From the NCBI GenBank assembly GCA_020831485.1, contig JAFIGG010000135.1:1-64000 (forward strand): a stretch of 64,000 nt of DNA, in the 5' to 3' direction. The stretch is from Opitutales bacterium. Lineage in GTDB: Bacteria; Verrucomicrobiota; Verrucomicrobiia; Opitutales; Oceanipulchritudinaceae. Positions 1 through 64,000 of this stretch are shown here, one piece after another; position 1 is the first letter of the stretch; the number at the start of each line of letters is the position of its first letter. The translations under genes were made by a program, and so were the position numbers. The notes under the pieces were generated by a model, which worked only from the letters and a program-made list of their open reading frames with translations, searched no databases and had not been told where the DNA came from.

Positions 1-1342
1 ACATAAACACGCAGTATCCACTGCGCGTGGACTGCGCTATGGGATGGTTCTGATTAGGAAGCTGAAATCGTTCTCTTAAACTCTGGTTGGTCATTTTCTG
101 ATTCGTTACATAGCGCAGACAGCAATGCTGATAACAGGCGCGAATCCGGTCCTTTTTATCCATGTCTTCGAACGCTTTGTGGGCATATAGGATAGCCAGC
201 GTGCGGACCGTGTCCGCTCGAAAATCTGGTGCAGGCAACTGGAATACTTCGGCTGCAGCGATCACCTTGTCGATACCACTGCCTTTTTCCTCGCAAATCC
301 CTAATCGTCGAGTGAGGTCGGCCATGGTTTCGTTTCGCGACCTATATTCGTCGATAAACCTCTCCGTTGAGATGGTCGGCTTGCCAGGGTTGGAAATCTC
401 CAGTCGGTCGGAGTAAATTTCGACCATGACGGATGCCCCCGAAACATCAAAATCTTGATGGATCATGGCGTTTGCCACCAATTCCCTGATAGCCTGCTTC
501 GGAAACATTTTAATCTCCTCACGTAGGGCCACTTCAACTATTTCATTGGTCGGGATCAACCCATCTATATATTCCAATAGACCCTCAAAACCCACCGCGT
601 AGCCTTTCGTGCCAGGCTTATCCAACTTCGTTTTGAGCTTGTTGGTGCCTTCATACACAACGACCCGAATGGCCTTCCTTGCCATCCCATCAAAGTCATC
701 CAGCTTCTTGGCAAAAAGTATCGCTGCCAGATTTGTGATATCCCAGAGCCCTCCCCTTTTTTGGATAAGTTTTTCCTTCGCAAACCGTTCCAACACTCCG
801 GAACGGTTTGAGGGATATGGCAAATCGAGAAGGTCAAAATATGACTGTGTGTCGAGCAATCTCACCACATCATCACCCCCACAGTCTGCCATCGCGAGCT
901 GGGATAGCCAATCGGGTTTTCCTTCATCGAATATTCGCCGCAGTCTGTCCTCCGACATTGAAACCAACTCTTCACCCGAGCGCATCAAGTATGCACCTTC
1001 AAGTGCATAGGCAGTGCCTTGTGGACGAGCAGGAATGTGACAGATCAGAACACGCTTGTCGTCATGCCAAAATTCTTCCAATTCGACCCTGAAACGCAGC
1101 TTCTTTAATATCCATTGAGCAGTCTTATCCGGATTCGGAAACGCTTTACTACCAACAACCTGACGTGGCGATTTGTCACTCACTCCAAATATCAAATGCC
1201 CTCCCCCTTCATTCGCCAAGGCTACGCAATATTTGAGCAACTTGGTTTCATCAAATTGATTTGCTGCCCTTTTAAACTCCAAGTTGTAGCTTTCTCGGGG
1301 AGCCAGCAGCCATTTGGAAAACTGATCGGGAGAGGTCCTCAT
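1..1342 (-). CDS. AlbA_2/Schlafen-type ATP-binding protein, C-terminus beyond left edge
   Basis: An uninterrupted frame reads from ATG at 1342 to the left edge (447 codons, no stop), so the gene is partial. Residues about 10-135 match the AlbA_2 (Schlafen) putative nucleic-acid-binding domain (LEFKRAA, ALANEGGG, IFGVSD). Further on, a GHKL-like ATPase half is visible: RELVANAMIHQDF (N box) and EEKGSGIDKV. Proteins of this architecture are annotated as RecG-like or transcriptional-regulator-like ATP-binding proteins and often sit between mod and res of type III-like restriction loci. It starts 30 nt after the mod stop, in the same frame, so it is probably co-transcribed. The biochemical role of the family is not settled. 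A res-type helicase would be expected further left, outside the window. Confidence 0.85.
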   Translation of the reverse strand, partial: MRTSPDQFSKWLLAPRESYNLEFKRAANQFDETKLLKYCVALANEGGGHLIFGVSDKSPRQVVGSKAFPNPDKTAQWILKKLRFRVELEEFWHDDKRVLICHIPARPQGTAYALEGAYLMRSGEELVSMSEDRLRRIFDEGKPDWLSQLAMADCGGDDVVRLLDTQSYFDLLDLPYPSNRSGVLERFAKEKLIQKRGGLWDITNLAAILFAKKLDDFDGMARKAIRVVVYEGTNKLKTKLDKPGTKGYAVGFEGLLEYIDGLIPTNEIVEVALREEIKMFPKQAIRELVANAMIHQDFDVSGASVMVEIYSDRLEISNPGKPTISTERFIDEYRSRNETMADLTRRLGICEEKGSGIDKVIAAAEVFQLPAPDFRADTVRTLAILYAHKAFEDMDKKDRIRACYQHCCLRYVTNQKMTNQSLRERFQLPNQNHPIAQSTRSGYCVFM

Positions 1343-1372
1343 TTCTATTTCACAAATAAAACAGGTAGCCTT

Positions 1373-3280
1373 TTACACCGTTCGAAATTGAACCTCTGCC
1401 GCATCCATCGTCTGCACAGCGTTGGTTTTGAGTTGGTCATTTTCGTGAAAGGCCGCGTCCAGGCAAATGCACTGAACTGGCTTAAGGGCAGCAATGGCCT
1501 GGATCGCATCTTTAGTCAGGCTATCGTCCAGGCAAATAATCAAAGCCCCCTCCGCAATCGAGCAGGCAGACTTTCCAGCCACGTCGATAGCCTCGACTTG
1601 GGTCGTCAGCGGGAACCCTGCCTTGAGAAGTAATTCGTAAAGAATATCTTCGGGAGTCGCCTTCGGATCGATGTGGTTGATATGCATCTCCAACTGTTCC
1701 TTGAGCTTTTCCGGATCGGAGGCATCCCCCTCCCACGTCTGAAAATTGGATTCGCTCAACTTAAATACCCTGAAGCCTAGATCCTGCTTGTTCCCACTAT
1801 CTGCCTGAAAATCAAGCTGACCGTCCTGTTCCTCTGAAATTTTCTGGACGACACGTCGAATCCGTTCCTTACCGATATCAACAATAGTCTTATAGCCAGC
1901 CTTAAACGCTTCAGTCTTTTCGTCGCATGGCTCGGGCAACTGCACCATTACAAACTTACGGTTGCCACCGTCCTTATTGTTCAGGTCGAGGACCGCGTGG
2001 GCGGTGGAGCAGGAGCCAGAGAAAAAATCTAAAACAATATGATCACAACCAGTCGATATCGACATGAGGTGTTTAAGCAAACGTGTCGGCTTTGGAGTAA
2101 ACTTTATTTCAGGAAGAAGCTTACGCAGCTCTTTAGCAGCTTCATCTGTATGGCCAGCCTCCTTATTGTACAGAATACTGCCAGGTATACGGCCTTGCTG
2201 GATTTCACTGAGAAAATTTTTGAGCGCTGGGGTTGAATTAGTTCCATCCACACCCCACCACAGGCGATCTTCGGTGATATTTTTCTGCGTGATCTCTGCA
2301 GAGCTCGACCATACACGCGTCTTTTTAGGCCACACCTCTAGGCCCGTGTTTGGATTAAGAATCGGATAGTAAAGTGTAGGACGTTCGTCAGCAGTGTATC
2401 TACATGTGTAATCCGCTGCTTTCCACGGACCACGCGGGTCATCGTCAGGGTTGCTATAGCGTGAAGTCTGTTCGTCGGTAAACGGTAATAAATTCGAAGA
2501 AAAGGCCTCTGATCGGCGATAAAAAAGAAGTGTCTCATGCTGATATCCTACATCCTTTGTATCCGGAGGAGGTGCATAGCGCTTCTCCCAAACAAAAGAA
2601 CACATGAAATTTTCTTCACCGAAGATTTCATCACACACCTTTTTTAAGTTAGAGGATTCATTATCATCAATAGAAGCAAAGATAACTCCATCCTCTCTCA
2701 ACAAATTCCGCGCTAAAAACAACCGCGGATACATCATATTCAGCCACTTCGAATGGAAGCGACCTTCGGTGGCCGCGTTGGTGGAAAACTTGCGACCTTG
2801 GGCATCGACCATGCCCGTATATTGCAGGTAGGTCTCCAGACTCTCGGTGAAATTGTCGGGATAGACGAACTCGTTGCCTGTGTTGTAGGGCGGATCGATG
2901 TAGATCATCTTCACCTTACCGAAATAGGATTTCTGCAGAAGCTTGAGAACCTCCAAATTGTCCCCTTCGATAAAGAGATTTTCCGTCTCATCGAAGTTGA
3001 CGGATTCCTCACGGCAGGGCTTGAGCGTGCCAACACTCGGTTGCTGGATAATCTTCAGCAATCCGGATTTACCCGGCCAGGTCAGTCCAAAACGCTCCCC
3101 TTCTTTCTCCAGCACTTCACCAAGGGAAGCCTTCAACTTATCCCAATCAACCGCATGTTTCAGCTCTCCCGTCTGCGAATCCCGTGCTTCAGTAAAAGCT
3201 TCAGGGAAGAGCTGCTTCAACTGCCGCCGTTTCTCCTCGGCGATGTCTAAGGAATTCAGGGGGAATTTTTTTTGGTTCAT
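1373..3280 (-). CDS. mod: Type III-like site-specific DNA methyltransferase (Mod)
   Basis: A 635-aa beta-class amino-methyltransferase: the catalytic motif DPPYNTG is at residues 129-135 and precedes the AdoMet-binding motif FFSGSCSTAHAV near residue 420, the order typical of Mod subunits of EcoP15I-like systems. It probably methylates adenine (N6) in a short asymmetric site; the target-recognition part would lie between the two motifs. The start ATG at 3280 gives a normal N-terminus (MNQKKFPLNS). It is downstream of the small membrane protein gene (38 nt gap) and upstream of the AlbA_2 protein. The nuclease/helicase partner Res is not in the window. The AdoMet motif has Cys where many relatives have Ala or Gly (GSC versus GSA/GSG), which may not matter. 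Recognition sequence unknown. Confidence 0.93.
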   Translation of the reverse strand: MNQKKFPLNSLDIAEEKRRQLKQLFPEAFTEARDSQTGELKHAVDWDKLKASLGEVLEKEGERFGLTWPGKSGLLKIIQQPSVGTLKPCREESVNFDETENLFIEGDNLEVLKLLQKSYFGKVKMIYIDPPYNTGNEFVYPDNFTESLETYLQYTGMVDAQGRKFSTNAATEGRFHSKWLNMMYPRLFLARNLLREDGVIFASIDDNESSNLKKVCDEIFGEENFMCSFVWEKRYAPPPDTKDVGYQHETLLFYRRSEAFSSNLLPFTDEQTSRYSNPDDDPRGPWKAADYTCRYTADERPTLYYPILNPNTGLEVWPKKTRVWSSSAEITQKNITEDRLWWGVDGTNSTPALKNFLSEIQQGRIPGSILYNKEAGHTDEAAKELRKLLPEIKFTPKPTRLLKHLMSISTGCDHIVLDFFSGSCSTAHAVLDLNNKDGGNRKFVMVQLPEPCDEKTEAFKAGYKTIVDIGKERIRRVVQKISEEQDGQLDFQADSGNKQDLGFRVFKLSESNFQTWEGDASDPEKLKEQLEMHINHIDPKATPEDILYELLLKAGFPLTTQVEAIDVAGKSACSIAEGALIICLDDSLTKDAIQAIAALKPVQCICLDAAFHENDQLKTNAVQTMDAAEVQFRTV

Positions 3281-3318
3281 TATTATATCCGGCCTAAGTA
3301 AAAAGTGATGCCTGCAAT

Positions 3319-3939
3319 CTATCGTTTCAGAATCTCCATCTGAGCACGAAAGATAGAGGCTTTAATATTCCCAATAGTAGTGTCGGCTAGCGCGCGCTTT
3401 TCTTTTGCAAGCTGAATTATTCCATCTTTGACCTCAACTTCGCATTCGTCAGCATGAGCCTCCACTTTAGCGAGGGGAGTATTAGTCACGGTCTCTCTCA
3501 GTTTCCTTATCTCTTCTTTCGTTTTCTCCAACGCGTGCAGAAAATCAGGAGACATGCTTAATTCCTTTGAAATATCAATTGATGTGGTCACATTAAGCTT
3601 CAATTTTTTCAAAAGTGGATTGATAGAATCCAAGTGAAACCTGTCCCCAATACTTTCAATTTCATTAACAATTGCAAGGGAGTTGCCTACATAGTCTAAG
3701 AACAATGATTGCGCTTTGCTTGAGTTCGCTAGCTTGCGCTCGATAAACACGATAACTATAATGGATACACAGAATGCAGTCAATGGCGCCAACAGCTGCC
3801 CAACAGATAAATTGTTATTAATCTGAATTTCGGAGTAAGTCATCAACAATACACCAGAGACAAATCCAACAACTACAAGCAAAACCCCACAACAAACTAA
3901 TCCAATCAAGGTTAAACTCTTACTCTTCATCCTCTGCAT
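3319..3939 (-). CDS. Small two-TM, coiled-coil membrane protein, unknown function
   Basis: This 206-aa protein is not recognised by family. Two hydrophobic segments are seen at about residues 9-33 and 48-66, followed by a long soluble, charged, mostly helical tail (about 70-206) rich in Lys, Glu and Leu that could form a coiled coil. The gene overlaps the preceding STAS-like gene by 20 nt, so the two are translationally linked. A second start, MKSKSLTLIG at 3930, is equally possible. Its position at the end of an ATPase/STAS pair inside a defence-type island suggests a membrane-acting partner or effector, but nothing in the sequence proves this. Confidence 0.7.
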   Translation of the reverse strand: MQRMKSKSLTLIGLVCCGVLLVVVGFVSGVLLMTYSEIQINNNLSVGQLLAPLTAFCVSIIVIVFIERKLANSSKAQSLFLDYVGNSLAIVNEIESIGDRFHLDSINPLLKKLKLNVTTSIDISKELSMSPDFLHALEKTKEEIRKLRETVTNTPLAKVEAHADECEVEVKDGIIQLAKEKRALADTTIGNIKASIFRAQMEILKR

Positions 3940-4264
3940 CCTTTAGGTATAATTCAATTTCCTCCAAGTAGTCTGGATCTTCTTCTGAGACAATAAGCAA
4001 GTGCTTTTCGATACAAGATAACGTTAAATTGTTCTCTCGAATAAGACCTCCAAAAGCCTCTTCCAAAAAAGAAGTGCCAAACCCCGATGTCCCATCTAGA
4101 ACAACAATCAGCTGCGCCCCTTCTTCGATTGCTTTTGCGAGTTTTGGATATAGAGTATTCTTTCTGAATTCTTCACCAGAACACTTGCCCTCTTTTATAA
4201 GTCTAGGGCCCGGGGCCGTACTGAAATCGGATCCTATGTTAATTAAATGCTGGTTTGTTTTCAT
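3920..4264 (-). CDS. STAS-like domain protein (DUF4325-type)
   Basis: A 114-aa protein with a STAS-like fold signature: a beta strand LIVVLDGTSGFGTSFLEEAFGGL in which the DGTSGFGTSF stretch corresponds to the conserved loop of DUF4325 proteins. These small proteins are usually encoded directly next to a GHKL ATPase, as here, and by analogy with SpoIIAA/SpoIIAB may be a switch partner of it. The gene overlaps the upstream ATPase gene by 26 nt and the downstream membrane-protein gene by 20 nt, so the three form a tight unit. The acidic tail (DAEDEE) is unusual but short. Function is inferred from fold and neighbours only. Confidence 0.75.
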   Translation of the reverse strand: MKTNQHLINIGSDFSTAPGPRLIKEGKCSGEEFRKNTLYPKLAKAIEEGAQLIVVLDGTSGFGTSFLEEAFGGLIRENNLTLSCIEKHLLIVSEEDPDYLEEIELYLKDAEDEE

Positions 4265-5348
4265 TTTCTTCGCTGAGTTCCCATGAGTAAAAAGTTCCCT
4301 GAAATGGGGTTTTCAAAGAATTGTATGAACGGGACTGACCGTTGAATATCGTATCATTAGTAATTAAGGAGAGATTTGAAATCTGATTAGCCTCGAATGC
4401 CTTGTAGACTCCCGGAAGGCCCTTCCCTCGATAATATTTATCGCTAGAAGTTTGATGAAGCTCTCCCTTAAATATAGCTTCCAAAATCTTCGTATTCTTC
4501 CCAAATTGAAATTTCCTTCGTAGGCGATTATACGAATGGAAAAACTTATTATCACTGTCTTTCCGATCGAGGCTCGTGAAGATACCTACTCCGTAATCAA
4601 CAAAAAAGAAGTAAACCTTCTTTGCTGCCGGATCGTGCTTAACAGATATCCACCAAAGCTTTTCTTTTTTCCCTTTAGGTGAAGCGTGATTATTGGTATT
4701 CTGCATGAGCTCAATCAAAACACGCTGAAGGCCCGTGCAACGTTTTTGACATTCCCATACGGTTCGTGACGCCGAGACGATCAGTCTTTCTCCAAGCTCT
4801 GCATCAACAGTTCGTTTCGCATGTGTATTAATGCTACTCTTTGTCGCAAGCTCATAACGATCCGTATCATCAAATTTCTCAAATAGAAGCTTAAAAAATC
4901 CCGACTCCCTCAATGCATTATTAGCAGTAGCAGAACTTGGCATACTGCCATTGAAACGAATTTTTTTCGCCTTGAATCTGACGACTACAGACAATAGCAC
5001 AGTAAGAGCATCGTAAGAAACCCTCTGAACCTGCCTTAGCTCGACAAAAACTGGCTTTCTTTGCTCGAGATACTTATTCAAAGTTTCAATAAAAGAGGAA
5101 ACTTCATCGGTGTTAGCCATAAAATCAAAGTTTACAGGGGCATAGACCGTCCTCATCCGATTACGATCAACACCGTTAGAACTTTCTGATGATCGTTGGT
5201 CATAAGTTAAATGATTACGGACCCGGTTTCTATGCCGCTTCTTCCTCCTAAACTCCAAGTGCCTGCAAAAGCGGCTCTGCGAATTTTTCTGGTTCCACTC
5301 TTTGAAACGCTGCGTCGAATAGTATTTTTTCATGACTCTATTCTCCAC
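4239..5348 (-). CDS. STAS-GHKL ATPase (histidine-kinase-like ATP-binding protein)
   Basis: A 369-aa protein. A basic N-terminal stretch (RRKKRHRNR) is followed by a STAS-like segment (about residues 70-160, with VFVELRQVQRVSYDALT) and a GHKL ATP-binding domain (about 205-365). The ATP-site boxes are visible: N box ELMQNTNNHA, G1 box DYGVGI and G2 box RGKGLPG. No phospho-acceptor His domain is seen, so it is more like an anti-sigma-type or standalone ATPase than a sensor kinase. It overlaps the 96-aa ORF upstream by 19 nt and the STAS-like gene downstream by 26 nt. ATG at 5348 is used here; MKKYYSTQRF at 5333 is an alternative start. Lys/Asn/Phe-rich composition differs from the more GC-rich sugar genes further right, consistent with acquired DNA. 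Confidence 0.78.
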   Translation of the reverse strand: MENRVMKKYYSTQRFKEWNQKNSQSRFCRHLEFRRKKRHRNRVRNHLTYDQRSSESSNGVDRNRMRTVYAPVNFDFMANTDEVSSFIETLNKYLEQRKPVFVELRQVQRVSYDALTVLLSVVVRFKAKKIRFNGSMPSSATANNALRESGFFKLLFEKFDDTDRYELATKSSINTHAKRTVDAELGERLIVSASRTVWECQKRCTGLQRVLIELMQNTNNHASPKGKKEKLWWISVKHDPAAKKVYFFFVDYGVGIFTSLDRKDSDNKFFHSYNRLRRKFQFGKNTKILEAIFKGELHQTSSDKYYRGKGLPGVYKAFEANQISNLSLITNDTIFNGQSRSYNSLKTPFQGTFYSWELSEENENKPAFN

Positions 5349-5620
5349 CTATTCACAATCAGATCCTCTATTGGATCCTTCTGAAGAATCAGTTTTTCAG
5401 CCGGGTTAGGACAGAACGCTCTAGCTCTCCCCCCAGCACTTTCCCAAAAGAAATCTTCAATTCCACCCAGTCCATGACATACATCAGCACGTCCCACTTT
5501 CTTTACATCCCGAGACCCAGAGAGCGCCTCTGTGATAAGCAGATTCGACTGCCACAGCATCTGCCCAACGATACCCATGGAAGGAAGAGGGGAATGGGGT
5601 AGTGTAGAATTGTAGTTCAT
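5330..5620 (-). CDS. Hypothetical 96-aa protein in the defence-type operon
   Basis: A short ORF starting with ATG immediately after the stop of the Abi_2 gene (stop 5621-5623, start 5620) and overlapping the start of the STAS-GHKL gene by 19 nt. The head-to-tail packing is the main support for it being real. No family is recognised. The protein has no clear TM segment, contains two Cys and a Trp-rich C-terminus, and could also be a decayed remnant of a longer gene. Confidence 0.45.
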   Translation of the reverse strand: MNYNSTLPHSPLPSMGIVGQMLWQSNLLITEALSGSRDVKKVGRADVCHGLGGIEDFFWESAGGRARAFCPNPAEKLILQKDPIEDLIVNRWRIES

Positions 5621-6568
5621 TTATTCAGAAACGCTCCAAACTGGGTGTTCTTTCCAATTCTCAGTTAGTCCCATTTTTTTCAGAACATCGGGACAATTCG
5701 GGGCCATTGCGTCAATCAGTTCTTCTAAGCGCCTGCACCAGTTTTCGGTGAAGCTTCTTTCAGCGGGACAGCCACTGAGAAACTTACGCTGAAGGAGTAA
5801 GCTCGCAAACAAATGCGTATTGTCGGGCAAAAGAGGTGGAGCCCAGATTTTCCCACGTGGAAGTTCTGCTTTGATCGACCATTCACGATCCCATATACGA
5901 GCGTGGTGAGCACAAATATTGCGAACATAGACGAGGTGGTGAAGCGCGGAGATAAAATCCAAAGGCTGGAGGCCATAACGGGTAGCCACGCGCTTTACAT
6001 CGCTTTTTTTCATGCCTTCGATCATGCGCGACAGGGTGCCAAAGGACATTATTTCAGTGGCGACCCATATAGGCAGATCCGGGAACTCCGAATACTTGCG
6101 CTCAAAGTGGCCAACAAACACCTCGCTAGAGCGCCTGGTCTCTGAGCGAAGACTATTGCGCCACTGCTTGTGGTCAAAATTACTCTCAGCCGATTCTGAA
6201 TTCGCATACTTAACTGCAATATAAAAATTCGTCGGATCTGTATGACCAAAAGCCCCGTAGGTCTCTCCAAAGGTGTACGCAACGCTGGTCCGCACATCCA
6301 GTTCAATAACCTCCATGGACTCGTATACAAGGTCCCGCAATCCACGGTCAAATTCGTAGGCATGGCGAATATCTTCGAATGTGGTTCCGGGCAAAAATTC
6401 GTGACGCCTGACTTCGAAAGCCAGTCCGTATCCGCTAAAACGGTAATAATTCAGATGTCGCAGAAAGGATTCTGCTTCGGACACGTTTTCAACCTCGAGT
6501 CCCGACTCTCTTAGACGCTCCAGTTGATCCGAAAGTGATCGCCATTGCTTGGAGTAAGAGTCACTCAC
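5621..6568 (-). CDS. Abi_2-family (AbiD/AbiF-like) abortive-infection protein, HEPN type
   Basis: With the GTG start at 6568 the product has 315 aa. It carries the Abi_2 hallmarks: LNYYRFSGYGLAF near the N-terminus and the C-terminal RNICAHHARIW, which contains the R-x4-H catalytic signature of HEPN ribonucleases. Members of the family abort phage infection (AbiD, AbiF) and are thought to act on RNA. The GTG start is chosen because a GGAGGG sequence lies 10 nt upstream; a TTG further up at 6607 would add residues encoded inside a repeat sequence. The start overlaps the stop of a 75-aa ORF (GTGA), and a 96-aa ORF follows directly. Strong family call; in vivo role in defence is inferred from family and context. 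Confidence 0.92.
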   Translation of the reverse strand: MSDSYSKQWRSLSDQLERLRESGLEVENVSEAESFLRHLNYYRFSGYGLAFEVRRHEFLPGTTFEDIRHAYEFDRGLRDLVYESMEVIELDVRTSVAYTFGETYGAFGHTDPTNFYIAVKYANSESAESNFDHKQWRNSLRSETRRSSEVFVGHFERKYSEFPDLPIWVATEIMSFGTLSRMIEGMKKSDVKRVATRYGLQPLDFISALHHLVYVRNICAHHARIWDREWSIKAELPRGKIWAPPLLPDNTHLFASLLLQRKFLSGCPAERSFTENWCRRLEELIDAMAPNCPDVLKKMGLTENWKEHPVWSVSE

Positions 6569-6792
6569 TGTAGCTGTTCCCTCCGCAAGCCAATGACACT
6601 CGGGCAAAAAAATACGCGCCCTTTATGTGCATTCTCCTCACGGACAAGAGGCACGGCGCGTGTGTTAAGAATAAATGTGCGCATAAATTCAGGAACCGCA
6701 AGGAAAAATGAAAGTATACCAGCACCCTGCAGCGGGGAGCCCCAACCGTTAAAGTGCTGGCTAAACAAATCTCTGACCGAAATCAATATCAT
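6565..6792 (-). CDS. Small ORF (75 aa) translationally coupled to the SNF2 helicase and Abi_2 genes
   Basis: The ATG at 6792 overlaps the SNF2 stop codon (ATGA), and AGGTGGAGG sits about 5 nt upstream, one of the best ribosome-binding sites in this region. The stop overlaps the GTG of the Abi_2 gene. The 75-aa product has a hydrophobic middle (GILSFFLAVPEF) but no recognised domain. Its last third is encoded within a 46-bp repeat that also occurs at 10447-10492, so the ORF could be a chance reading frame through an intergenic repeat that couples translation of its neighbours. Confidence 0.4.
   Translation of the reverse strand: MILISVRDLFSQHFNGWGSPLQGAGILSFFLAVPEFMRTFILNTRAVPLVREENAHKGRVFFCPSVIGLRREQLQ
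6579..6624 (-). repeat. 46-bp repeat, copy A
   Basis: This stretch matches 10447-10492 at about 38 of 46 positions in the same orientation. The best conserved part reads, on the minus strand, TGTCATTGGCTTG followed by C/T and GGAGGG. Copy A lies just before the Abi_2 start and supplies its GGAGGG ribosome-binding site. A shorter related piece (15 nt, ACAGAATTTTTTGCC on the minus strand) precedes the SNF2 gene at 9676-9690. Function unknown. Confidence 0.7.
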
Positions 6793-9659
6793 GCGATCCT
6801 CCACCTAATCGTAAACAACTCCGCAACCTCTTCCTTCTGCTCTAGGCGGGCTGAAATCTCGTCCAAGAGGTCGTCTTTCTTAAGGTTGATTTCCCTTTTG
6901 GCATCCTCGTACGCTTTCCAGGCGTCATCGCGTTTGTCACTGAGGATGCGAATCTTTTTCTGGAGAGCCAGTTTTTCGGGGAGGTTGGCCGACTGGCGGG
7001 CTTCCTTCTGGAGGGCTTTGATTTCATCCTCCACTTCCTTGAGGCTGTATTTTAAGGATTTGGCTTTATCGTCGGCCCAGGAATCCAGTTTATCCATCTC
7101 CTCGTCGAAATAACGGCTGTTTTCGTTGGAAATGCTCTCGATGATTTCCCGCCTATTCTCCTGCCAATAGCTCGCCAGGGCGCTCTTGGCATCGGCTGAA
7201 AGCCCTGCATCCTCCACCCTGCCACTCAAATTGAAAAGGCGCTGACACTGGTCTGTGGTGATCGGAACACCGTCTGAGGAAAAGCCTGAGAAGCACAGAA
7301 ACTCCTGCTCATCCAGCGAGGAGATCTTGAGTCGGTGCAGGGTCAGCCAGCCTTCTTTCCCCTGCAGGGGTTCCAGGGCGGCCACTCTGCTTTCATATTT
7401 CCGCAGGTTGAATTCGATGTGAGCAATCGGCAGATTTTTCACCGCAGCCGCTTCCAACACCCTCTCCGCCAGTGGATGTCCGAGGCGGTAAAAATGACTT
7501 TCTTCCTCGTCTTTCAGCAAACTGTATCGCCCAAGTGGGATTGGTTCCGGTTCAAAGGGATTGGCAATTAGTGAAAACTCGGTGTTGTCGGACGAGAAAC
7601 TCGCCTGACCATTCAGTGCATGACGGGTTACGCGGGCCAGGTTCTGGGTGACACGGTCGACGTACTCACGGCTCTTTTCATGATTGAAACGCAGCTTTTC
7701 CTGCACCTCGTCGTCAAAATTGGCGAGCAGCTTGCGGTGGGTGTCCGAAAAGGCCTGCTCGATCTCCTCGGTAAACTGCAGCTGCAGCTGCTCAAAAGCC
7801 CCCTGAATTTCTTCCTCCTTGCGACAGGTCTGGTAAATGGACGCGATTCTCTTTTCAAAATCGACTCCGGATTCAATGGCACCCAAAACGTCGTCACTGG
7901 CACCAAAGACGCCCTGGAATATCTGGAGCTTCTCGTCGAGCAATTCATAGACACGCTGATCAGCGGCATTGCGCTTATTCAGAAAATTGACCACCACAAC
8001 ATCGTGCTTCTGTCCGAAACGGTGACAACGTCCAATCCGCTGCTCGATGCGCTGGGGATTCCAAGGGAGGTCATAGTTGACGATGATCGAGCAAAACTGA
8101 AGGTTGATCCCTTCAGCCCCCGCTTCGGTAGCAATCATGATTTTCGCTTCGTTGCGAAAATAGTCGACCAGAGCCGAACGCATATCCGCCGTGCGGGATC
8201 CGGTCACCTTGTCCGTATTGCGGTGATTTTCCAGCCAGGCATAGTAAACCTCGCGTGATTTCGGATCCGTATTGGTGCCATTAAACAACACAATCTTATC
8301 CTTCAGGGCGGTTTCCTGCAGGATTCGGTACAAATAATCCTGGGTGCGCCGCGACTCGGTAAAGATAATCGCTTTCTCCGCAGCCCCAAGACTTCGGGCC
8401 ATCTCAAATCCTTTTTCCAGGGCACTGAGAAGCTTTTCGCCCTTGGCATTATTGCTGATGGAAACAGCCAGATTGCGAAACCTCTCCAGATCCTCAACTT
8501 CCCGTCCAATGGCCTGTTTATCCGCGTAAGAGAGCACATCCGTCTCCTCGTCCTCGCCCCATTCGTCAATGAGATTATTGAGCCCCTCAAAATCTTCCTC
8601 CAGACCCTGCTCCTCTATAAGAGCTTCTTCCGCGACCTCACTCTCCTTGAGTCGACGACTCAGCTTGCGCGCCAGGGAATCCAGGGCTCCTGCAATCGCA
8701 TAGGTCGAGGATGCCAATAGTTTGCGCATGACAAGCGTCATCAGTGAACGCTGGCTGGCAGGCAAGGCCTGCAGCTCATCACGCCGAAGGTATTCCGATA
8801 CCTCCTCGTATAGTTGCTGCTCCTCCTCTCCTGGGAAGAAGTCCTGCGTAATACAACGCCGCTCAGTATAGGGCACGTATTCCAGCACCTCCTTGCGCAG
8901 AGTTCGGTGGCAGACGGGCTTCAAACGGTGACGAAGCTCCCGAAACTGATCATCCGTGGTAAGCCGCGCGTAGTTGCCCCGAAAGCTCTTGGCATCACCA
9001 AAGTGGTATTCGTCGATAAAACTCACCAGTCCGTAGAGCTCCATCAGAGAGTTTTGCAGCGGTGTCGCCGTCAGCAAAACCTTCGGAGTGTTCCGAAGAG
9101 CAATCTTAAGGTTATTGGCGATCCGGTTCGAATTCTTATAAACGTTCCTCAGCTTGTGCGCTTCGTCGATTACAACCAAGTCCCACTTGACCGTCATAAT
9201 GCTTTCGTGATGGCGACTGGCAAAATGATAGGAACAAATGACGATTTCGGGCTGTTCAAAAGGATTTCGCTGACCAACGGCCTCTGCTTCCTTAAATGAT
9301 TTAGCCTCCAGAATCAGCGAAGTGAGGTAAAACTTATCCCACAATTCCTGATTCCACTGCTTTCGCAGGTTGGCAGGTACAATCACCAAAATCCGACGCT
9401 TTCTCTCTGCCCATTTCTGGGCAATGACCAGCCCCGCTTCGATGGTCTTTCCCAAGCCCACCTCATCCGCCAGAATCACCCCCTTGGACAACGGCGACCG
9501 AAAAGCAAAGAGCGCTGCTTCCACCTGATGAGGAGTCAACTCAATCCGCGCATCCCGGAAAGTCCCCGCAAGCCGTTCCATCCTGTCCGAACCCCCTCCC
9601 TTAAGCAGTTGGTGCGCAATGTATTTGGCATGGTAGTCAGTGATTCCGTGGACAGGCAT
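6789..9659 (-). CDS. SNF2/RapA-like DEAD/DEAH helicase
   Basis: A 956-aa superfamily 2 helicase of the SNF2/RapA type. Walker A is DEVGLGKT (about residue 70), Walker B is DEAHKLRN (about 170), motif III is LLTATPLQNS, and the C-terminal RecA lobe shows motif V ATEAGAEGINLQ and motif VI QRIGRCHRFGQ. A long coiled-coil tail (about 780-940) ends the protein. It would move along double-stranded DNA using ATP. The ATG at 9659 (MPVHGITDYH) is preferred; a TTG at 9680 would add seven residues lying in a repeated sequence. Related helicases accompany Mod-type methylases in several defence loci, including DISARM, but the other DISARM genes (drmA, drmB, drmC) are absent here. Confidence 0.93.
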   Translation of the reverse strand: MPVHGITDYHAKYIAHQLLKGGGSDRMERLAGTFRDARIELTPHQVEAALFAFRSPLSKGVILADEVGLGKTIEAGLVIAQKWAERKRRILVIVPANLRKQWNQELWDKFYLTSLILEAKSFKEAEAVGQRNPFEQPEIVICSYHFASRHHESIMTVKWDLVVIDEAHKLRNVYKNSNRIANNLKIALRNTPKVLLTATPLQNSLMELYGLVSFIDEYHFGDAKSFRGNYARLTTDDQFRELRHRLKPVCHRTLRKEVLEYVPYTERRCITQDFFPGEEEQQLYEEVSEYLRRDELQALPASQRSLMTLVMRKLLASSTYAIAGALDSLARKLSRRLKESEVAEEALIEEQGLEEDFEGLNNLIDEWGEDEETDVLSYADKQAIGREVEDLERFRNLAVSISNNAKGEKLLSALEKGFEMARSLGAAEKAIIFTESRRTQDYLYRILQETALKDKIVLFNGTNTDPKSREVYYAWLENHRNTDKVTGSRTADMRSALVDYFRNEAKIMIATEAGAEGINLQFCSIIVNYDLPWNPQRIEQRIGRCHRFGQKHDVVVVNFLNKRNAADQRVYELLDEKLQIFQGVFGASDDVLGAIESGVDFEKRIASIYQTCRKEEEIQGAFEQLQLQFTEEIEQAFSDTHRKLLANFDDEVQEKLRFNHEKSREYVDRVTQNLARVTRHALNGQASFSSDNTEFSLIANPFEPEPIPLGRYSLLKDEEESHFYRLGHPLAERVLEAAAVKNLPIAHIEFNLRKYESRVAALEPLQGKEGWLTLHRLKISSLDEQEFLCFSGFSSDGVPITTDQCQRLFNLSGRVEDAGLSADAKSALASYWQENRREIIESISNENSRYFDEEMDKLDSWADDKAKSLKYSLKEVEDEIKALQKEARQSANLPEKLALQKKIRILSDKRDDAWKAYEDAKREINLKKDDLLDEISARLEQKEEVAELFTIRWRIA

Positions 9660-9890
9660 TCTAAATCGCGGTAAGGGCAAAAAATTCTGTAAAATAAATA
9701 AAGAACCCTACCCCACCTGAGCAAGCATGAATTGGAGAAGAGCAGACTTAGTAAAATTCAGTCCACAGGAATCGAACCCCCCTTTTGCTACTACATCGCA
9801 GCAGCGAGCTACCGCGGTTACCAGCACAACATACCACCAAGCGCCTGGACCTTAGAAAGACCGGTATCGGCATACGCTGCACCAACACGA

Positions 9891-10430
9891 ATGGCCAAAG
9901 ACCCCTACAATGAGGACAGCATCAAGGTCTCGGTAATCGAATCGCACCTCAAATCCAGAAAAAGGCTGGAGGAGCTGCAGGATGCGCTTCTCCAGCTTGA
10001 GACAATGCCGGAAAGCGTCGAAGAGGAACTGGCAATGGATGATACAGGCGATACGGAGAGAGATCGAGGCAGTGGGTTGAGGACCATCCGGGTAACTCTC
10101 ACCCAGGGAATGATCAACCAGCAACTGCTGACACTGACCGCAGCCAAACGGCGAGGGATCATTCAGGAGGGCGAAAAGTTCACGATCGTGATTCCGGGCG
10201 AAAAACAGCCAATAGAAACCGAGCTCGTCCTGGCCCGGGGAGAGCGCCTGAAGAAGACTGCGTATAAAAGGTATTGTTACCTGTCGTCCCTTAGCAGGAA
10301 CAGGATCTACTACCTTCACGGAGAATTCATCTACGTCTTTCGGATCGAGTTCAACGTCTACCGTTTCATCACCGTCATCCCCGCCAGGCGACGCGTGTTG
10401 GCAAAGCCCAACATTAATACGAAGGCCTGA
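9891..10430 (+). CDS. Hypothetical protein, possibly with a disrupted C-terminus
   Basis: From ATG at 9891 the frame encodes 179 aa. Residues 1-60 are charged and helical (Arg/Glu/Leu, coiled-coil-like), then a segment starting IRVTLTQGMINQ and reaching ETELVLARGERL looks like a folded domain with regular alternation. After about residue 130 the composition changes sharply (many Tyr, Arg, Phe), which may mark a frameshift or a different reading frame. No family is recognised with confidence. It is divergent from the SNF2 gene and ends just before copy B of the 46-bp repeat. Upstream in-frame codons from 9732 are unlikely to be coding. Confidence 0.45.
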   Translation: MAKDPYNEDSIKVSVIESHLKSRKRLEELQDALLQLETMPESVEEELAMDDTGDTERDRGSGLRTIRVTLTQGMINQQLLTLTAAKRRGIIQEGEKFTIVIPGEKQPIETELVLARGERLKKTAYKRYCYLSSLSRNRIYYLHGEFIYVFRIEFNVYRFITVIPARRRVLAKPNINTKA

Positions 10431-10446
10431 CTGCCAAAGTCCACTG

Positions 10447-10492
10447 CCCTCCACAAGCCAATGACAATCAGGCAAAAAATTCTGTGCCCTTA
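10447..10492 (-). repeat. 46-bp repeat, copy B
   Basis: Second copy of the repeat at 6579-6624, in the same orientation, about 3.9 kb away. The two copies enclose the SNF2 helicase and the hypothetical gene at 9891. Neither copy has integron attC core sites or a clean inverted-repeat structure. Confidence 0.7.
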
Positions 10493-10530
10493 GATACTGC
10501 TGCCGATTCGGTGTCGCTCCTTCGGTCCGC

Positions 10531-11325
10531 TTACCCTTGGGATTCCCGAACCTTTAACAAGCGAACGCCGGCATTCTGAACGATGTTGGCCAGATTTTCA
10601 TCGCCGGAAGTGGTGATCAAAGCCGAAACCTCATTCCACTCCCACGCCCTGACCATGTCATTCCTCGACCATTTACTCGAATCCGCCAAAACAACTGCTT
10701 GTTCTGACTGTGCGATCATTACTCTTTCACTTTCAACCACCATCTGATTCGTGTTCATACCCCCCACCTCATCTAAACCTCCACAGGACAGAAATGCATA
10801 ACGCACATTATACTCGAGCAAGTTTTTTACCGTCTGAGGGCCCACCAGCAACCCCGTCTCCGGATACAAAAATCCCCCAGTGAGAAAAACCTCAGCTCCC
10901 CCTGGGCGTGATCTTCGCTCGTCAATCCTCAGTGCCAGTGGGACCGAGTTGGTTAGTACCCGGATGCGTTTATCTGCTAAAAAATCAGCGATAAACAAAG
11001 TCGTTGAGCCACCATCAATAGAAATGACATCGCCTTCCTCAACCAAAGCAGCTGCAGCCTCTGCTATTAGTTTTTTCGATTGGTGGTATTTTTCCTGACG
11101 GGTAGAAAACGACCCCGATAAAACCCTTGGACTCCTCTCTTCGTTTCCCACCCGACGAAGTCCACCCCAAGTTTTAGACGCGAGACCTCTGCCAGCAATA
11201 TCTGAGAAATCCCTCCTCCCCGTAGCCGGCGAAACCCCAAATTCTCTACAAACTTTCTCGAGTGATACATCACCGAGCTTTTCTAGCAATAAGACAATTT
11301 GCCGTTGGCGTTCCTTTCGGTCCAT
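10531..11325 (-). CDS. DeoR-family transcriptional regulator
   Basis: A 264-aa DeoR-type repressor: N-terminal winged helix (about 1-55, VSLEKVCREFGVSPATGRRDF) and C-terminal sugar-phosphate-sensing domain (about 75-250) with the family motifs IDGGSTT, LTNS and ADSSKW. MDRKERQRQ at 11325 is the usual DeoR N-terminus and is chosen over an ATG 21 nt upstream. It is divergent from the UroD/GH94 gene pair starting at 11495, with 169 bp between the starts, so that pair is its likely target. The effector is probably a phosphorylated sugar (family knowledge). Usual family length is about 250 aa. Confidence 0.93.
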   Translation of the reverse strand: MDRKERQRQIVLLLEKLGDVSLEKVCREFGVSPATGRRDFSDIAGRGLASKTWGGLRRVGNEERSPRVLSGSFSTRQEKYHQSKKLIAEAAAALVEEGDVISIDGGSTTLFIADFLADKRIRVLTNSVPLALRIDERRSRPGGAEVFLTGGFLYPETGLLVGPQTVKNLLEYNVRYAFLSCGGLDEVGGMNTNQMVVESERVMIAQSEQAVVLADSSKWSRNDMVRAWEWNEVSALITTSGDENLANIVQNAGVRLLKVRESQG

Positions 11326-11494
11326 AACTAAGTAAGACAGACTCAACTACCCCGCTCCGTCAACCAAGAACAGACCTGCTAAAATGCTTGTGAAGCAATC
11401 TTAATGGCTGACAGAAAATTACATGAATTTGTCGCGCAAAGCTATGGTCACAATGTATCCCGCTCGCTAAGGTGAGTGGCAGCAGAAAAACACT

Positions 11495-12583
11495 ATGACA
11501 CAAAAACTAACTTCCCGCGAACGCGTACGACGCGCGATCAACCGAGAGCCCCACGACCGAATTCCCCGATATGAGACATTCTGGGAAGACACTATCCAGC
11601 GATGGGAAAAAGATGGTGTCTCCAAAGCGCGGGAAAGAGCCTTGGAGGAACTTGAAGCCGACATGGCCGAAGTGTCTTCATTTTTTTGGCCCTCCCCTTA
11701 CCCGGGGCGCTACGAAAAGTCTCATGAAACGGAGGACACAATAGTTTTGCGCGACGAATGGGGAGGAACATTCCGTCAGTTCAAAAATCAGCAAACAACC
11801 CCTGAGCACCTTGGGTGGGAATGCGAAAGTCCGGATATTTGGAGAAAGGAATTTCGCCCGCGAATAGAGCAATTCAGCGATTTCCTGAATCCCAAGCCAA
11901 TCCTGGAGGCATCCCGAAAAGGGGAACAAGAAAGCAAATGGCGCTTCAGCATCGGCGTTGAGCCTTTTGAATGCTTGCGCAAATTAATTGGCGACGAAGC
12001 GACGATGATCAATATTATCGAGGAGCCGGAATGGATCGAAGAAATGGCGGAAGTCATAACTTCCTGTAACCTGCGCATCTTCGACCGTCTTTATGCCGAC
12101 GGGGTGCGTGCCGAAGGGCTCTGGATATACGGCGACATGGCCTTCAATCATTCGACTTTCTGTTCGCCCAGGCAATACCGGGAGATAATCTGGCCACAGC
12201 ATAAACGCATGTGCGATTGGGCGCACGATCACGGAATGAAGCTGATTTATCACTCGGATGGGAACGTAAACGCCGTCGTGCCGGATTACATTGCGGCTGG
12301 GATCGATGTTCTACACCCCATGGAAAGTAAGGCCGGAATGGACTTGCGTACTCTAGTTCCCAAGCACGGTGCAAACATCAGTTTTTTTGGCAATATCGAT
12401 GTGATGAAAATGATACGTGGCGACGAAGAGGAACTGGAGGAAGAGATAAGGCTGAAGCTTGAGGCGGGCAAACAGAAAAATGGCTACATCTATCATTCGG
12501 ACCATTCAGTTCCCCCACAGGTGAGTTTCCCACTCTATCAGAAAATAATCAGCTGGGTAAAAAAGTATGGGAGTTACGAATAA
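11495..12583 (+). CDS. UroD-family methyltransferase-like protein 1 (O-demethylase MTI type)
   Basis: A 362-aa uroporphyrinogen-decarboxylase-fold protein of the branch that includes MtaA and the corrinoid-dependent O-demethylase MtvB rather than the haem enzyme HemE. It opens with LTSRERVRRAINREPHDRIPR, as these relatives do. The zinc-site strand reads YHSDGN (HSD, residues 253-255), i.e. His-x-Asp in place of the His-x-Cys of MtaA. By family it may move a methyl group from an O-methyl substrate to a corrinoid protein. It lies 38 nt upstream of a GH94-type phosphorylase, which suggests a sugar substrate. Its corrinoid partner would be the protein at 26344. Substrate unknown. Confidence 0.82.
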   Translation: MTQKLTSRERVRRAINREPHDRIPRYETFWEDTIQRWEKDGVSKARERALEELEADMAEVSSFFWPSPYPGRYEKSHETEDTIVLRDEWGGTFRQFKNQQTTPEHLGWECESPDIWRKEFRPRIEQFSDFLNPKPILEASRKGEQESKWRFSIGVEPFECLRKLIGDEATMINIIEEPEWIEEMAEVITSCNLRIFDRLYADGVRAEGLWIYGDMAFNHSTFCSPRQYREIIWPQHKRMCDWAHDHGMKLIYHSDGNVNAVVPDYIAAGIDVLHPMESKAGMDLRTLVPKHGANISFFGNIDVMKMIRGDEEELEEEIRLKLEAGKQKNGYIYHSDHSVPPQVSFPLYQKIISWVKKYGSYE

Positions 12584-12621
12584 TCTGTTCGTTCGTCAAA
12601 AAAAATTCAAGGAACGGATTT

Positions 12622-14925
12622 ATGAATAAAAATCTTAAATACGGAAATTTCAGCGAGGATGGGAATGAATATGTTTTGACCGACATGCATCCGCCACGCG
12701 ACTGGTTTAACTACCTCTGGAACGAACACACCCTTGTAAGTGTGAGTCAAAAACTAACAGGCAACTCTCTCTATCAAAACGATGACGGGATCGTGACAAA
12801 TCTGTTCGGCCAGCAAGATGAATTACATACCCCAAGGTCTGTTTATTTGCGGGATCGCGAGAGCGGGGAGTTCTGGTCGGCGGGTTTCCAACCCTGTGGG
12901 ACCGAGGTGGCAGACTTCAGTTGCCACCATGGGCTTGGCTACACAATTGTTTCAGGGCAGCACAAGGGCTTACGCTCTTCCTGCCGCATCTTTGTCCCCT
13001 GCGGGGAGGCAGCTGAAGTTTGGACGTTGACGGTAACAAACGAGTCTTCTCAGGCACGCCTTCTGTCACTATTCAGCGTGGCCGACATCAAACTGACAGG
13101 AGCGGCTTTCCCATACGGATACATCAGCTCTTTGCGTGCTCAGAACGTTGATGAAGATGGGCTTCTACTCTTCCGCAACACCAGCTATAACGTAGTAAAA
13201 GAGAAATACAGTGCAGTTATGTTCTCTACCCGCCAGTATGATCGCTGGGATGTCAGTCGGGAACACTTTTTGGGAGCATTGCGCAATCCTATCCGACCAC
13301 AGCGCGTGGTCGAGGGGCAGTTGAGCAATAGCGTGGCGAGCGTCGAGTTACTCGTTGGAGCTATGCAGCATGACCTGGAACTGGCCCCTTCAGAAAGCTG
13401 CACTTTCCATATCATACTGGGAACGGTACAGGATCTCAAAGAGGGACGGGCCTTGAAGAATCGCCTTGGAAGTGATGCAGCAGTCGAGGCGGCCTTCGAG
13501 AGGTTAAAACAAAAAACCCACCAGCAAACCGCTGGTCTTTGCATTGAGACACCGGACGGTGATTTCAATCAATTGTTCAACGTTTGGTTGAAACAACAGT
13601 TGCACCTGATGGCTGATTGGGCCCGGTTTTATTTCAAAGGCTATCGCGACACCTGTCAGGATGCCGCCGGAATGAGTATCCTTAATGCCAAAAGGGCGAT
13701 GGCAATGCTCAAAAAGGCTCTCCAAAACCAGCGTCATGATGGATACTGTCCGCGGGCCTTCCGCGTCTCGGGGAAGGAAGTCGGCGGAGCCGACAAACAG
13801 TATTCAGACTCAGCTTCATGGATTTCTCACGCTACTGATGCTATCCTTCGGGAGACCGGTGATTTAAGCTTCCTTGAAGAGCGGGTGGCTTATTCCGACC
13901 AGGGAGAAGGCTCTGTCTGGCAACACAATCTGCGTGCAATGGAGTTTTTGTGGAACGACCGCAGTCCGCGCGGGCTCAGCCTGATCCATGACGGAGACTG
14001 GTGCGACCTTCTCGATAAAGTTGGACCAGAGGGCCGTGGTGAGAGTGTCTGGATGAGTCTGGCTCTGGCCCGCGTCTTGAAACTTGTCGCATCCATGGCA
14101 GAATGGAAGGGCGACAGCGAAACTGCCCAGACATGCCAGACTCGCTTCCTTGAGCTGCAAAAAGCCATTTTCGAACACGGCTGGGATGGCGACTATTTCC
14201 TGGTGGCAATCAACGATGCCGGGGAGCCTATCGGCACCGCTCAGGCGGAAGAAGGCAAAGTGTTTATCAACCCACAGTCTTGGGCTATGCTCTCCGGTGT
14301 GATCGATGCAAACGCTTATACTGGAATAGCTGAAAAAATCGAACCCCTCGTTGATACTCCTGTTGGGCCGGTGCACAATTGGCCTCCCTTCACCCAATAC
14401 CAGGAGGGCATTGGACAGCTCAGTGGGACTCCTCCGGGATTCTTTACCAACGGAAACGTCTATTGCCACGCTGCTTCTTTCAAGGTGGCTGCAGACTATG
14501 AAGCAGGACGAAGTGACAAAGCGTTTGACACCCTTATGCGCATCCTTCCCGCAGCCGATCGTAGTGAACCGTATGCCCAGGCCAACGGTTATGTCGGCCC
14601 CACAGCAATGCGTCACACGCACCACGTTTCGGATGATCCCTGGCGCACGGGCACCGTCGCCTGGAATTTTCTGAACCTCTCCGACCGTTTGCTAGGATTT
14701 TGCCGCTCATACGAAGGGGTCACCTTCCGCCCTCAGCTACCTTCCTGCTGGGAAAGCCTACGCTACACTCGACCTTTCCGCGGAACCACCTTCTCAGTCG
14801 AGGTGCGCAAAGGGCCTCGTTCCCAACTGTATGTAAACGGTGAACTTCAAGATAGCGACTTTCTCAGGGTAGGCTCCGGGGGCCTGCCCCAAAAGCATGT
14901 GGACATACTCTGCATCCAGCGCTGA
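12622..14925 (+). CDS. GH94-type glycoside phosphorylase
   Basis: A 767-aa protein with the GH94 layout: N-terminal beta-sandwich (about 1-290), linker helices, and an (alpha/alpha)6 catalytic domain (about 320-700). The catalytic Asp is in HDGDWCD (about residue 460), equivalent to the DWND motif of cellobiose phosphorylase. Such enzymes split a disaccharide with phosphate to a sugar 1-phosphate and a sugar. No signal peptide is seen, so it is cytoplasmic. Length fits the family (about 800 aa). It follows UroD protein 1 by 38 nt and is likely co-transcribed. The disaccharide cannot be told from sequence. Confidence 0.8.
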   Translation: MNKNLKYGNFSEDGNEYVLTDMHPPRDWFNYLWNEHTLVSVSQKLTGNSLYQNDDGIVTNLFGQQDELHTPRSVYLRDRESGEFWSAGFQPCGTEVADFSCHHGLGYTIVSGQHKGLRSSCRIFVPCGEAAEVWTLTVTNESSQARLLSLFSVADIKLTGAAFPYGYISSLRAQNVDEDGLLLFRNTSYNVVKEKYSAVMFSTRQYDRWDVSREHFLGALRNPIRPQRVVEGQLSNSVASVELLVGAMQHDLELAPSESCTFHIILGTVQDLKEGRALKNRLGSDAAVEAAFERLKQKTHQQTAGLCIETPDGDFNQLFNVWLKQQLHLMADWARFYFKGYRDTCQDAAGMSILNAKRAMAMLKKALQNQRHDGYCPRAFRVSGKEVGGADKQYSDSASWISHATDAILRETGDLSFLEERVAYSDQGEGSVWQHNLRAMEFLWNDRSPRGLSLIHDGDWCDLLDKVGPEGRGESVWMSLALARVLKLVASMAEWKGDSETAQTCQTRFLELQKAIFEHGWDGDYFLVAINDAGEPIGTAQAEEGKVFINPQSWAMLSGVIDANAYTGIAEKIEPLVDTPVGPVHNWPPFTQYQEGIGQLSGTPPGFFTNGNVYCHAASFKVAADYEAGRSDKAFDTLMRILPAADRSEPYAQANGYVGPTAMRHTHHVSDDPWRTGTVAWNFLNLSDRLLGFCRSYEGVTFRPQLPSCWESLRYTRPFRGTTFSVEVRKGPRSQLYVNGELQDSDFLRVGSGGLPQKHVDILCIQR

Positions 14926-14948
14926 ACGAACGGCAAAGGGGGATAAAA

Positions 14949-14975
14949 GCTCTGAGCCGTATCCCGGCTCAGAGC
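14949..14975 (-). terminator. Rho-independent terminator after rhaA
   Basis: A perfect 11-bp inverted repeat GCTCTGAGCCG / CGGCTCAGAGC with a 5-nt loop. Read on the minus strand it is followed by TTTTATCC, so it ends the minus-strand operon that finishes with the gene at 15034. The plus-strand reading has no T-run, so it is a weaker stop for the GH94 transcript. Confidence 0.85.
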
Positions 14976-15033
14976 AACCCAATGCCCAAAATTGTTTACC
15001 AGATGCCCGGCGGCAACATTAGCAACACGACCA

Positions 15034-16290
15034 CTATCGTTTCGCCAACACGTCCGCCTCATAGCGCTTAACCTGAGCGAGCCATTGCCCGTCATCAGGT
15101 TTGCCTTGGCGGGAACAGTACTCGCTCCAAACCATTCCCCAAGGGAGTGATTTGACATCCTCCATCATGGCCAAGCGGGTGGTGTGATCGCCAGCACATT
15201 CTGCAGCACGAAAGGCTTTCTGCGGTTGCAGGAGTCCACGGAGCAATGCGCGCTTGGCGTTACGCGTACCAATCACCCAAGCAGCGATACGGTTGATTGA
15301 GGCGTCAAAAAAATCGAGGCCTACGTGGATCCGATTCATCTGCCCACTGGCCACACACTCTTCAAGAATGGCTTGAGTTGGGTCGTCGAGAGTGACTACG
15401 TGGTCACTGTCCCAGCGCACACCGCGACTTACGTGGAGCAAGAGTTCGGGCACGTAGAGCAACGCCGAAGATATTTTGTCAGCCACAGATTCGGTCGGAT
15501 GGAAATGTCCGGCATCGAGGCAAAGGGCAATCTTACGTGTAGCAGCATAGCCCAGATAAAACTCACTGGAACCCACTGTGTAGCTCTCGACACCGATGCC
15601 AAAGAGCTTGCTCTCGACCGCGTCAATGTTCCAATGCTTGGAAACCTCTGGTGCCAAAATAGCATCGAGCGATTGCAGAAGGCGTTCGCGCGGAGCAAAT
15701 CGATCAGCCGGACTGTCTTTGTAGCCGTCGGGAATCCATATATTGTTTACGACTGGATCCTGTAACTCCTCACCAATTGCGGCACCAATCCTCCGACAGG
15801 CGATGCAATGGTCGATCCAAAACTGACGAACACCTGCGTCCCGATGGCTAAGCGTAAAGCCGTCTTCGGCCTTTGGATGGCTGAAACTCGTGGGGTTAAA
15901 ATCAATTCCGAAGCCATGTAATTTAGCCCAATCAATCCAAGAACGAAAGTTCTCAACAGTGAGCGCATCACGGTCAGGCAGTGGATCACCATCTGTGGCG
16001 TAGGAGGCGTGTAGATTGAGCCGGAGGGGGCCGGGGATAAGCGAGGCAGCCTGCTCAATGTCGGCCATAAGTTCTGCTGGATTTGTCGCCTTGCCTGGAT
16101 AGTTCCCTGTAGCCAGACAGCCGTTGCCCGCGCCGGCCTTTTCCGGAGCCTCAAATCCTGACACGTCGTCGCCCTGCCAGCAGTGCATGGAGACGGGAAT
16201 ATGGTCAAGCTGCTCCAGAGCTGACTCAGTGTCAACGCCGTGGACGGCAAATTGTTCCTTAGCGAAATCGTATAGATGTTTTGGTGACAT
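15034..16290 (-). CDS. rhaA: L-rhamnose isomerase
   Basis: A 418-aa TIM-barrel enzyme, the same length as E. coli RhaA and clearly similar along its whole length: [61 protein letters not shown] and [13 protein letters not shown] contain the metal and substrate ligands. It converts L-rhamnose to L-rhamnulose using a divalent metal. It is the last gene of a four-gene minus-strand operon (20185 to 15034) that also has two dehydrogenases and a fused isomerase/epimerase, and it ends before a strong terminator. RhaB and RhaD are absent from the window, so the sugar route may differ from the classical one. A GH78-like rhamnosidase at 59636 could supply rhamnose. Confidence 0.96.
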
Positions 16291-16306
16291 AGGGATCGGT
16301 GGAAGA

Positions 16307-17413
16307 TCAATCCTCCCAATTGATGATAACTTTCAGGCTGTCTTTATCCTCTGCGCGCTTGATAGCGTCAAGGATTTCAGAGTGGTGGAAACGTTCACTG
16401 GCGTCCGTCATGCGATCAATCCGGGGCAGACTGCCGAGAGTCAGCATATCACGCGCCAGACCGATGCCGTGCCAGTTGGAACCATGGGTAGCTTGATAGA
16501 CCTGAAGTTTGTAGTGGATGTCATTATTCAGATCCACCTCATGGGCTATACGAGGTTTGCCTGCGGCCCCCTTTACCCCCGCATGTCCGTCCATCACGGT
16601 GCCGTAACCCATGAGCTGTGTAGCCAGGCGGTAACCGGGTTCTGCCGGCGCATTGACCATAACAAAGTGTGGTTCGTTAAAGGGCTTGCAGGCTTCCAGG
16701 GTATTTTTCACGACATCGTCGTCCCAAAGGATGCCAATGGTACGTTCATCACCAAAGTCCCGCAGCACCCTCTCCAAACGTTCTCTGCCACGGTTGATAA
16801 GTATGATCTTGCGAGCGCCCATGCTCTGTGCGCATTGCAGGGCATAAGTGCTTTGCGATCCTGCAGCGATAAGCACGACGACTCGGTTTTCGATGCAATT
16901 GTTAACGCGGGTCAGACCTTCGAGACCACAGGCCAGAGGCTCAAGCTGGCAAGCATGATCCGGGCTGAAACCCTGAGGAAATTTCGCGATTGGTCCAAGC
17001 TCTACAAACCAGTCTGGTAGAACAGCATATTTGCGGGCGAAACCAGGGAATTCGTGTCCGGTAGCCTGCGTGTTCGGACAATAGGTCCAGTCCCCCGTTC
17101 CTTCGTCGCCGCAATAGATGCAATCACGGTCGCCACAGGGAATATCGCAGCCAAGACCGACGAGGTCGCCTGGAGCAAATTTAGTAACCCCCTCTCCCAC
17201 CGATTCGACTTCGGCGCTGACCTCATGCAGGAGTATTGCAGGCCACTGCTTGATTCGAGGAAGGCCGACTTTGTAAATCACCACGTCGGACTGACAGACT
17301 GAAGTGCGCAGCGTACGGATGCGGATTTCGCCAGGGCCGGGCCTAGCAATTGTCTCCTCGGTCGGTGTGAATTGGCCGCCGGGGCGGTCGAGATAATAAA
17401 CCAGGTTTTTCAT
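16307..17413 (-). CDS. Zinc-type medium-chain dehydrogenase (MDR) A
   Basis: A 368-aa MDR-superfamily protein with an N-terminal GroES-like domain (TSVCQSDVV with the catalytic-zinc Cys; [16 protein letters not shown] with the His-Glu pair) and a Cys-rich loop ([16 protein letters not shown]) for a structural zinc. The NAD(P) domain is less typical: the usual GxGxxG is replaced by IAAGSQST. It would oxidise or reduce a sugar or polyol. It lies between the GatD-like dehydrogenase (22 nt gap) and rhaA (16 nt gap) in one operon. The exact substrate is unknown; an L-sugar or sugar acid is likely from context. Confidence 0.82.
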
Positions 17414-17435
17414 AGAGGTGATCGATGATAGCTCA

Positions 17436-18500
17436 TTAGCAAAGATCTGGACTGACCTTGAAGATGACTTTGTGGTGCCAGGACTTGCGCTGGTGGATGC
17501 TGCTCATAATGGCGGGGCCCTCTTCAAGGCTTGGGATGTTGCTAACCATCGGCGCAATCTGAAGCTGACGATCCATGAACTTAAGGACGGTGCTCCAGTC
17601 ATCGGTTCCAACTGGCACAACTTTGCTGTTCCATGTGCCATAAATCGTCAGCTCACGGCGGAGGATGTTGGAGAAATCTTTTTCCCCAATCTTGAACTCA
17701 CCGTGAATATTGCCCATGAAGACCACTTCGCCAAAAGCTGCCGCGACTTGAGTTGCTTGAACAAAGGTCATGGGATTGCCAACGGCTTCGACCACACGCT
17801 GGACGCCCTCTCCGCCGGTCGCTTCGAGGATTTGCGCAACGGCATCTCCAGTCTTCTGCGGGTTGACTGGAAGACAGCCTATTTTTTCTACCAGATCGAG
17901 CTTCTGCTGATCAATATCCACGACGAAAACACGGGCGCAGCCACCGATCTTTAGCCATTGAGCTACCAGATTGCCAATCGGTCCGGCGCCGAAGACGACG
18001 GCATCGTCTCCCGCTTGGACTCGCATCTTGCGCACACCATGGAGAGCCACGGCCGCGGGTTCGGTGCATGCTGCATGGAGCAATTCCACGTGATCGGGCA
18101 AAAGGAACAAATTGCGTTCTGGCACGGTGACAAACTCTCCCATTCCTCCGTCACGACGGCTTCCGTAGTAGTCGTAACGCTTGGTTTGCGCGTAGTCGCC
18201 AGTATCGTAGGGTTTTTCACCGGGCCTGGGTATAAGAGGAAAAACCGCCACACGGTCGCCCTTTTTCCGGGTCACTCCGTCGGTAACAACAACCCCGGAA
18301 AATTCATGCCCAAGGACAAGCGGATAATGATACGCCCCACCTTCGAACGCTCGGGGGATATCACTCCCGCAGACCCCACACGCGGCTACTTGTACGCGGA
18401 CGCAGTGCTCCGCCCCGAGGCCTTCGATCGGCGCCGGCTGTTCAGGGTAATCGGTGTGGAATCGGAGTTGGCCGTTGGCTTCGAGGACAAGTGCACGCAT
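17436..18500 (-). CDS. GatD-like zinc-type alcohol/polyol dehydrogenase (MDR B)
   Basis: A 354-aa MDR protein close in layout to galactitol-1-phosphate 5-dehydrogenase: VAACGVCGSDIPR with the catalytic Cys, PLVLGHEFSGVV with the zinc-binding His-Glu, a YYGSRRDGGMGEF segment shared with GatD, and the NAD motif FGAGPIGN. The structural-zinc Cys cluster of GatD is missing: the loop reads FPLIPRPGEKPYDTGDY. It starts 2 nt after the stop of the fused isomerase/epimerase gene and is surely in its operon. Substrate likely a sugar alcohol or its phosphate; not determined. Confidence 0.85.
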   Translation of the reverse strand: MRALVLEANGQLRFHTDYPEQPAPIEGLGAEHCVRVQVAACGVCGSDIPRAFEGGAYHYPLVLGHEFSGVVVTDGVTRKKGDRVAVFPLIPRPGEKPYDTGDYAQTKRYDYYGSRRDGGMGEFVTVPERNLFLLPDHVELLHAACTEPAAVALHGVRKMRVQAGDDAVVFGAGPIGNLVAQWLKIGGCARVFVVDIDQQKLDLVEKIGCLPVNPQKTGDAVAQILEATGGEGVQRVVEAVGNPMTFVQATQVAAAFGEVVFMGNIHGEFKIGEKDFSNILRRELTIYGTWNSKVVPVGTDDWSTVLKFMDRQLQIAPMVSNIPSLEEGPAIMSSIHQRKSWHHKVIFKVSPDLC

Positions 18501-18502
18501 AA

Positions 18503-20185
18503 TCAGGAGGGGGTTGATGTGGTTTCGGAGCGGGCTTGAGCCTCTCCGGCTTCAATCGCAGCACGGAGTTTTTCCATATTCTCGGGCCAGCTGGCAGCCG
18601 CGTTAAAAATACTACTAGTGCCAGCTACCAGATTGTTGGCTCCCGCCGCGACCATACCCGGAATATTGGTGAAGCTAACATTCCCATCCACTTGAATGGG
18701 CAGGTGGCCATAACCGCGGGCGTCCAAATAACGCCGACATTCACGGATTTTACGGATAGAGGCTGGAGTAAGCTTTTGACCTGCAAAGCCTGGATTGACC
18801 GTCATCAATAGCACGTAGTCGATGCGTTCGAGTGCATAGTCGAGGGTCTCCAGTGGTGTGGCTGGGTTGATGGCCAGACCGGCCTTTGACCCATTGGCCC
18901 GAATCGATTCGAGAGAACGGTCGAGATGGCGACTCGATTCGGCGTGGATAGATATCTGGTAAACACTGCAGTCAGCAAGTTCACGAATAAAGAAATCGTT
19001 GTCCTCAACCATCAGGTGGACGTCGACCGGAAGGTGGGTCTTCTTGCCGAGTTCTGTGACCACGGCAATACCCATCGGCATATTGGGGACAAAGCGGCCG
19101 TCCATGATATCCATGTGCAGCATATCCGCCCCGAGTGCTTCAACCCTACGCAGGGCTGATTCAAAGTTGAGCGGATCGACGCACATCATGGAGGGCGCAA
19201 TCAGCACCTTGTCTTCCTTTGGATTGACCGAAACGGGTGTTTCTTGAACTGGAGCTGACGCCTGGAACGCCTCACCCAGAAATTGCGTCCTGAGGTGTGC
19301 CAACGATTCACGAAGTTGCGCCTCCAACAGGCCATCGGAATAGTCGCGCCCGGTCTTGGGCCCACCAATCTCAAGATAGCAACCAAGCGTGTCGACCGGT
19401 ATGGTGTCGGCGTTATCGAGTATTAAACGACGAAACTCGGCCACATTGATGATGCCTTTGGCCAGATTTTCGGACTCGAATCCAAAGGTCGAATTGAATC
19501 GCTTATCCGTGTTTTTCAAGTGAATCTCATAGAGCCATGGCAACGAAGCTTTAAAGAGATCGACCGGATTAATGCACTCTGTCTCAGAGGCATTAAGGTA
19601 ACCGTGGGCGATATCCGAGCAAAAGCCAACCTTGGACGTACTGCTGGAATTGGCTGCATGATACGCCATCAACTCATCACCCATAGCCGCCATCTCGTTA
19701 GGAAGGGTCGGCGGCTCAGCGAGGCAGGACATCGGCTCAATGGTTAGCCACTGAATCCCGCGTTCATGGGCAAAGTGCATCAGTTCCTTCATGTGCCTGA
19801 TATAGCAAGCGGTGCCAGCAGCCTTCATTCCCATTTGGTCACGCATGACAGCTCCGGGGTTGGAGCCCACGGACTGGGCTCCAACCAGACTGCCGATCTC
19901 AATGAAACGCTCAAAACTACGTCTGGCGACTTCCGCCCAAGCCCGATCTTCCTGAAAAAATCCGCCCAACTCGCGGTGAGCGGTGAAGAGGCTGTCGATA
20001 GTAATACCGTAATTATCAGCCTCCCGCTTCAAATCGGTAAAGTAGCGGTCTGGCAATTGGTAGATCTCGAAGAATGAGCCCAACTGCAGAGAAGTCACAC
20101 CTTCGTCCGCCATAATGCGGAAAAGCCAAGGGAAAGTATACCGGTATTCGATCGGATCGGATTTGATGCCAAGTTTAAGTTCCAT
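18503..20185 (-). CDS. Fused TIM-barrel sugar isomerase/epimerase and ribulose/allulose-phosphate 3-epimerase
   Basis: A 560-aa two-domain protein. Residues 1-295 look like the xylose-isomerase-like TIM-barrel family (GITIDSLFTAHRE, WLTIEPMS, GFCSDIAHGY, YEIHLKNTD with metal-binding acids and His). After a Pro-rich linker (about 296-328), residues 329-545 are a ribulose-phosphate 3-epimerase-type barrel: IAPSMMCVDP, HMDIMDGRFVPN, PVDVHLMVE, MTVNPGFAGQ and QVDGNVS contain the usual Asp/His metal ligands. Either domain alone is common; the fusion may pass a product from one site to the other. It is the first gene of the rhaA operon, divergent from a DeoR gene. Substrates are inferred to be keto-sugars or their phosphates. 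Confidence 0.85.
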   Translation of the reverse strand: MELKLGIKSDPIEYRYTFPWLFRIMADEGVTSLQLGSFFEIYQLPDRYFTDLKREADNYGITIDSLFTAHRELGGFFQEDRAWAEVARRSFERFIEIGSLVGAQSVGSNPGAVMRDQMGMKAAGTACYIRHMKELMHFAHERGIQWLTIEPMSCLAEPPTLPNEMAAMGDELMAYHAANSSSTSKVGFCSDIAHGYLNASETECINPVDLFKASLPWLYEIHLKNTDKRFNSTFGFESENLAKGIINVAEFRRLILDNADTIPVDTLGCYLEIGGPKTGRDYSDGLLEAQLRESLAHLRTQFLGEAFQASAPVQETPVSVNPKEDKVLIAPSMMCVDPLNFESALRRVEALGADMLHMDIMDGRFVPNMPMGIAVVTELGKKTHLPVDVHLMVEDNDFFIRELADCSVYQISIHAESSRHLDRSLESIRANGSKAGLAINPATPLETLDYALERIDYVLLMTVNPGFAGQKLTPASIRKIRECRRYLDARGYGHLPIQVDGNVSFTNIPGMVAAGANNLVAGTSSIFNAAASWPENMEKLRAAIEAGEAQARSETTSTPS

Positions 20186-20230
20186 ACCTCTGGAAGCTCT
20201 GACAAACCTTTAGCCCTTTACGATGGTTTT

Positions 20231-20279
20231 GTGATTGTTATTGATCTTTTTATGATCATTTTAGTGATTGATAATGATT
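20231..20279. promoter_or_regulatory. Candidate DeoR operator: two direct repeats in divergent promoter region
   Basis: The AT-rich 114-bp gap between the minus-strand operon and the DeoR gene has GTGATTGTTATTGATC (20231-20246) and GTGATTGATAATGATT (20264-20279), matching at 13 of 16 positions and spaced 33 bp, about three helix turns. A palindrome ATGATCAT lies between them. Autoregulation and control of the divergent operon by the adjacent DeoR protein is the simplest reading. Confidence 0.5.
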
Positions 20280-20299
20280 GATTCAGGGAAAACTCTTGC

Positions 20300-21073
20300 A
20301 TGAACAAATGGGAACGTCATGAGCGCATTCTCCGTCTGACGAGCGAACGGGGTATGATCTACCTGGACCGCGCTGCCGAAGCAACGGGGGCGAGTCGGCC
20401 AACCCTGCGGCGCGATTTCGAGGAGCTTGCAGCCACAGGAGCTATCGAACGCGTGCGCGGTGGAATCCGCGCAATCCGCAAAGAGGGCAGCCTTCCGTTC
20501 AACCTCCGCGAGGTACAACAGTCCAAGGAAAAGTCGGTCATCGCGAGAAAGGCGGCGCAGCTGCTGCGACCAGGGGACGTCCTATTTATTGATGGCGGCA
20601 CCACCACCTACCATCTTTGCTTATACCTTCCGAAAATCCCACTCCGCATTATTACCAACTCATTACGCGTTTCGGCTTATCTGGAGGACCCTGCAAAGGG
20701 GTTTTCCGAATGGGAAACCTACCTCACAGGCGGTTGTATCCAGCGCGGATCCAGCATGTTGACTGGGCCTGGCACCCTGCACAGCCTGGACTTCTACCAT
20801 GCAGACTGGGCCTTCCTTTCAATCGACGGCATCAGCGCCGATGGGCTCTACAACACTTCTGAGGCGGTAGTCGAAACAGAGCGCAAGATGATTCAGCGCT
20901 GCGACCGCGCAGTCATACTTGCAGACCAAAGCAAATTTGGAAAACGTGCGATGTGCCGCCTATGCGACCCCTCAGAGGTCGACCGAATTATCTCCAATCC
21001 CCACCCGGGAAGATCCCTCGTGGAAGAGGCTTTGATTGAAAAATGTTGTCGTTTGATTTCTGCAACTGCCTAG
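20300..21073 (+). CDS. DeoR-family transcriptional regulator
   Basis: A 257-aa DeoR-type protein: winged helix at about 1-55 (YLDRAAEATGASRPTLRRDFEEL) and sugar-phosphate sensor with IDGGTTTYHL, ITNSLRV, LTGG and LADQSKFG. It is divergent from the fused isomerase/epimerase-dehydrogenase-rhaA operon, with a 114-bp shared control region containing direct repeats, so it is likely that operon's repressor. A PocR-AraC regulator gene follows 37 nt downstream on the same strand. Effector probably a phosphorylated sugar by family. Confidence 0.93.
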   Translation: MNKWERHERILRLTSERGMIYLDRAAEATGASRPTLRRDFEELAATGAIERVRGGIRAIRKEGSLPFNLREVQQSKEKSVIARKAAQLLRPGDVLFIDGGTTTYHLCLYLPKIPLRIITNSLRVSAYLEDPAKGFSEWETYLTGGCIQRGSSMLTGPGTLHSLDFYHADWAFLSIDGISADGLYNTSEAVVETERKMIQRCDRAVILADQSKFGKRAMCRLCDPSEVDRIISNPHPGRSLVEEALIEKCCRLISATA

Positions 21074-21110
21074 AGAAGATAAACCCTAATCTGCCTAAAG
21101 AGGCTTATTT

Positions 21111-22268
21111 GTGAACCCTTGCCCCGAATTCGATTCTATCCGTCAGGCCTATCTCATACACGGAGACGATTTCCCGCTAATATTGACCGATGCCAATGGA
21201 AAAATCCTTGAAGGCCACATTGAATCTACCAGTTGCCATTGCGCCAATCAACAAAGGCTTCGCAGAATTCAAGCCGCCAAACAGACACGCTATTGGGGAG
21301 AAACAGTCATCAATCTCTGCTGCGACTCGGGTTATGCGATGTGGGCGGTCCCTATAATGCGAAACAATCATCTGGTCGGCAGCTTGCTTGTCCAGGGCAT
21401 CGATCTCGAAACCGACAAACCCGGATTTCATCAGAGAGTACAAAGAGCCGCTGACGACTTACTTCGACTGGCACTGAAATACAACCTTGTTTGTCAGGCT
21501 GAACTAACGCTGGCCCAGCAACGCAATAAGAGCGAAGAACAACGCTTTCTCGCCATTGAATCGAGCAAACAGACCCCGCTGAATGACGAATTGCGGAGCA
21601 TCTATCTAATGGAAGAACCTGAGTTACTCAGTGCTATAAAGGGAGGCCACGTATTGCAGGCGCGCGCGATTCTCAACCGTATTCTGACCGCAATTTACGG
21701 ACTATCCAATGGACGCATGGAGCTGCTCAAAAGTTGCCTGCTTGAACTGGTTGTCATGATGCACCGGGCCGCCGTGGAAGCGGGTGCGGTCCCTACCAAC
21801 GTACTTGGCCAGCACTACCGGTCACTGGCTGATCTTGCATTGATCGACGACGAAGAGGATCTTTCTACCTGGATTCGTAACATGCTCGATCACCTGATCG
21901 AGCACATCCGCATCGCCTCTGATTTCCCTCATTCACTTCTCTTGCACAGAGCCACCCGGCACATGCAGGCACGTTTGCACGGCCACCTCAGCCGGGAGGA
22001 AGTCGCCCGCGTGGCTGGAGTTTCACCGAGCCATTTTAGCAAGCTGATGAAAGAGAAAATGGGTAAATCATTCTCCCAATTGCTGACCCAGATGCGAGTC
22101 AGCCGGGTCAAACAGCTCCTAGCCGAAACCGATAAAACCCTCTCGGAAATTGCTCTGGAATGTGGTTTTTGCGATCAGAGCCACATGAACAAAGTCTTTC
22201 GCGCTGCGACCTCAACCCCGCCCGGCGATTTCCGGAAGAACGGACTCGACGGCGAAAAAAAGCCGTGA
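21111..22268 (+). CDS. AraC-family regulator with PocR sensory domain
   Basis: A 385-aa protein from GTG at 21111. Residues about 5-165 fit the PocR ligand-binding domain (QAYLIHGDDFPLILTDANG, ESTSCHCANQQRL, LCCDSGYAMWAVPI), known from regulators of 1,2-propanediol and cobalamin genes. The C-terminus (about 280-380) is an AraC double helix-turn-helix (LSREEVARVAGVSPSHFSKL; LSEIALECGFCDQSHMNKVF). It lies just upstream of the corrinoid methyltransferase run starting at 22398 on the same strand and so is its most likely activator. PocR-AraC regulators are frequent beside corrinoid methyltransferase genes. The signal molecule is unknown. Confidence 0.88.
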   Translation: MNPCPEFDSIRQAYLIHGDDFPLILTDANGKILEGHIESTSCHCANQQRLRRIQAAKQTRYWGETVINLCCDSGYAMWAVPIMRNNHLVGSLLVQGIDLETDKPGFHQRVQRAADDLLRLALKYNLVCQAELTLAQQRNKSEEQRFLAIESSKQTPLNDELRSIYLMEEPELLSAIKGGHVLQARAILNRILTAIYGLSNGRMELLKSCLLELVVMMHRAAVEAGAVPTNVLGQHYRSLADLALIDDEEDLSTWIRNMLDHLIEHIRIASDFPHSLLLHRATRHMQARLHGHLSREEVARVAGVSPSHFSKLMKEKMGKSFSQLLTQMRVSRVKQLLAETDKTLSEIALECGFCDQSHMNKVFRAATSTPPGDFRKNGLDGEKKP

Positions 22269-22327
22269 ATACCAATCTTTAATTGATCGATACAAGAAGC
22301 GAATCAGGGCAATCGCTAAACTGGGTA

Positions 22328-22365
22328 GAAGCATTTGGAAACGGCTGATGTCGTCCGAATGCTTC
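22328..22365 (+). promoter_or_regulatory. Strong hairpin upstream of the metF-metV gene
   Basis: Inverted repeat GAAGCATTTGG / CCGAATGCTTC (11 bp with one G-T pair), with three further inner pairs ACG/CGT. It lies between the AraC stop and the GTG at 22398. The downstream bases are CTTCC, not a T-run, so it is a poor rho-independent terminator and could be an operator or an mRNA structure. Confidence 0.45.
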
Positions 22366-22397
22366 CTTCCAACTAGCAAACCCGACACCGCTACACT

Positions 22398-23999
22398 GTG
22401 ATTAAACTTTCCGAAAACCTACGCCTTCGCGAAATTTTCGGTGGTGAGCGCCCATTCGCCACTGGGGTTGAACTGGTCTCGACCCGCGGGACCATGGGTG
22501 ATCAACAGGCAATTCGTGTGCGTGCGTTCGGCGAAGCTCTGACCCACTGTGATGCGGTGGACTGGGTATCGATCACCGACAACGCGGGCGGCAACCCTCA
22601 GCTTGCCCCAGTTGCGTTGGGCACGCCCATCCTTTACGGAGGCAAGGAAGTTGTTGTCCACCTGACCTGTAAGGACTTGAACCGTCACGGACTCGAAAGC
22701 GAGCTCTGGATGCTGGCCAGCCAGGGCTTTCACAATATACTCGCCATGACTGGCGACTTTCCTGGAGCAAGCTATGCAGGGAAAGCCAAACCTGTGTTCG
22801 ACATGGATTCAGTCGGCCTGCTGGGACTCATTCAAGGCATGAATAAAGGCCTCGCGCGCAGCGGCGTCGTCGCCAAGCAATCGCCTACGATTGGAGAAAC
22901 AGATTTCTACTCCGGCACAGTGACAAACTGCTTCAAAGCAGAGGAGAACACTCTTCTCCCACAATATGCCAAGCTGGAAAAAAAGATAGCAAGCGGAGCC
23001 AATTTCATCATCAACCAGATAGGTTTCGATTCGAGAAAGGCCTCTGAACTTATCGCCTATCTGCGCTGGCGCGGTTTCACTGACCTTCCCTTGATCGGCA
23101 ATGTTTATCTGCTTTCACCCTTTGTGGCGCGCCTTTTTCACCAGCAAGGGATACCAGGGGTAGTCCTGAGCGATGCCCTTCTCGAAAGCTGTGATAAACA
23201 GGCAGGCTCCCCTGACAAGGGGCAGGCTTTTTTTCAAGAATTCGCGGCCAAGCAGATCGCCGTATACCGAGGACTAGGTTACGGCGGAGCCTATCTTGGT
23301 GGGGCACACCGCATGGCTGAGGTCGAGGCGGTCCTCAATATCGAGCGCTCCTTTTCTCCCGACGACTGGCGCGCCTTTGCAAAAGAGATCGCTTTTGCCC
23401 GGCAAAATGAATTTTACTTATTCGAAGAGATGGAGGAAACGGGGTTAAGCCTTCAGGGGGCGCTCAATCCGGACTGGCTAAAATCGGTTGAGACAAAGGA
23501 GCGCACTGCCAATGTAAATCCGCTCTACACCCTATCGAAAGCCTGTCATTCCCTCATGTTCGAGGAGGGCAAACGGCTGGCACCGCTCGGCAAAAAGCTC
23601 TGCCAGGGCGCGGCAGACAGCCGCCACGGCCCCGCCTGGTTGAGGATGCTGGAGCGGATTTCGAAATCAGCCCTCTACGATTGTCGCGACTGCGGCGACT
23701 GCTCTCTCGCAGAAACTGCCTTCCTCTGCCCGGAATCGCAGTGCGCAAAAAACCAGCGCAATGGTCCTTGCGGCGGCACTCGAAACGGACGCTGTGAGGT
23801 GTTCGATTACGAATGCATCTGGTCCCGTGTCTACGACCGCATGAAGGCCGAGGGCCGCACAAATGAGCTACTGGCTCATGCTCCGGTTGTTCAGGATCAA
23901 GGACTCCGCAACACATCCGCGTGGGCCAATTTTTGGCTCGGTCGGGATCACGCCAGCAAAAACAATTCTCATAACCCCAAATCCAAAAATGAATACTGA
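22398..23999 (+). CDS. metF: Methylenetetrahydrofolate reductase fused to MetV-type Cys-rich domain
   Basis: A 533-aa protein. Residues about 10-320 form the MetF TIM barrel (VSITDNAGGNPQ, HNILAMTGDFP, FIINQIGFD). The last 110 residues carry many Cys (YDCRDCGDCSLAETAFLC, NGPCGGTRNGRCEV), the MTHFR C-terminal domain found as the separate MetV subunit in acetogens. It converts methyl-THF to methylene-THF or the reverse; here oxidation of a methyl group taken from a substrate is the more likely direction. Start is GTG at 22398. The stop overlaps the next gene's ATG by 11 nt. First gene of the corrinoid methyltransferase run. Confidence 0.9.
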   Translation: MIKLSENLRLREIFGGERPFATGVELVSTRGTMGDQQAIRVRAFGEALTHCDAVDWVSITDNAGGNPQLAPVALGTPILYGGKEVVVHLTCKDLNRHGLESELWMLASQGFHNILAMTGDFPGASYAGKAKPVFDMDSVGLLGLIQGMNKGLARSGVVAKQSPTIGETDFYSGTVTNCFKAEENTLLPQYAKLEKKIASGANFIINQIGFDSRKASELIAYLRWRGFTDLPLIGNVYLLSPFVARLFHQQGIPGVVLSDALLESCDKQAGSPDKGQAFFQEFAAKQIAVYRGLGYGGAYLGGAHRMAEVEAVLNIERSFSPDDWRAFAKEIAFARQNEFYLFEEMEETGLSLQGALNPDWLKSVETKERTANVNPLYTLSKACHSLMFEEGKRLAPLGKKLCQGAADSRHGPAWLRMLERISKSALYDCRDCGDCSLAETAFLCPESQCAKNQRNGPCGGTRNGRCEVFDYECIWSRVYDRMKAEGRTNELLAHAPVVQDQGLRNTSAWANFWLGRDHASKNNSHNPKSKNEY

Positions 24000-24912
24000 G
24001 AACAGACAACTCCATGTCATCGGCGAACTGATGAACAACTCCTACGGGCGCGCCCGAAAGGCGTGGAAAGCACGCGATCTCGACGGCTACCAAAACCTGG
24101 CTCGCCTGCAGGCGGAAAGTGGAGCTTCATTCCTGACATTCAACATCGACGGCACCCGGACGCTGCCTGTGACCCTGGCAGAAATGCTCGAGTTCCTGCC
24201 ACGCGTCATCCCAGCCATCCAGGAAGTCACCGACTTGCCGATCAGCTTCGACAACCCTGATGTCGCCTTCCACACGGAAGCCTTGAAGTATTTCGACCGT
24301 TCGCGCTGCCGCGGCCGCCCCATACTCAACTCTCTCTCTGTCACCCGCGCCGACGTGCGAGCCATGATCGATCTGGTGGGAGAGCATGATATGGATGTAA
24401 TCGTCATGGCCTCGGAGTACCAAACTGCGGACGGGGAGCACCAAGCTGCAAAAAGAGCTGGGGACATCGTTAAGGCAGCCCGCCACTTTGCAGAGCTGCT
24501 TGATTGCTCGGGTATATCGAACGACCGCATAATTGTCGATCCGGGTCTATGCCCAATTGCCTCGGATACTTGTGGAGGAGTCAACCTCTGCCTCGATGCC
24601 ATCCGCGCGCTGCGTACCGACTATGCGCTGGAAGGTATCCACATCTCCGTCGGGCTCTCCAACTTCTCCATCGGAGCCCCTGGCGAATTCCGAATTCCAC
24701 TGGAACGTGCATTTCTCAGCCTCGCTATCGAAGCTGGACTCGACTACATACTGGCCAATCCCGAAAAAAACACCGAGCCGCTGCCAACTAATGACCCCAT
24801 GGTTACCAAACTGCGCGAGGTGCTTGCCGAGGGTCGCCCACTGGCGGACGAAGATCCTGAAGAAGCAGGCTACCGCCAACTCGACGCATTGATGGAGCTA
24901 TACGGATCATGA
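23989..24912 (+). CDS. Pterin-binding methyltransferase (corrinoid:tetrahydrofolate, MTII type)
   Basis: A 307-aa dihydropteroate-synthase-fold protein beginning at ATG 23989 (MNTENRQLHVIGELMNNS), overlapping the metF-metV stop. The ELMNNS, ASFLTFNIDGT, DNPDVAF, NSLSV, VMASE and IDPGL-like (IIVDPGLCPI) segments are those of the pterin domain of MetH/AcsE/MtvA-type enzymes. By family it moves a methyl group between a corrinoid protein and tetrahydrofolate, i.e. the second step of corrinoid O-demethylation. The neighbours (MetF before, corrinoid protein after) fit this exactly. The stop overlaps the next ATG (ATGA). Usual family length about 270-310 aa. Confidence 0.9.
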   Translation: MNTENRQLHVIGELMNNSYGRARKAWKARDLDGYQNLARLQAESGASFLTFNIDGTRTLPVTLAEMLEFLPRVIPAIQEVTDLPISFDNPDVAFHTEALKYFDRSRCRGRPILNSLSVTRADVRAMIDLVGEHDMDVIVMASEYQTADGEHQAAKRAGDIVKAARHFAELLDCSGISNDRIIVDPGLCPIASDTCGGVNLCLDAIRALRTDYALEGIHISVGLSNFSIGAPGEFRIPLERAFLSLAIEAGLDYILANPEKNTEPLPTNDPMVTKLREVLAEGRPLADEDPEEAGYRQLDALMELYGS

Positions 24913-26195
24913 AAACCAAACCCCTTGCAGAAATCGTCCCGGCCTCATTAGACACCGGTTCCGGGACGGTCTGGTTGCAGTTAGGCCAATTGCTTGATGC
25001 CGCCAAGCGCCGTTGCCATCACAACGCTCATCTCGTTTATGATTCAAATGGCATCCTACACGCTAGTGAAGCCCCTCCACCACCGGAGCTCACACGGGCG
25101 GCACAGACGCTGAACCTGCCTGATGCTCTCGCCCTTCCACTACTCTTCGACGGCCACACCCACATCAACCTCTGCGGAGGTGAGACTGACGCCCAAAGAC
25201 GCAATGCAGCACAGTTGCAGGAACCCGGCCCGCTCCTCGAGCAAGCACAGGAAAGAGCCCGCGCGATCTTCCACATGGGCGTAAGAGCACTGCGCGATGG
25301 CGGCGACAAAGACGGCGTGGGACTAGCGCTCTCATCCAAAGCAAATGCGTCCAACACCGAAGCCTTCAGGATGGCCCGCGTATTCAGCCCTGGCCCCGGC
25401 ATCCATCGCCGCGGTCGCTACGGCAGCTTCTTTTCCACACCCGTCGAGGCATTTGCTTCGGAAGCCGATTGCGTGGCCTCCCGTGCAGCCCTCGGGGCAG
25501 CGCATATCAAAATCGTTCCCACTGGAATCATAAACTTCGCCAAAGGTGCCGTAACTGCAAAACCCCAGTTCTCCAGAGACGAAATACGTGCTTTCAAAGA
25601 GGCAACTGCCGCCCACGGCCTCCACCTCATGGCGCATGCGTCGGGAGAGGACGGCATCGGGAACGCCATTCAGGGAGGGGTTGATACAATTGAGCACGGA
25701 TATTTCATCACCCGTGAGCAACTGGCAATCATGCGCGACCAAAACCAGATCTGGGTACCCACCTTCGCTCCTGTACATCGCCAGATAATCCACGCTGATG
25801 AAATGGGCTGGGACGATGCTATAGTTGGCAACCTCCGCCGCATCCTGGATGGCCACGCCAAAAGCCTTGGACAGGCAATGGACATGGGCATCGAAATCCT
25901 AATTGGCAGCGACGCAGGTTCCTACGGTGTGCCCCACGCAATCGGTCTCTTCGAAGAAATCTGGCTTATGAGTCAGGCCGGAATGCCCGCCCTGGAAGCC
26001 CTCTGCCGCGCAATCCACGACAACCCGCTCCGCCTTGCTCCGAAACTGGAACCCAACACCATCACGGCGGGCCGCGAAGCCACTTTCCTGCTGGCACCAA
26101 CCGCCGCGCTCAAAGACGCCCGCGAGCTTGCCAAAGCCACCGTTCTTGTCCGGGGAGCCCCTGTGCAGCAACCCGAAATCAGAGGCTTACTGTGA
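24909..26195 (+). CDS. Imidazolonepropionase-like amidohydrolase
   Basis: A 428-aa metal-dependent hydrolase with the amidohydrolase ligand set: HTHINL near the N-terminus, HIKIVPTG (Lys), LMAHASG (His), IEHGYFIT (His) and IGSDAGSYG (Asp). It hydrolyses an amide, lactam or similar bond; the substrate cannot be read from the sequence. Its start overlaps the MTII stop by 4 nt, so it belongs to the methyltransferase operon. It may act on the carrier or leaving group of the methylated substrate, or on a folate or cyclic side product. No signal peptide. Confidence 0.85.
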   Translation: MKTKPLAEIVPASLDTGSGTVWLQLGQLLDAAKRRCHHNAHLVYDSNGILHASEAPPPPELTRAAQTLNLPDALALPLLFDGHTHINLCGGETDAQRRNAAQLQEPGPLLEQAQERARAIFHMGVRALRDGGDKDGVGLALSSKANASNTEAFRMARVFSPGPGIHRRGRYGSFFSTPVEAFASEADCVASRAALGAAHIKIVPTGIINFAKGAVTAKPQFSRDEIRAFKEATAAHGLHLMAHASGEDGIGNAIQGGVDTIEHGYFITREQLAIMRDQNQIWVPTFAPVHRQIIHADEMGWDDAIVGNLRRILDGHAKSLGQAMDMGIEILIGSDAGSYGVPHAIGLFEEIWLMSQAGMPALEALCRAIHDNPLRLAPKLEPNTITAGREATFLLAPTAALKDARELAKATVLVRGAPVQQPEIRGLL

Positions 26196-26343
26196 AAGGC
26201 CTCCTCTCTCTCGCCTCCGGCCCAAGCAAAGAACTCCTAACATCAAGAGCCAGATACAAACATTTAAGCGCGAAATACAATAAACCCCAACGGATATCCG
26301 CTATTCTTCTCCTACCTTTTTCAAAACCAACAAGACTTATACA

Positions 26344-26979
26344 ATGAGCACACGCGAAGACCTGAAAACCGCCATCATCAACGGCAAACGCAAAGATGTT
26401 AAAACAATCATCCCCGAACTCCTTGAAGCAGGCGAAACCCCAGTCGACCTTCTTGAGAAAGCGATGATCCCGGCGATGAGCGCCGTGGGCGAAAAATTCA
26501 AAAACAACGAAGTTTTTGTGCCTGAGATGCTGGTCTCGGCACGGGCTATGAAGGAGGGCATGAAACTGATCGAGCCCGCCTTGATCGAAGCTGGAATCAA
26601 GCCCAAGCACACCGCCATCATAGGCACCGTTGAGGGCGACCTCCACGACATCGGCAAAAACCTCGTTGCCACTATGTGGAAGGGTGCTGGCTTTGAAGTA
26701 ATCGACCTTGGGGTGAATGTCCCACCAGCTCAATTCGTCGATGCGATCAAGACCCATCAGCCTGCTATTGTCGGCCTTTCAGCCCTGCTGACTACCACCA
26801 TGCCTTCCATGAAAACGACGGTCGCCGCTATCCGTGAGGCGGGCTTCGATACAGTCAAGATCCTTATTGGTGGTGCCCCCATTACTCAAAGCTATGCTGA
26901 CGAAATCGGTGCCGACGGCTATGCCCAAGACGCTGGAAGCGCCGTCGATGCCGCCAAGGCAACTCTAGGTGCGGCCTAA
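26344..26979 (+). CDS. Corrinoid (B12-binding) methyl-carrier protein
   Basis: A 211-aa MtaC/MtvC-type corrinoid protein: helical cap domain (1-85) followed by a Rossmann-like cobalamin domain with the lower-ligand motif DLHDIGKN (Asp99, His101, Gly104), then LSALLTTTM and IGGAPITQ. It accepts a methyl group on cobalt from an MTI enzyme and passes it to the MTII enzyme. It is the only corrinoid protein in the window, while four UroD-family candidates are present, so it may serve several MTI partners. A 148-bp gap separates it from the amidohydrolase; no clear promoter or riboswitch was recognised there. Confidence 0.95.
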   Translation: MSTREDLKTAIINGKRKDVKTIIPELLEAGETPVDLLEKAMIPAMSAVGEKFKNNEVFVPEMLVSARAMKEGMKLIEPALIEAGIKPKHTAIIGTVEGDLHDIGKNLVATMWKGAGFEVIDLGVNVPPAQFVDAIKTHQPAIVGLSALLTTTMPSMKTTVAAIREAGFDTVKILIGGAPITQSYADEIGADGYAQDAGSAVDAAKATLGAA

Positions 26980-27054
26980 GCTCAGATCGTTTTAAATGAC
27001 AGAGACCTGCTCGACGCCGTAATCGTGGGCGTCAAAAAAAACAAAAAAATCGAC

Positions 27055-28434
27055 ATGGCAACTATCTCAGGCAAACAGATTCTAATCAACGCACTCCGCT
27101 GCCAGCCCACCGAACGCACCCCATGGGTGCCATTCGTCGGAGTCCACGGCGGTGCTCTGATCGGCGTCAACGCGACCGAATACCTGCAAAACGCCGATCA
27201 CATCATAGCTGGGCTCAAGGCCGCCGCAGAACGCTACAGCCCCGACGGCTTACCCGTCGTTTTTGACCTCCAGATCGAGGCGGAAATCCTCGGCTGCGAC
27301 CTCGCCTGGGCTGCGGAAACACCACCCTCTGTGGCCAGCCATCCTCTGGATGAGGACTACGACCTCTCCTCGCTGGCGGAGTTCAATGTAGGGAAAGGCC
27401 GCATTCCTCTCGTCCTAGACGCCGTGCGCCGCAGCAAAGAGGCATTCGGAGAGGAAATAGCCCTGTATGGCCTCTTGACCGGGCCACTCACGCTTGCACT
27501 CCACCTGCGGGGCGACGACGTCCTCCTTGACATGTTCGACGAGGAAGAGGCCGTGCCTAAACTTTTCGACTACTGCGCCGATGTAGCCATCCAGATGGTC
27601 GACGCCTACATCGATGCGGGAATCGACGTTATCGGTGTAGTCGACCCCATGATCAGCCAGATTGGCCCAGAGCATTTTGAGGAGGCGGTAACCCCTGCCC
27701 TCAATAAAATCTTTGACCACATCCGAGCTCGCGGAGCTCTTTCGTCCCTCTTTGTTTGTGGCAACGCCACTCGCAACCTGGAAGTTATGTGTGCCACTAC
27801 CTGCGACAATATTTCCGTCGATGAAAACGTCGGCATGGTTGAGCTGGCGCGCATCGCTCGGGCCGCTGGAAAATCCTTCGGAGGGAACCTGCAGCTCACC
27901 GTTGTTCTCCTTCTCGGCGAAACAGACGACGCAGAACGCGATACTGTGCGATGCCTCGATCAGGCAGGGGCGGGGGCAGGCTTCGTTCTGGCACCCGGCT
28001 GCGACCTGCCCTACGCCGTTAAACCGGAAAACATCGAAGCTGTGGCTGCTCTGGTACGCGATCCTTACAAGTTAGAGGTCGCCCGTAACCTACCGGACAA
28101 GGATAAAAACGACAACTTTGATGACATCCACATCCCCGATTACTCAAAAGAACCCGCCGTTATCGTAGATGTGGTCACCCTCGACTCGGCTGGTTGCGCA
28201 CCCTGCGCCTACATGGTCAAAGCCGCGCAGGAAGCTGGCAAAGCCTTTGGCCAGCCTTGCGAAATCCGTGAGCACAAAATCACTGGTCGCGACGGCCTCG
28301 GCTACATGACGAAGCTTGGCTGCACAGCTATCCCAAGCATATGTATCGACGGCAAGGAGCAATTCGCCTCTATAATACCTGCCCGCCAGGATATTGTCGA
28401 CTTGCTGCAGAAGGCAACGTTGGCGAAGGTCTGA
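27055..28434 (+). CDS. UroD-family methyltransferase-like protein 2 fused to thioredoxin-like domain
   Basis: A 459-aa protein (ATG 27055; GTG 27025 possible). Residues 1-345 have the MtaA-like UroD fold. At the zinc site the strand is LFVCGN: Cys235 is kept but the usual His is Phe233; the second Cys (APGCDLP, Cys316) is kept. Residues about 365-459 form a thioredoxin/glutaredoxin-like domain with CAPC (381-384) and a cis-Pro-type loop TAIPSICIDG. The fusion may use its dithiol in methyl transfer, in redox control of the corrinoid, or as methyl acceptor; this is inference. It lies between the corrinoid protein and the CobW-like gene. Confidence 0.82.
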   Translation: MATISGKQILINALRCQPTERTPWVPFVGVHGGALIGVNATEYLQNADHIIAGLKAAAERYSPDGLPVVFDLQIEAEILGCDLAWAAETPPSVASHPLDEDYDLSSLAEFNVGKGRIPLVLDAVRRSKEAFGEEIALYGLLTGPLTLALHLRGDDVLLDMFDEEEAVPKLFDYCADVAIQMVDAYIDAGIDVIGVVDPMISQIGPEHFEEAVTPALNKIFDHIRARGALSSLFVCGNATRNLEVMCATTCDNISVDENVGMVELARIARAAGKSFGGNLQLTVVLLLGETDDAERDTVRCLDQAGAGAGFVLAPGCDLPYAVKPENIEAVAALVRDPYKLEVARNLPDKDKNDNFDDIHIPDYSKEPAVIVDVVTLDSAGCAPCAYMVKAAQEAGKAFGQPCEIREHKITGRDGLGYMTKLGCTAIPSICIDGKEQFASIIPARQDIVDLLQKATLAKV

Positions 28435-28508
28435 GCGATGCCTCCCGACTCACAACTCTTGATCACCGGTCTGCAGCAGCTGAGGACAGCTGCCAACAGA
28501 AGATAGGT

Positions 28509-29405
28509 ATGCCTTCAAAAAAGATCCCCGTCATTCTTGTCACCGGCTTCCTTGGCAGCGGCAAGACCACCCTCCTGCGCCGTCTCGCCGAAATGCACCG
28601 GGACTGGCGGATGGTCTTTCTGGTCAATGAATTCGCCAAAACAGATATCGACGGCGAGAAGCTGGCCGCCACCGGATCCAAGACACTGAGTGTGGTTGGC
28701 GGCAGCCTCTTTTGCGAATGCAAGGCAGGAGATTTCCTTAAGATCATGCAGGAAGAGGTGCTGGGTTGTCACCGCACAAGCCCTCTCGATGCAGTTTTGA
28801 TCGAAACCAGCGGTACCGCCAACCCCGAGGCCATTGGCCAATTGATGGCCAACCACGGGCTGGCCTCCAATTTCGAACTGCGCTCAATCGTCACAGTCGT
28901 CGCACCAGCGAAACTGCCAAAACTAATGGGTAATCTGCCCGTCGTGGAAGCCCAACTTCGTTCAAGCGACTTGATCGTGATCAACAAGACTGACACCGTT
29001 GCTGCCGCTACTCTGGATTGTATCGAGACTACGATCCGACAGCGAAACGCCGAAGCCAATATTGTCCGGGCTGAATTCTGCAAGTTTGACTTTTTTCTCC
29101 CGGAGAAGCGTCCAGTCGCGCCCAGCAACGATCTTTCGACCTGCGAGGCAAACCCCTTCACGACGGCGGAAGTAGAATGGCCAAAGGATCGCCCCCTCAA
29201 CGAAGCACGTGCGTGGCTTGCCTCATTACCCGAAACCATTCTCAGGATCAAAGGCCGTATCCGAACCCCGGAAGGCGACTGGCACGTCGAACGCACCGTC
29301 GATTCCCTCAACATTGAGCCGGCGCCACCCGGCCCTACCCGCCTGGTCCTTATCGCCCACGACGACGACGAAAAAGATTTATTCAGTATCTTGCGTCCAT
29401 CTTGA
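28509..29405 (+). CDS. CobW/G3E-family GTPase (metal/cobalamin-associated chaperone)
   Basis: A 298-aa G3E GTPase from ATG 28509: Walker A GFLGSGKTTL, a metal-binding LFCECK in the position of the family CxCC, ETSG (G3) and NKTD (G4). G3E proteins load metals or cofactors into enzymes (HypB, UreG, MeaB, CobW). In this operon a role in zinc supply to UroD-type enzymes or in corrinoid handling is plausible. It starts 75 nt after the UroD-thioredoxin gene and 17 nt before the DUF1638 gene. Which metal is unknown. Confidence 0.88.
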   Translation: MPSKKIPVILVTGFLGSGKTTLLRRLAEMHRDWRMVFLVNEFAKTDIDGEKLAATGSKTLSVVGGSLFCECKAGDFLKIMQEEVLGCHRTSPLDAVLIETSGTANPEAIGQLMANHGLASNFELRSIVTVVAPAKLPKLMGNLPVVEAQLRSSDLIVINKTDTVAAATLDCIETTIRQRNAEANIVRAEFCKFDFFLPEKRPVAPSNDLSTCEANPFTTAEVEWPKDRPLNEARAWLASLPETILRIKGRIRTPEGDWHVERTVDSLNIEPAPPGPTRLVLIAHDDDEKDLFSILRPS

Positions 29406-29421
29406 TTCATCCTTCCCTCAA

Positions 29422-30147
29422 ATGCCCTCATCCTACGCGATTCTGGCCTGCGACGTCTTCCGGGAAGAGCTTGAAGAGCTTTGCAGACGTACGCCCACCT
29501 GCAAAGCCCTTCGTTTCCTTGAAATGGGTTTGCACGATCAGCCCAAACTGCTGCGCGAGCGCATTCAGGAAGCCCTGTCTCAAATCGAGGCCGACCCAAG
29601 CGTCGAGGCCATCGCCCTTGCTTACGGGCGCTGCGGCAACGGCCTCATCGGCGTCACCGCTGGACGCTGCCCACTCATTCTCCCGCAAGCTCACGATTGC
29701 ATCTCCATCCTCCTGGGTGGTACCGAGCGCCATGCTGCAATTCTGAAGGAAAATCCCGGCACATACTTCTACTCTCCCGGCTGGGTCCGCGAGAAACGCG
29801 TACCAGGCCCCGACCGCGAGGAGTGGCTGCGCAATCTTTACGCCGATCGCTATCCGGATGACAATGAGATGATTGACGATCTTGTCGAAGCGGACGCCGA
29901 AACCTTTGCCCACCACAACTGTGCCGCCTACGTTGCCGTCACCGATAACCCGACCGCCCGCGACTACTGTCGGAACTGTGCCCGTCACCTCGGCTGGAAC
30001 CACCGGGAGCTTGACGGCGACCCCGGATTTCTCAACGCGCTCGTCCATGCGCAGTGGGACGATTCCCGTTTCCTTCACATCTCTCCGGGGCACCGCATCG
30101 CAGCCAACGGGGAGGGCCGTCTCTATGCCCAAGGCCACCGCCCATGA
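29422..30147 (+). CDS. DUF1638 protein associated with corrinoid methyltransferases
   Basis: A 241-aa protein with a DUF1638 signature: ILACDVFREELEEL, AYGRCGNG, LPQAHDCISILLGG and YFYSPGW. Several Cys are conserved in the family (CDVF, RCGNG, HDC, CRNC). Its biochemical role is not known, but the family is habitually found beside corrinoid proteins and RACo-type activases, as here. The stop overlaps the ATG of the RACo-like gene (ATGA), showing tight coupling. No membrane or signal segments. Confidence 0.85.
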   Translation: MPSSYAILACDVFREELEELCRRTPTCKALRFLEMGLHDQPKLLRERIQEALSQIEADPSVEAIALAYGRCGNGLIGVTAGRCPLILPQAHDCISILLGGTERHAAILKENPGTYFYSPGWVREKRVPGPDREEWLRNLYADRYPDDNEMIDDLVEADAETFAHHNCAAYVAVTDNPTARDYCRNCARHLGWNHRELDGDPGFLNALVHAQWDDSRFLHISPGHRIAANGEGRLYAQGHRP

Positions 30148-31685
30148 TTCGCATTGAAAAACCCGACGGTGGCAGCATCGAACGCCCGCGCCCGCAAGAC
30201 CCCTCGCAGCTCCTGACGAACTGGCTGGAACAACAGCAGATCCCACTCAACACCCGTTGTGGCGGACGCGGCTTCTGCCAGGGCTGTCTGGTCGAGATCG
30301 AGGGCATTACCCTGCGTGCCTGCCAGACGGATTGCCAATCAATTTCTTCGATCCGCATACCCACCTCCTCTCTGCGCGACCACAGCCTTAGCGGAGTCAG
30401 CATTTTTGAAATCGACGGCCCGGCTCCACAATCCCTTCCGCGTCCGGGACTTGGTCTCGCCCTCGACATCGGAACCACTACAGTGGCCGCTGCTCTTTGG
30501 GACCTGAAGAATGGGGTATGCCTTGCTCATGGAGCCCTCGCAAACGAACAGCGTCGCTATGGAGACAACGTCCTCAGCCGTATCGATCACGCCGTGAGCA
30601 TGGGCGGGGGCAGCGCAAAACTTCAGTCCGCCCTCATCGATGAAACCATCCAACCCCTCATCGACCGGCTCTGCCGCCAAGCCAGTCGCTGCTCTGAGGA
30701 GATTGCCGAAGCCGTCGCAGCAGGCAATACCGTCATGCTCCACAGCCTCGCTGGCTCCAGTCTGTCTGGTTTTGCAGCCTATCCTTTTAAGCCTGAATTT
30801 CTGACAGCCCGGACACTTTCTGCCCGCAGTCTGGGACTGGACGCGGATTTCTCTATTCTCTGCGGACACAACCTTGGCCCTTTTGTTGGTGCCGATATTG
30901 CCCTCGGGGCCTACGCCTGCGGGATGACATCCAAAAGTGAAACCGCCCTTCTGATCGACTTCGGTACGAACGGGGAGATTCTCCTAAAACATCCCGGCGG
31001 GACCCTGGCCACCGCAACCGCAGCCGGACCTGCTTTCGAGGGTGGGCGCCTTCGATACGGTGCTCCCGCCCACGACGGGGTTGTCTCCGCACTTCAACGC
31101 CAACCCCAAAGCTGGCAGATCAGTATCTGCGGAGGCGGCAAGGCCTCAGCCAAAACCCGTGCCCTCTCTGGTGCCGCCTACATCGACTTCCTTGCACTGG
31201 CTTTGCGCGACGGTATTCTTTCCCCTATGGGCCGGATGAATCCGCAACACCCAGAGGTCAAACCAGTCGGCACAGCAGACCAAAATGGCTACGGAGTCGC
31301 CGTCACCAGCAGGATCTCCGTCACTGAAACCGATGTGGCCGAGTTAATACAGGCTAAGGCCGCCATAGCCGCCGGAGTCACGACCCTGCTTGAAGTCGCA
31401 GGCTTAAGTGTAAACGCCATCCAAACCCTCTACATTGCCGGCGGCTTTGGCTACCATCTCAACATCGCTCACGCTATCGCCATTGGAATGCTACCCAATC
31501 TTTCCGCCGAGCGCATCAAAATTATCGGTAACGCCTCCCTCGGAGGCGCCTCCCGCCTTCTGCAAACGCAAGACGACACTGACCTTCAAGACCTCGCCGC
31601 GCATACCAGGGTCATCGAACTCAACCAGATCAACTCCTTCGAAGATCACTTCATCGACGCCATGCCACTCCAACCCACGAATTAA
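30144..31685 (+). CDS. RACo/RamA-like corrinoid reductive activase (2Fe-2S ASKHA ATPase)
   Basis: A 513-aa protein from ATG 30144. The N-terminus is a plant-type 2Fe-2S ferredoxin domain with Cys39, Cys45, Cys48 and Cys60 (TRCGGRGFCQGC). The rest is an ASKHA ATPase: LALDIGTTTV, LIDFGTNGEI and YIAGGFGYHLN. Such proteins reduce cob(II)alamin to cob(I)alamin in corrinoid proteins using ATP, which is needed to rescue the carrier after accidental oxidation. This is important in an aerobic host. It overlaps DUF1638 by 4 nt and precedes UroD protein 3 by 22 nt. It is shorter than typical RACo (about 630 aa), mainly in the linker. Confidence 0.93.
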   Translation: MIRIEKPDGGSIERPRPQDPSQLLTNWLEQQQIPLNTRCGGRGFCQGCLVEIEGITLRACQTDCQSISSIRIPTSSLRDHSLSGVSIFEIDGPAPQSLPRPGLGLALDIGTTTVAAALWDLKNGVCLAHGALANEQRRYGDNVLSRIDHAVSMGGGSAKLQSALIDETIQPLIDRLCRQASRCSEEIAEAVAAGNTVMLHSLAGSSLSGFAAYPFKPEFLTARTLSARSLGLDADFSILCGHNLGPFVGADIALGAYACGMTSKSETALLIDFGTNGEILLKHPGGTLATATAAGPAFEGGRLRYGAPAHDGVVSALQRQPQSWQISICGGGKASAKTRALSGAAYIDFLALALRDGILSPMGRMNPQHPEVKPVGTADQNGYGVAVTSRISVTETDVAELIQAKAAIAAGVTTLLEVAGLSVNAIQTLYIAGGFGYHLNIAHAIAIGMLPNLSAERIKIIGNASLGGASRLLQTQDDTDLQDLAAHTRVIELNQINSFEDHFIDAMPLQPTN

Positions 31686-31707
31686 TCCACCCTTTAACTT
31701 TTTAAAA

Positions 31708-32766
31708 ATGAAGCCAAAAGAACGCATCCTCCACACCCTCAACCGTATACCCACCGACCGACCGCCAGTAGATGTCTGGCTGACTCCGGAAGTCCTCCAA
31801 GACTTGCGTCGCCACACCGGCATTGAGGACGAACTGACACTCTACCAGAAACTTGGCGTCGATAAGATCGTCTGGATCTTCCCCGGCTATCAGACCGCCA
31901 GCTACGACCCCAACCACAGCCAGGGTCGCGATCCCTGGGGCGTGCCAACAGTGCAGGTGCAGTCTGGGGCCGCGACCTATCAGGAATATGGTGATCCGCC
32001 TCTCGGTGAAATGGATGAAGTCGAGGAAATGCAATCCTACCCACTCTGGCCCGATGCAGACAGCTTCAATTACAAGGCAGCCCGCGAGGCCGCCGAGCGT
32101 GCCCGCCGCTTTGACTTTGCTACTATCGGGCCATGGGTCTCTCACTTCGAGATATACTGCCATCTTCGGGGCATGGAAAACGCCCTTATGGATACCGTAG
32201 CGGAGGAGGAATTCCTCACGGCTACCCTGGACCGCATCGAATCTATCCAGACCGCGATGATGGAGCGCTACTTTTCCGAACTGGGTGACCTTGTCGACAT
32301 GCTCTTCATTTCCGATGATCTCGGAACCCAGGAGAGCCAGCTCATTTCCGTCCCGACCTTTCAAAAGCACCTCAAACCGCGCCTGCGCCGATGGTGCGAC
32401 CTCGCACACCGCCACGGCAAAAAAGTACTCTTTCACACCGACGGCTCTTCCCGCGCCTTCCTGCCCGACTTGTTTGATGCAGGGGTCGATGTCCTCAACC
32501 CAATCCAGCACGTCTGCCCAGGCATGGAACGCGCTCAACTCAAAGCGGATTTTGGTGACGCCTTCATCTTCCACGGCGGCATAGAAAACCAATCAATTCT
32601 CCCCCGTGGAACGCCCGAACAAGTCCGCAGGGAAGTTCACTCTTGTCTGGACACCCTCGGCGCAGGCGGCGGCTACATTCCCAGCTCCTGTCACAATATT
32701 CAGGCTGGCACTCCAGTCGAAAACGTTCTTGCCATGATCGAAGCCGTACACAACTACGACTCCTGA
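31708..32766 (+). CDS. UroD-family methyltransferase-like protein 3 (O-demethylase MTI type)
   Basis: A 352-aa UroD-fold protein starting MKPKERILHTLNRIPTDRPP. The zinc-site strand reads LFHTDGS (His243-Thr-Asp245), the His-x-Asp type also seen in UroD protein 1, rather than the His-x-Cys of MtaA. This pattern occurs in UroD-family proteins annotated with O-demethylase roles. A second candidate ligand region is PSSCHNIQ near residue 330. It is the last gene of the plus-strand corrinoid run and the best MTI candidate for the corrinoid protein at 26344. Downstream lies a convergent AraC gene. Confidence 0.85.
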   Translation: MKPKERILHTLNRIPTDRPPVDVWLTPEVLQDLRRHTGIEDELTLYQKLGVDKIVWIFPGYQTASYDPNHSQGRDPWGVPTVQVQSGAATYQEYGDPPLGEMDEVEEMQSYPLWPDADSFNYKAAREAAERARRFDFATIGPWVSHFEIYCHLRGMENALMDTVAEEEFLTATLDRIESIQTAMMERYFSELGDLVDMLFISDDLGTQESQLISVPTFQKHLKPRLRRWCDLAHRHGKKVLFHTDGSSRAFLPDLFDAGVDVLNPIQHVCPGMERAQLKADFGDAFIFHGGIENQSILPRGTPEQVRREVHSCLDTLGAGGGYIPSSCHNIQAGTPVENVLAMIEAVHNYDS

Positions 32767-32796
32767 AAATGGTTTGCAGCATTTCCACCAGTGGCC

Positions 32797-33651
32797 TTAC
32801 CCTCGCAATACCTTGCTCCGATACTCACGGGGAGTGCAGCTATAGGCTTCACGGAAACGACGGTTAAAATTTGAGAGGTTATTAAAACCACACGCAAAGG
32901 CGATCTCCGTTACCGTTGCAGAAGTCTCAACCAGAAGACGGCAAGCCTGCCCCAAACGCACCTCATTAAGAAAAGCTGAAAAGGTTTTTCTAGTGTTAGC
33001 ACGAAACAAGCGACTGAAATAGGCCGGAGCCAGACCGACCGACCGAGCCATGTCTACGTGCGTGATCGCTTCGGCGTAGTGCCTCCGAATGAAACTGCAC
33101 GCCCTGCCAATGGACTCTGGCACTTCTGCAGGTGCGCTCGTACTATACAATTCGCTGGCCAGTTCATGAACTTCGCAATCGCTCAACAAAATATCTATCA
33201 GCTCAATAAAGGCACGCCAGCGGTGCAACATTGTCCGCTCCCGGATTGCCGCAAGGCATGCACCCGCCCGGGCGGAGACAGCCAAGCTAAAAGACAATCC
33301 CCGCTCCGCACGCGCAAGAAGCTGCCGGAAACCTTCAAACTCGGGCATCTGCGCCAAGCTCACTAAATTGCCCTCAAGCGTGAATTGCAACACCTCGGCA
33401 CGGGCACGCCCGCTACCCGCTTTTCCATTTCGGTAAACATGGGGCAGATTGGCTCCAATCAAACACAGATCCCCCGGTTGAAAAGGCGCAACGTGATCCC
33501 CGATCATGCGCTCGCCCTCGCTTTCCAAAATATAGGTAAGCTCTATTTCGGGGTGAAAATGGAGCGGGTGGTCAAAGCTTGGTAAATCAATTAAACGAGT
33601 GACAAAACTAGAGCTTATCACTGGCTCAATTAGCTCAAGGGAAGGGCGCAT
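32797..33651 (-). CDS. AraC-family regulator with cupin sensor
   Basis: A 284-aa protein: N-terminal cupin-like sugar-sensing domain (HFHPEIELTYILESEG) and C-terminal AraC double helix-turn-helix (ITHVDMARSVGLAPAYFSRLF; VTEIAFACGFNNLSNFNRRF). It is divergent from the UroD 4-ferredoxin-P450-SSS-sulfatase genes, with 105 bp between the starts, and likely controls them. AraC proteins of this layout usually activate sugar-uptake or catabolism genes. Confidence 0.93.
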   Translation of the reverse strand: MRPSLELIEPVISSSFVTRLIDLPSFDHPLHFHPEIELTYILESEGERMIGDHVAPFQPGDLCLIGANLPHVYRNGKAGSGRARAEVLQFTLEGNLVSLAQMPEFEGFRQLLARAERGLSFSLAVSARAGACLAAIRERTMLHRWRAFIELIDILLSDCEVHELASELYSTSAPAEVPESIGRACSFIRRHYAEAITHVDMARSVGLAPAYFSRLFRANTRKTFSAFLNEVRLGQACRLLVETSATVTEIAFACGFNNLSNFNRRFREAYSCTPREYRSKVLRG

Positions 33652-33756
33652 ACTTAAGATGGATTACACTTCATAAAAAAGTCAATAAAGTATCAGTAAA
33701 AGCCAATTCAAGAACAGAATCCTACTGGAATCTTTGCGACAATTTCTTTCCCTAAT

Positions 33757-34773
33757 ATGACCCCTAAAGAACGCTACCTCAACACCCTGCAGGGAAAGCC
33801 CTGCGATTGCCTACCCCGCGTGCCCATACTCATGCAGTTTGCTGCCGAATACATTGGCTCGAACTACGGTGCCTTTGCTGCCGACTACCGGATTCTGGCG
33901 GAAGCCAACTACCGCTGCGCCAAAGACTTCGATTTTGACCAGCTCAGCGCCATTTCCGATCCCTACCGGGAAACCGCCGGATTCGGCGGCATTACCACTT
34001 TTGTTGAGGACGGTGTGCCGCGCTGCTCTGGGCCATTGGAAGGCGATGACGACATAGACGTATCAAAGCTTCCCCGGCCGGATCCTCTCCAATGCGATCG
34101 CATGCGAGATCGCATTGAGGGGGTTCGGGAGATGCATCGACTCGCAGGCGAAACCCACTCGATCATGGGTTGGGTAGAGGGGCCTGCTGCAGAGGCAGCC
34201 GATCTGCGGGGACTCTCCAACTTTTTCATGGACCTGCTTGATGACAAGGAGGGCGTCGATGCGTTAATGGAGCGGACTACCGACAACGCAATTCACTTCG
34301 CACACGCCCAAATCGAGGCAGGAGCTGACACTGTCGGCATCGGCGAGGCCATGGCCAGCCAGGTCTCTGCCGAAACCTATGCTGAATTAATTCTACCTTA
34401 CACGGACCGCCTGGTCCGTGCCATTCGCGAACGGGGGGCCTTCGTCAAACTCCACGTATGCGGCAATATAACGCACCTGCTCCCGCACTTCCGAACCATG
34501 CCTATCAACATCCTTGACCTCGACCATCTTGTTGATACCTCGACCGCCCGCCAACTGATTGGACCCGGGATCACCCTTTGCACCAATCTGGACCCGTCGG
34601 GTCTCGTTTGCCATGGCAATCCAGAGACAATTCGAGCTGCAGTCTTGAAAGCCGTCAGCCGCCTGGGCAACCCTTGCATGATTAACGCAGGCTGTGAGAT
34701 TCCATCCGGCACCCCGGAGGAAAACCTCCGTGCGCTCTGCACCCCTGTTCCCTGGAAACCGAATCCAGCTTAG
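33757..34773 (+). CDS. UroD-family methyltransferase-like protein 4 (MtaA type)
   Basis: A 338-aa UroD-fold protein with the full MtaA-like zinc set: KLHVCGN (His233, Cys235) and INAGCEIP (Cys313). It begins MTPKERYLNTLQGKPCD. MtaA-type enzymes transfer methyl groups between a corrinoid protein and a thiol. It is the first gene after the divergent AraC promoter and lies 57 nt before the ferredoxin-P450 pair, an unusual neighbourhood for a corrinoid methyltransferase. Whether it works with the corrinoid protein 7 kb away or has another role is unknown. Confidence 0.85.
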   Translation: MTPKERYLNTLQGKPCDCLPRVPILMQFAAEYIGSNYGAFAADYRILAEANYRCAKDFDFDQLSAISDPYRETAGFGGITTFVEDGVPRCSGPLEGDDDIDVSKLPRPDPLQCDRMRDRIEGVREMHRLAGETHSIMGWVEGPAAEAADLRGLSNFFMDLLDDKEGVDALMERTTDNAIHFAHAQIEAGADTVGIGEAMASQVSAETYAELILPYTDRLVRAIRERGAFVKLHVCGNITHLLPHFRTMPINILDLDHLVDTSTARQLIGPGITLCTNLDPSGLVCHGNPETIRAAVLKAVSRLGNPCMINAGCEIPSGTPEENLRALCTPVPWKPNPA

Positions 34774-34830
34774 ATTTTCAATTTCTTTTAACTAAAAATC
34801 CGATACTAAAAAGTTTCAGTAAATTCCACC

Positions 34831-35145
34831 ATGCCAAAGGTTACCCTTATAACTCCAAGCAAAGAAAAAGTCATTCTCGAAGACGCGATAGGCACGCTCA
34901 TGGAAGCGGCTCTTGATGCTGATGTAGAAGGCATTGACGGTGATTGCGGGGGCGTCTGCTCCTGCTCCACTTGCCACGTTCACGTCGCACCAGAATGGGT
35001 CGAGCGGGTTGGCCCCCCGAACGATGCCGAGGCGGACACCCTAGAGTTCGATGAACGCACCAATTCGCGCAGCCGTCTGAGCTGCCAAATAGAACTTAAA
35101 GACGAACTGGATGGTATGGTCGTCGAAATTCCCAATTCCCAGTAA
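34831..35145 (+). CDS. 2Fe-2S ferredoxin (putidaredoxin/adrenodoxin type)
   Basis: A 104-aa ferredoxin with Cys39, Cys45, Cys48 and Cys85 in the C-x5-C-x2-C-x36-C spacing of P450-type ferredoxins; an extra Cys43 lies inside the cluster loop. It carries electrons from a flavin reductase to a class I P450. The P450 gene starts 10 nt after its stop, so they are partners. No stand-alone ferredoxin reductase gene is in the window; the NqrF-like part of the protein at 57008-59290 is one possible source, but that part may serve only its own fused domains. Confidence 0.95.
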   Translation: MPKVTLITPSKEKVILEDAIGTLMEAALDADVEGIDGDCGGVCSCSTCHVHVAPEWVERVGPPNDAEADTLEFDERTNSRSRLSCQIELKDELDGMVVEIPNSQ

Positions 35146-35155
35146 TTCGCAATCC

Positions 35156-36313
35156 ATGTCCATGCCTCCACTCAACGATACATTTCAAGATGCCCGCGAA
35201 AGTTCCGGTGTTCTCAACTGCCCTTTCCAGGGCAAAGAGGTTGCCATGATCCTGCGTCACCGCGATGTCCGCACAGCCGCCAAGGACTGGCAGACCTTTA
35301 GTTCGGACGCCCCGTTCCGCGTACCCATTCCATCAGAAGAAAAAGTACGCTCCGTGCGACAGCTTCCCATAGAGACTGATCCACCTCTTCACACCGGTCT
35401 CCGAAAAATCGTTGAGCCGTTTTTCCGTCGTCCGAGGGATCCCGATTTTCGCGCACGAATCGAGCGGCTAATAGAGGGCCTCGTGGATGAAGCCATCGAC
35501 TCCAGCGAAGTCGAGACCGTCCACGAATTCGCTCTTCCGCTCCAATCCCGTGCCCTCAGCTACCTGCTGAACCTACCGGAAAGCGAGGCCGAAGAGTGGA
35601 TCAACTGGGGCGTTCACGTCTTTCGCGATGGCGACGGTCCCGCAAAGGGGGCCCAACTGGATTCCTATATTCAAACTCAGCTCGACCGCGCTGAAAGCAA
35701 ACCTGGCGATGACTTTTTCAGCGCCCTTACTCAGGCAGAATTCGACGGCCACCGCCTCACTCGCGAGGAGATGACCGGTTTCGCCAACCTTACCTTTGCC
35801 GGCGGCCGTGATACAGTAATCAATACCGTTGTCGGAGTTATCGCCTATTTTGGCGAAACCCCTCATGCTCTGGATGAGCTTCGCCGGCACCCTGAACAGC
35901 TCAAGAGCGCCACCGAGGAATTCTTCCGCATACTCAGCCCCCTAACTCATATCGGCCGGGTTTGCCCAAACAGCACCCATGTCCATGGAGCCCAGGTCGA
36001 AGCCAATGAACGCGTGGCACTGACCTGGGCATCTGCCAACCACGACTCCGAAGTATTTGAAGCCCCGAATGAAGTCCGCCTTGACCGCAAGCCCAATCCA
36101 CACGTCGCTTTTGGATTCGGCCCACACAATTGCTTAGGTGCCCACCATGCCCGTGCCATTCTCCAATCCCTCCTCCAAACTCTCATCCGTAAAATTCATC
36201 GCATTGAAATCCTTCAATCGATACCGAAAATAGAAGTTGAAGACCGTTACCAACGCCAAAACGGATATGAAATACTGAGAGTTCGCTTGCTACCAATTTC
36301 AACACAAAACTAG
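35156..36313 (+). CDS. Cytochrome P450 (class I)
   Basis: A 385-aa bacterial P450. Heme-ligand loop FGFGPHNCLG has Cys at about 326; the I-helix oxygen motif is FAGGRDT; the K-helix ExxR is EEFFR. It binds substrate and O2 and receives electrons from the ferredoxin encoded just upstream. In marine Bacteroidetes, P450-ferredoxin pairs in glycan loci remove the methyl group of 6-O-methyl-D-galactose as formaldehyde (published family knowledge). The same job on a methylated sugar is plausible here because of the SSS transporter and sulfatase next to it. The I-helix has GGR where AGxD is usual. Start ATG 35156; ATG 35162 is also possible. Confidence 0.95.
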   Translation: MSMPPLNDTFQDARESSGVLNCPFQGKEVAMILRHRDVRTAAKDWQTFSSDAPFRVPIPSEEKVRSVRQLPIETDPPLHTGLRKIVEPFFRRPRDPDFRARIERLIEGLVDEAIDSSEVETVHEFALPLQSRALSYLLNLPESEAEEWINWGVHVFRDGDGPAKGAQLDSYIQTQLDRAESKPGDDFFSALTQAEFDGHRLTREEMTGFANLTFAGGRDTVINTVVGVIAYFGETPHALDELRRHPEQLKSATEEFFRILSPLTHIGRVCPNSTHVHGAQVEANERVALTWASANHDSEVFEAPNEVRLDRKPNPHVAFGFGPHNCLGAHHARAILQSLLQTLIRKIHRIEILQSIPKIEVEDRYQRQNGYEILRVRLLPISTQN

Positions 36314-36323
36314 CGCAACAGAA

Positions 36324-38084
36324 ATGCTTGAAACCGCAACTATCCTTGGAGATTCCAGAGCTCTGGAATACAGCACGTTAGCCATCTACTTTGCATTTCT
36401 GATTGTGCTTGGAGGCGTATTTGCAAGACTGAACAAAAACCTGAGTGATTTTGCCAGAGGAGGATCGCAGCTGACATGGTGGATGGTTGGGACCAGTATG
36501 ACGATGGCTGGAATCAGTGCTTTCACTTTCACCGGGAATGCATCTGCTGCATTCGAAGCCGGCCCATCCTTGCTGATTATATACCTCGCAAACGTCTTGG
36601 GTTACGCAGCTGGAGCAATGTTCCTCGGTCCATGGTATCGACAAACCCGTGCCTATACCAGCGCTGATGTTATCCGCGGCAGATTCGGAACAGCTGCCGA
36701 GCAGTTTAGCATCTATTTGGGTTTGTTCCTCGGGCCAGTGGTTGCTGCTGTCCAACTCTGGGCTCTGGCCATATTCGTTAGCTCAGTCTTCGGCTTTTCG
36801 ATGGTGGCAACAATTGTCCTTATTGGTTCCATTTGTATACTTTATTCAGCTGCGGGCGGCTCATGGGCGGTCGTCGCTACCGATTTTGTACAAGGAATAG
36901 TTCTATTTTCTATTACAATTCTAGTGGCAACCCTAGCCTTGGTAGAAATTGGGGGATTAAGTGGATTTCTAAATCATCTGGAGAACCCCGAGATAGCCGC
37001 AAGTTTCAAATGGATTCATGCTCCTGGTGAATTTTCTGCCGATCGCTTTACATGGGGTTGGGCTGCTGCCATTTTCACAATCCAATTGATGACCCAAGTG
37101 CACCTAAGCTCAGCGAACCGCTATCTGGCAGTAAAGGATGGTCGAGAGGCTCGAAGAGCTGCTCTGCTCGCATTGATCCTAATGTCTTTCGGCTCAATGA
37201 TCTGGTTTTTCCCTCCTATGGTGGCACGAATGCTCTATGCCGATCAGGTTCTTGCACTGGGATTAGATGATCCAGCGACTGCCTCCTACGCGATCACAGC
37301 ATCCAACCTCCTCCCAACAGGCTTAATGGGCGTAATGATTGCGGCCATGTTCGCTGCAACAATGAGCAGTCTGGATACAGGCCTCACGGCCCAAGCCTCG
37401 ACTTTGGTTCGCAACCTTATCCCCCGAATCCGTGGGCAGTTGGGTTACGAACCGATGTCTGAAAAAATTCAAATACCTCTCTGCAGAGCCCTTACAATTG
37501 CCTTGGGATGCATCATTATAAGCCTGAGTATACTGCTGTCTCTGCAGCAACGCTTCATCCTGTTTGATGCGTACTATACGATAAGTTCGGTTATTGGTTT
37601 GCCTACCATGTTACCCCTCTTTGCCGGAATACTGTTTCGCAGGATGGCGTCATGGAGCTACTTTTTCATCTTTGGGATAAGCCTTATACCATCGATTCAT
37701 TCAGTCATTCAGGAAACTGCGGGGGCTGATCCATGGACCATCCAACACCGGGCCATCTGGGTCTTATCGTTTGGAACTGTAGCTATTCTTATCACAACTT
37801 TGCTCAATCGTTTTTCCACAGCTGAGCACAAAAGACGCGAATTCGAGTTTTTCAAGAAGATGCATACCCCTGTTGACTTTGAGAAAGAGGTTGGGATCCA
37901 CCGTGAAGGCCAGCAGGCAAGAGTCCTGGGAACTGCTATTATTACCATGGGTTCTCTTTTAATGACTTTGGTCTTATTGCCGAATCCGTGGCCAGACCGC
38001 CTGATAATTGCAGGACTCGCAGCCTTTGTAGCTTCTATCGGAATTGCCATACGATCAGCCGGAAGATGCGAGCGAAAAAATTGA
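36324..38084 (+). CDS. Sodium:solute symporter (SSS family)
   Basis: A 586-aa integral membrane protein with about 13-14 hydrophobic helices and the SSS start (YFAFLIVLGGVFARLNKNLSDFARGG). It likely imports a sugar or small organic solute with Na+. It starts 11 nt after the P450 stop and 17 nt before the sulfatase start, so it should be part of the same operon. A paralogue at 55223 shares the cytoplasmic motif PVDFEKEVG near the C-terminus. Substrate unknown; context suggests a sulfated or methylated sugar. Confidence 0.93.
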   Translation: MLETATILGDSRALEYSTLAIYFAFLIVLGGVFARLNKNLSDFARGGSQLTWWMVGTSMTMAGISAFTFTGNASAAFEAGPSLLIIYLANVLGYAAGAMFLGPWYRQTRAYTSADVIRGRFGTAAEQFSIYLGLFLGPVVAAVQLWALAIFVSSVFGFSMVATIVLIGSICILYSAAGGSWAVVATDFVQGIVLFSITILVATLALVEIGGLSGFLNHLENPEIAASFKWIHAPGEFSADRFTWGWAAAIFTIQLMTQVHLSSANRYLAVKDGREARRAALLALILMSFGSMIWFFPPMVARMLYADQVLALGLDDPATASYAITASNLLPTGLMGVMIAAMFAATMSSLDTGLTAQASTLVRNLIPRIRGQLGYEPMSEKIQIPLCRALTIALGCIIISLSILLSLQQRFILFDAYYTISSVIGLPTMLPLFAGILFRRMASWSYFFIFGISLIPSIHSVIQETAGADPWTIQHRAIWVLSFGTVAILITTLLNRFSTAEHKRREFEFFKKMHTPVDFEKEVGIHREGQQARVLGTAIITMGSLLMTLVLLPNPWPDRLIIAGLAAFVASIGIAIRSAGRCERKN

Positions 38085-38100
38085 ACCCCAGGAAATACAG

Positions 38101-39618
38101 ATGAATAGACCAAACATTCTCTTCATATTAACTGACCAGCAAAGATTCGATACCATCAAATCTCAAGGATACAGCTGGATGGAGACTCCCAATCTTGACA
38201 AATTGGTGAACAAAGGAGTCAGTTTCCATAATACCTACTGCCCCGCAGCGACGTGTACTCCCTCCAGGGCTGCAATCTTCACAGGAATGTTTGCCCACAA
38301 CACGGGAACCTATTCGTTTCAAAACTGGGGACACCAAAGGACTTTTGTTCATGATTTAAAAGATGCAGGATACTGGTGTGCCAGCATTGGGAAAATGCAT
38401 TTTGAACCACGTGATGCCTCTGGTGGATTCCATGAAAGAACCATCGTCGAAAACCCTTCAGGAACAACAAAGTGGGGTGGTAATGGTGACGACGACTGGG
38501 GAAAGTATCTGTCTTTCCACAACCGTAAACGGGACAACATGCGCCATATTACGGATCCAAACTGGTTGCAGAAGTTTCAGGGTGTAGTCTGGCAGGATGA
38601 GGAACACCTTCACAGTGATGCTTTTGTGGCCAACAGTGCCTGTGGCTGGCTTCGCAACCATATTGAAACGAGAGATGACCCCGACCAACCATGGTTTCTG
38701 GAAATCGGCTTTCCGGGGCCACACGAACCTTACGCGCCGCCAAAGCGATGGCTCGATCGTTACATGAGACGCGGCGATCTGCCCTTACCCTGTGCATGGA
38801 ACGACGATTTAAGTAAAAAACCACCTCAGCATAAAGCTCAGCAGAAATTTTTCGAAGATTGTGATGCGGAATCGAGGATAAAAATGCCTGATGCAACGCA
38901 CTCAGACATCCTTAGAATGCGCGCCCACTATTACGCCAGTGTTTCGTATCTAGATGAGCTGATCGGGGAAGTTCTGGATAAGGCTAATTCGATTGGAATG
39001 CTTGAGAATACATGGATCATCTTTACGTCCGACCACGGCGACGCACTGGGCGACCATAGGCTGAGTTATAAATGGCTGATGTACGACTCCATGGTTCGCG
39101 TTCCCTTCATTATCGTTCCGCCCAAATCCAGTAAGGCTCAAGCAGATATCCAATCGGCCGTGTCCCTGATAGATCTCGCCCCAACTGCGCTGGATATAGC
39201 GGGGATTCCTAAACCACCATACCTCGACGGTCAATCTTTGCTACCCCTGATTCAAGGAAGCTGCGCCGAAGGTAGACTGCCAGATGCCGTATTCTGCGAA
39301 GACAACTACCTCCTAATGATGCGCAATCAGAAAGGGATGAAAATAGTGTTGTACCTGGACGGCACTCCAGGTGAACTATACAACCTGAACGAAGACCCTG
39401 AAGAAGTAGATAACCTATGGCACTCGAACAGCCATCGCGCAGAGCGCGACCGTCTTGAGGTCGATGCCCTAAAATGGTTAGCACGATCATGTTACCGCAA
39501 TGCGGCTTATAAATGCGATCCTGAAAATAAAAACAAATTCCCCGGCTATCGCTGGCCCGAAACAGAGGAAAAAATGGCATTGATCGGACCAGGCCTTGTT
39601 CCTCGTCTTCCATATTAA
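38101..39618 (+). CDS. S1-family sulfatase, apparently cytoplasmic
   Basis: A 505-aa type I sulfatase. The formylglycine motif is TCTPSR with Cys52; metal ligands are seen in ILFILTDQQR at the start and FTSDHGDALGDH near residue 310. It would remove sulfate from a carbohydrate after Cys-to-formylglycine conversion. Its N-terminus (MNRPNILF) leaves no room for a signal peptide, and upstream codons do not give one, so it is predicted to act in the cytosol on an imported sugar. It follows the SSS transporter by 17 nt. The exact sulfate position and sugar are unknown. Confidence 0.93.
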   Translation: MNRPNILFILTDQQRFDTIKSQGYSWMETPNLDKLVNKGVSFHNTYCPAATCTPSRAAIFTGMFAHNTGTYSFQNWGHQRTFVHDLKDAGYWCASIGKMHFEPRDASGGFHERTIVENPSGTTKWGGNGDDDWGKYLSFHNRKRDNMRHITDPNWLQKFQGVVWQDEEHLHSDAFVANSACGWLRNHIETRDDPDQPWFLEIGFPGPHEPYAPPKRWLDRYMRRGDLPLPCAWNDDLSKKPPQHKAQQKFFEDCDAESRIKMPDATHSDILRMRAHYYASVSYLDELIGEVLDKANSIGMLENTWIIFTSDHGDALGDHRLSYKWLMYDSMVRVPFIIVPPKSSKAQADIQSAVSLIDLAPTALDIAGIPKPPYLDGQSLLPLIQGSCAEGRLPDAVFCEDNYLLMMRNQKGMKIVLYLDGTPGELYNLNEDPEEVDNLWHSNSHRAERDRLEVDALKWLARSCYRNAAYKCDPENKNKFPGYRWPETEEKMALIGPGLVPRLPY

Positions 39619-39628
39619 CCCTCCATCA

Positions 39629-41548
39629 CTAGTAACTGGGCCTTAAAACAGCCCGATACCAAATATCTTCCATTAGGTCTGAAGGAGGGGGCACCCTAAT
39701 TCGAATTCCGCCCAAGTGAACCTCTACGGAATATTCAATTTCTGCCAGGTCCACGGTATACCATTCCCCGAAAGAACCCCGGCTCATCTGCAAGTCAATA
39801 CGCAAATTTTCAACGCCGGACTCTAACACCAAGGCCTGCCCGCCGTTTATCCGCCAAAGATCCTCCGCATTTGAAATGGTATCAAGTTTTAAAAAAATGG
39901 ACCCGCCGCTTACAGTCAACCTTTCCGGCCAGAGATGAATTCTATAAAACATCTCACCCGCAGAGCTACTGCTTTCCAAAAAAAGTTTAAAACCAATGTC
40001 ACCCTCAACAAAGCTCAGGGCTGTTGACTCGAGCGGTTCAATATATTCCTGATAGAGTTTGCCAAAGAAATTGTGATTTCGGGCACGACCTGAATCCTCG
40101 ATCGTCAACCTGGCCAAATGAAAGGAGCTAACTCCTTCGCATGTAGCATTCCGGCCTATACGCAACCTTAGGAACTGGGTGTCTGAATTGTATTTTGAAT
40201 CAATCCACAATGACGTTTCGCGAGTACCATTTACGCTTAAGCTGATCCGCTCACGCTGTCGAAACCATTCAACTATCATCCATTCATCTTCAGGGGCTGA
40301 GACTCGAACTTCATTATCATTCCAACGGCTGATCAACTCATTCTCCCCATGATCATACAATAAAGTCATTTCCGAACCGGATGGCAGGGTGTAACTAAAC
40401 TTAGCAATAGAACGAATCCCAAGCTCTTCTTCAGGCAACCTTATGATCATCGTAACCCGGGGTTGTTCAGTATTCAACTCAAATGGAAATCCTCGATAGC
40501 TTCCCAAATTTGCATAAGTCGTGACAAGAGCCGAATTACCTTCAAATGCCAGATACGGAAAACCTTCATCGCTTCTCCAAAAAGGACGAGTCGAATCTGA
40601 GGTCGCAATCAAATGATGGTGGCTAAGGCTACTTTGAATTCGTCCAACTCCCTTGTCCTGTCCTTCCTGCGGGATCGGCAGTCGCCCTCCATTGATGCCG
40701 CTGTCATGCCAAATTCGTCCAGAAACAGCAGGATGAAAGTCCGCAATCTGTCGCGGCAGCTGATCCCATATTTCAATCGAACACCCGTCATCCTTAATCC
40801 TCTCATTCAAAAAATCTAAATGCCTGTGTAATGATTGCGAACTGGTTACTGTAAAGTGCACGCCCAGCGCAAAAAGCCTCCCTTTGTATGCAGCAACTAA
40901 AGCGTGTCCCGAATCACCCATTACTGGAACAGCCTCATCACGCCCTCTTCCAAACAACGAATCATCAGCCGCATCGAAGTTAAACCCTAGAAGTTCACTA
41001 AACTCGCCACCACTTTCCATTCGATTTATTCCAGCCCTGTTATTCATTCCGAATACACCTACGTTTGCAGCTGACAAGCCAATGGCGCTGCCTTGCACAA
41101 CTGCAAGTGGTTGAATTGGTACATTTTCAGGGATCGGATGAGCGAGCCTACCAAGCGTCAGATCCGTCGAGCCAGGGACAACCTCGTAATCGAGCACGTC
41201 GTAATCCCGTTCAACTCCGTCGCTCCCAACAAACGTAACCACTCGAGGGTGAGTGTTTTGAGTGTGCGTTGTCGTTACAAAATGCTGCCTTGATATGAGC
41301 GTGGCCCGTCCTGCACCAGATAAAGTATCCTGACTTACCGAAATTCCCGAGGGATCGTAATAATGGAAAATAAAACCTTCATTCAAATCCTGACCGGCCA
41401 ACCGAACATGTCGATCTGGATCAAAAACTCTAAACTGTAGAGCGCACAACCAAATCGGTGTATTTATAAACAGAATGATCGTTAGCCAGAGAATATTTTT
41501 CTTCGCAAACATAAGAATAAAAAGGCCCGGAAGAGATAAAAATCGCAT
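39629..41548 (-). CDS. Secreted trypsin-like protein with C-terminal LamG-like region
   Basis: A 639-aa protein with a hydrophobic signal (about 1-36; MRF start preceded by GGGAGAG; MFAKK at 41512 is an alternative). Residues about 40-250 resemble a trypsin-like serine protease: FVTTTH (His), GSTDLTLGRL (Asp) and VMGDSGHALV (Ser in GDSG). The rest has beta-rich segments (FRVLRL-like repeats) that may form a concanavalin/LamG-type domain followed by a small beta domain. It could cleave proteins or only bind. It is 47 nt downstream of the 1025-aa secreted protein gene and likely in its operon. Protease activity not proven. Confidence 0.72.
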   Translation of the reverse strand: MRFLSLPGLFILMFAKKNILWLTIILFINTPIWLCALQFRVFDPDRHVRLAGQDLNEGFIFHYYDPSGISVSQDTLSGAGRATLISRQHFVTTTHTQNTHPRVVTFVGSDGVERDYDVLDYEVVPGSTDLTLGRLAHPIPENVPIQPLAVVQGSAIGLSAANVGVFGMNNRAGINRMESGGEFSELLGFNFDAADDSLFGRGRDEAVPVMGDSGHALVAAYKGRLFALGVHFTVTSSQSLHRHLDFLNERIKDDGCSIEIWDQLPRQIADFHPAVSGRIWHDSGINGGRLPIPQEGQDKGVGRIQSSLSHHHLIATSDSTRPFWRSDEGFPYLAFEGNSALVTTYANLGSYRGFPFELNTEQPRVTMIIRLPEEELGIRSIAKFSYTLPSGSEMTLLYDHGENELISRWNDNEVRVSAPEDEWMIVEWFRQRERISLSVNGTRETSLWIDSKYNSDTQFLRLRIGRNATCEGVSSFHLARLTIEDSGRARNHNFFGKLYQEYIEPLESTALSFVEGDIGFKLFLESSSSAGEMFYRIHLWPERLTVSGGSIFLKLDTISNAEDLWRINGGQALVLESGVENLRIDLQMSRGSFGEWYTVDLAEIEYSVEVHLGGIRIRVPPPSDLMEDIWYRAVLRPSY

Positions 41549-41594
41549 AAACTCTCCCGGACCATTATAAAGATGATATTGAGCTCAGTCGTTT

Positions 41595-44500
41595 TCAGTC
41601 TCCATTACCGATCACTATCACGCCCAAATCTTCCCGAACGTGAACAGTTTCATTATCAAACGACTGCTCTTCTTCAATCCTGTACCGAATGAACATTGGA
41701 TTTGGTCCGTGACTAAATCTCAGACCAAAAGGATCTCCACCATATGTCGATTGGACCATCCCAAACGTATCAGGGCTGTTCATTTCCATACCATAATTCA
41801 CCTGGCGCCATTCATGATTAACACCACCACTGCTGCCTCCATCGGGATTGACGGTCAGCCTGAATGACCGCAGGTCGAAAGGCAAACTGCTGGCCCAACC
41901 TGTTTCAATTGCAATATACTGGATAGTTACGTACTCAAAAGGAGTTGGCTCGTCGGCATGAAATATCGCCTCCTCATACTGTCCCATAAACTGAAAGCCA
42001 TTTCGGGTAACATCATCAAGCCGTATCGTTGTCGGTGGTTGGCCAGCTGAAAGGCGCTCATAAGAGGCCAAAACAACGGGTCGACGACTGAACAAATCAT
42101 TTTCAAAACTAACCTGTTTCCACGGATTTCCGCCTGAGAGCCTCCAGATACTTCCGCCAATACGACCGGATTGCACTGAAAGGCCTCCCAAATCGCGGAT
42201 ATCGGGATCTACAGCCAGAAAATAGACAAATGTCCGGTCATCGACCTCCTCTGCGCCTGAGACCTTATTATAATTCCATTTTGTTGCCCTAATTTCGAAT
42301 TTCTCTTTGGTGATTCCTTTCACTTCAACAAGGATGGGGTCGCTCTCCTGAGGACTCGGAGGGCTCGCTACAACAATTGGTGTAACAGGGAACTCATCCT
42401 GAAAATACACCGTTTTCCAGTTGTGGTCGATGAACAATCTGCCACTTTCTACAGCCGCTGTTTTCGCTGGAGGCGGAGACGGCGTAGGATCGGGCATGGT
42501 ACAATAATCTTCTACTGAAGGCAGAAAATCCGTCATTCTATCCTTGCCGTTGTAAGGGTCACCCTCTTGAACATACGCGTATCCCAAAACATCCAGAACT
42601 TCACGCTTCCACAGAGCGCCTATGAAAGCGGGAGTTCCATTGTATAAAGGTATATTATTGCCGGAATGCCAGTTAGCGGCCTGCGGACGATAGATATAGC
42701 GGGCATTCGAATCCTTTGAAAACATGACTTCACCATATCCAGGTATACTGCCGATTTGAGCGAAGAATTTTTCAAACCCACCATCGTAATTTTCCTGATT
42801 ATGCAGGGCATAATTCGCAATAGACAGAGTTAAGTAAGCCCGCGCATTGATAGACCCATAATCGGCAAAGGGCGACAAAGTTCGTTGAACAGAATTAAGT
42901 GCAAGATGGTTGTTTTCCAACGTAGTTCCGCCGCCGCCAAAAACCCATCGATTCGATTCACACTCACTCATGACATTGAACTCGAGAACACTGTCAGGGC
43001 CGGGCAGTCCATTCTGCCATTCAGGTTTTACATATATTTTCCCACCCAAAACCCGCTGATTCCCACGCCAAGTGGGCCCAAAGGAATCTCCGTTAATATG
43101 ATCGACCAAATCGGATATAACATAAACTTGTTGGCCGGCACCAGATCCCGATATAATTTGGAACTTCGTGTTCGGAATCTGCCTAGCAGCACGATAAATT
43201 CTATCATTATTATTCAGCTTCCACTCGAATTCGTCTTCGAATCTTATCCAGGCACCCCTCCCGTTGTAATCAATACCCTGCGAATGAATGTCGACGCCAT
43301 TTATTGTGAATCCATCTAATTCAAAATCATGATCACTTGCATCAATAAACCGCCTTGAATTTGGCGACGGGGCATCCGGACCGGGGCTCAATGGGTCACC
43401 GTAGTAAAGCACCTGTGCATAATCAGAAAAATAATATAGAGGATCCAACCCGTGAACGGAGTCATTCATACTCTTCATTCCTTCATGGTTAAGCATCCTG
43501 CCCGCTATGGCTATAATCAACCCATGCGCAGCTTGCTGTCCGCCATCATAGGTTAGTGACAAGCCAGCTTCAACTGCTTCATAGATATCGATAGCCCGCT
43601 GAAGAAACCTAACCTGGCATTCAAATCTTTCTTCAAGGCTAAGCCAGTTGGCTATAGTTCCGATTGCAAGGTCTCCCATCGCGGCACCCAAATCAGCTGA
43701 GTAAGTCCCCGAGTAGTAAGCAAACTCGGGACCAGAGTTGTTCCGGTAACCATGGTAGGACCGAGAGACAGAGAGATTCGTGTTCATGATCATGGGTCCA
43801 GGAAACAACTGCGTCAGCCTCTCCCCCCGAAATAGCATAGGAATCTTATTTCCATCACCAGCGTCATAAAAACTACTATTTAACGGGTTTCCGTGAAGAT
43901 CATACTCTGGAAAATCTATCAGGTGTGCATCCAGGTTGGTAATATCATCAGTCGTTATAAATTCCGGGTCCTGCTGACGTTCATAGCTGCGGAGCACACC
44001 AGGTCGGAATGAATTCTCAGGGGGTGCGGATCCTAAAACGGTAAGAACAGCGACTGCTTCCAATACAGTTTCAGGATATGCAGATACGTTCTTAGTAATA
44101 TCCCAAATGTCAGGCTCGTTCCTTACCATATCACCATGACCAAAAGACTTAGGCGTTGTGACCACATCTCCAGGATAAACCCTGACAGGAGTTACTCCAT
44201 CCCAACCAAGATTTTCATTATAATCCGTTCCCCAGCCACCTTCACGGATAGCTCCGCGACTATCCCAACCGAATACCGGCTGACTGACAACCTTAGGTCC
44301 GGCTGGATGCCCGGAATCGGATATATAGAATCCGACAGGTGGGTTGATAACAGTGATGTTGATATCCGCTTCTCCTGTAGGGCTATTCTGAAAACCAGTA
44401 ACATCTACATTATTTTGTCGTTGTGGAGCAGCATCAGTCAGAAAAGTACCAGCTTCCGGAGCGACAATCCAAGGCATCCCATCAACAAAATACCCATACT

Positions 44501-44672
44501 GAACACTTTCATTAAAGGTCCATGAAAAAACAACTCCATCAATCTCTGCAGTGACGGTCACAGCAGAACTATTTGCTAATCCGGAAACAGGGGGTAAGAG
44601 ACTCACAATAGAAATTACATATAGAATCAACCATGGCATACGCCGAATATCTTCATAAGGATTCTGCTTCAT
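41595..44672 (-). CDS. Large secreted protein, unknown catalytic core plus three lectin-like repeats
   Basis: A 1025-aa protein with a signal peptide (about 1-33). Residues 40-230 begin with a VVFSWTFNE...GYFVDGMPWIV segment that also appears in the partial protein at 63077. The middle (about 330-700) is helix-rich and toroid-like, with Trp/Tyr/His-rich stretches (SRSYHGYR, LTYDGGQQAAHG), and has no family I can name. The C-terminus holds three tandem repeats (about 735-830, 830-930, 945-1025) resembling H-type lectin domains (ESGRLF, WKTVYF, VVASY). It is divergent from GH88 and GH39-like genes. A polysaccharide-binding or lyase role is possible but unproven. Confidence 0.7.
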   Translation of the reverse strand: MKQNPYEDIRRMPWLILYVISIVSLLPPVSGLANSSAVTVTAEIDGVVFSWTFNESVQYGYFVDGMPWIVAPEAGTFLTDAAPQRQNNVDVTGFQNSPTGEADINITVINPPVGFYISDSGHPAGPKVVSQPVFGWDSRGAIREGGWGTDYNENLGWDGVTPVRVYPGDVVTTPKSFGHGDMVRNEPDIWDITKNVSAYPETVLEAVAVLTVLGSAPPENSFRPGVLRSYERQQDPEFITTDDITNLDAHLIDFPEYDLHGNPLNSSFYDAGDGNKIPMLFRGERLTQLFPGPMIMNTNLSVSRSYHGYRNNSGPEFAYYSGTYSADLGAAMGDLAIGTIANWLSLEERFECQVRFLQRAIDIYEAVEAGLSLTYDGGQQAAHGLIIAIAGRMLNHEGMKSMNDSVHGLDPLYYFSDYAQVLYYGDPLSPGPDAPSPNSRRFIDASDHDFELDGFTINGVDIHSQGIDYNGRGAWIRFEDEFEWKLNNNDRIYRAARQIPNTKFQIISGSGAGQQVYVISDLVDHINGDSFGPTWRGNQRVLGGKIYVKPEWQNGLPGPDSVLEFNVMSECESNRWVFGGGGTTLENNHLALNSVQRTLSPFADYGSINARAYLTLSIANYALHNQENYDGGFEKFFAQIGSIPGYGEVMFSKDSNARYIYRPQAANWHSGNNIPLYNGTPAFIGALWKREVLDVLGYAYVQEGDPYNGKDRMTDFLPSVEDYCTMPDPTPSPPPAKTAAVESGRLFIDHNWKTVYFQDEFPVTPIVVASPPSPQESDPILVEVKGITKEKFEIRATKWNYNKVSGAEEVDDRTFVYFLAVDPDIRDLGGLSVQSGRIGGSIWRLSGGNPWKQVSFENDLFSRRPVVLASYERLSAGQPPTTIRLDDVTRNGFQFMGQYEEAIFHADEPTPFEYVTIQYIAIETGWASSLPFDLRSFRLTVNPDGGSSGGVNHEWRQVNYGMEMNSPDTFGMVQSTYGGDPFGLRFSHGPNPMFIRYRIEEEQSFDNETVHVREDLGVIVIGNGD

Positions 44673-44879
44673 GTTATAAAACGGGGTTAGGGTTAGTAGT
44701 GAATGATTTCCCAGCCTGATAGAATAGACTCACTGACCAACCACACAACCCCAGAAGCATTAATTTTTCAGACGAAAAAATACATATTTCTGAGATGAAT
44801 CTTCGCAACCTTGCCTTCGACTTTATGGATGTTGAAAATCTTGAAGTTAAAGCAAACAAAGGGAGAATTCTAAATCACC

Positions 44880-46421
44880 ATGAGTAAACTAAAAGGCCAA
44901 ATAATCAGAGCTTCAGCTCTATTCTTCTCAGCAATAATCGCAAATGGTTCGGGAGAATCATTCTCAAAAATTGAAAATTCAACTCTTGTAGCTTCAGATA
45001 AAAAATCTGATGCCGAACATGAACACTGGACTTACCTCAATTATTTCGGATGGGTCTTTACTCCATACATTTCAAAGCCTCATGACAACGGCCACTGGAA
45101 TTTCTCAACGATACTAGGTTGGTTTTTCGAACATTCCGACTACTCTCCTTACATCTATATTACCGATATCGACAGTTGGATAAAGCCTGTCTCTACCAAT
45201 TGCACTTATGTGTGGTTTTTCGAATACACTACAAATTCTTTCAGAACACCCCAAGATCTACCATCTAAACTTGAAGTAAATACCCACAGGATCCTCCAAC
45301 AGGCCAAGACAATGATGCGAAACACCGCTGCATCTATACCACACACCAATCAGTTTCCAATTTACACAGTTGGCCCTAACTGGCATTTGGTTGGAAGTTG
45401 GAACTGGACTGCCGGATTCTGGCCCGGATGCCTCTGGCTGATGTATGATTTCAGCGGGGACGAATACTGGAGAGAAAGCGCAGAGGCATGGACCGAATCA
45501 ATGACGAGCCAGAAAGACAATACAACCACTCACGACCTTGGATTCATGATGTACAATAGTTTTGGACAAGGACTGAGACTGGGCGTCAATTCAGACGAAT
45601 ACTCCGCAGTACTGCACGAAGCTGCTGACTCGCTGTTCTCCCGCTTCAACACGGAAGTTGGTGCAATTAGGTCATGGTCGTGGGGTGACTGGGATGCAGG
45701 CAATCGATTTACGGTGATCGTTGACAACATGATGAATCTGGAACTCCTTTTCTGGAGCGCCAGGGAACGTGACGACCCTGAAATACAGAAAGCTGCTATT
45801 GAGCATGCTCGGACAACTATACGCGACTTTTGCAGGCCCGACGGCAGCACAGTGCACGTTGTCGTTTACAACGAAAACAACGGAGAAATACTGGAAAAAC
45901 TGACCCACCAAGGCTACAGTGACGATTCAACATGGGCTCGAGGCCAAGCCTGGGCACTCTACGGATTCACAACGGTCTACAGAGAGAGCGGTCTCGATGA
46001 GTTTTTGTATCAAGCAAAAGCCAATGCAGACTATTACCTTGAGCACTTTCTCGATAAAGGGGTCCCATACTGGGATGTTGATGCACCCGTTCACGAAAAT
46101 ACCCCCCACGACACCAGCGCTGCGGCCATCGCCGCCTCCGGACTTCTGGAACTTGCCTCTCTGTGCAGGGCAGAATACCCGGGTGCAGCTAAGCGCTATA
46201 GCTTAGCTGCACATCATATTATTGAAGCGCTGATCAGCCCTCAATGGTTTGCAGCAATACCAGATTCAAATGCTCTTCTTGCCGGAGGAACGTACAATCA
46301 ACCGGCCAACCATTCCAACACAGGCCTGATCTGGGGTGATTACTATTTGCTTGAGGCACTGCTGCGTTACCTAAAGCCGGATCGAATCCCAACTAGCCCA
46401 GTCCATGATTTACCCAACTGA
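44880..46421 (+). CDS. GH88-type unsaturated glucuronyl hydrolase, secreted, with Trp-rich N-terminal domain
   Basis: A 513-aa protein. Signal peptide about 1-27. Residues about 45-125 form a Trp/Tyr/Phe-rich segment (YFGWVFTPYI, LGWFFEHSDYSPYIY, YVWFFEYTT) seen as a repeat module in many Verrucomicrobiota secreted proteins. Residues about 135-500 are an (alpha/alpha)6 GH88 domain (GSWNWTAGFWPGCLW, HDLGFMMYNSFG, DNMMNLELLF, DDSTWARGQAWALYG, HDTSAAAIAASGLLEL). It removes the 4,5-unsaturated uronate left by polysaccharide lyases. GGGAG precedes the ATG by about 13 nt. It overlaps the GH39-like gene by 17 nt. Confidence 0.9.
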   Translation: MSKLKGQIIRASALFFSAIIANGSGESFSKIENSTLVASDKKSDAEHEHWTYLNYFGWVFTPYISKPHDNGHWNFSTILGWFFEHSDYSPYIYITDIDSWIKPVSTNCTYVWFFEYTTNSFRTPQDLPSKLEVNTHRILQQAKTMMRNTAASIPHTNQFPIYTVGPNWHLVGSWNWTAGFWPGCLWLMYDFSGDEYWRESAEAWTESMTSQKDNTTTHDLGFMMYNSFGQGLRLGVNSDEYSAVLHEAADSLFSRFNTEVGAIRSWSWGDWDAGNRFTVIVDNMMNLELLFWSARERDDPEIQKAAIEHARTTIRDFCRPDGSTVHVVVYNENNGEILEKLTHQGYSDDSTWARGQAWALYGFTTVYRESGLDEFLYQAKANADYYLEHFLDKGVPYWDVDAPVHENTPHDTSAAAIAASGLLELASLCRAEYPGAAKRYSLAAHHIIEALISPQWFAAIPDSNALLAGGTYNQPANHSNTGLIWGDYYLLEALLRYLKPDRIPTSPVHDLPN

Positions 46422-47877
46422 ATTTCGTACCCTCCAACTACTCCTGGCTGCACTGACAATGAGCTTCAGCTCATTGTTTTCATTCATTCAACCTGAAGAT
46501 CTGAAATTCTTCGAACAACCCAAGCAATCTTATTCAAACGTTGAATGGAGCCACGATCACCAGCTAGTTACTGAAACATCACTTTTCCATCAGCAACAGT
46601 CACGCTCGCGCCCACCCTGGGGAGTATACACTTGGATCGAAGAAGTCGCCCCGGCACTCGGGACCGTTGAACAACTAGGAATCCGTAACCTCCGGCTTGG
46701 TGGCCCATGGGATATTCCGGAAACCGCTGAAGTGATGGAATTTGCAGCGCGCAACGACATCGAAATAACCTATACGATAGATCTCCGCTGCGAGAACGGC
46801 AAATTGTTGAGACGAGACAGCTTTGACAGTGATGCTCACATGATTTTGACCTATGTAGAGAACATCAAGCAATTCCTTTCGCAATACGGCAGCCAAGGCC
46901 TGTTCTTTAAAGATAAAGCTATGGACAGTCCCGTTCGAGCTCTTAAGATATGGAATGAGCCCAATTTCCACTATCTGATTCCTGCATCAGAAGACTCTGA
47001 TGTGGACGAAGAACGAAGGCAAATACTCTACTCCTACCTGTTCCTTCTAGCCGCTTCAACCATACGGGAAGAGGACCCAAAGATGAAAATCGTTGCCTTC
47101 GGAACGGGCGGCTCTGGCGCGGGCGATAGGCGCTTCATTGCTGGCGTCCATTTGAAGTTAAGCGGTCTACCTGAATTTTATGATGTCGTCTCAACGCACC
47201 CTTACACCGAGGGAGCGCCACCCGAGGCAACTGTTCACCGAGAATGGGGGAAATACACACAAACAGAGGGCTTGCAGTGGATCCAACGGATTTTATCGGT
47301 AAATTCTCACCCGAATACCCCGATTTGGTGGACAGAGTTAGGATGGGAGATACCCAATGCCAAGGGTGGCCTTCATCCTGACCCGGTAAACCGTATCAGG
47401 GAACTCGTTTCACCCGAAATTCAAGCGGCCTACGTGGCAAGGGCTTGTCTCTGGGCTCTAAGAAATGGAGTGCAAAGACTATACTTTATGCACCTTTTCG
47501 ACTCAGATGGATTTAACGGAGGTTTCCTCGTTCGCGGATCCCTTGATTGGCGCCTCAGCGCACGTGCAATTCACAACCTTAACCGACTTCTTCCGGCACC
47601 TAAGGTTTTAGAGTCCATTGAAGATGGAGATAGACACAGCTATATTCTCAAACTGGATAGTAGCTCAAATAAAGAAGAGAAGGAAATAGTTTATGCAATC
47701 TGGACAGTAGCTGGAACGGCGGAAATACAAATACATACACCTTTTGACTCAGCATTGGTTATCGACATGGTTGGAAATCGAAAGCCAATCAAAACAGAGC
47801 AAGGTAAAATTACTGTAACCGCTGGGACCTACCCTCTATTTCTGAAATCAAATGAACGCCAGAAGACCACAGAATAA
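46405..47877 (+). CDS. Secreted GH39-like (clan GH-A) glycoside hydrolase
   Basis: A 490-aa protein with a signal peptide (about 1-28). It has a TIM-barrel layout with the clan A catalytic pair: KIWNEPNF (acid/base Glu) and WWTELGWE (nucleophile Glu). The surrounding pattern is nearest GH39/GH51-like enzymes; the exact family is not certain. It overlaps the GH88 gene by 17 nt, so both are co-expressed and probably act on the same extracellular oligosaccharides. Xylose, iduronate or rhamnose linkages are possible targets by family. Ends 1 nt before a convergent DeoR gene. Confidence 0.8.
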   Translation: MIYPTEFRTLQLLLAALTMSFSSLFSFIQPEDLKFFEQPKQSYSNVEWSHDHQLVTETSLFHQQQSRSRPPWGVYTWIEEVAPALGTVEQLGIRNLRLGGPWDIPETAEVMEFAARNDIEITYTIDLRCENGKLLRRDSFDSDAHMILTYVENIKQFLSQYGSQGLFFKDKAMDSPVRALKIWNEPNFHYLIPASEDSDVDEERRQILYSYLFLLAASTIREEDPKMKIVAFGTGGSGAGDRRFIAGVHLKLSGLPEFYDVVSTHPYTEGAPPEATVHREWGKYTQTEGLQWIQRILSVNSHPNTPIWWTELGWEIPNAKGGLHPDPVNRIRELVSPEIQAAYVARACLWALRNGVQRLYFMHLFDSDGFNGGFLVRGSLDWRLSARAIHNLNRLLPAPKVLESIEDGDRHSYILKLDSSSNKEEKEIVYAIWTVAGTAEIQIHTPFDSALVIDMVGNRKPIKTEQGKITVTAGTYPLFLKSNERQKTTE

Positions 47878-47878
47878 A

Positions 47879-48625
47879 CTACACTCTTTCTATTTGAGGC
47901 AACAAATGAGTATTTTCAATTTTTACGTTAGAATCTGTTATAATGGCGGATATTCGGCGCCAATTCAAGGTTTGCATTAAGGAAACCTGTCCCCACTTGC
48001 CGGCATCGACCAACAGATAAATCTTTTCGCACGAATTCGCCATCATCCGCTTTACTTCAATTTCCAATGGATTCGGATCTGTGACACCGGCCTTAACATC
48101 AACTCCGGTAGCGCTCATGAAAAACTTTGATGCACGCCGTTTTCGAAAAAAAGACAAAGCCTCCTTACCAACAGAAGTCGAAGATTCCGGGCGTAAGAGA
48201 CCACCACTCAAATGAACAAGAGGCCTCGCCGGATGCCTGAGCAACGCATCCGCAATTGGCAGACTGTTGGTCATTACCGTCAAATTCGGCGGCAGCGATT
48301 CTTTTGTCAGCGCCCCGGTCGTCGTTCCTCCATCCAGAATTATAATATCACCTTCACTGATCATATTACGCACGGTCCAAGAAGCAATTCTCTGCTTGCT
48401 CGCAAGTGAGTTCACAGCTTTGTCAACGTAAGATTTCTCCAGGACTGACTGAGAGTCAATAGCGCCGCCCCTGATCCGCTTGAGAAAACCTTGCTCTTCG
48501 AGAAACTTAAGGTCCCTCCAAACCGTCATCGCAGTTACACCAAAGCAACGCTCCAACTCACTGGTACTCAAAATCGTCTCAACTCGAAGCCGTTCCAGAA
48601 TACGTCGCTGCCGATCTTCGACCAA
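47879..48625 (-). CDS. DeoR-family transcriptional regulator
   Basis: A 248-aa DeoR-type repressor: N-terminal winged helix (LSTSELERCFGVTAMTVWRDLKFLEEQGFLKRIRGG) and sugar-phosphate sensor with LDGGTTTGAL, MTNSLPI, SGGLLRPE and VDAGKWGQ. It is divergent from the kinase/isomerase operon starting at 48709, with 83 bp between starts that contain three TGTTA-type repeats, and so likely represses it. Confidence 0.93.
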   Translation of the reverse strand: MVEDRQRRILERLRVETILSTSELERCFGVTAMTVWRDLKFLEEQGFLKRIRGGAIDSQSVLEKSYVDKAVNSLASKQRIASWTVRNMISEGDIIILDGGTTTGALTKESLPPNLTVMTNSLPIADALLRHPARPLVHLSGGLLRPESSTSVGKEALSFFRKRRASKFFMSATGVDVKAGVTDPNPLEIEVKRMMANSCEKIYLLVDAGKWGQVSLMQTLNWRRISAIITDSNVKIENTHLLPQIERV

Positions 48626-48633
48626 TAACCGTC

Positions 48634-48666
48634 TGTTAACTTTTTCTATTTGTGTTATAAATGTTA
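48634..48666. promoter_or_regulatory. Candidate DeoR operator repeats before the kinase/isomerase operon
   Basis: TGTTA occurs at 48634, 48653 and 48662 within an AT-rich divergent intergenic region; TTATAAAT overlaps as a possible -10 element. Repeats in such a position are typical of DeoR autoregulation, but this is a weak pattern. Confidence 0.35.
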
Positions 48667-48708
48667 CTTTACCTCGACTTGGAGCGCCAGTTCAAGAATT
48701 TTGTGAGT

Positions 48709-49683
48709 ATGGACTATTTCCTTGGAGTAGATGGAGGCGGGAGCAATACACGCTTCGTTTTAACCGACGCAAGGGCAGAACCCGTATGGATCAAACACTT
48801 CGGCCCCAGCAACATTCAGGAGGTCTGCACCGATGAGGTCAAATCGACCTTCAATGCCGCTTTGAACGAAATTGCCTGTGCAGCCACGTGTGGCTCCATC
48901 AAGAGCGCCTTCCTGGGAATAGCCGGGGTGACGAGCAAACTGGACAGACAGTTTCTGTTGAATTTGGTTATCAACCATCCAACCCTGAGAGCGAGCACAA
49001 TTGAAATCGATCACGATGTTAGAATAGCTTTGGCGGGAGGGCTCAAGGGCAGACCTGGAATCGCGCTCATCTCAGGAACAGGGTCCTCCTGCTACGGCAG
49101 AAACGCCAGCAATAAACCCTACCGCTGCGGCGGATGGGGCAGCTTGGCTGACGACATCGGAAGCGGCGGATGGATCGGAATTCGGGCTCTTCAAAAAGCA
49201 GTTAGACAAGCCGACGGAAGAGATGCAGAGACATCGATCCTCGGTCTTGTTAAAAAGTTTTTACAGCTGAACTGTATGGACGATTTTCTGAATCGGGTTC
49301 ATAGACAGGGGCTGAGCAGGCCACAAAGGGCGCGTCTTGCACCAATGGTGGTCGAGGCTGCAAGCGATGGAGACCCGGCAGCAATATCCATAATTCAGGA
49401 AGCTGTTCGTGGTCTGGCGGAATTGGTGCACACTTGCGGCAACAAACTGGAGATGGACGCGCCGGAAGTTGTTCTGGTGGGAGGCCTGACAAAAGCACCT
49501 TATTTCTCCACAGCGCTCAAAGAGGCAATAGTCAGGAGCTGCCCCAGCTGCGTGTTCACTGAGAATGAGCTAAGCCCCTCCGCTGGGTCAGTCCTTCTGG
49601 CACTAGAAAATGCCGACGTTGCATTCAATAAAACCATTTGGAAACACCTACAGCAAATAGACCAATCGAAAGCATCATTATGA
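48709..49683 (+). CDS. BadF/BcrA-type ATPase, N-acetylglucosamine-kinase-like sugar kinase
   Basis: A 324-aa ASKHA protein from ATG 48709: phosphate-1 motif FLGVDGGGSNTR, phosphate-2 motif ISGTGSSCYG, GWGSLADDIGSGGWIG and adenosine motif VLVGGLTKAP. This is the BadF/BadG-type fold used by N-acetylglucosamine kinases and related sugar kinases. It would phosphorylate a hexose or amino sugar. It overlaps the cupin glucose-6-phosphate isomerase gene (ATGA) and heads the operon under the DeoR divergent promoter. The sugar is unknown; mannose, glucosamine or an O-methyl hexose are possible from the context of hexose-phosphate isomerases. Confidence 0.87.
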   Translation: MDYFLGVDGGGSNTRFVLTDARAEPVWIKHFGPSNIQEVCTDEVKSTFNAALNEIACAATCGSIKSAFLGIAGVTSKLDRQFLLNLVINHPTLRASTIEIDHDVRIALAGGLKGRPGIALISGTGSSCYGRNASNKPYRCGGWGSLADDIGSGGWIGIRALQKAVRQADGRDAETSILGLVKKFLQLNCMDDFLNRVHRQGLSRPQRARLAPMVVEAASDGDPAAISIIQEAVRGLAELVHTCGNKLEMDAPEVVLVGGLTKAPYFSTALKEAIVRSCPSCVFTENELSPSAGSVLLALENADVAFNKTIWKHLQQIDQSKASL

Positions 49684-50243
49684 CACATCCAACAGACCTA
49701 ATATCCGTCAGCTACGACGAATTAACTGCAAACCTTTCAAAGGGTAAGATTGTTGAAAGACGCCTCAGCGAAATAAGAGATTCTTTTCTCAATCCAGATT
49801 TAATTGATAAGATGCCCACAGACGAAGACCCGATTGTCTATAGAGTAACCGCAGTTGAACCTTCTAATGGCACAGGAGATTTACACTACGGGCTGGGAAT
49901 TATCTATCCGGGAAAAGTGGGCCCTGAATACTTTCTAACAAAGGGGCATCTACACCAAGCAAGGGAAACTGCAGAAGTCTATATAGGTCTCTCCGGTGAG
50001 GGATACATGCTACTGGAAAACGAGAAAACCCTTGAGACACGAATGGAGCCTCTAGGAAAAGGACAAATTGTCTACGTCCCTGGACACACGGCTCACAGAA
50101 CAGTGAACACAGGCGACAAACCTCTAACTTACTTTGGCGTCTACCCTGCTAACGCAGGCCATGATTATGGTGCAATTGGAAAACGAAACTTTCTCAAAGT
50201 CATCGTAGAAGAAAATGGTAAGCCAACCCTGAAAGATCGCTAA
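49680..50243 (+). CDS. pgi: Cupin-type glucose-6-phosphate isomerase
   Basis: A 187-aa cupin with the signature of archaeal-type phosphoglucose isomerase: TGDLHYGLGIIYPGKVG, TKGHLHQARETAEVYIGLSG and VPGHTAHRTVN, with His/Glu metal ligands. It interconverts glucose 6-phosphate and fructose 6-phosphate. It overlaps the kinase stop by 4 nt and precedes the second cupin by 18 nt. Bacterial members are rarer than the classical Pgi. The pair with ManA-type proteins suggests a mannose/fructose 6-phosphate route. Confidence 0.88.
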   Translation: MTHPTDLISVSYDELTANLSKGKIVERRLSEIRDSFLNPDLIDKMPTDEDPIVYRVTAVEPSNGTGDLHYGLGIIYPGKVGPEYFLTKGHLHQARETAEVYIGLSGEGYMLLENEKTLETRMEPLGKGQIVYVPGHTAHRTVNTGDKPLTYFGVYPANAGHDYGAIGKRNFLKVIVEENGKPTLKDR

Positions 50244-50261
50244 CACAAATACCCTTTAAAA

Positions 50262-50657
50262 ATGGAAAACTACGTAACTAAATCCATACCCGATACCAAA
50301 CCCGAGGTCCCTTTCATTGAAAGACCCTGGGGTTCGTTCAAGCAATTTGCATTCAACGAGGACTGCACGGTAAGCTTAATGGAAGTTAAGCCTGGCATGC
50401 AATTATCGCTGCAATCCCACACTGGAAGAGCCGAACTGTGGATAGTTCTGGACCAAGGAGCCAAAGTGCAAGTTGGAGAAAATGCTAGAATCTGTGATCA
50501 AGGAGAGGAAATTTGGATCAAAGCCAATGAAAAGCATCGCCTTAGTTGCGTCGGAGAAAAACCATGTCGTGTACTGGAAGTTGCGTTTGGAAACTGGCAG
50601 CAGCAAGACATCACGCGCTACGAGGACGACTTCTCCCGCCCAGAAAGCGGAGACTAA
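50262..50657 (+). CDS. Cupin-domain mannose-6-phosphate isomerase-like protein (type II)
   Basis: A 131-aa single cupin (PWGSFKQFAF, KPGMQLSLQSH, AELWIVLDQGAKVQVG, IWIKANEKHRLS) like the isomerase half of ManC-type bifunctional enzymes. It likely interconverts mannose 6-phosphate and fructose 6-phosphate, or acts as a related sugar-phosphate isomerase. It sits between the cupin Pgi and the large ManA-type protein in one operon. Confidence 0.82.
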   Translation: MENYVTKSIPDTKPEVPFIERPWGSFKQFAFNEDCTVSLMEVKPGMQLSLQSHTGRAELWIVLDQGAKVQVGENARICDQGEEIWIKANEKHRLSCVGEKPCRVLEVAFGNWQQQDITRYEDDFSRPESGD

Positions 50658-50690
50658 CTTTCGATTAATTCCAAACAACTGGATCTATAA

Positions 50691-52484
50691 ATGAAATATC
50701 TTGAACGCTTGGGCCTGAACGCCCCAAATTACGATCGTCATCCTCATGTTGAAGTAAAAGGACACGACAATTCTTGCTGGGCAGGATGGCAATCGATTAC
50801 AAACGAGCTCAAAAGCTCAGCGCTCCAAAAAGGTGAGAATAAATGCGTTATTGCGATTGAATGTTATCCCGGAGTCTTCGATGACGAGATTCTATCTGCA
50901 ATCAGTTCGGGCATTCCCGATGCGCAAATCTTCAGGACCACTGAAGCACTCAAGAGTCCTGCAGAGATAAACAAGCTGGTGGAGCCGGACCTTGGTGGCG
51001 ACGATCCCGTTTTCGGGAAGCTGACCCGTCTCGAACTAGATCACTTCCTGGATACGGACAAGAAAGCAACGCTGGAGAAAGCGATTCTTGAGTCAAGCGC
51101 AGCCACGGTCATTGTTTATGGCACAGCGGCCCTCCTCTGCACTGAGGCCGACATTGTTGTCTACGCCGATATGGCAAGGTGGGAAGCCCAGCTTCGGCAA
51201 CGGGCAAATCGCGTCAGCAACCTCGGGGTGAATAATTCTGAGCAGGCAGCCAATCTCAAATACAAACGCAGTTTCTATATCGACTGGCGGGTCTGCGATA
51301 GGCTCAAACAGAAAACCTTTGAGCGCTGGGATTACCTTCTCGACACTTGCAAGGAAAATTCTCCCAAGATGATTACTGGCGATGCGTTCAGAGACGGAAT
51401 AAACCAAACACTTGAAAGGCCTTTCAGAGTTGTGCCATTTTTTGACCCGGGAGTCTGGGGAGGCCAATGGATGAAGGAAGTCTGCAAACTGCCCGAGGAC
51501 AAGTCCAACTATGCATGGTGCTTCGATTGTGTTCCGGAAGAGAACAGCCTACTCTTGAAATTTGGCGAAACAACCATTGAGGTTCCGTCGATCAATGCAG
51601 TTCTTTACTGTCCAGAAAAGCTACTTGGCGAACCCGTCTACGGTCTCACTGGTGCCTATTTCCCAATTCGCTTTGACCTGCTCGATACAATGCAGGGCCA
51701 GAATCTCAGCTTCCAGGTCCATCCCATGTTGGATTATGCCCGACAGGAATTTGGGCTGAACCTGACCCAGGATGAAAGCTACTATATTCTGGATGCGGAA
51801 CCTGAGGCTGAAGTATACCTTGGGTTGGTGGAGGATGTGGATGCACAAGGTATGCTGCGGGACCTGAAAGTTGCAAGCGAGGATCCATCCAGACCCTTCC
51901 CGGATGAGAAATACGTTCAGCGCTTCCCTGTTAAACGCCATGACCATTTTCTGATCCCAGCAGGCACATGCCACTGCAGCGGAACGGACACGCTGGTTTT
52001 GGAGATCAGCCACACTCCCTATGTCTTTACATTCAAGCTGTGGGATTGGGATCGGGTTGACCTCAACGGGTTGCCTCGCCCTATAAACCTGGAACGGGGC
52101 GAAAAAAACATCCAATGGGAACGAACTCGTAGCTGGGTGGAACCACGCCTGGTGAATCAGTTCGAAAAGTTATCATCTGGCGAAGGTTGGCAAGAAGAGA
52201 AGACAGGACTGTATAAATCACAGCTGATCGAAACCCGTCGACACTGGTTTGAGAAACCCGTCGCTCACGATACTAAGGGAGAAAGCGTTCATGTTCTAAA
52301 TCTGGTCGCCGGACAGGAAGCCACCGTTGAAAGCCCAACGGGTAGATTCGAACCGTTTGTTGTTCATTTTGCCGAGACCTTCATTGTCCCAGCAAGTGTT
52401 GGTCCCTATATTATTCGTCCCTCAGGACCATCAGAGGGTCAGCAATGTGCCACGATCAAGGCATTCATTCGTGTGAACGCATGA
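50691..52484 (+). CDS. manA: Class I mannose-6-phosphate isomerase with N-terminal extra domain
   Basis: A 597-aa protein. Residues about 245-597 are a type I phosphomannose isomerase: LSFQVHPMLDYA (Gln, His ligands), DESYYIL (Glu), GTCHCSGTDTLVLEIS (His). The N-terminal 240 residues resemble the nucleoside-kinase-like domain seen in large Bacteroides-type ManA proteins, but the Walker A glycine loop is not recognisable (ECYPGVFDDEI). The enzyme converts mannose 6-phosphate to fructose 6-phosphate. It is the last gene of the kinase/isomerase operon, which ends at a strong terminator. Confidence 0.85.
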   Translation: MKYLERLGLNAPNYDRHPHVEVKGHDNSCWAGWQSITNELKSSALQKGENKCVIAIECYPGVFDDEILSAISSGIPDAQIFRTTEALKSPAEINKLVEPDLGGDDPVFGKLTRLELDHFLDTDKKATLEKAILESSAATVIVYGTAALLCTEADIVVYADMARWEAQLRQRANRVSNLGVNNSEQAANLKYKRSFYIDWRVCDRLKQKTFERWDYLLDTCKENSPKMITGDAFRDGINQTLERPFRVVPFFDPGVWGGQWMKEVCKLPEDKSNYAWCFDCVPEENSLLLKFGETTIEVPSINAVLYCPEKLLGEPVYGLTGAYFPIRFDLLDTMQGQNLSFQVHPMLDYARQEFGLNLTQDESYYILDAEPEAEVYLGLVEDVDAQGMLRDLKVASEDPSRPFPDEKYVQRFPVKRHDHFLIPAGTCHCSGTDTLVLEISHTPYVFTFKLWDWDRVDLNGLPRPINLERGEKNIQWERTRSWVEPRLVNQFEKLSSGEGWQEEKTGLYKSQLIETRRHWFEKPVAHDTKGESVHVLNLVAGQEATVESPTGRFEPFVVHFAETFIVPASVGPYIIRPSGPSEGQQCATIKAFIRVNA

Positions 52485-52519
52485 CTCTTTGCCTGTTCAG
52501 GATTCTTGTCCTTAGTATG

Positions 52520-52558
52520 AAGCACGGGCCTATTGCCTCCCTTTAGGCCCGTGCTTTT
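52520..52558. terminator. Bidirectional rho-independent terminator
   Basis: Perfect 13-bp stem AAGCACGGGCCTA / TAGGCCCGTGCTT with an 11-nt loop and TTTT on the plus side. It ends the kinase/isomerase operon. On the minus strand the same hairpin overlaps the last codons and stop of the AraC gene ending at 52530, so the AraC mRNA uses it too. Confidence 0.9.
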
Positions 52559-53522
52559 CCCTGAAAGCAAGCGGAGCCAATCCACACAGTTCCTTAAACT
52601 GCCTGGAAAAATAGAAAGGACTGGAGTAGCCCAGCTTTGCAGCGATTTCTTTGACCGAGAGGTTAGACTCAAGCAACAGTTGTCTGGCTTTGGCTACGCG
52701 GGCCTTTATCAAGAAAGTTTGAATTCCACAACCCATCACTTTTCGAAAAATCCGCCCAAGATGATCACAGCTGTATCCACGGGATTCAGCAAGCTCAGCT
52801 ATTGTCACTCCTGTTCCGCTGCAACGCTCTTGTATTTCCGCGACCATCTCATCCACTAATCGCCTGTGAAATTTCTGAAGCCCAAGGTCTTGGATGAAAT
52901 CGTTCTTGGAGGCCAGGTGAAGATACTCCCCGACCAAACTGACAAAAAGAGAATGCGCCAGCTTCGTGACCTCGCAACCGGTTCGCCGTGGAACAGTCAG
53001 ATGCATAGTCTGGGGAAGAAACAGGTCTTTCCTGACACAGTCCGACTCCCGAACGAATTGCGGGCATGGAAGTCTTTGTGAATCCGGAGGTTCGCCGCCA
53101 AGAACAACTCTATCGTGATAGACTTCCCAGTATAGTTCGACAATGCGTCGGCTCAGACTCTCAATAAAACTTGGATCGGTCACATCCAGTATGCAGTTAT
53201 TCTGAGCAACTTCAGGGAAACCGCATCGAGAGTCTGCTGTGAAATGAAAGAAATTTACGCCTACAGGGTGTTCGGGGTTTTGCCTGAATTCACAAAAGAC
53301 TTCAGCAGGAAACCAGACCAGATTACCAGATCGTATCGAAGTCCACTTTCCTCTATCAATCCTAACGCTGCCTTCACCATGGAACAGATACCAAATCTCT
53401 TCATAGCTTTTACGAAGGCCGGTTTCCCAGGGATATTCAGAGGATATTCCTTTTACATACTGTTTTCGGCCAACGCGAAAGAGCTTAGAAGAATCTATTG
53501 ATATGCTGCGATCCAAATTCAA
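52530..53522 (-). CDS. AraC-family regulator with cupin-like sensor
   Basis: A 330-aa protein from TTG at 53522, directly after the GH3 stop. The N-terminal part is an AraC-type sugar-sensor cupin (EEIWYLFHGEGSVRI); the C-terminal double HTH is VTIAELAESRGYSCDHLGRIF and LSVKEIAAKLGYSSPFYFSRQF. No ATG in frame gives a better start. It is the last gene of a minus-strand operon (desaturase fusion, SSS, GH3, AraC) and may autoregulate it. Its 3' end contains a terminator. Confidence 0.88.
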   Translation of the reverse strand: MNLDRSISIDSSKLFRVGRKQYVKGISSEYPWETGLRKSYEEIWYLFHGEGSVRIDRGKWTSIRSGNLVWFPAEVFCEFRQNPEHPVGVNFFHFTADSRCGFPEVAQNNCILDVTDPSFIESLSRRIVELYWEVYHDRVVLGGEPPDSQRLPCPQFVRESDCVRKDLFLPQTMHLTVPRRTGCEVTKLAHSLFVSLVGEYLHLASKNDFIQDLGLQKFHRRLVDEMVAEIQERCSGTGVTIAELAESRGYSCDHLGRIFRKVMGCGIQTFLIKARVAKARQLLLESNLSVKEIAAKLGYSSPFYFSRQFKELCGLAPLAFREKHGPKGRQ

Positions 53523-55205
53523 TCATTCCTTGTCTCGATGGTAATCAGAAAGATCTTTCACTCCAAAACGGTGCTCAATCCGGACTGGATCGACACCAGA
53601 AAAGTCCAGTTCACCACATAATCCTGCGGCAACAATCTTTTGCACCAAGGGCGCAGAAGAATAGGCATTGATTGCCGCTTTCACTTGAGGAAAATACCAG
53701 GGAACCAAGTAGGGAGATCCCAGGCCAATCGCAATCATTTTGTCCCATCCCGAACAGCTGCAACTCCAGTAATTGCGCGCATCTTCCCCAAAAAGATCCA
53801 TCGTACCCAACGGACGATGAAACTGACGTTCAACGGCAACCAATATCCTGTCATAATCCTTGGCCAGTTCCTTAAGCTCTTCAGGAAAGACATTTCGCTT
53901 TAAGTCCACTTCAAAACCTCTAGCCTGAAGTTCATTCTGCAAGACTTCCATACGTTGAAATGCTTTGATGTTTGGAGTCGCAGCGAGTATCAGTAAGCGC
54001 TTCTCCTTGGTAATGTCCAGAGGGAGTGTTTGGGACCGGTTCCATAACAAAGTCAATGAAGATTTAGCTGTTTCATGTGCAACCGCTTCAGCCTCTGCAG
54101 TGACGATTTTCCGGTCGAGAGGAGTCTCCTTACGGAAGGCATAAACCTCTTTTACCTTCCATATTCTCTGTAAAGCATCATCAAGCCGTGCGCGAGGAAC
54201 CTCACCCCGTTTGATCAAATCAACCATTCGATCAATGTATTCAACTCCGGGCCACAGCAACATGTCCACTCCGGCCTTGAATGCTTCTACACAAGCATCT
54301 TCGACGGGAAGATGACTCAGTATGCCTCCCATTCCAAAAGCATCGCTGACGACCAATCCTCCAAATCCCAACCGCTCCTTAAGCAGTCCCGTCGTCAATT
54401 CATACGAAACAGTACATGGCAATAGACGACCATCTTCAGTGACTTCTCTTTGCGACTGAAAACTTGGCGCGCTTATATGGGCAGTCATAATTGTCGCAAC
54501 CCCCTCATCAATCAATGACTGAAAAACCCTACCATAGCTTGCAAACCAGTCATCCTGCGACAATTGATTCATAGTTGTGGTCAAGTGCTGGTCCCGATAA
54601 TCAGAACCATCCCCAGGAAAAGTTTTGGCGCAGGCAGCCATGCCTTCTTGTTGTAATCCATCAACAAATCCCTGAAGAAGTGGGATGATCCGGTCAGCAT
54701 CATCACCAAAGGCTCTTGTCCCCACATTCGAACTCAGAGGGTGAAGGTTGAGATCAGCCATTGGCGCCAACGCCCAGTTAATACCAACCAAACGTCCTTC
54801 ACGAGCGCAGGCTTGACCATAACGGCGTGCAAGGTCGGAGTCATTTGCAGCCCCCAGAGCCATCGGCCAGGGCAAGGATGTTAAGCCCGGAATCACGTCC
54901 CCACATCCATTCTCCAAATCGGCAGAGACCAACATCGGCACGCTGGATGCTTTTTGACATTCCTCCACCGACTTCCGCACGCTCTCAAAGCTGTTGGAAC
55001 CGTCCTCAATTACTTCCCCGCCGACAAAAATACCGCCAACAGGATATTTTCGAATAAACCTTTCAATATCACCGGTCGGCAAAACATCCTGACTTACATG
55101 TAATATAACCGTCTGCGCGACTTGTTCCCGTAAAGTCAGCTCTTTCCAGGACCCGGGCTTCCCCGTCTGGATGTCATTACCCATATTATTCTCGGACATA
55201 CGCAT
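53523..55205 (-). CDS. GH3-family glycoside hydrolase (NagZ-like), cytoplasmic
   Basis: A 560-aa protein. The GH3 barrel occupies about residues 20-350, with nucleophile Asp in VVSDAFGMGG and a NagZ-type loop KTFPGDGSDYRDQH, where the usual KH motif is KT but the later His is kept. The C-terminal 200 residues form a second, beta/alpha domain. NagZ-type enzymes remove N-acetylglucosamine or similar sugars. No signal peptide is seen. It lies between an SSS transporter and an AraC regulator, with 17 nt to the transporter gene. Substrate not defined; an imported oligosaccharide is likely. Confidence 0.88.
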   Translation of the reverse strand: MRMSENNMGNDIQTGKPGSWKELTLREQVAQTVILHVSQDVLPTGDIERFIRKYPVGGIFVGGEVIEDGSNSFESVRKSVEECQKASSVPMLVSADLENGCGDVIPGLTSLPWPMALGAANDSDLARRYGQACAREGRLVGINWALAPMADLNLHPLSSNVGTRAFGDDADRIIPLLQGFVDGLQQEGMAACAKTFPGDGSDYRDQHLTTTMNQLSQDDWFASYGRVFQSLIDEGVATIMTAHISAPSFQSQREVTEDGRLLPCTVSYELTTGLLKERLGFGGLVVSDAFGMGGILSHLPVEDACVEAFKAGVDMLLWPGVEYIDRMVDLIKRGEVPRARLDDALQRIWKVKEVYAFRKETPLDRKIVTAEAEAVAHETAKSSLTLLWNRSQTLPLDITKEKRLLILAATPNIKAFQRMEVLQNELQARGFEVDLKRNVFPEELKELAKDYDRILVAVERQFHRPLGTMDLFGEDARNYWSCSCSGWDKMIAIGLGSPYLVPWYFPQVKAAINAYSSAPLVQKIVAAGLCGELDFSGVDPVRIEHRFGVKDLSDYHRDKE

Positions 55206-55222
55206 TTCAAAATTAGAAACAG

Positions 55223-56974
55223 TTAACTTTTATAACGCGATCGGTTGGCGGCGAAAAGCATTAAAAGACCAACCACAAGTATTCCGCCAGCCATTCCAAG
55301 GATCGTCAGTCGATCCTGAAGTGAATTAGGTATCAACAATAACAGCAGAAGCAAACAGCCAAGCCCTGCCGACAGGCGCCCCAAGAGATACAATTGCTGG
55401 TAATCATTGGCGTTTCCTACCTCTTTCTCAAAGTCGACAGGCCGCAGCATATCATGATAGAAAACCTTGGTCTGGGCTATCGCTTCGGGATCTCTATCAG
55501 GCCAGAGCCTGTAACTTAAGAAAAACCCGACCACCGAGAATAGAGCAACCACCACCAATCGACCACTGAATTCGAAACTTATGCCCTGTGTTTCAAGTAT
55601 GAAAAAAAGAATCAAAGGACCCGCAAAACCTGCAATGATCGAAAACATCGCAGAACTCCTTGGAGCATTTCTTAAAAATATCGCCAAAACAAAGGGAATT
55701 GTAAGCGGAAGCTGAACCCGCGCAGCAAAGTTCATCATGAGTTCAAAGATTCCCATAGTGCCGAGCTTAGCCAATCCTAAAGTAGTTATAAGTATTACGG
55801 CGGCTAACACAGTGGTGACCCTTCTACCCCATTTCAGTTCAGTCATAGGATCAAGACTGATCAAACTAAATTTCCGACGAAGAGGGGGCATGACGTTGCG
55901 AACAATAACTGCCGCATTTGAGTTCAACCCTGAATCCATTGCGGCCGCAGTTGCTGAAAACATTGCCACTAGAACCAACCCCATCATACCCGTTGGAAGC
56001 AGGTTCAAACAGGCTACAACATAAGCTGACTCTTCAGGCTTATTCAAAATCCCACTAAAAGCCATCACCTGGTCCGGATACAACACCCGTGCAGCAAGCG
56101 GGGGCGCCATAAAAAATATTGTACTGCCGATCAAGATTACAAACATCAGAGCTGTTGCTTTCTGAGCCTCAGCTCCGTCTTTAGCAGCAAAAAATCGTGC
56201 ACTCCAACCCAATTGCAACTGCCCGATGAACATGATGCAGAAGACGGCAATTACCCAGGTCCCTGTATATTGTCCATCGGGGAATGCACCCGCTTCGTGG
56301 ATAAACTGAAAGCCACCGCTTGCCCCTACTTTTTCAATGAAACCACCAACTCCACCCAGCTGCACGAAGGCTAAAATGCCTACCGCGATGACCACAGTTT
56401 GAAGCACAAGGTTTTGGAGAAAATCAGTTGCCATGACCGCCCAACGGCCTCCCGAAACCGAATAAACTCCTACCACAATCCCCAATCCAATAATCGTCTG
56501 TTCCAATGGTATCTTGAACACTGCAGAGACGAAAATTGAAAGCCCCAGAAGTTGAAACGCTCCGTAAATAGGCATCATGCACATATTAAGATACGAAAAA
56601 AACTGTTCGGTTGCCACCCCGAACCGCTCTCTTACAACTTCTGCTCCCGTGACTTTTCTTAATTGACGAAGCCAGGCGGCAAGAAACGCCACTAAAACAA
56701 TACCAGCAGTCCACTGGCCCAAATTGGTAGCCAAAGGTGCAACGCCAGCCTCATAAATGGCCCCTGCAACTCCAGTAAAAGCGGCAGCACTGATAATACT
56801 CATGGCCAAACTGGGGCCCAGAAGCCACCATTTGGTGCGTGCCCCACCCCTGAAATAGTCATCAGAGTTTCGATTGAACGATTTAACAATCGGACCAACC
56901 CCCGCAAGGGCTATCAGATAGATCACGATGACGACATATTCAACCGTCAAGAGAGTGGGCAGTTTATCTTCCAT
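55223..56974 (-). CDS. Sodium:solute symporter (SSS family)
   Basis: A 583-aa membrane protein with about 13-14 TM helices and the SSS pattern (YLIALAGVGPIVKSFNRNSDDYFRGG). Paralogous to the transporter at 36324 (shared PVDFEKEVG near the C-terminus). It is between the desaturase-Rieske-reductase fusion (33 nt) and GH3 (17 nt) in one operon, so it likely imports the sugar acted on by those enzymes. Confidence 0.93.
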   Translation of the reverse strand: MEDKLPTLLTVEYVVIVIYLIALAGVGPIVKSFNRNSDDYFRGGARTKWWLLGPSLAMSIISAAAFTGVAGAIYEAGVAPLATNLGQWTAGIVLVAFLAAWLRQLRKVTGAEVVRERFGVATEQFFSYLNMCMMPIYGAFQLLGLSIFVSAVFKIPLEQTIIGLGIVVGVYSVSGGRWAVMATDFLQNLVLQTVVIAVGILAFVQLGGVGGFIEKVGASGGFQFIHEAGAFPDGQYTGTWVIAVFCIMFIGQLQLGWSARFFAAKDGAEAQKATALMFVILIGSTIFFMAPPLAARVLYPDQVMAFSGILNKPEESAYVVACLNLLPTGMMGLVLVAMFSATAAAMDSGLNSNAAVIVRNVMPPLRRKFSLISLDPMTELKWGRRVTTVLAAVILITTLGLAKLGTMGIFELMMNFAARVQLPLTIPFVLAIFLRNAPRSSAMFSIIAGFAGPLILFFILETQGISFEFSGRLVVVALFSVVGFFLSYRLWPDRDPEAIAQTKVFYHDMLRPVDFEKEVGNANDYQQLYLLGRLSAGLGCLLLLLLLIPNSLQDRLTILGMAGGILVVGLLMLFAANRSRYKS

Positions 56975-57007
56975 TAATTGGGTAATTTTCGGGGTATTCT
57001 TCTACAA

Positions 57008-59290
57008 CTAGAACTCATCATAGGAAACTTGGGATTCATCCACGCCCACCTTCTTTAGCATTTTAGTACAAGCTTTTATCATCAGAGGTGGACCGCAAAG
57101 ATAGAATTCTATTGCTTTTGGATTAGGATGCGAGACAAGCAGGTTTTCATAAACGATATCGTGTATAAATCCTTTGTGCCCCTCCCATTCATCCAATTCC
57201 AGGGGCTCTGAAAGAGCAATCTCGAAGTCGAAATTTTCGTGCTGACGGCTCAAGTCTCCGAAATAGTCTGCGTAGAAAATTTCCTGCTTCGACCTGGCGC
57301 CATACCAAAAACTAATTTTTCGGTTGGTGTTTTCGTTTTCAAAAAGATGAGAGATATGGGCACGCAAGGGTGCCATTCCAGCGCCCCCACCTATGTAAAC
57401 CATCTCTTTTTGAGTCGGTTTTATATGGAAGTCCCCAAAAGGGCCGACTACACTAACATGGTCTCCCTCACGCAGGTTGAACATATAGCTGGATCCGACT
57501 CCAGGAGGACAATCCTGTCCAGGCGGAGGTGTTGCGATCCGAACATTAAATTTTAAAACGCCTTCAGCCACTGGGTTATTCGCCAAAGAATAATTGTTGC
57601 GGCGCCCCTCTTCTTCATTAGAAACTTCCAAATCAAAAACCTGTTGGCGCCTCCAAACTTCAGCATAGGGTTCAGGAATATCAAAATCGCTGAAGGAAAT
57701 CCTTTTGTAACTTGGAATATCAAATTGAAGATAGTCACCCGGCTTGATATCCGGCAAGGTATCAAGGGGTTTCAATACAATCTCTTTTATGAATGTCGAT
57801 ACACTGCGGTTGCTGACGACCGAAAGACGATAAATTTTTTCCTGACGGGCGCCAGCCCCCCCCGGATGCATGACATTCAACCAGATTCTTCCTCCAACAT
57901 CTTTAATTGGATAGGTTGCCAAACCTCTGCAAACCGGCGCCCTTGCAGGAGATCCATCTTCCAGATTGAATCGGCCATTATGCTTTGGGCACTCTATGAT
58001 CCCACCCTTTACCAAACCTCCGGCAAGGTGAGTGTTTCCGTGCGTACAGATTCCGTCACTGGCATAAAGTCGCCCTTTTCCATCCCTGCATAGCGCGAAA
58101 GTTTTCCGCTTATAGTCGAACCTGATCACATCTTCATTGACGAGATCCCGGGCTGCACAGACCTCCAGCCAGCCTTCCTCACTCGGTTCAGCCTCGGCCT
58201 TGTACAATCCCTCTTCCTTGACTGGCGCAGGTGCAGGAAGCTTTCGTTTGACGTGATAGCTAGGATTCTTGATCTGCTTGAGAATTGCCGGAAATATTTC
58301 ACGCCAAGCCGTAAAAATGCCTGAATATGGCGGGGGACAGTCGTGTTTAATCAACTCGTGAAGCTTGGGCAAAGCGTGATACGGAACCAAGGGGAACATG
58401 TGATGCTCCAGGTGGTAATTCATATTCCAATAGATAAACCGATTCGGCAGAGGCATGAACACAGTTCGACAGTTCAACCGGTGATCCAGAACATTTTCAG
58501 CAAGGCCCGCATGCTGGGTAGTATTGTGCAGGATCATAAGCCAAGTTCCAAAAAATTGAGGAAGGACAAACAAAAAGATCGGCACCCAACTGGCAAAAAC
58601 GACAGAGACACCTACAACCAAAAGGTAGATTCCAAGAACAATTCTAGCATTCCGGAAAACCTTGGGGTATTCAGACTCCGGGATAAAAGTTTTTTCATCC
58701 GCAGAGATTCGCCCCAAAGTATGTCGAATTAAACTGCTGAAATACGCTTTATACCCACCTAAATTGAAGCAACTCAGGATGAGTGCCTTTACATCGGGGG
58801 GCCTGGGTATTTGTATCTCCGGATCCCGACCAATTATGATTGTGTCGCTGTGATGGCGCGTATGGCTCCAACGCCAAACCACGGACTCCCTCATCACCAT
58901 AAAGGAGGATATTTCATATAGCAGATTGTTCATCCAGTCTGAGCGAAATGCAGTTCCATGGCTGCATTCGTGCCATCTGGAGTCCGAAGCAGTTGCATAG
59001 AGCACCGCGTAGATCAAGTAAGGAAAGGTCGCCCACAAAGAGCCCCATAAGTAAACAGTCAATCCCCCTGTGAGAAAAAGCAGCGCAAACCAAATAAAAG
59101 TGTCCCGAATTGCCGGGCCATTTTTGCGCTCCAAAAGTTTCCTGAGCTCTGACCGTGAAACGGGTGTCTGATACCAATCCGCCTCAGCCAGACCCATTTC
59201 AACTGCCCTTCTGGCGTTCTCTCCGGTGAGACTGTAATCCAACTTTTCGGGAGGTCGCATATGAGCTGTCGCAGCGTGTTCGTGTTCCAT
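57008..59290 (-). CDS. Fusion: membrane fatty-acid-desaturase/hydroxylase, Rieske ferredoxin and NqrF-like reductase
   Basis: A 760-aa three-part protein. Residues about 60-345: membrane di-iron domain with His boxes HECSH (107-111), HTRHH (143-147), HNTTQH (255-260) and HLEHH (293-297), and TM helices near 66-100 and 218-250. Residues about 375-475: Rieske 2Fe-2S domain with CTHG (415) and CPKHNG (434). Residues about 485-760: flavin/NADH reductase like NqrF (RRNNYSLAN, YIGGGAGMAP, CGPPLM). All electron-transfer parts for an NADH-driven oxygenase are thus in one chain. It probably hydroxylates, desaturates or demethylates a substrate. It heads an operon with SSS, GH3 and AraC, which points to a sugar or sugar derivative rather than a lipid. 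Confidence 0.92.
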   Translation of the reverse strand: MEHEHAATAHMRPPEKLDYSLTGENARRAVEMGLAEADWYQTPVSRSELRKLLERKNGPAIRDTFIWFALLFLTGGLTVYLWGSLWATFPYLIYAVLYATASDSRWHECSHGTAFRSDWMNNLLYEISSFMVMRESVVWRWSHTRHHSDTIIIGRDPEIQIPRPPDVKALILSCFNLGGYKAYFSSLIRHTLGRISADEKTFIPESEYPKVFRNARIVLGIYLLVVGVSVVFASWVPIFLFVLPQFFGTWLMILHNTTQHAGLAENVLDHRLNCRTVFMPLPNRFIYWNMNYHLEHHMFPLVPYHALPKLHELIKHDCPPPYSGIFTAWREIFPAILKQIKNPSYHVKRKLPAPAPVKEEGLYKAEAEPSEEGWLEVCAARDLVNEDVIRFDYKRKTFALCRDGKGRLYASDGICTHGNTHLAGGLVKGGIIECPKHNGRFNLEDGSPARAPVCRGLATYPIKDVGGRIWLNVMHPGGAGARQEKIYRLSVVSNRSVSTFIKEIVLKPLDTLPDIKPGDYLQFDIPSYKRISFSDFDIPEPYAEVWRRQQVFDLEVSNEEEGRRNNYSLANNPVAEGVLKFNVRIATPPPGQDCPPGVGSSYMFNLREGDHVSVVGPFGDFHIKPTQKEMVYIGGGAGMAPLRAHISHLFENENTNRKISFWYGARSKQEIFYADYFGDLSRQHENFDFEIALSEPLELDEWEGHKGFIHDIVYENLLVSHPNPKAIEFYLCGPPLMIKACTKMLKKVGVDESQVSYDEF

Positions 59291-59635
59291 ATTTCAAGTA
59301 ATTGCGGAGTTCAAAAGAGGTTACCGAGAGACAAGCATCAAATAATAGCCGAAACCCTGACTTCGGTCCATACACAGACAACGCATAGGCCTGCACAATA
59401 CCGTCCGTGAATAAGCTGGGTAACAAAATTATGATGCATTTGAGGGTAATCCAAACAATCCGAGATCGGACTATTGCATTCCCTAAATACACTGCCAGAA
59501 ATTCGCACAAAAGCAGCAGTGAACATTTTGAAACGTTTCATTAGCTCATTGATTGTCATTCTCACTAGGCAGTCCCCAAGGTGTGCTCTTAAAGGTCGGA
59601 ATCAGCCGCCAAAAAAAAAACAAAGCACCAACCCT
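59291..59635. other. 345-bp intergenic region between divergent operons
   Basis: No convincing gene is seen. The region has the divergent promoters of the desaturase fusion (minus) and the GH78 gene (plus), a LacI-type palindrome at 59529-59540 and an A-run of ten just before the GH78 start. Frames crossing the region lack codon bias. Confidence 0.6.
59529..59540. promoter_or_regulatory. Candidate LacI-family operator palindrome
   Basis: TGAAACGTTTCA is a perfect 12-bp palindrome with the central CG typical of LacI-family operators (cre-like TGAAA-CG-TTTCA). It lies about 95 bp before the GH78 start. No LacI-family gene is in the window, so the regulator would be elsewhere. Confidence 0.45.
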
Positions 59636-62158
59636 ATGGATTCAGCTTCTACCTTACCTGTCACAGTCACCAAAGCCCATCGAATTTTCATCCCGTCCCG
59701 CGTCCTGGCGGGCAACGGCAATATCCTCCCCGATCACCCCGCACAACGTGCAGCTTGGGTCTGGTCACCCCATCGTGGACCAAATGAGACGGCAGTCGTT
59801 GATTTCAGCCTCAGTTTCAATTGGCCTTCGAACGGCACTTTACGCTTCCATGTAACAGCGGATCAGAGGTTTCAACTGTTTATCGACGGGAATGAAGTTT
59901 CCTACGGGCCAGACCGTTGCGACATTCTGCACTGGGCGGTAACAACGCTTGAAATTGAGCTAAGCCAGGGGCAGCACCGCATCGATGCGAGATGCTGGCA
60001 GATTGCTGAAGCAGCGGGATCCAGTCGCTTGGACCCCAAGCATGCAGACGGCAACATAAATGCTCCAAATCCGCCAATGGCCCAAATGAGCTATCAGGCT
60101 GGATTCTTGCTGGCTGGCGACAGCGATCTTTCCCCTCATCTCTTGGATACGGGAAAGGCAAACTGGCAATGCATAGACCGAACGAACGCATTGAGTCTAA
60201 CTGGTCCCAAAAACCATGGATACCACGATATAGGTCCTGAGTTTCATTTCAATATGAAACGATGGAGAAAAGCGGAAACACTAAAAGGCAATCCGGTAAT
60301 CGTCAAGAATCCACCCACTTTTAACCAACATGGGATACGCAATACCGGATGGGTTTTGACATCAACCCCATTGCCTGAACAGATTCGTAAAGAGGTTTCG
60401 CCGGGAAAAATCAGGGCCATTCGAGCCGCTTTAGATCCTGAAGCTGCTTGGACTGAAGACACCGAAGTAGACACTGGAAGCTGGCAGAAACTAATCGAGG
60501 CCGGCCAGGAAATTAAAATTCCACCGCAGGTGGACGTCGAACTAATCTGGGATTTTGAGCAATACCTTTGCGGCTACCCTGTTCTCGTATGGAGCGGTGG
60601 AGAGGATTCATACATCGAATGGTCGTGGGCTGAATCGCTCTTCGAAGTCCCTCAGGGCCAGATCGTTGAAGCTGAGTCGCCCCGCGGTCACCGAGGTGAA
60701 ATCAACGGCAAAAGATGGCACGGTTTTGGAGACACTTTTCAAGCATCCGGAGTGAGCAACGAGCTAGCGCCAGCTCTTTGGTGGCGCTCCGGGCGCTATG
60801 CTCGGTTGCGAATAACAACAGCGGGCGAACCTTTAACAATCAAGCACCTTAAAGTTCTGAAAACTGGCTATCCGCTTGAGCGAAAATTCTCTTGGAATTC
60901 GTCTGACCCGGAGTGGGATGCGATTATCCCACTGCTTGCAACAGGCTTGGAAGCCGGAGCCCACGAAGTTTGGGCGGATAGCCCCTACTACGAGCAAATG
61001 ATGTATGTCGGCGACAATGTATTGCATGCCCTGTCCAACTACACCTGCTATGAGGACGACAGATTATCCCGCCGCACGATCGAACTCCTCGACTGGTCAC
61101 GAGGTGAGTCGCGAGCAGGCCTAATTGCAGAACGGTATCCTGCGGCCTGGCGTCAGGAAGCGACAACATTCGCAACGCTCTATCCAAGTTTGATCAAAAA
61201 CTTTCTGCTGTGGCGAGGGGACACGGAATTCGTGTCCCGCCACCTGTCCGGTATGCGGCAGCTGATGGAATCCCTCATTGCCATGATCGATCACACGGGA
61301 CTACTTAGAGAAGTTGCCGGATGGCCTTTCATCGACTGGGTCCCTGATTGGAATCAAGGATGTGGACCAGGCGTCCGAGAGGGCAATTCTTCCATTGTGA
61401 ATCTACACATGGTTTTGGCCCTGGATACCGCGGCTTGGATCGAGAACGAAATTGGAGAAAAACTTATTGGCCAACGCTATACAAAGCTTTCCGCGTTAAT
61501 CTTCCAAAAGATAATAGACATTTACTGGGATAATGGAAGAAACATTCTGTTGGACACAACGGATGAGAAGGCGATGACAAGCGAACACGCTCAGGTCCTT
61601 GCCGTCTTATCCCAAAAACTCAGCCAAGAGAAAAAACATGCATGCCTGAACGCATTGGTGGCAGGCGGGCTCAATGCGAAGTGTACGATATACTTTTCCT
61701 ACTACTTGCTCGAATGTTTCTATCAAAGCAGGTGTGAGGACGCATTCTTTAAGCGTCTTCAGTTCTGGAGAGAATTACCGGCAAAAGGGTTTTGTTCGCT
61801 TCCGGAAATGCCGGATCCCTGTCGCAGCGATTCGCATGGCTGGGGAGCGCACCCGCTCTATCACAGCTTTGCTTCAATAGCTGGTATCCGTCCTGCGAAG
61901 CTCGGTTTCCGCGAGATTGCCATCGAACCGATGCTTGGAAAGCTGAATGCTCTGCAGACTAGTTGCGTTCATCCAAATGGTGAAATCCGTTTTAAATACT
62001 CTAAATCCAAAAAAGAAACCGGATTTGAGGTTGAACTGCCGCGAGAAACAAGCGGATTCCTAAAATGGCAAGGAGAGAAACATCCCCTGCGACCCGGAAA
62101 ACAGTTTATCAAGATTGATCAGGAATTGGTTGTGTCTCGAAATTCAGGTTTAGTTTGA
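59636..62158 (+). CDS. GH78-like alpha-L-rhamnosidase, cytoplasmic
   Basis: An 840-aa protein from ATG 59636. The N-terminal beta-sandwich domains (about 1-430) are followed by an (alpha/alpha)6 barrel (about 440-760) and a C-terminal beta domain. The GH78 motif DCPYREQ-x-GD appears as WADSPYYEQMMYVGD, with the acidic residues kept, and FIDWVPDWNQG follows. It would release terminal L-rhamnose (or a related 6-deoxy or methylated sugar). No signal peptide. A TIM-barrel isomerase gene follows 11 nt downstream. L-rhamnose isomerase at 15034 is the logical next enzyme. Confidence 0.83.
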   Translation: MDSASTLPVTVTKAHRIFIPSRVLAGNGNILPDHPAQRAAWVWSPHRGPNETAVVDFSLSFNWPSNGTLRFHVTADQRFQLFIDGNEVSYGPDRCDILHWAVTTLEIELSQGQHRIDARCWQIAEAAGSSRLDPKHADGNINAPNPPMAQMSYQAGFLLAGDSDLSPHLLDTGKANWQCIDRTNALSLTGPKNHGYHDIGPEFHFNMKRWRKAETLKGNPVIVKNPPTFNQHGIRNTGWVLTSTPLPEQIRKEVSPGKIRAIRAALDPEAAWTEDTEVDTGSWQKLIEAGQEIKIPPQVDVELIWDFEQYLCGYPVLVWSGGEDSYIEWSWAESLFEVPQGQIVEAESPRGHRGEINGKRWHGFGDTFQASGVSNELAPALWWRSGRYARLRITTAGEPLTIKHLKVLKTGYPLERKFSWNSSDPEWDAIIPLLATGLEAGAHEVWADSPYYEQMMYVGDNVLHALSNYTCYEDDRLSRRTIELLDWSRGESRAGLIAERYPAAWRQEATTFATLYPSLIKNFLLWRGDTEFVSRHLSGMRQLMESLIAMIDHTGLLREVAGWPFIDWVPDWNQGCGPGVREGNSSIVNLHMVLALDTAAWIENEIGEKLIGQRYTKLSALIFQKIIDIYWDNGRNILLDTTDEKAMTSEHAQVLAVLSQKLSQEKKHACLNALVAGGLNAKCTIYFSYYLLECFYQSRCEDAFFKRLQFWRELPAKGFCSLPEMPDPCRSDSHGWGAHPLYHSFASIAGIRPAKLGFREIAIEPMLGKLNALQTSCVHPNGEIRFKYSKSKKETGFEVELPRETSGFLKWQGEKHPLRPGKQFIKIDQELVVSRNSGLV

Positions 62159-62169
62159 AAGCGATAAAG

Positions 62170-63018
62170 ATGAATAATCAGGCAGCTGAAATAAAAATAC
62201 TCATAAACTACTGGACTTTCTGGGACCAAAAAGGGCCAGATGGAAAAGAATTGGATATACCGGAAATGATCGTCCGAACTGCTGCGCAAGGTTTTGACGC
62301 ATTCACTTGCCCCTCTGATTTCCCGAACCTTAAAGAACTCTTATCACAACATGAACTTCGCTTCGCCGCAGCATTTCAGGCTTTCGACCGCGCTCAGTTG
62401 AAGCGGGAAATTGAAAAAGGTGCGGAGATTGATTCTGGCCCCATGAATTGCCAACTCGGGCGGCACAATACTTCAACGCAAGAAGCAGTTTCGCTTACCC
62501 TGGAAATGATGTCACTTGCCGCTGACAATGGGGTTGATGTGCACCTTGAAACACACAGGGATACCTGCACAGAAACACCTGAAAAAACAGCAGCAATTAT
62601 CGAGACCTGCTTCAACGAGTCAGGTAAATTTCCTTTGGTCAATTTTGATTTTTCTCATTTCTCTTGTGTAAAGCACCTCGATGCAGGCAACTACTCCGAG
62701 CGCCTACTCGAACCGAACAAAAGCCTTTTCCAACATTCTTCACTCTGGCATATGCGGCCTTTTAACGGACACCATTGTCAGGTACCCGTAACAGATGGAA
62801 GAGGTAATCTATCGAGTGAATATCTGGAAATCCGTCCATTCATAAAAGACTGCATACAGGCCTGGACCTGCGGCCCCAGGCCGAATAACGAGCTCTGGGT
62901 GTGTCCTGAGCTTGGCCCCATTCCTGGATACGGATTGAGTTGCTTCCCAGATCGCTGGGCCGACACGATCATACTTGCAAATGATTTGAAAAAGATATGG
63001 TCGGAAACTATAAAATAG
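62170..63018 (+). CDS. Xylose-isomerase-like TIM-barrel protein
   Basis: A 282-aa protein from ATG 62170, placed 11 nt after the GH78 stop. It has the AP2Ec/xylose-isomerase-like TIM-barrel pattern: NGVDVHLETHRDTC, FPLVNFDFSHFS, HMRPFNGHHCQ and WVCPELGPIPGYG with His/Glu/Asp metal ligands. Such proteins isomerise or epimerise sugars. No clear signal peptide. Likely co-expressed with the rhamnosidase. Substrate unknown. Confidence 0.78.
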   Translation: MNNQAAEIKILINYWTFWDQKGPDGKELDIPEMIVRTAAQGFDAFTCPSDFPNLKELLSQHELRFAAAFQAFDRAQLKREIEKGAEIDSGPMNCQLGRHNTSTQEAVSLTLEMMSLAADNGVDVHLETHRDTCTETPEKTAAIIETCFNESGKFPLVNFDFSHFSCVKHLDAGNYSERLLEPNKSLFQHSSLWHMRPFNGHHCQVPVTDGRGNLSSEYLEIRPFIKDCIQAWTCGPRPNNELWVCPELGPIPGYGLSCFPDRWADTIILANDLKKIWSETIK

Positions 63019-63076
63019 ACCACTCGACTTCCCTCAATTAAATCCTTAAAAAATCCCCAGCCCCCTTTTTATTAAC

Positions 63077-64000
63077 ATGCTTAACAAGATCCTGTCCAAA
63101 CCAATCCAAGCCTTCGTCGCCAGTCTGTTTGGGATAAAACTGGCTATCGTCACATCATTAGCCGCCCCGCACGGAGACTTGTGGGCGAACTATACCGTCA
63201 GCCAAAACGGCAACGTCCAAACAGGAAATTTCCTAGGCAGCTTGAATATTGCCCAAGCCCCATGGATTCATTCCCATATGGCCAATTCAAAATTCTATCT
63301 GCCGGAAGAACACGTCCAGGAAGAAGGCGCTTGGCTGTACTTACCACGGAAATCCAACGCTCCTGAAATCATTTCTATTGCAGTTGCTTTTCAGAACTTG
63401 GATTTCGCAATGTTGCACGTCCAGCTCTCGCTTTCGGCAAACCTCGAAGTTCATTGGGGCACTTCGCCTGAGACACTCAACCATCAGACCGAAAGCTCTC
63501 CCACAGCAGGCCAAAGCGAACACATTGTCAACTTGGGAGATCTTCCTCCGAACGAAACCATCTACTATAAAATAGTGGCAGTCACACCCCAGGGTCCAAC
63601 CAGCCAGAGCAGTGTTAAGTCTTTCACTACGCAGGGAGTAACAATGGCGCAGGAAGTCTCCCGTCATGGAATCACCTGGAGATTCGACAAAGCCTATCCC
63701 GTCGGACAGTTTGCTAACGGCGACTGGTGGGTTGTGGGCCCGGTCAAAATTATTGGGATTGATCCCGTGCCAGGCCCAATACCAGAGGAGGAAGACATCG
63801 CTGACGTCATCGATCATAACCAATACCACACAACCAGTTTGCGGGCAGACAGAAGGTGGAAAAACGGCTCTATGATTGTCAGCCTCCAGAACGGCTACCA
63901 TCAGGCCTACGACTCTCGCAACGCAAACTATAATCCAGCTCTGCGGTTCCAGGCAGGCGACACTCTTGAACAAGGCCAATCCCTCATTTCAACGGAAAGC
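63077..64000 (+). CDS. Secreted protein, partial at right edge, similar to the 1025-aa protein
   Basis: The frame is open from ATG 63077 to the window end (308 codons), so the protein is incomplete. A signal peptide (about 1-34) is followed by a fibronectin-III-like segment (about 90-185; LEVHWGTSPETL, ETIYYKIVAVTP). From about residue 186 it reads VSRHGITWRFDKAYPVGQFANGDWWVVGP, matching in pattern the start of the 1025-aa protein's mature part (VFSWTFNE, GYFVDGMPWIV), and later RFQAGDTL matches its VYPGDVV. The two are likely paralogues with different N-terminal modules. Function unknown. Confidence 0.75.
   Translation, partial: MLNKILSKPIQAFVASLFGIKLAIVTSLAAPHGDLWANYTVSQNGNVQTGNFLGSLNIAQAPWIHSHMANSKFYLPEEHVQEEGAWLYLPRKSNAPEIISIAVAFQNLDFAMLHVQLSLSANLEVHWGTSPETLNHQTESSPTAGQSEHIVNLGDLPPNETIYYKIVAVTPQGPTSQSSVKSFTTQGVTMAQEVSRHGITWRFDKAYPVGQFANGDWWVVGPVKIIGIDPVPGPIPEEEDIADVIDHNQYHTTSLRADRRWKNGSMIVSLQNGYHQAYDSRNANYNPALRFQAGDTLEQGQSLISTES

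Follow-up and report, generated by a model that had tools for sequence, protein, structure and literature searches.

The 64-kb stretch of DNA that was analysed, here called the window, carries at positions 22398-32766, entirely on the plus strand, a complete gene set for corrinoid-dependent methyl transfer, as identified by a Pfam domain search of the encoded proteins. The run contains the domains MTHFR and DUF5981, Pterin_bind, Amidohydro_1, B12-binding_2 with B12-binding, and URO-D, and further cobW with CobW_C, DUF1638, the middle and C-terminal domains of RACo and another URO-D. The features of the locus and its flanks are as follows.

15034-20185, minus strand: rhamnose-type sugar catabolism block with rhaA, two Zn-dehydrogenases and an AP_endonuc_2/ribulose-P epimerase fusion (PF06134, PF08240, PF01261 + PF00834)
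21111-22268, plus strand: PocR-domain AraC regulator (PF10114 weak, below cut-off, + PF12833)
22398-23999, plus strand: MetF-MetV fusion, methylene-THF reductase with a C-terminal MetV-like domain (PF02219, PF12225)
23989-24912, plus strand: MTII, methylcorrinoid:THF methyltransferase (PF00809)
24909-26195, plus strand: amidohydrolase (PF01979)
26344-26979, plus strand: corrinoid protein (CP), methyl carrier (PF02607 + PF02310)
27055-28434, plus strand: UroD-Trx, MtaA/CmuA-type methyltransferase with a C-terminal thioredoxin-like domain (CxPC; URO-D Pfam match)
28509-29405, plus strand: CobW-family GTPase (PF02492)
29422-30147, plus strand: DUF1638 protein (PF07796)
30144-31685, plus strand: RACo-type reductive activase of CP (PF14574, PF17651)
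31708-32766, plus strand: UroD2, candidate methyl-sugar:corrinoid methyltransferase, MTI (PF01208)
32797-33651, minus strand: AraC regulator of the P450 unit (PF12833)
33757-34773, plus strand: UroD3, MtaA-type methyltransferase (PF01208; intact HxC...GC zinc motif in the alignment to 4ay7)
34831-35145, plus strand: 2Fe-2S ferredoxin, likely P450 redox partner (PF00111)
35156-36313, plus strand: cytochrome P450, carbohydrate O-demethylase type (full-length alignment to PDB 6g5o)
36324-38084, plus strand: sodium:solute symporter (SSS), candidate sugar uptake (PF00474)
38044-39618, plus strand: sulfatase (PF00884)
57008-59290, minus strand: diiron (FA_desaturase)-Rieske-NqrF-like reductase fusion, candidate second sugar oxygenase (PF00487, PF00355, PF00175)
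59474-62158, plus strand: alpha-L-rhamnosidase family protein, GH78-type (PF17389, 46 bits; PF17390)

A preliminary description of this DNA had named MetF-MetV, MTII, CP, RACo, UroD, DUF1638, CobW and amidohydrolase genes, and all were found on the plus strand where it had placed them. The set of MTI, CP, MTII and activating enzyme is complete, every part being matched by Pfam and MTII also by its PDB relatives. The 4-nt overlaps said to join several genes are present in two pairs, MTII/amidohydrolase and DUF1638/RACo; MetF-MetV and MTII overlap by 11 nt according to their gene starts, and the remaining gaps in the run measure 16-148 nt. The gene run extends beyond 32766 into UroD3, ferredoxin and P450. 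This continuation, a UroD gene at 11495 and the thioredoxin-like tail of UroD-Trx had gone unnoticed. The window thus holds four UroD genes (11495, UroD-Trx at 27055, UroD2 at 31708 and UroD3 at 33757), which are dissimilar to one another. The PocR-domain regulator gene lies immediately upstream of the corrinoid cluster, and AraC/PocR genes are present in 25 of 80 UroD-Trx loci. Neither the window nor three related loci contained a cobalamin or folate riboswitch at the Rfam gathering score.

The best PDB matches of MTII are 4o0q, 4o1e and 4o1f, which we take to be MTII of the Desulfitobacterium hafniense O-demethylase, followed by MetH- and AcsE-type proteins. CP is free-standing, contains the sequence DLHDIGKN (a DxHxxG-type B12 site) and shows 31% identity to the corrinoid domain of CmuA. 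In the N-terminal region of the activase, the 2Fe-2S cysteines CxxxxxCxxC...C were read by eye. By analogy, the DUF1638 protein is a probable accessory of B12 reactivation, as Phaeobacter mutants in a DUF1638 gene resemble B12-reactivation mutants (PMC5764234). A second MetF-MetV copy lies with MTII, amidohydrolase and RACo on contig C121 of this genome; the amidohydrolase is thus linked to MetFV-MTII in two loci, and a paralogue occurs in L026. Oxidation of the methyl carbon via folate, as proposed earlier, is feasible with MetF-MetV in the cluster and FTHFS encoded elsewhere in the genome. The host is a sugar-using member of the Verrucomicrobiota, its closest named relatives being Opitutales/Puniceicoccaceae. 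It had been called apparently O2-using; four of its proteins exceed the cut-off for COX1, and it very probably respires O2 for this reason.

The nearest fold of UroD-Trx is 4ay7, MtaA. The protein scores 163 bits against TIGR01463, which is below the cut-off, F replaces the H of the HxC zinc motif, and identity to the UroD half of CmuA is 23%. The CxPC motif is invariant in 32 homologues. CobW was found in 64 of 80 UroD-Trx loci, and the two form a widespread core without sugar linkage. A role of UroD-Trx as a sugar-specific enzyme was rejected, since few sugar genes neighbour it in 58 loci and its partner is CobW rather than a glycosidase. Together with CobW it is the constant partner of CP and probably works as a methyltransferase on the acceptor side, in the manner of MtaA, or as a general one. 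Between CP and UroD-Trx is a slot filled by MtaB, UroD4 or UroD2, depending on the genome, a variability that is expected if substrate modules are interchangeable.

UroD2 is the candidate for the sugar-linked MTI of the cluster. Its nearest fold is MtaA (4ay7), then UroD, and it carries HxD...C where the MtaA type has HxC...C. By sequence, it is about equally near to decarboxylases and methyltransferases, and none of its close relatives is solved or characterised; among named methyltransferases, CmuC, itself of putative role, is the one relative found (30% over 141 residues). The missing HxC...C motif and the distance from all solved methyltransferases would suit a sugar-modifying UroD-fold enzyme that is no methyltransferase, with the adjacent corrinoid genes serving another substrate. 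We regard this as very unlikely, given the MtaA-like fold and a near-perfect co-occurrence with free-standing CP, which is found in 23 of 24 genomes with UroD2 but in 4 of 22 without it (7/7 against 4/22 when restricted to the same order or family). Moreover, UroD2 adjoins CP, UroD-Trx or MtaA-type UroD proteins in several lineages. The arrangements are CP-UroDTrx-UroD2 on contig C126, CP-UroD2-UroD4-UroDTrx in L031, CP-UroDx-UroD2 in L135 and UroD2-PocR-CP in G005. Parts, families, conserved neighbours and co-occurrence are read directly from the sequences.

The flanking rhaA, GH94, sulfatase, SSS and GH78 genes of the preliminary description were all recovered, with GH94 at 12622 and a second SSS gene at 55223. 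The GH78-type gene at 59474, the sole PF17389 match in this genome, lies about 27 kb from UroD2, and rhaA about 15 kb. The genome has three corrinoid loci, each with carbohydrate genes next to it. In G005, the same rhamnose-type block adjoins the corrinoid cluster, and a homologue of the SSS gene is present at that locus as well. In unrelated genomes, UroD2 homologues adjoin GH78 alpha-L-rhamnosidases, rhamnose isomerase, GH95, GH38 and sulfatases. Examples are RhaA-UroD2-GH78-UroDTrx (L098), SSS-UroD3-GH78-UroD2 (L145), sulfatase-GH78-UroD2 (L134), UroD2 with GH3, sulfatase, GH38 and a sugar transporter (L142) and UroD2 with GH95 and a GLAA-type protein (L143). Within 5 kb of UroD2, 61 tallied proteins include three GH78 and one GH106. 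Sugar genes occur in 8 of 22 UroD2 loci against 10 of 72 loci with UroD-Trx but not UroD2 (p 0.03), a comparison partly confounded by taxonomy, and the enrichment around UroD2 is modest. Verrucomicrobiota are generally rich in such sugar genes. The sugar context claimed earlier for the cluster therefore holds for UroD2 specifically and not for the cluster as a whole, because the majority of homologous UroD-Trx/CobW clusters lack a sugar link.

Alternatively, the locus could serve C1 metabolism in general, using small donors released in glycan breakdown, such as methanol, methyl thiol or a halomethane, with UroD2 as an accessory only. In G005, the CP/UroD-Trx slot holds MtaB, the methanol methyltransferase (535 bits), CP-MtaB pairs occur in G001, G002, G029 and G212, and the named aerobic relatives are CmuA and CmuC. 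On the other hand, MtaB (PF12176) has no match in the genome studied here, so that methanol was rejected as the substrate in this genome; a CmuA-like fusion and a CmuB-like MTII are absent, and UroD2 lies beside sugar genes even in loci without the core. We therefore consider this explanation rather doubtful.

UroD3, ferredoxin and P450 follow each other in line on the plus strand. The P450 aligns with 6g5o over residues 5-382 (E 4.1e-114, 384 bits), and the next chain follows at 2.5e-44, a gap of 70 orders of magnitude. The entry 6g5o is presumably the P450 6-O-methyl-D-galactose demethylase of Zobellia/Formosa. Ferredoxin-P450 pairs also occur in L221, L225 and L227; homologues of the AraC regulator stand divergently beside the pair in L221 and L227 and beside a P450 in L226. 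The idea that the P450 belongs to the conserved part of the corrinoid cluster was rejected, as the enzyme is mostly found without the cluster and elsewhere accompanies its own AraC regulator and ferredoxin. In G005, the P450 lies on a separate contig, where its neighbours are homologous to the genes at 46405 and 41595 of the window. The diiron-Rieske fusion has a homologue in one operon with UroD3-UroD2 in the sister genome G005, and in G245 a homologue adjoins UroD2. Given these arrangements of UroD3, corrinoid and oxygen-dependent demethylation appear to be joined in one methyl-sugar locus, so that a second, O2-dependent route would adjoin the corrinoid route. The sugar-demethylase-type P450 next door is the strongest clue to the substrate; this layer of P450, UroD3 and ferredoxin had been missed before.

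It seems somewhat more probable than its negation (about 0.52) that the corrinoid system strips a sugar of its O-methyl groups, within a locus that handles a sulfated glycan containing rhamnose. The likeliest substrate is a 6-deoxyhexose with O-methyl groups, for example O-methyl-L-rhamnose, rhamnose being the preferred candidate. Algal-type sugars are probably demethylated here by a route not yet described, because the machinery adjoins rhamnose enzymes and enzymes of oxygen-dependent sugar methyl removal. What the substrate is, how the UroD proteins share the work and how each catalytic step runs are inferred from the genes present. The oligosaccharide would be cut and desulfated by GH78, GH3, GH88 and sulfatase and then imported by SSS. 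UroD2, as MTI, would bind the methylated sugar and transfer the methyl group to Co(I) of CP, from which MTII would pass it to tetrahydrofolate. MetF-MetV would oxidise methyl-THF, with the carbon leaving via folate steps including FTHFS, and the freed sugar would enter RhaA and the dehydrogenase/epimerase block. Corrinoid that has slipped to Co(II) would be re-reduced by RACo with DUF1638, which would matter in an O2-respiring cell. P450 and ferredoxin beside UroD3 may provide the second route, which would release formaldehyde from ethers of the same kind. Two routes for the same reaction in one locus are unusual, and they could serve different substrates. A tentative extension, which we rate below the sugar-demethylation reading itself, is a hybrid locus in which UroD2 and O2-dependent sugar demethylases share operons, so that the same ethers are removed with or without oxygen and the methyl carbon is recovered via folate. 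The O2-dependent partner would be P450/ferredoxin here and the diiron-Rieske fusion in sister genomes.

In algae and bacteria, many sugars bear methyl ethers as caps that block degradation. The sole bacterial solution that we found described is an O2-requiring P450 that turns the methyl group into formaldehyde (PMC10033563). A corrinoid route would be O2-independent and could save methyl carbon and electrons. In the open-licence literature, we found nothing on point for corrinoid demethylation of methylated sugars or for UroD expansions in the PVC group, and a sugar ether as corrinoid methyl donor would be new. Such a route would connect glycan turnover with C1 metabolism, and some of the numerous UroD-like proteins in the PVC group that still lack an assignment would gain a substrate. 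With UroD2, if the hybrid locus is real, an aliphatic sugar ether would for the first time have a corrinoid methyltransferase, and the UroD2 family would mark methyl-sugar use across this group. Corrinoid methyl transfer in an O2-using bacterium is by itself no novelty, being known already from the Cmu plasmid pCMU01 and from MtgBCD (PMC12478193).

Among known systems, the O-demethylases of acetogens and methanogens (OdmB, VdmB, MtvB, MtoB) share the four-part logic of a UroD-superfamily MTI, CP, folate MTII and ATP-dependent activase. Unlike these, the present system has an aerobic host, lies in a glycan locus without aromatic genes and has UroD-Trx, CobW, DUF1638 and a P450 neighbour in addition. 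VdmB and OdmB carry the zinc motif E-X14-E-X20-H. This motif is absent from all four UroD proteins of the window, and the label of an acetogen O-demethylase is too narrow for this reason, although zinc is not universal in the family and some O-demethylases lack this metal (PMC13222342). The shared logic and an MTII whose nearest solved relative is presumably that of the Desulfitobacterium O-demethylase would fit a methoxyaromatic O-demethylase placed in a glycan region by chance; with no aromatic genes seen either in the window proteins that were scanned or in the families counted around UroD2, and with the motif missing, this is improbable. The neighbour tallies show no association of homologous clusters with aromatic or methylamine genes among the commonest families and therefore do not refute the earlier proposal.

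The aerobic chloromethane system (cmuA, cmuB, cmuC, hutI, metF, paaE, purU, folD) likewise unites UroD-type methyltransferases, a corrinoid domain, metF and an amidohydrolase in one cluster of an aerobe; UroD2 distantly resembles CmuC, and UroD-Trx resembles CmuA. However, CP is separate from UroD here, whereas the two domains are fused in CmuA, and RACo and DUF1638 are present without a dehalogenation context. MTII as CmuB and the amidohydrolase as a HutI-type relative were rejected, with no BLAST similarity to CmuB or to the amidohydrolase beside cmuA on pCMU01, respectively. Type 1 mlp clusters (Kountz & Balskus) likewise have a single CP and a single RACo/Ram protein alongside several MtaA-like members of the UroD family. 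They lack a folate MTII and belong to obligate anaerobes (PMC10418091), whereas MTII and MetF-MetV are present here in an O2-respiring host.

MtgBCD(E), the glycine betaine demethylase/methionine synthase of marine Alphaproteobacteria, shares aerobic corrinoid demethylation, a RamA-like activase, DUF1638 and an extra MetF. Its MTI belongs to the MttB family (PF06253), which has no match among the cluster proteins, whereas the MTI candidates here are of the UroD family. UroD-Trx, which has a Trx domain and belongs to the MtaA kind that methylates thiols, could be explained if the locus were not a catabolic demethylase but a methyl-supply system or split methionine synthase such as MtgCDE, working from folate to a thiol; the split methionine synthase of Phaeobacter is served by a RamA-like activase and DUF1638 (PMC5764234), and Ruegeria MtgCD runs in both directions (PMC12478193). 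Yet contig C52 of this genome encodes a corrinoid protein of MetH size (30% identity inside a 1263-aa frame), and three corrinoid loci that adjoin specific regulators and carbohydrate genes are unlike housekeeping, which makes such a role unlikely. Finally, the locus resembles the P450 6-O-methyl-D-galactose demethylase system in full-length P450 homology, an adjacent ferredoxin and a glycan context. Unlike in Zobellia/Formosa, the P450 operon here also contains the corrinoid-type UroD3 and adjoins a corrinoid cluster.

The preliminary description had placed a corrinoid methyltransferase gene run at 22398-32766 in a glycan region, and Pfam searches established that its genes are real:

22398, MetF with a MetV-like domain
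23989, pterin-binding methyltransferase (methylcorrinoid:THF methyltransferase, MTII)
24909, amidohydrolase
26344, corrinoid protein (CP) with two domains
27055-28434, plus strand, URO-D protein (UroD-Trx)
28509, CobW
29422, DUF1638
30144, RACo-type activase
31708-32766, plus strand, second URO-D protein (UroD2), candidate substrate:corrinoid methyltransferase (MTI)

With exact gene starts, MetF-MetV and MTII overlap by 11 nt and two further overlaps measure 4 nt each; the other intergenic gaps within the run are 16 to 148 nt. The top solved relative of MTII is the 4o0q/4o1e/4o1f group, which we take to be MTII of the Desulfitobacterium hafniense O-demethylase; MetH and AcsE types rank lower. 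Because of this placement and the Pfam-identified genes, the set is complete as claimed, with MTI, CP, MTII and activating enzyme each present. Named relatives of the cluster belong to Opitutales and Puniceicoccaceae (Verrucomicrobiota), including Pelagicoccus mobilis and strain DG1235. The source genome, a 3.86-Mb draft with a completeness of 97%, encodes FTHFS and four COX1 proteins above the cut-off; from the latter, it is very probable that the host respires O2. Another of its contigs (C121; locus L026, 9558-16790) carries a second cluster, UroD-MetFV-MTII-AmidoH-RACo, near an SSS gene, a heparinase II/III-like protein and a GxGYxYP putative glycoside hydrolase. At one window end (1373-9680, minus strand) lies a defence-like island with a type III DNA methyltransferase (697 bits), AbiD (231 bits) and a DrmD-like SNF2 helicase (718 bits).

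Among the UroD proteins of the window, three kinds have to be kept apart: UroD-Trx, UroD2 and UroD3. UroD-Trx combines an MtaA/CmuA-type barrel with a thioredoxin-like tail, whose CxPC shows no variation across 32 homologues. The structure nearest to its predicted model (pLDDT 93) is MtaA (4ay7). In the alignment with MtaA, Phe replaces the first zinc-ligand His and the two cysteines are both retained. A GTDB genome scan gave at least 564 stretches encoding UroD-Trx relatives. Among the best 80 of these loci, CobW is found at 64, CP at 33, AraC/PocR regulators at 25 and RACo at 17. Within 4 kb of UroD-Trx, sulfatases account for 2 of 109 proteins, and no glycosidase is among the 25 commonest families. 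As these neighbours are not linked to sugars, UroD-Trx/CobW is a general core. Pelagicoccus mobilis and strain DG1235 both carry it (L028, L032). MetH-type activation domains (Met_synt_B12) were observed in 4 of the 109 proteins, all tallied loci pooled, and CP-UroDTrx-CobW clusters in the Bacteroidota-type loci L099-L106; there, such domains may substitute for RACo/DUF1638. At locus L134 of genome G245 (8669-9274), a UroD-Trx homologue adjoining UroD2 has merely 202 aa, without the thioredoxin part and with a conserved C changed to F (LAPGF); judging by its sequence, it looks like a relic.

Across the phylum (388 genomes), UroD2 homologues (E <= 1e-70) were found in 25 genomes, one of them the source genome. 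A free-standing CP (E <= 1e-30) was found in 23 of the 24 other genomes with UroD2, compared to 4 of 22 without it, the latter being those at hand and not randomly drawn. Within the order or family of the window, the counts are 7/7 and 4/22 (hypergeometric, about 2e-4 by our own calculation). Gene orders are as follows:

C126, a contig of the source genome: CP-UroDTrx-UroD2
Locus L031: CP-UroD2-UroD4-UroDTrx
Locus L135: CP-UroDx-UroD2
G005, a sister genome: UroD3-UroD2-PocR-CP

The predicted model of UroD2 (pLDDT 83) is nearest to MtaA, with decarboxylases next. Aligned with MtaA, UroD2 shows HxD...C at the zinc-site position of HxC...C, and the residues of this putative site, H243, D245 and C328 (numbered from M at 31708), are kept in nearly all of 22 homologues. 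A motif search of UroD2 did not find E-X14-E-X20-H, the VdmB/OdmB motif. A fourth UroD-family protein of the window (11495-12583), immediately upstream of a GH94 phosphorylase, lacks the HxC motif. Large UroD expansions were also seen in four genomes (G262, G312, G428, G456), with 38-57 first-look candidates per genome, well beyond the needs of haem synthesis.

Unlike UroD-Trx, UroD2 has glycan-gene neighbours of several kinds:

L134: sulfatase, clear GH78
L145: GH78, UroD3, SSS
L098 (MAG labelled Chlamydiae): RhaA, GH78
L142: GH3, sulfatase, GH38, sugar transporter
L143: GH95, GLAA-type protein
L140: CBM4/9

GH78 and GH106 are alpha-L-rhamnosidase families. Within 5 kb of UroD2 at 12 loci (61 proteins), three GH78 domains and one GH106 were counted; from per-genome GH78 counts, we calculate a chance expectation of about 0.24 GH78 in the same stretches. 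A tested glycosidase, sulfatase or RhaA lies within 6 kb at 8 of 22 UroD2 loci; where UroD-Trx occurs without UroD2, the figure is 10 of 72 loci. This excess (Fisher p 0.03) is confounded by taxonomy and carries modest weight.

The gene run does not end at 32766. UroD3 (33757-34773, plus strand), a 2Fe-2S ferredoxin and a P450, overlooked in the preliminary description, come next. A full-length alignment links the P450 to 6g5o (E 4e-114), which we take to be the Zobellia 6-O-methyl-galactose demethylase; the second-ranked solved P450 reaches only 2.5e-44. P450s of marine bacteria demethylate 6-O-methyl-galactose using ferredoxin (PMC10033563). In two loci of other Verrucomicrobiota (L221, L227), P450 and ferredoxin are accompanied by a divergently oriented AraC gene, a homologue of the one at window 32797-33651, and not by UroD3; thus UroD3, in which alignment shows an intact MtaA-type zinc motif, is inserted into a P450 unit in the window. 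A second oxygenase is encoded further on:

57008-59290, diiron-Rieske-reductase fusion

In G005, a close homologue of this fusion (1335 bits) is the first gene of an operon, fusion-X-UroD3-UroD2, whose genes overlap at their ends; rhaA and dehydrogenase/epimerase genes, the same as in the window, lie nearby. In G245, a gap of 18 nt separates the homologue from UroD2. Three genomes therefore join oxygenases to corrinoid methyltransferases. Large window proteins (39629-41548, 41595-44672, 46405-47877, 50691-52484) match no Pfam family save for one H-lectin domain. Since homologues of 41595-44672 and 46405-47877 adjoin P450-ferredoxin in G005 (L225), the set may represent glycan enzymes that have gone unrecognised, as parts of a methyl-sugar locus.

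In the proposed pathway, UroD2 would convert methyl-sugar and Co(I)-CP to sugar and methyl-Co(III)-CP, MTII would pass the methyl group to THF, and MetF-MetV with folate enzymes would oxidise it. The P450, and perhaps also the diiron fusion, would perform the same demethylation with O2. RACo and DUF1638 would keep the corrinoid active, the latter because, in Phaeobacter fitness data, B12-dependent methionine synthesis requires DUF1638 together with a RamA-like protein (PMC5764234). Rhamnose is favoured as the putative substrate sugar because of RhaA, GH78 and GH106; the presence of GH95 and GH38 among the neighbours, however, points to a UroD2 family serving several sugars. Window 18503-20185 encodes a sugar isomerase-type TIM barrel fused to ribulose-phosphate 3-epimerase; in G005 (L033), the two domains apparently have separate genes.

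Between CP and UroD-Trx, G005 carries an MtaB (methanol:corrinoid methyltransferase, 535 bits); elsewhere this slot holds UroD4, UroD2 with UroD4, or nothing. No MtaB was found in the source genome. Read most simply, the core stays constant and the MTI can be exchanged; UroD-Trx, being related to MtaA, would then work on the acceptor side or serve as a general partner. Two Acido-Lenti-1 RNA matches (L022, 14378-14422 and 14675-14719), scoring barely above threshold, lie downstream of the cluster in G005.

In our search of open-licence literature, no paper described sugar ethers being demethylated by a corrinoid route, and a recent UroD-superfamily tree still holds MTI clades without known substrate (PMC13222342). 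Corrinoid methyl transfer in aerobes is already known: chloromethane users have it in the cmu cluster (pCMU01, pJM105), and it also operates in glycine betaine demethylation (PMC12478193). Mlp clusters have the many-UroD layout in common with the window cluster, but they lack MTII and their hosts are obligate anaerobes (PMC10418091).
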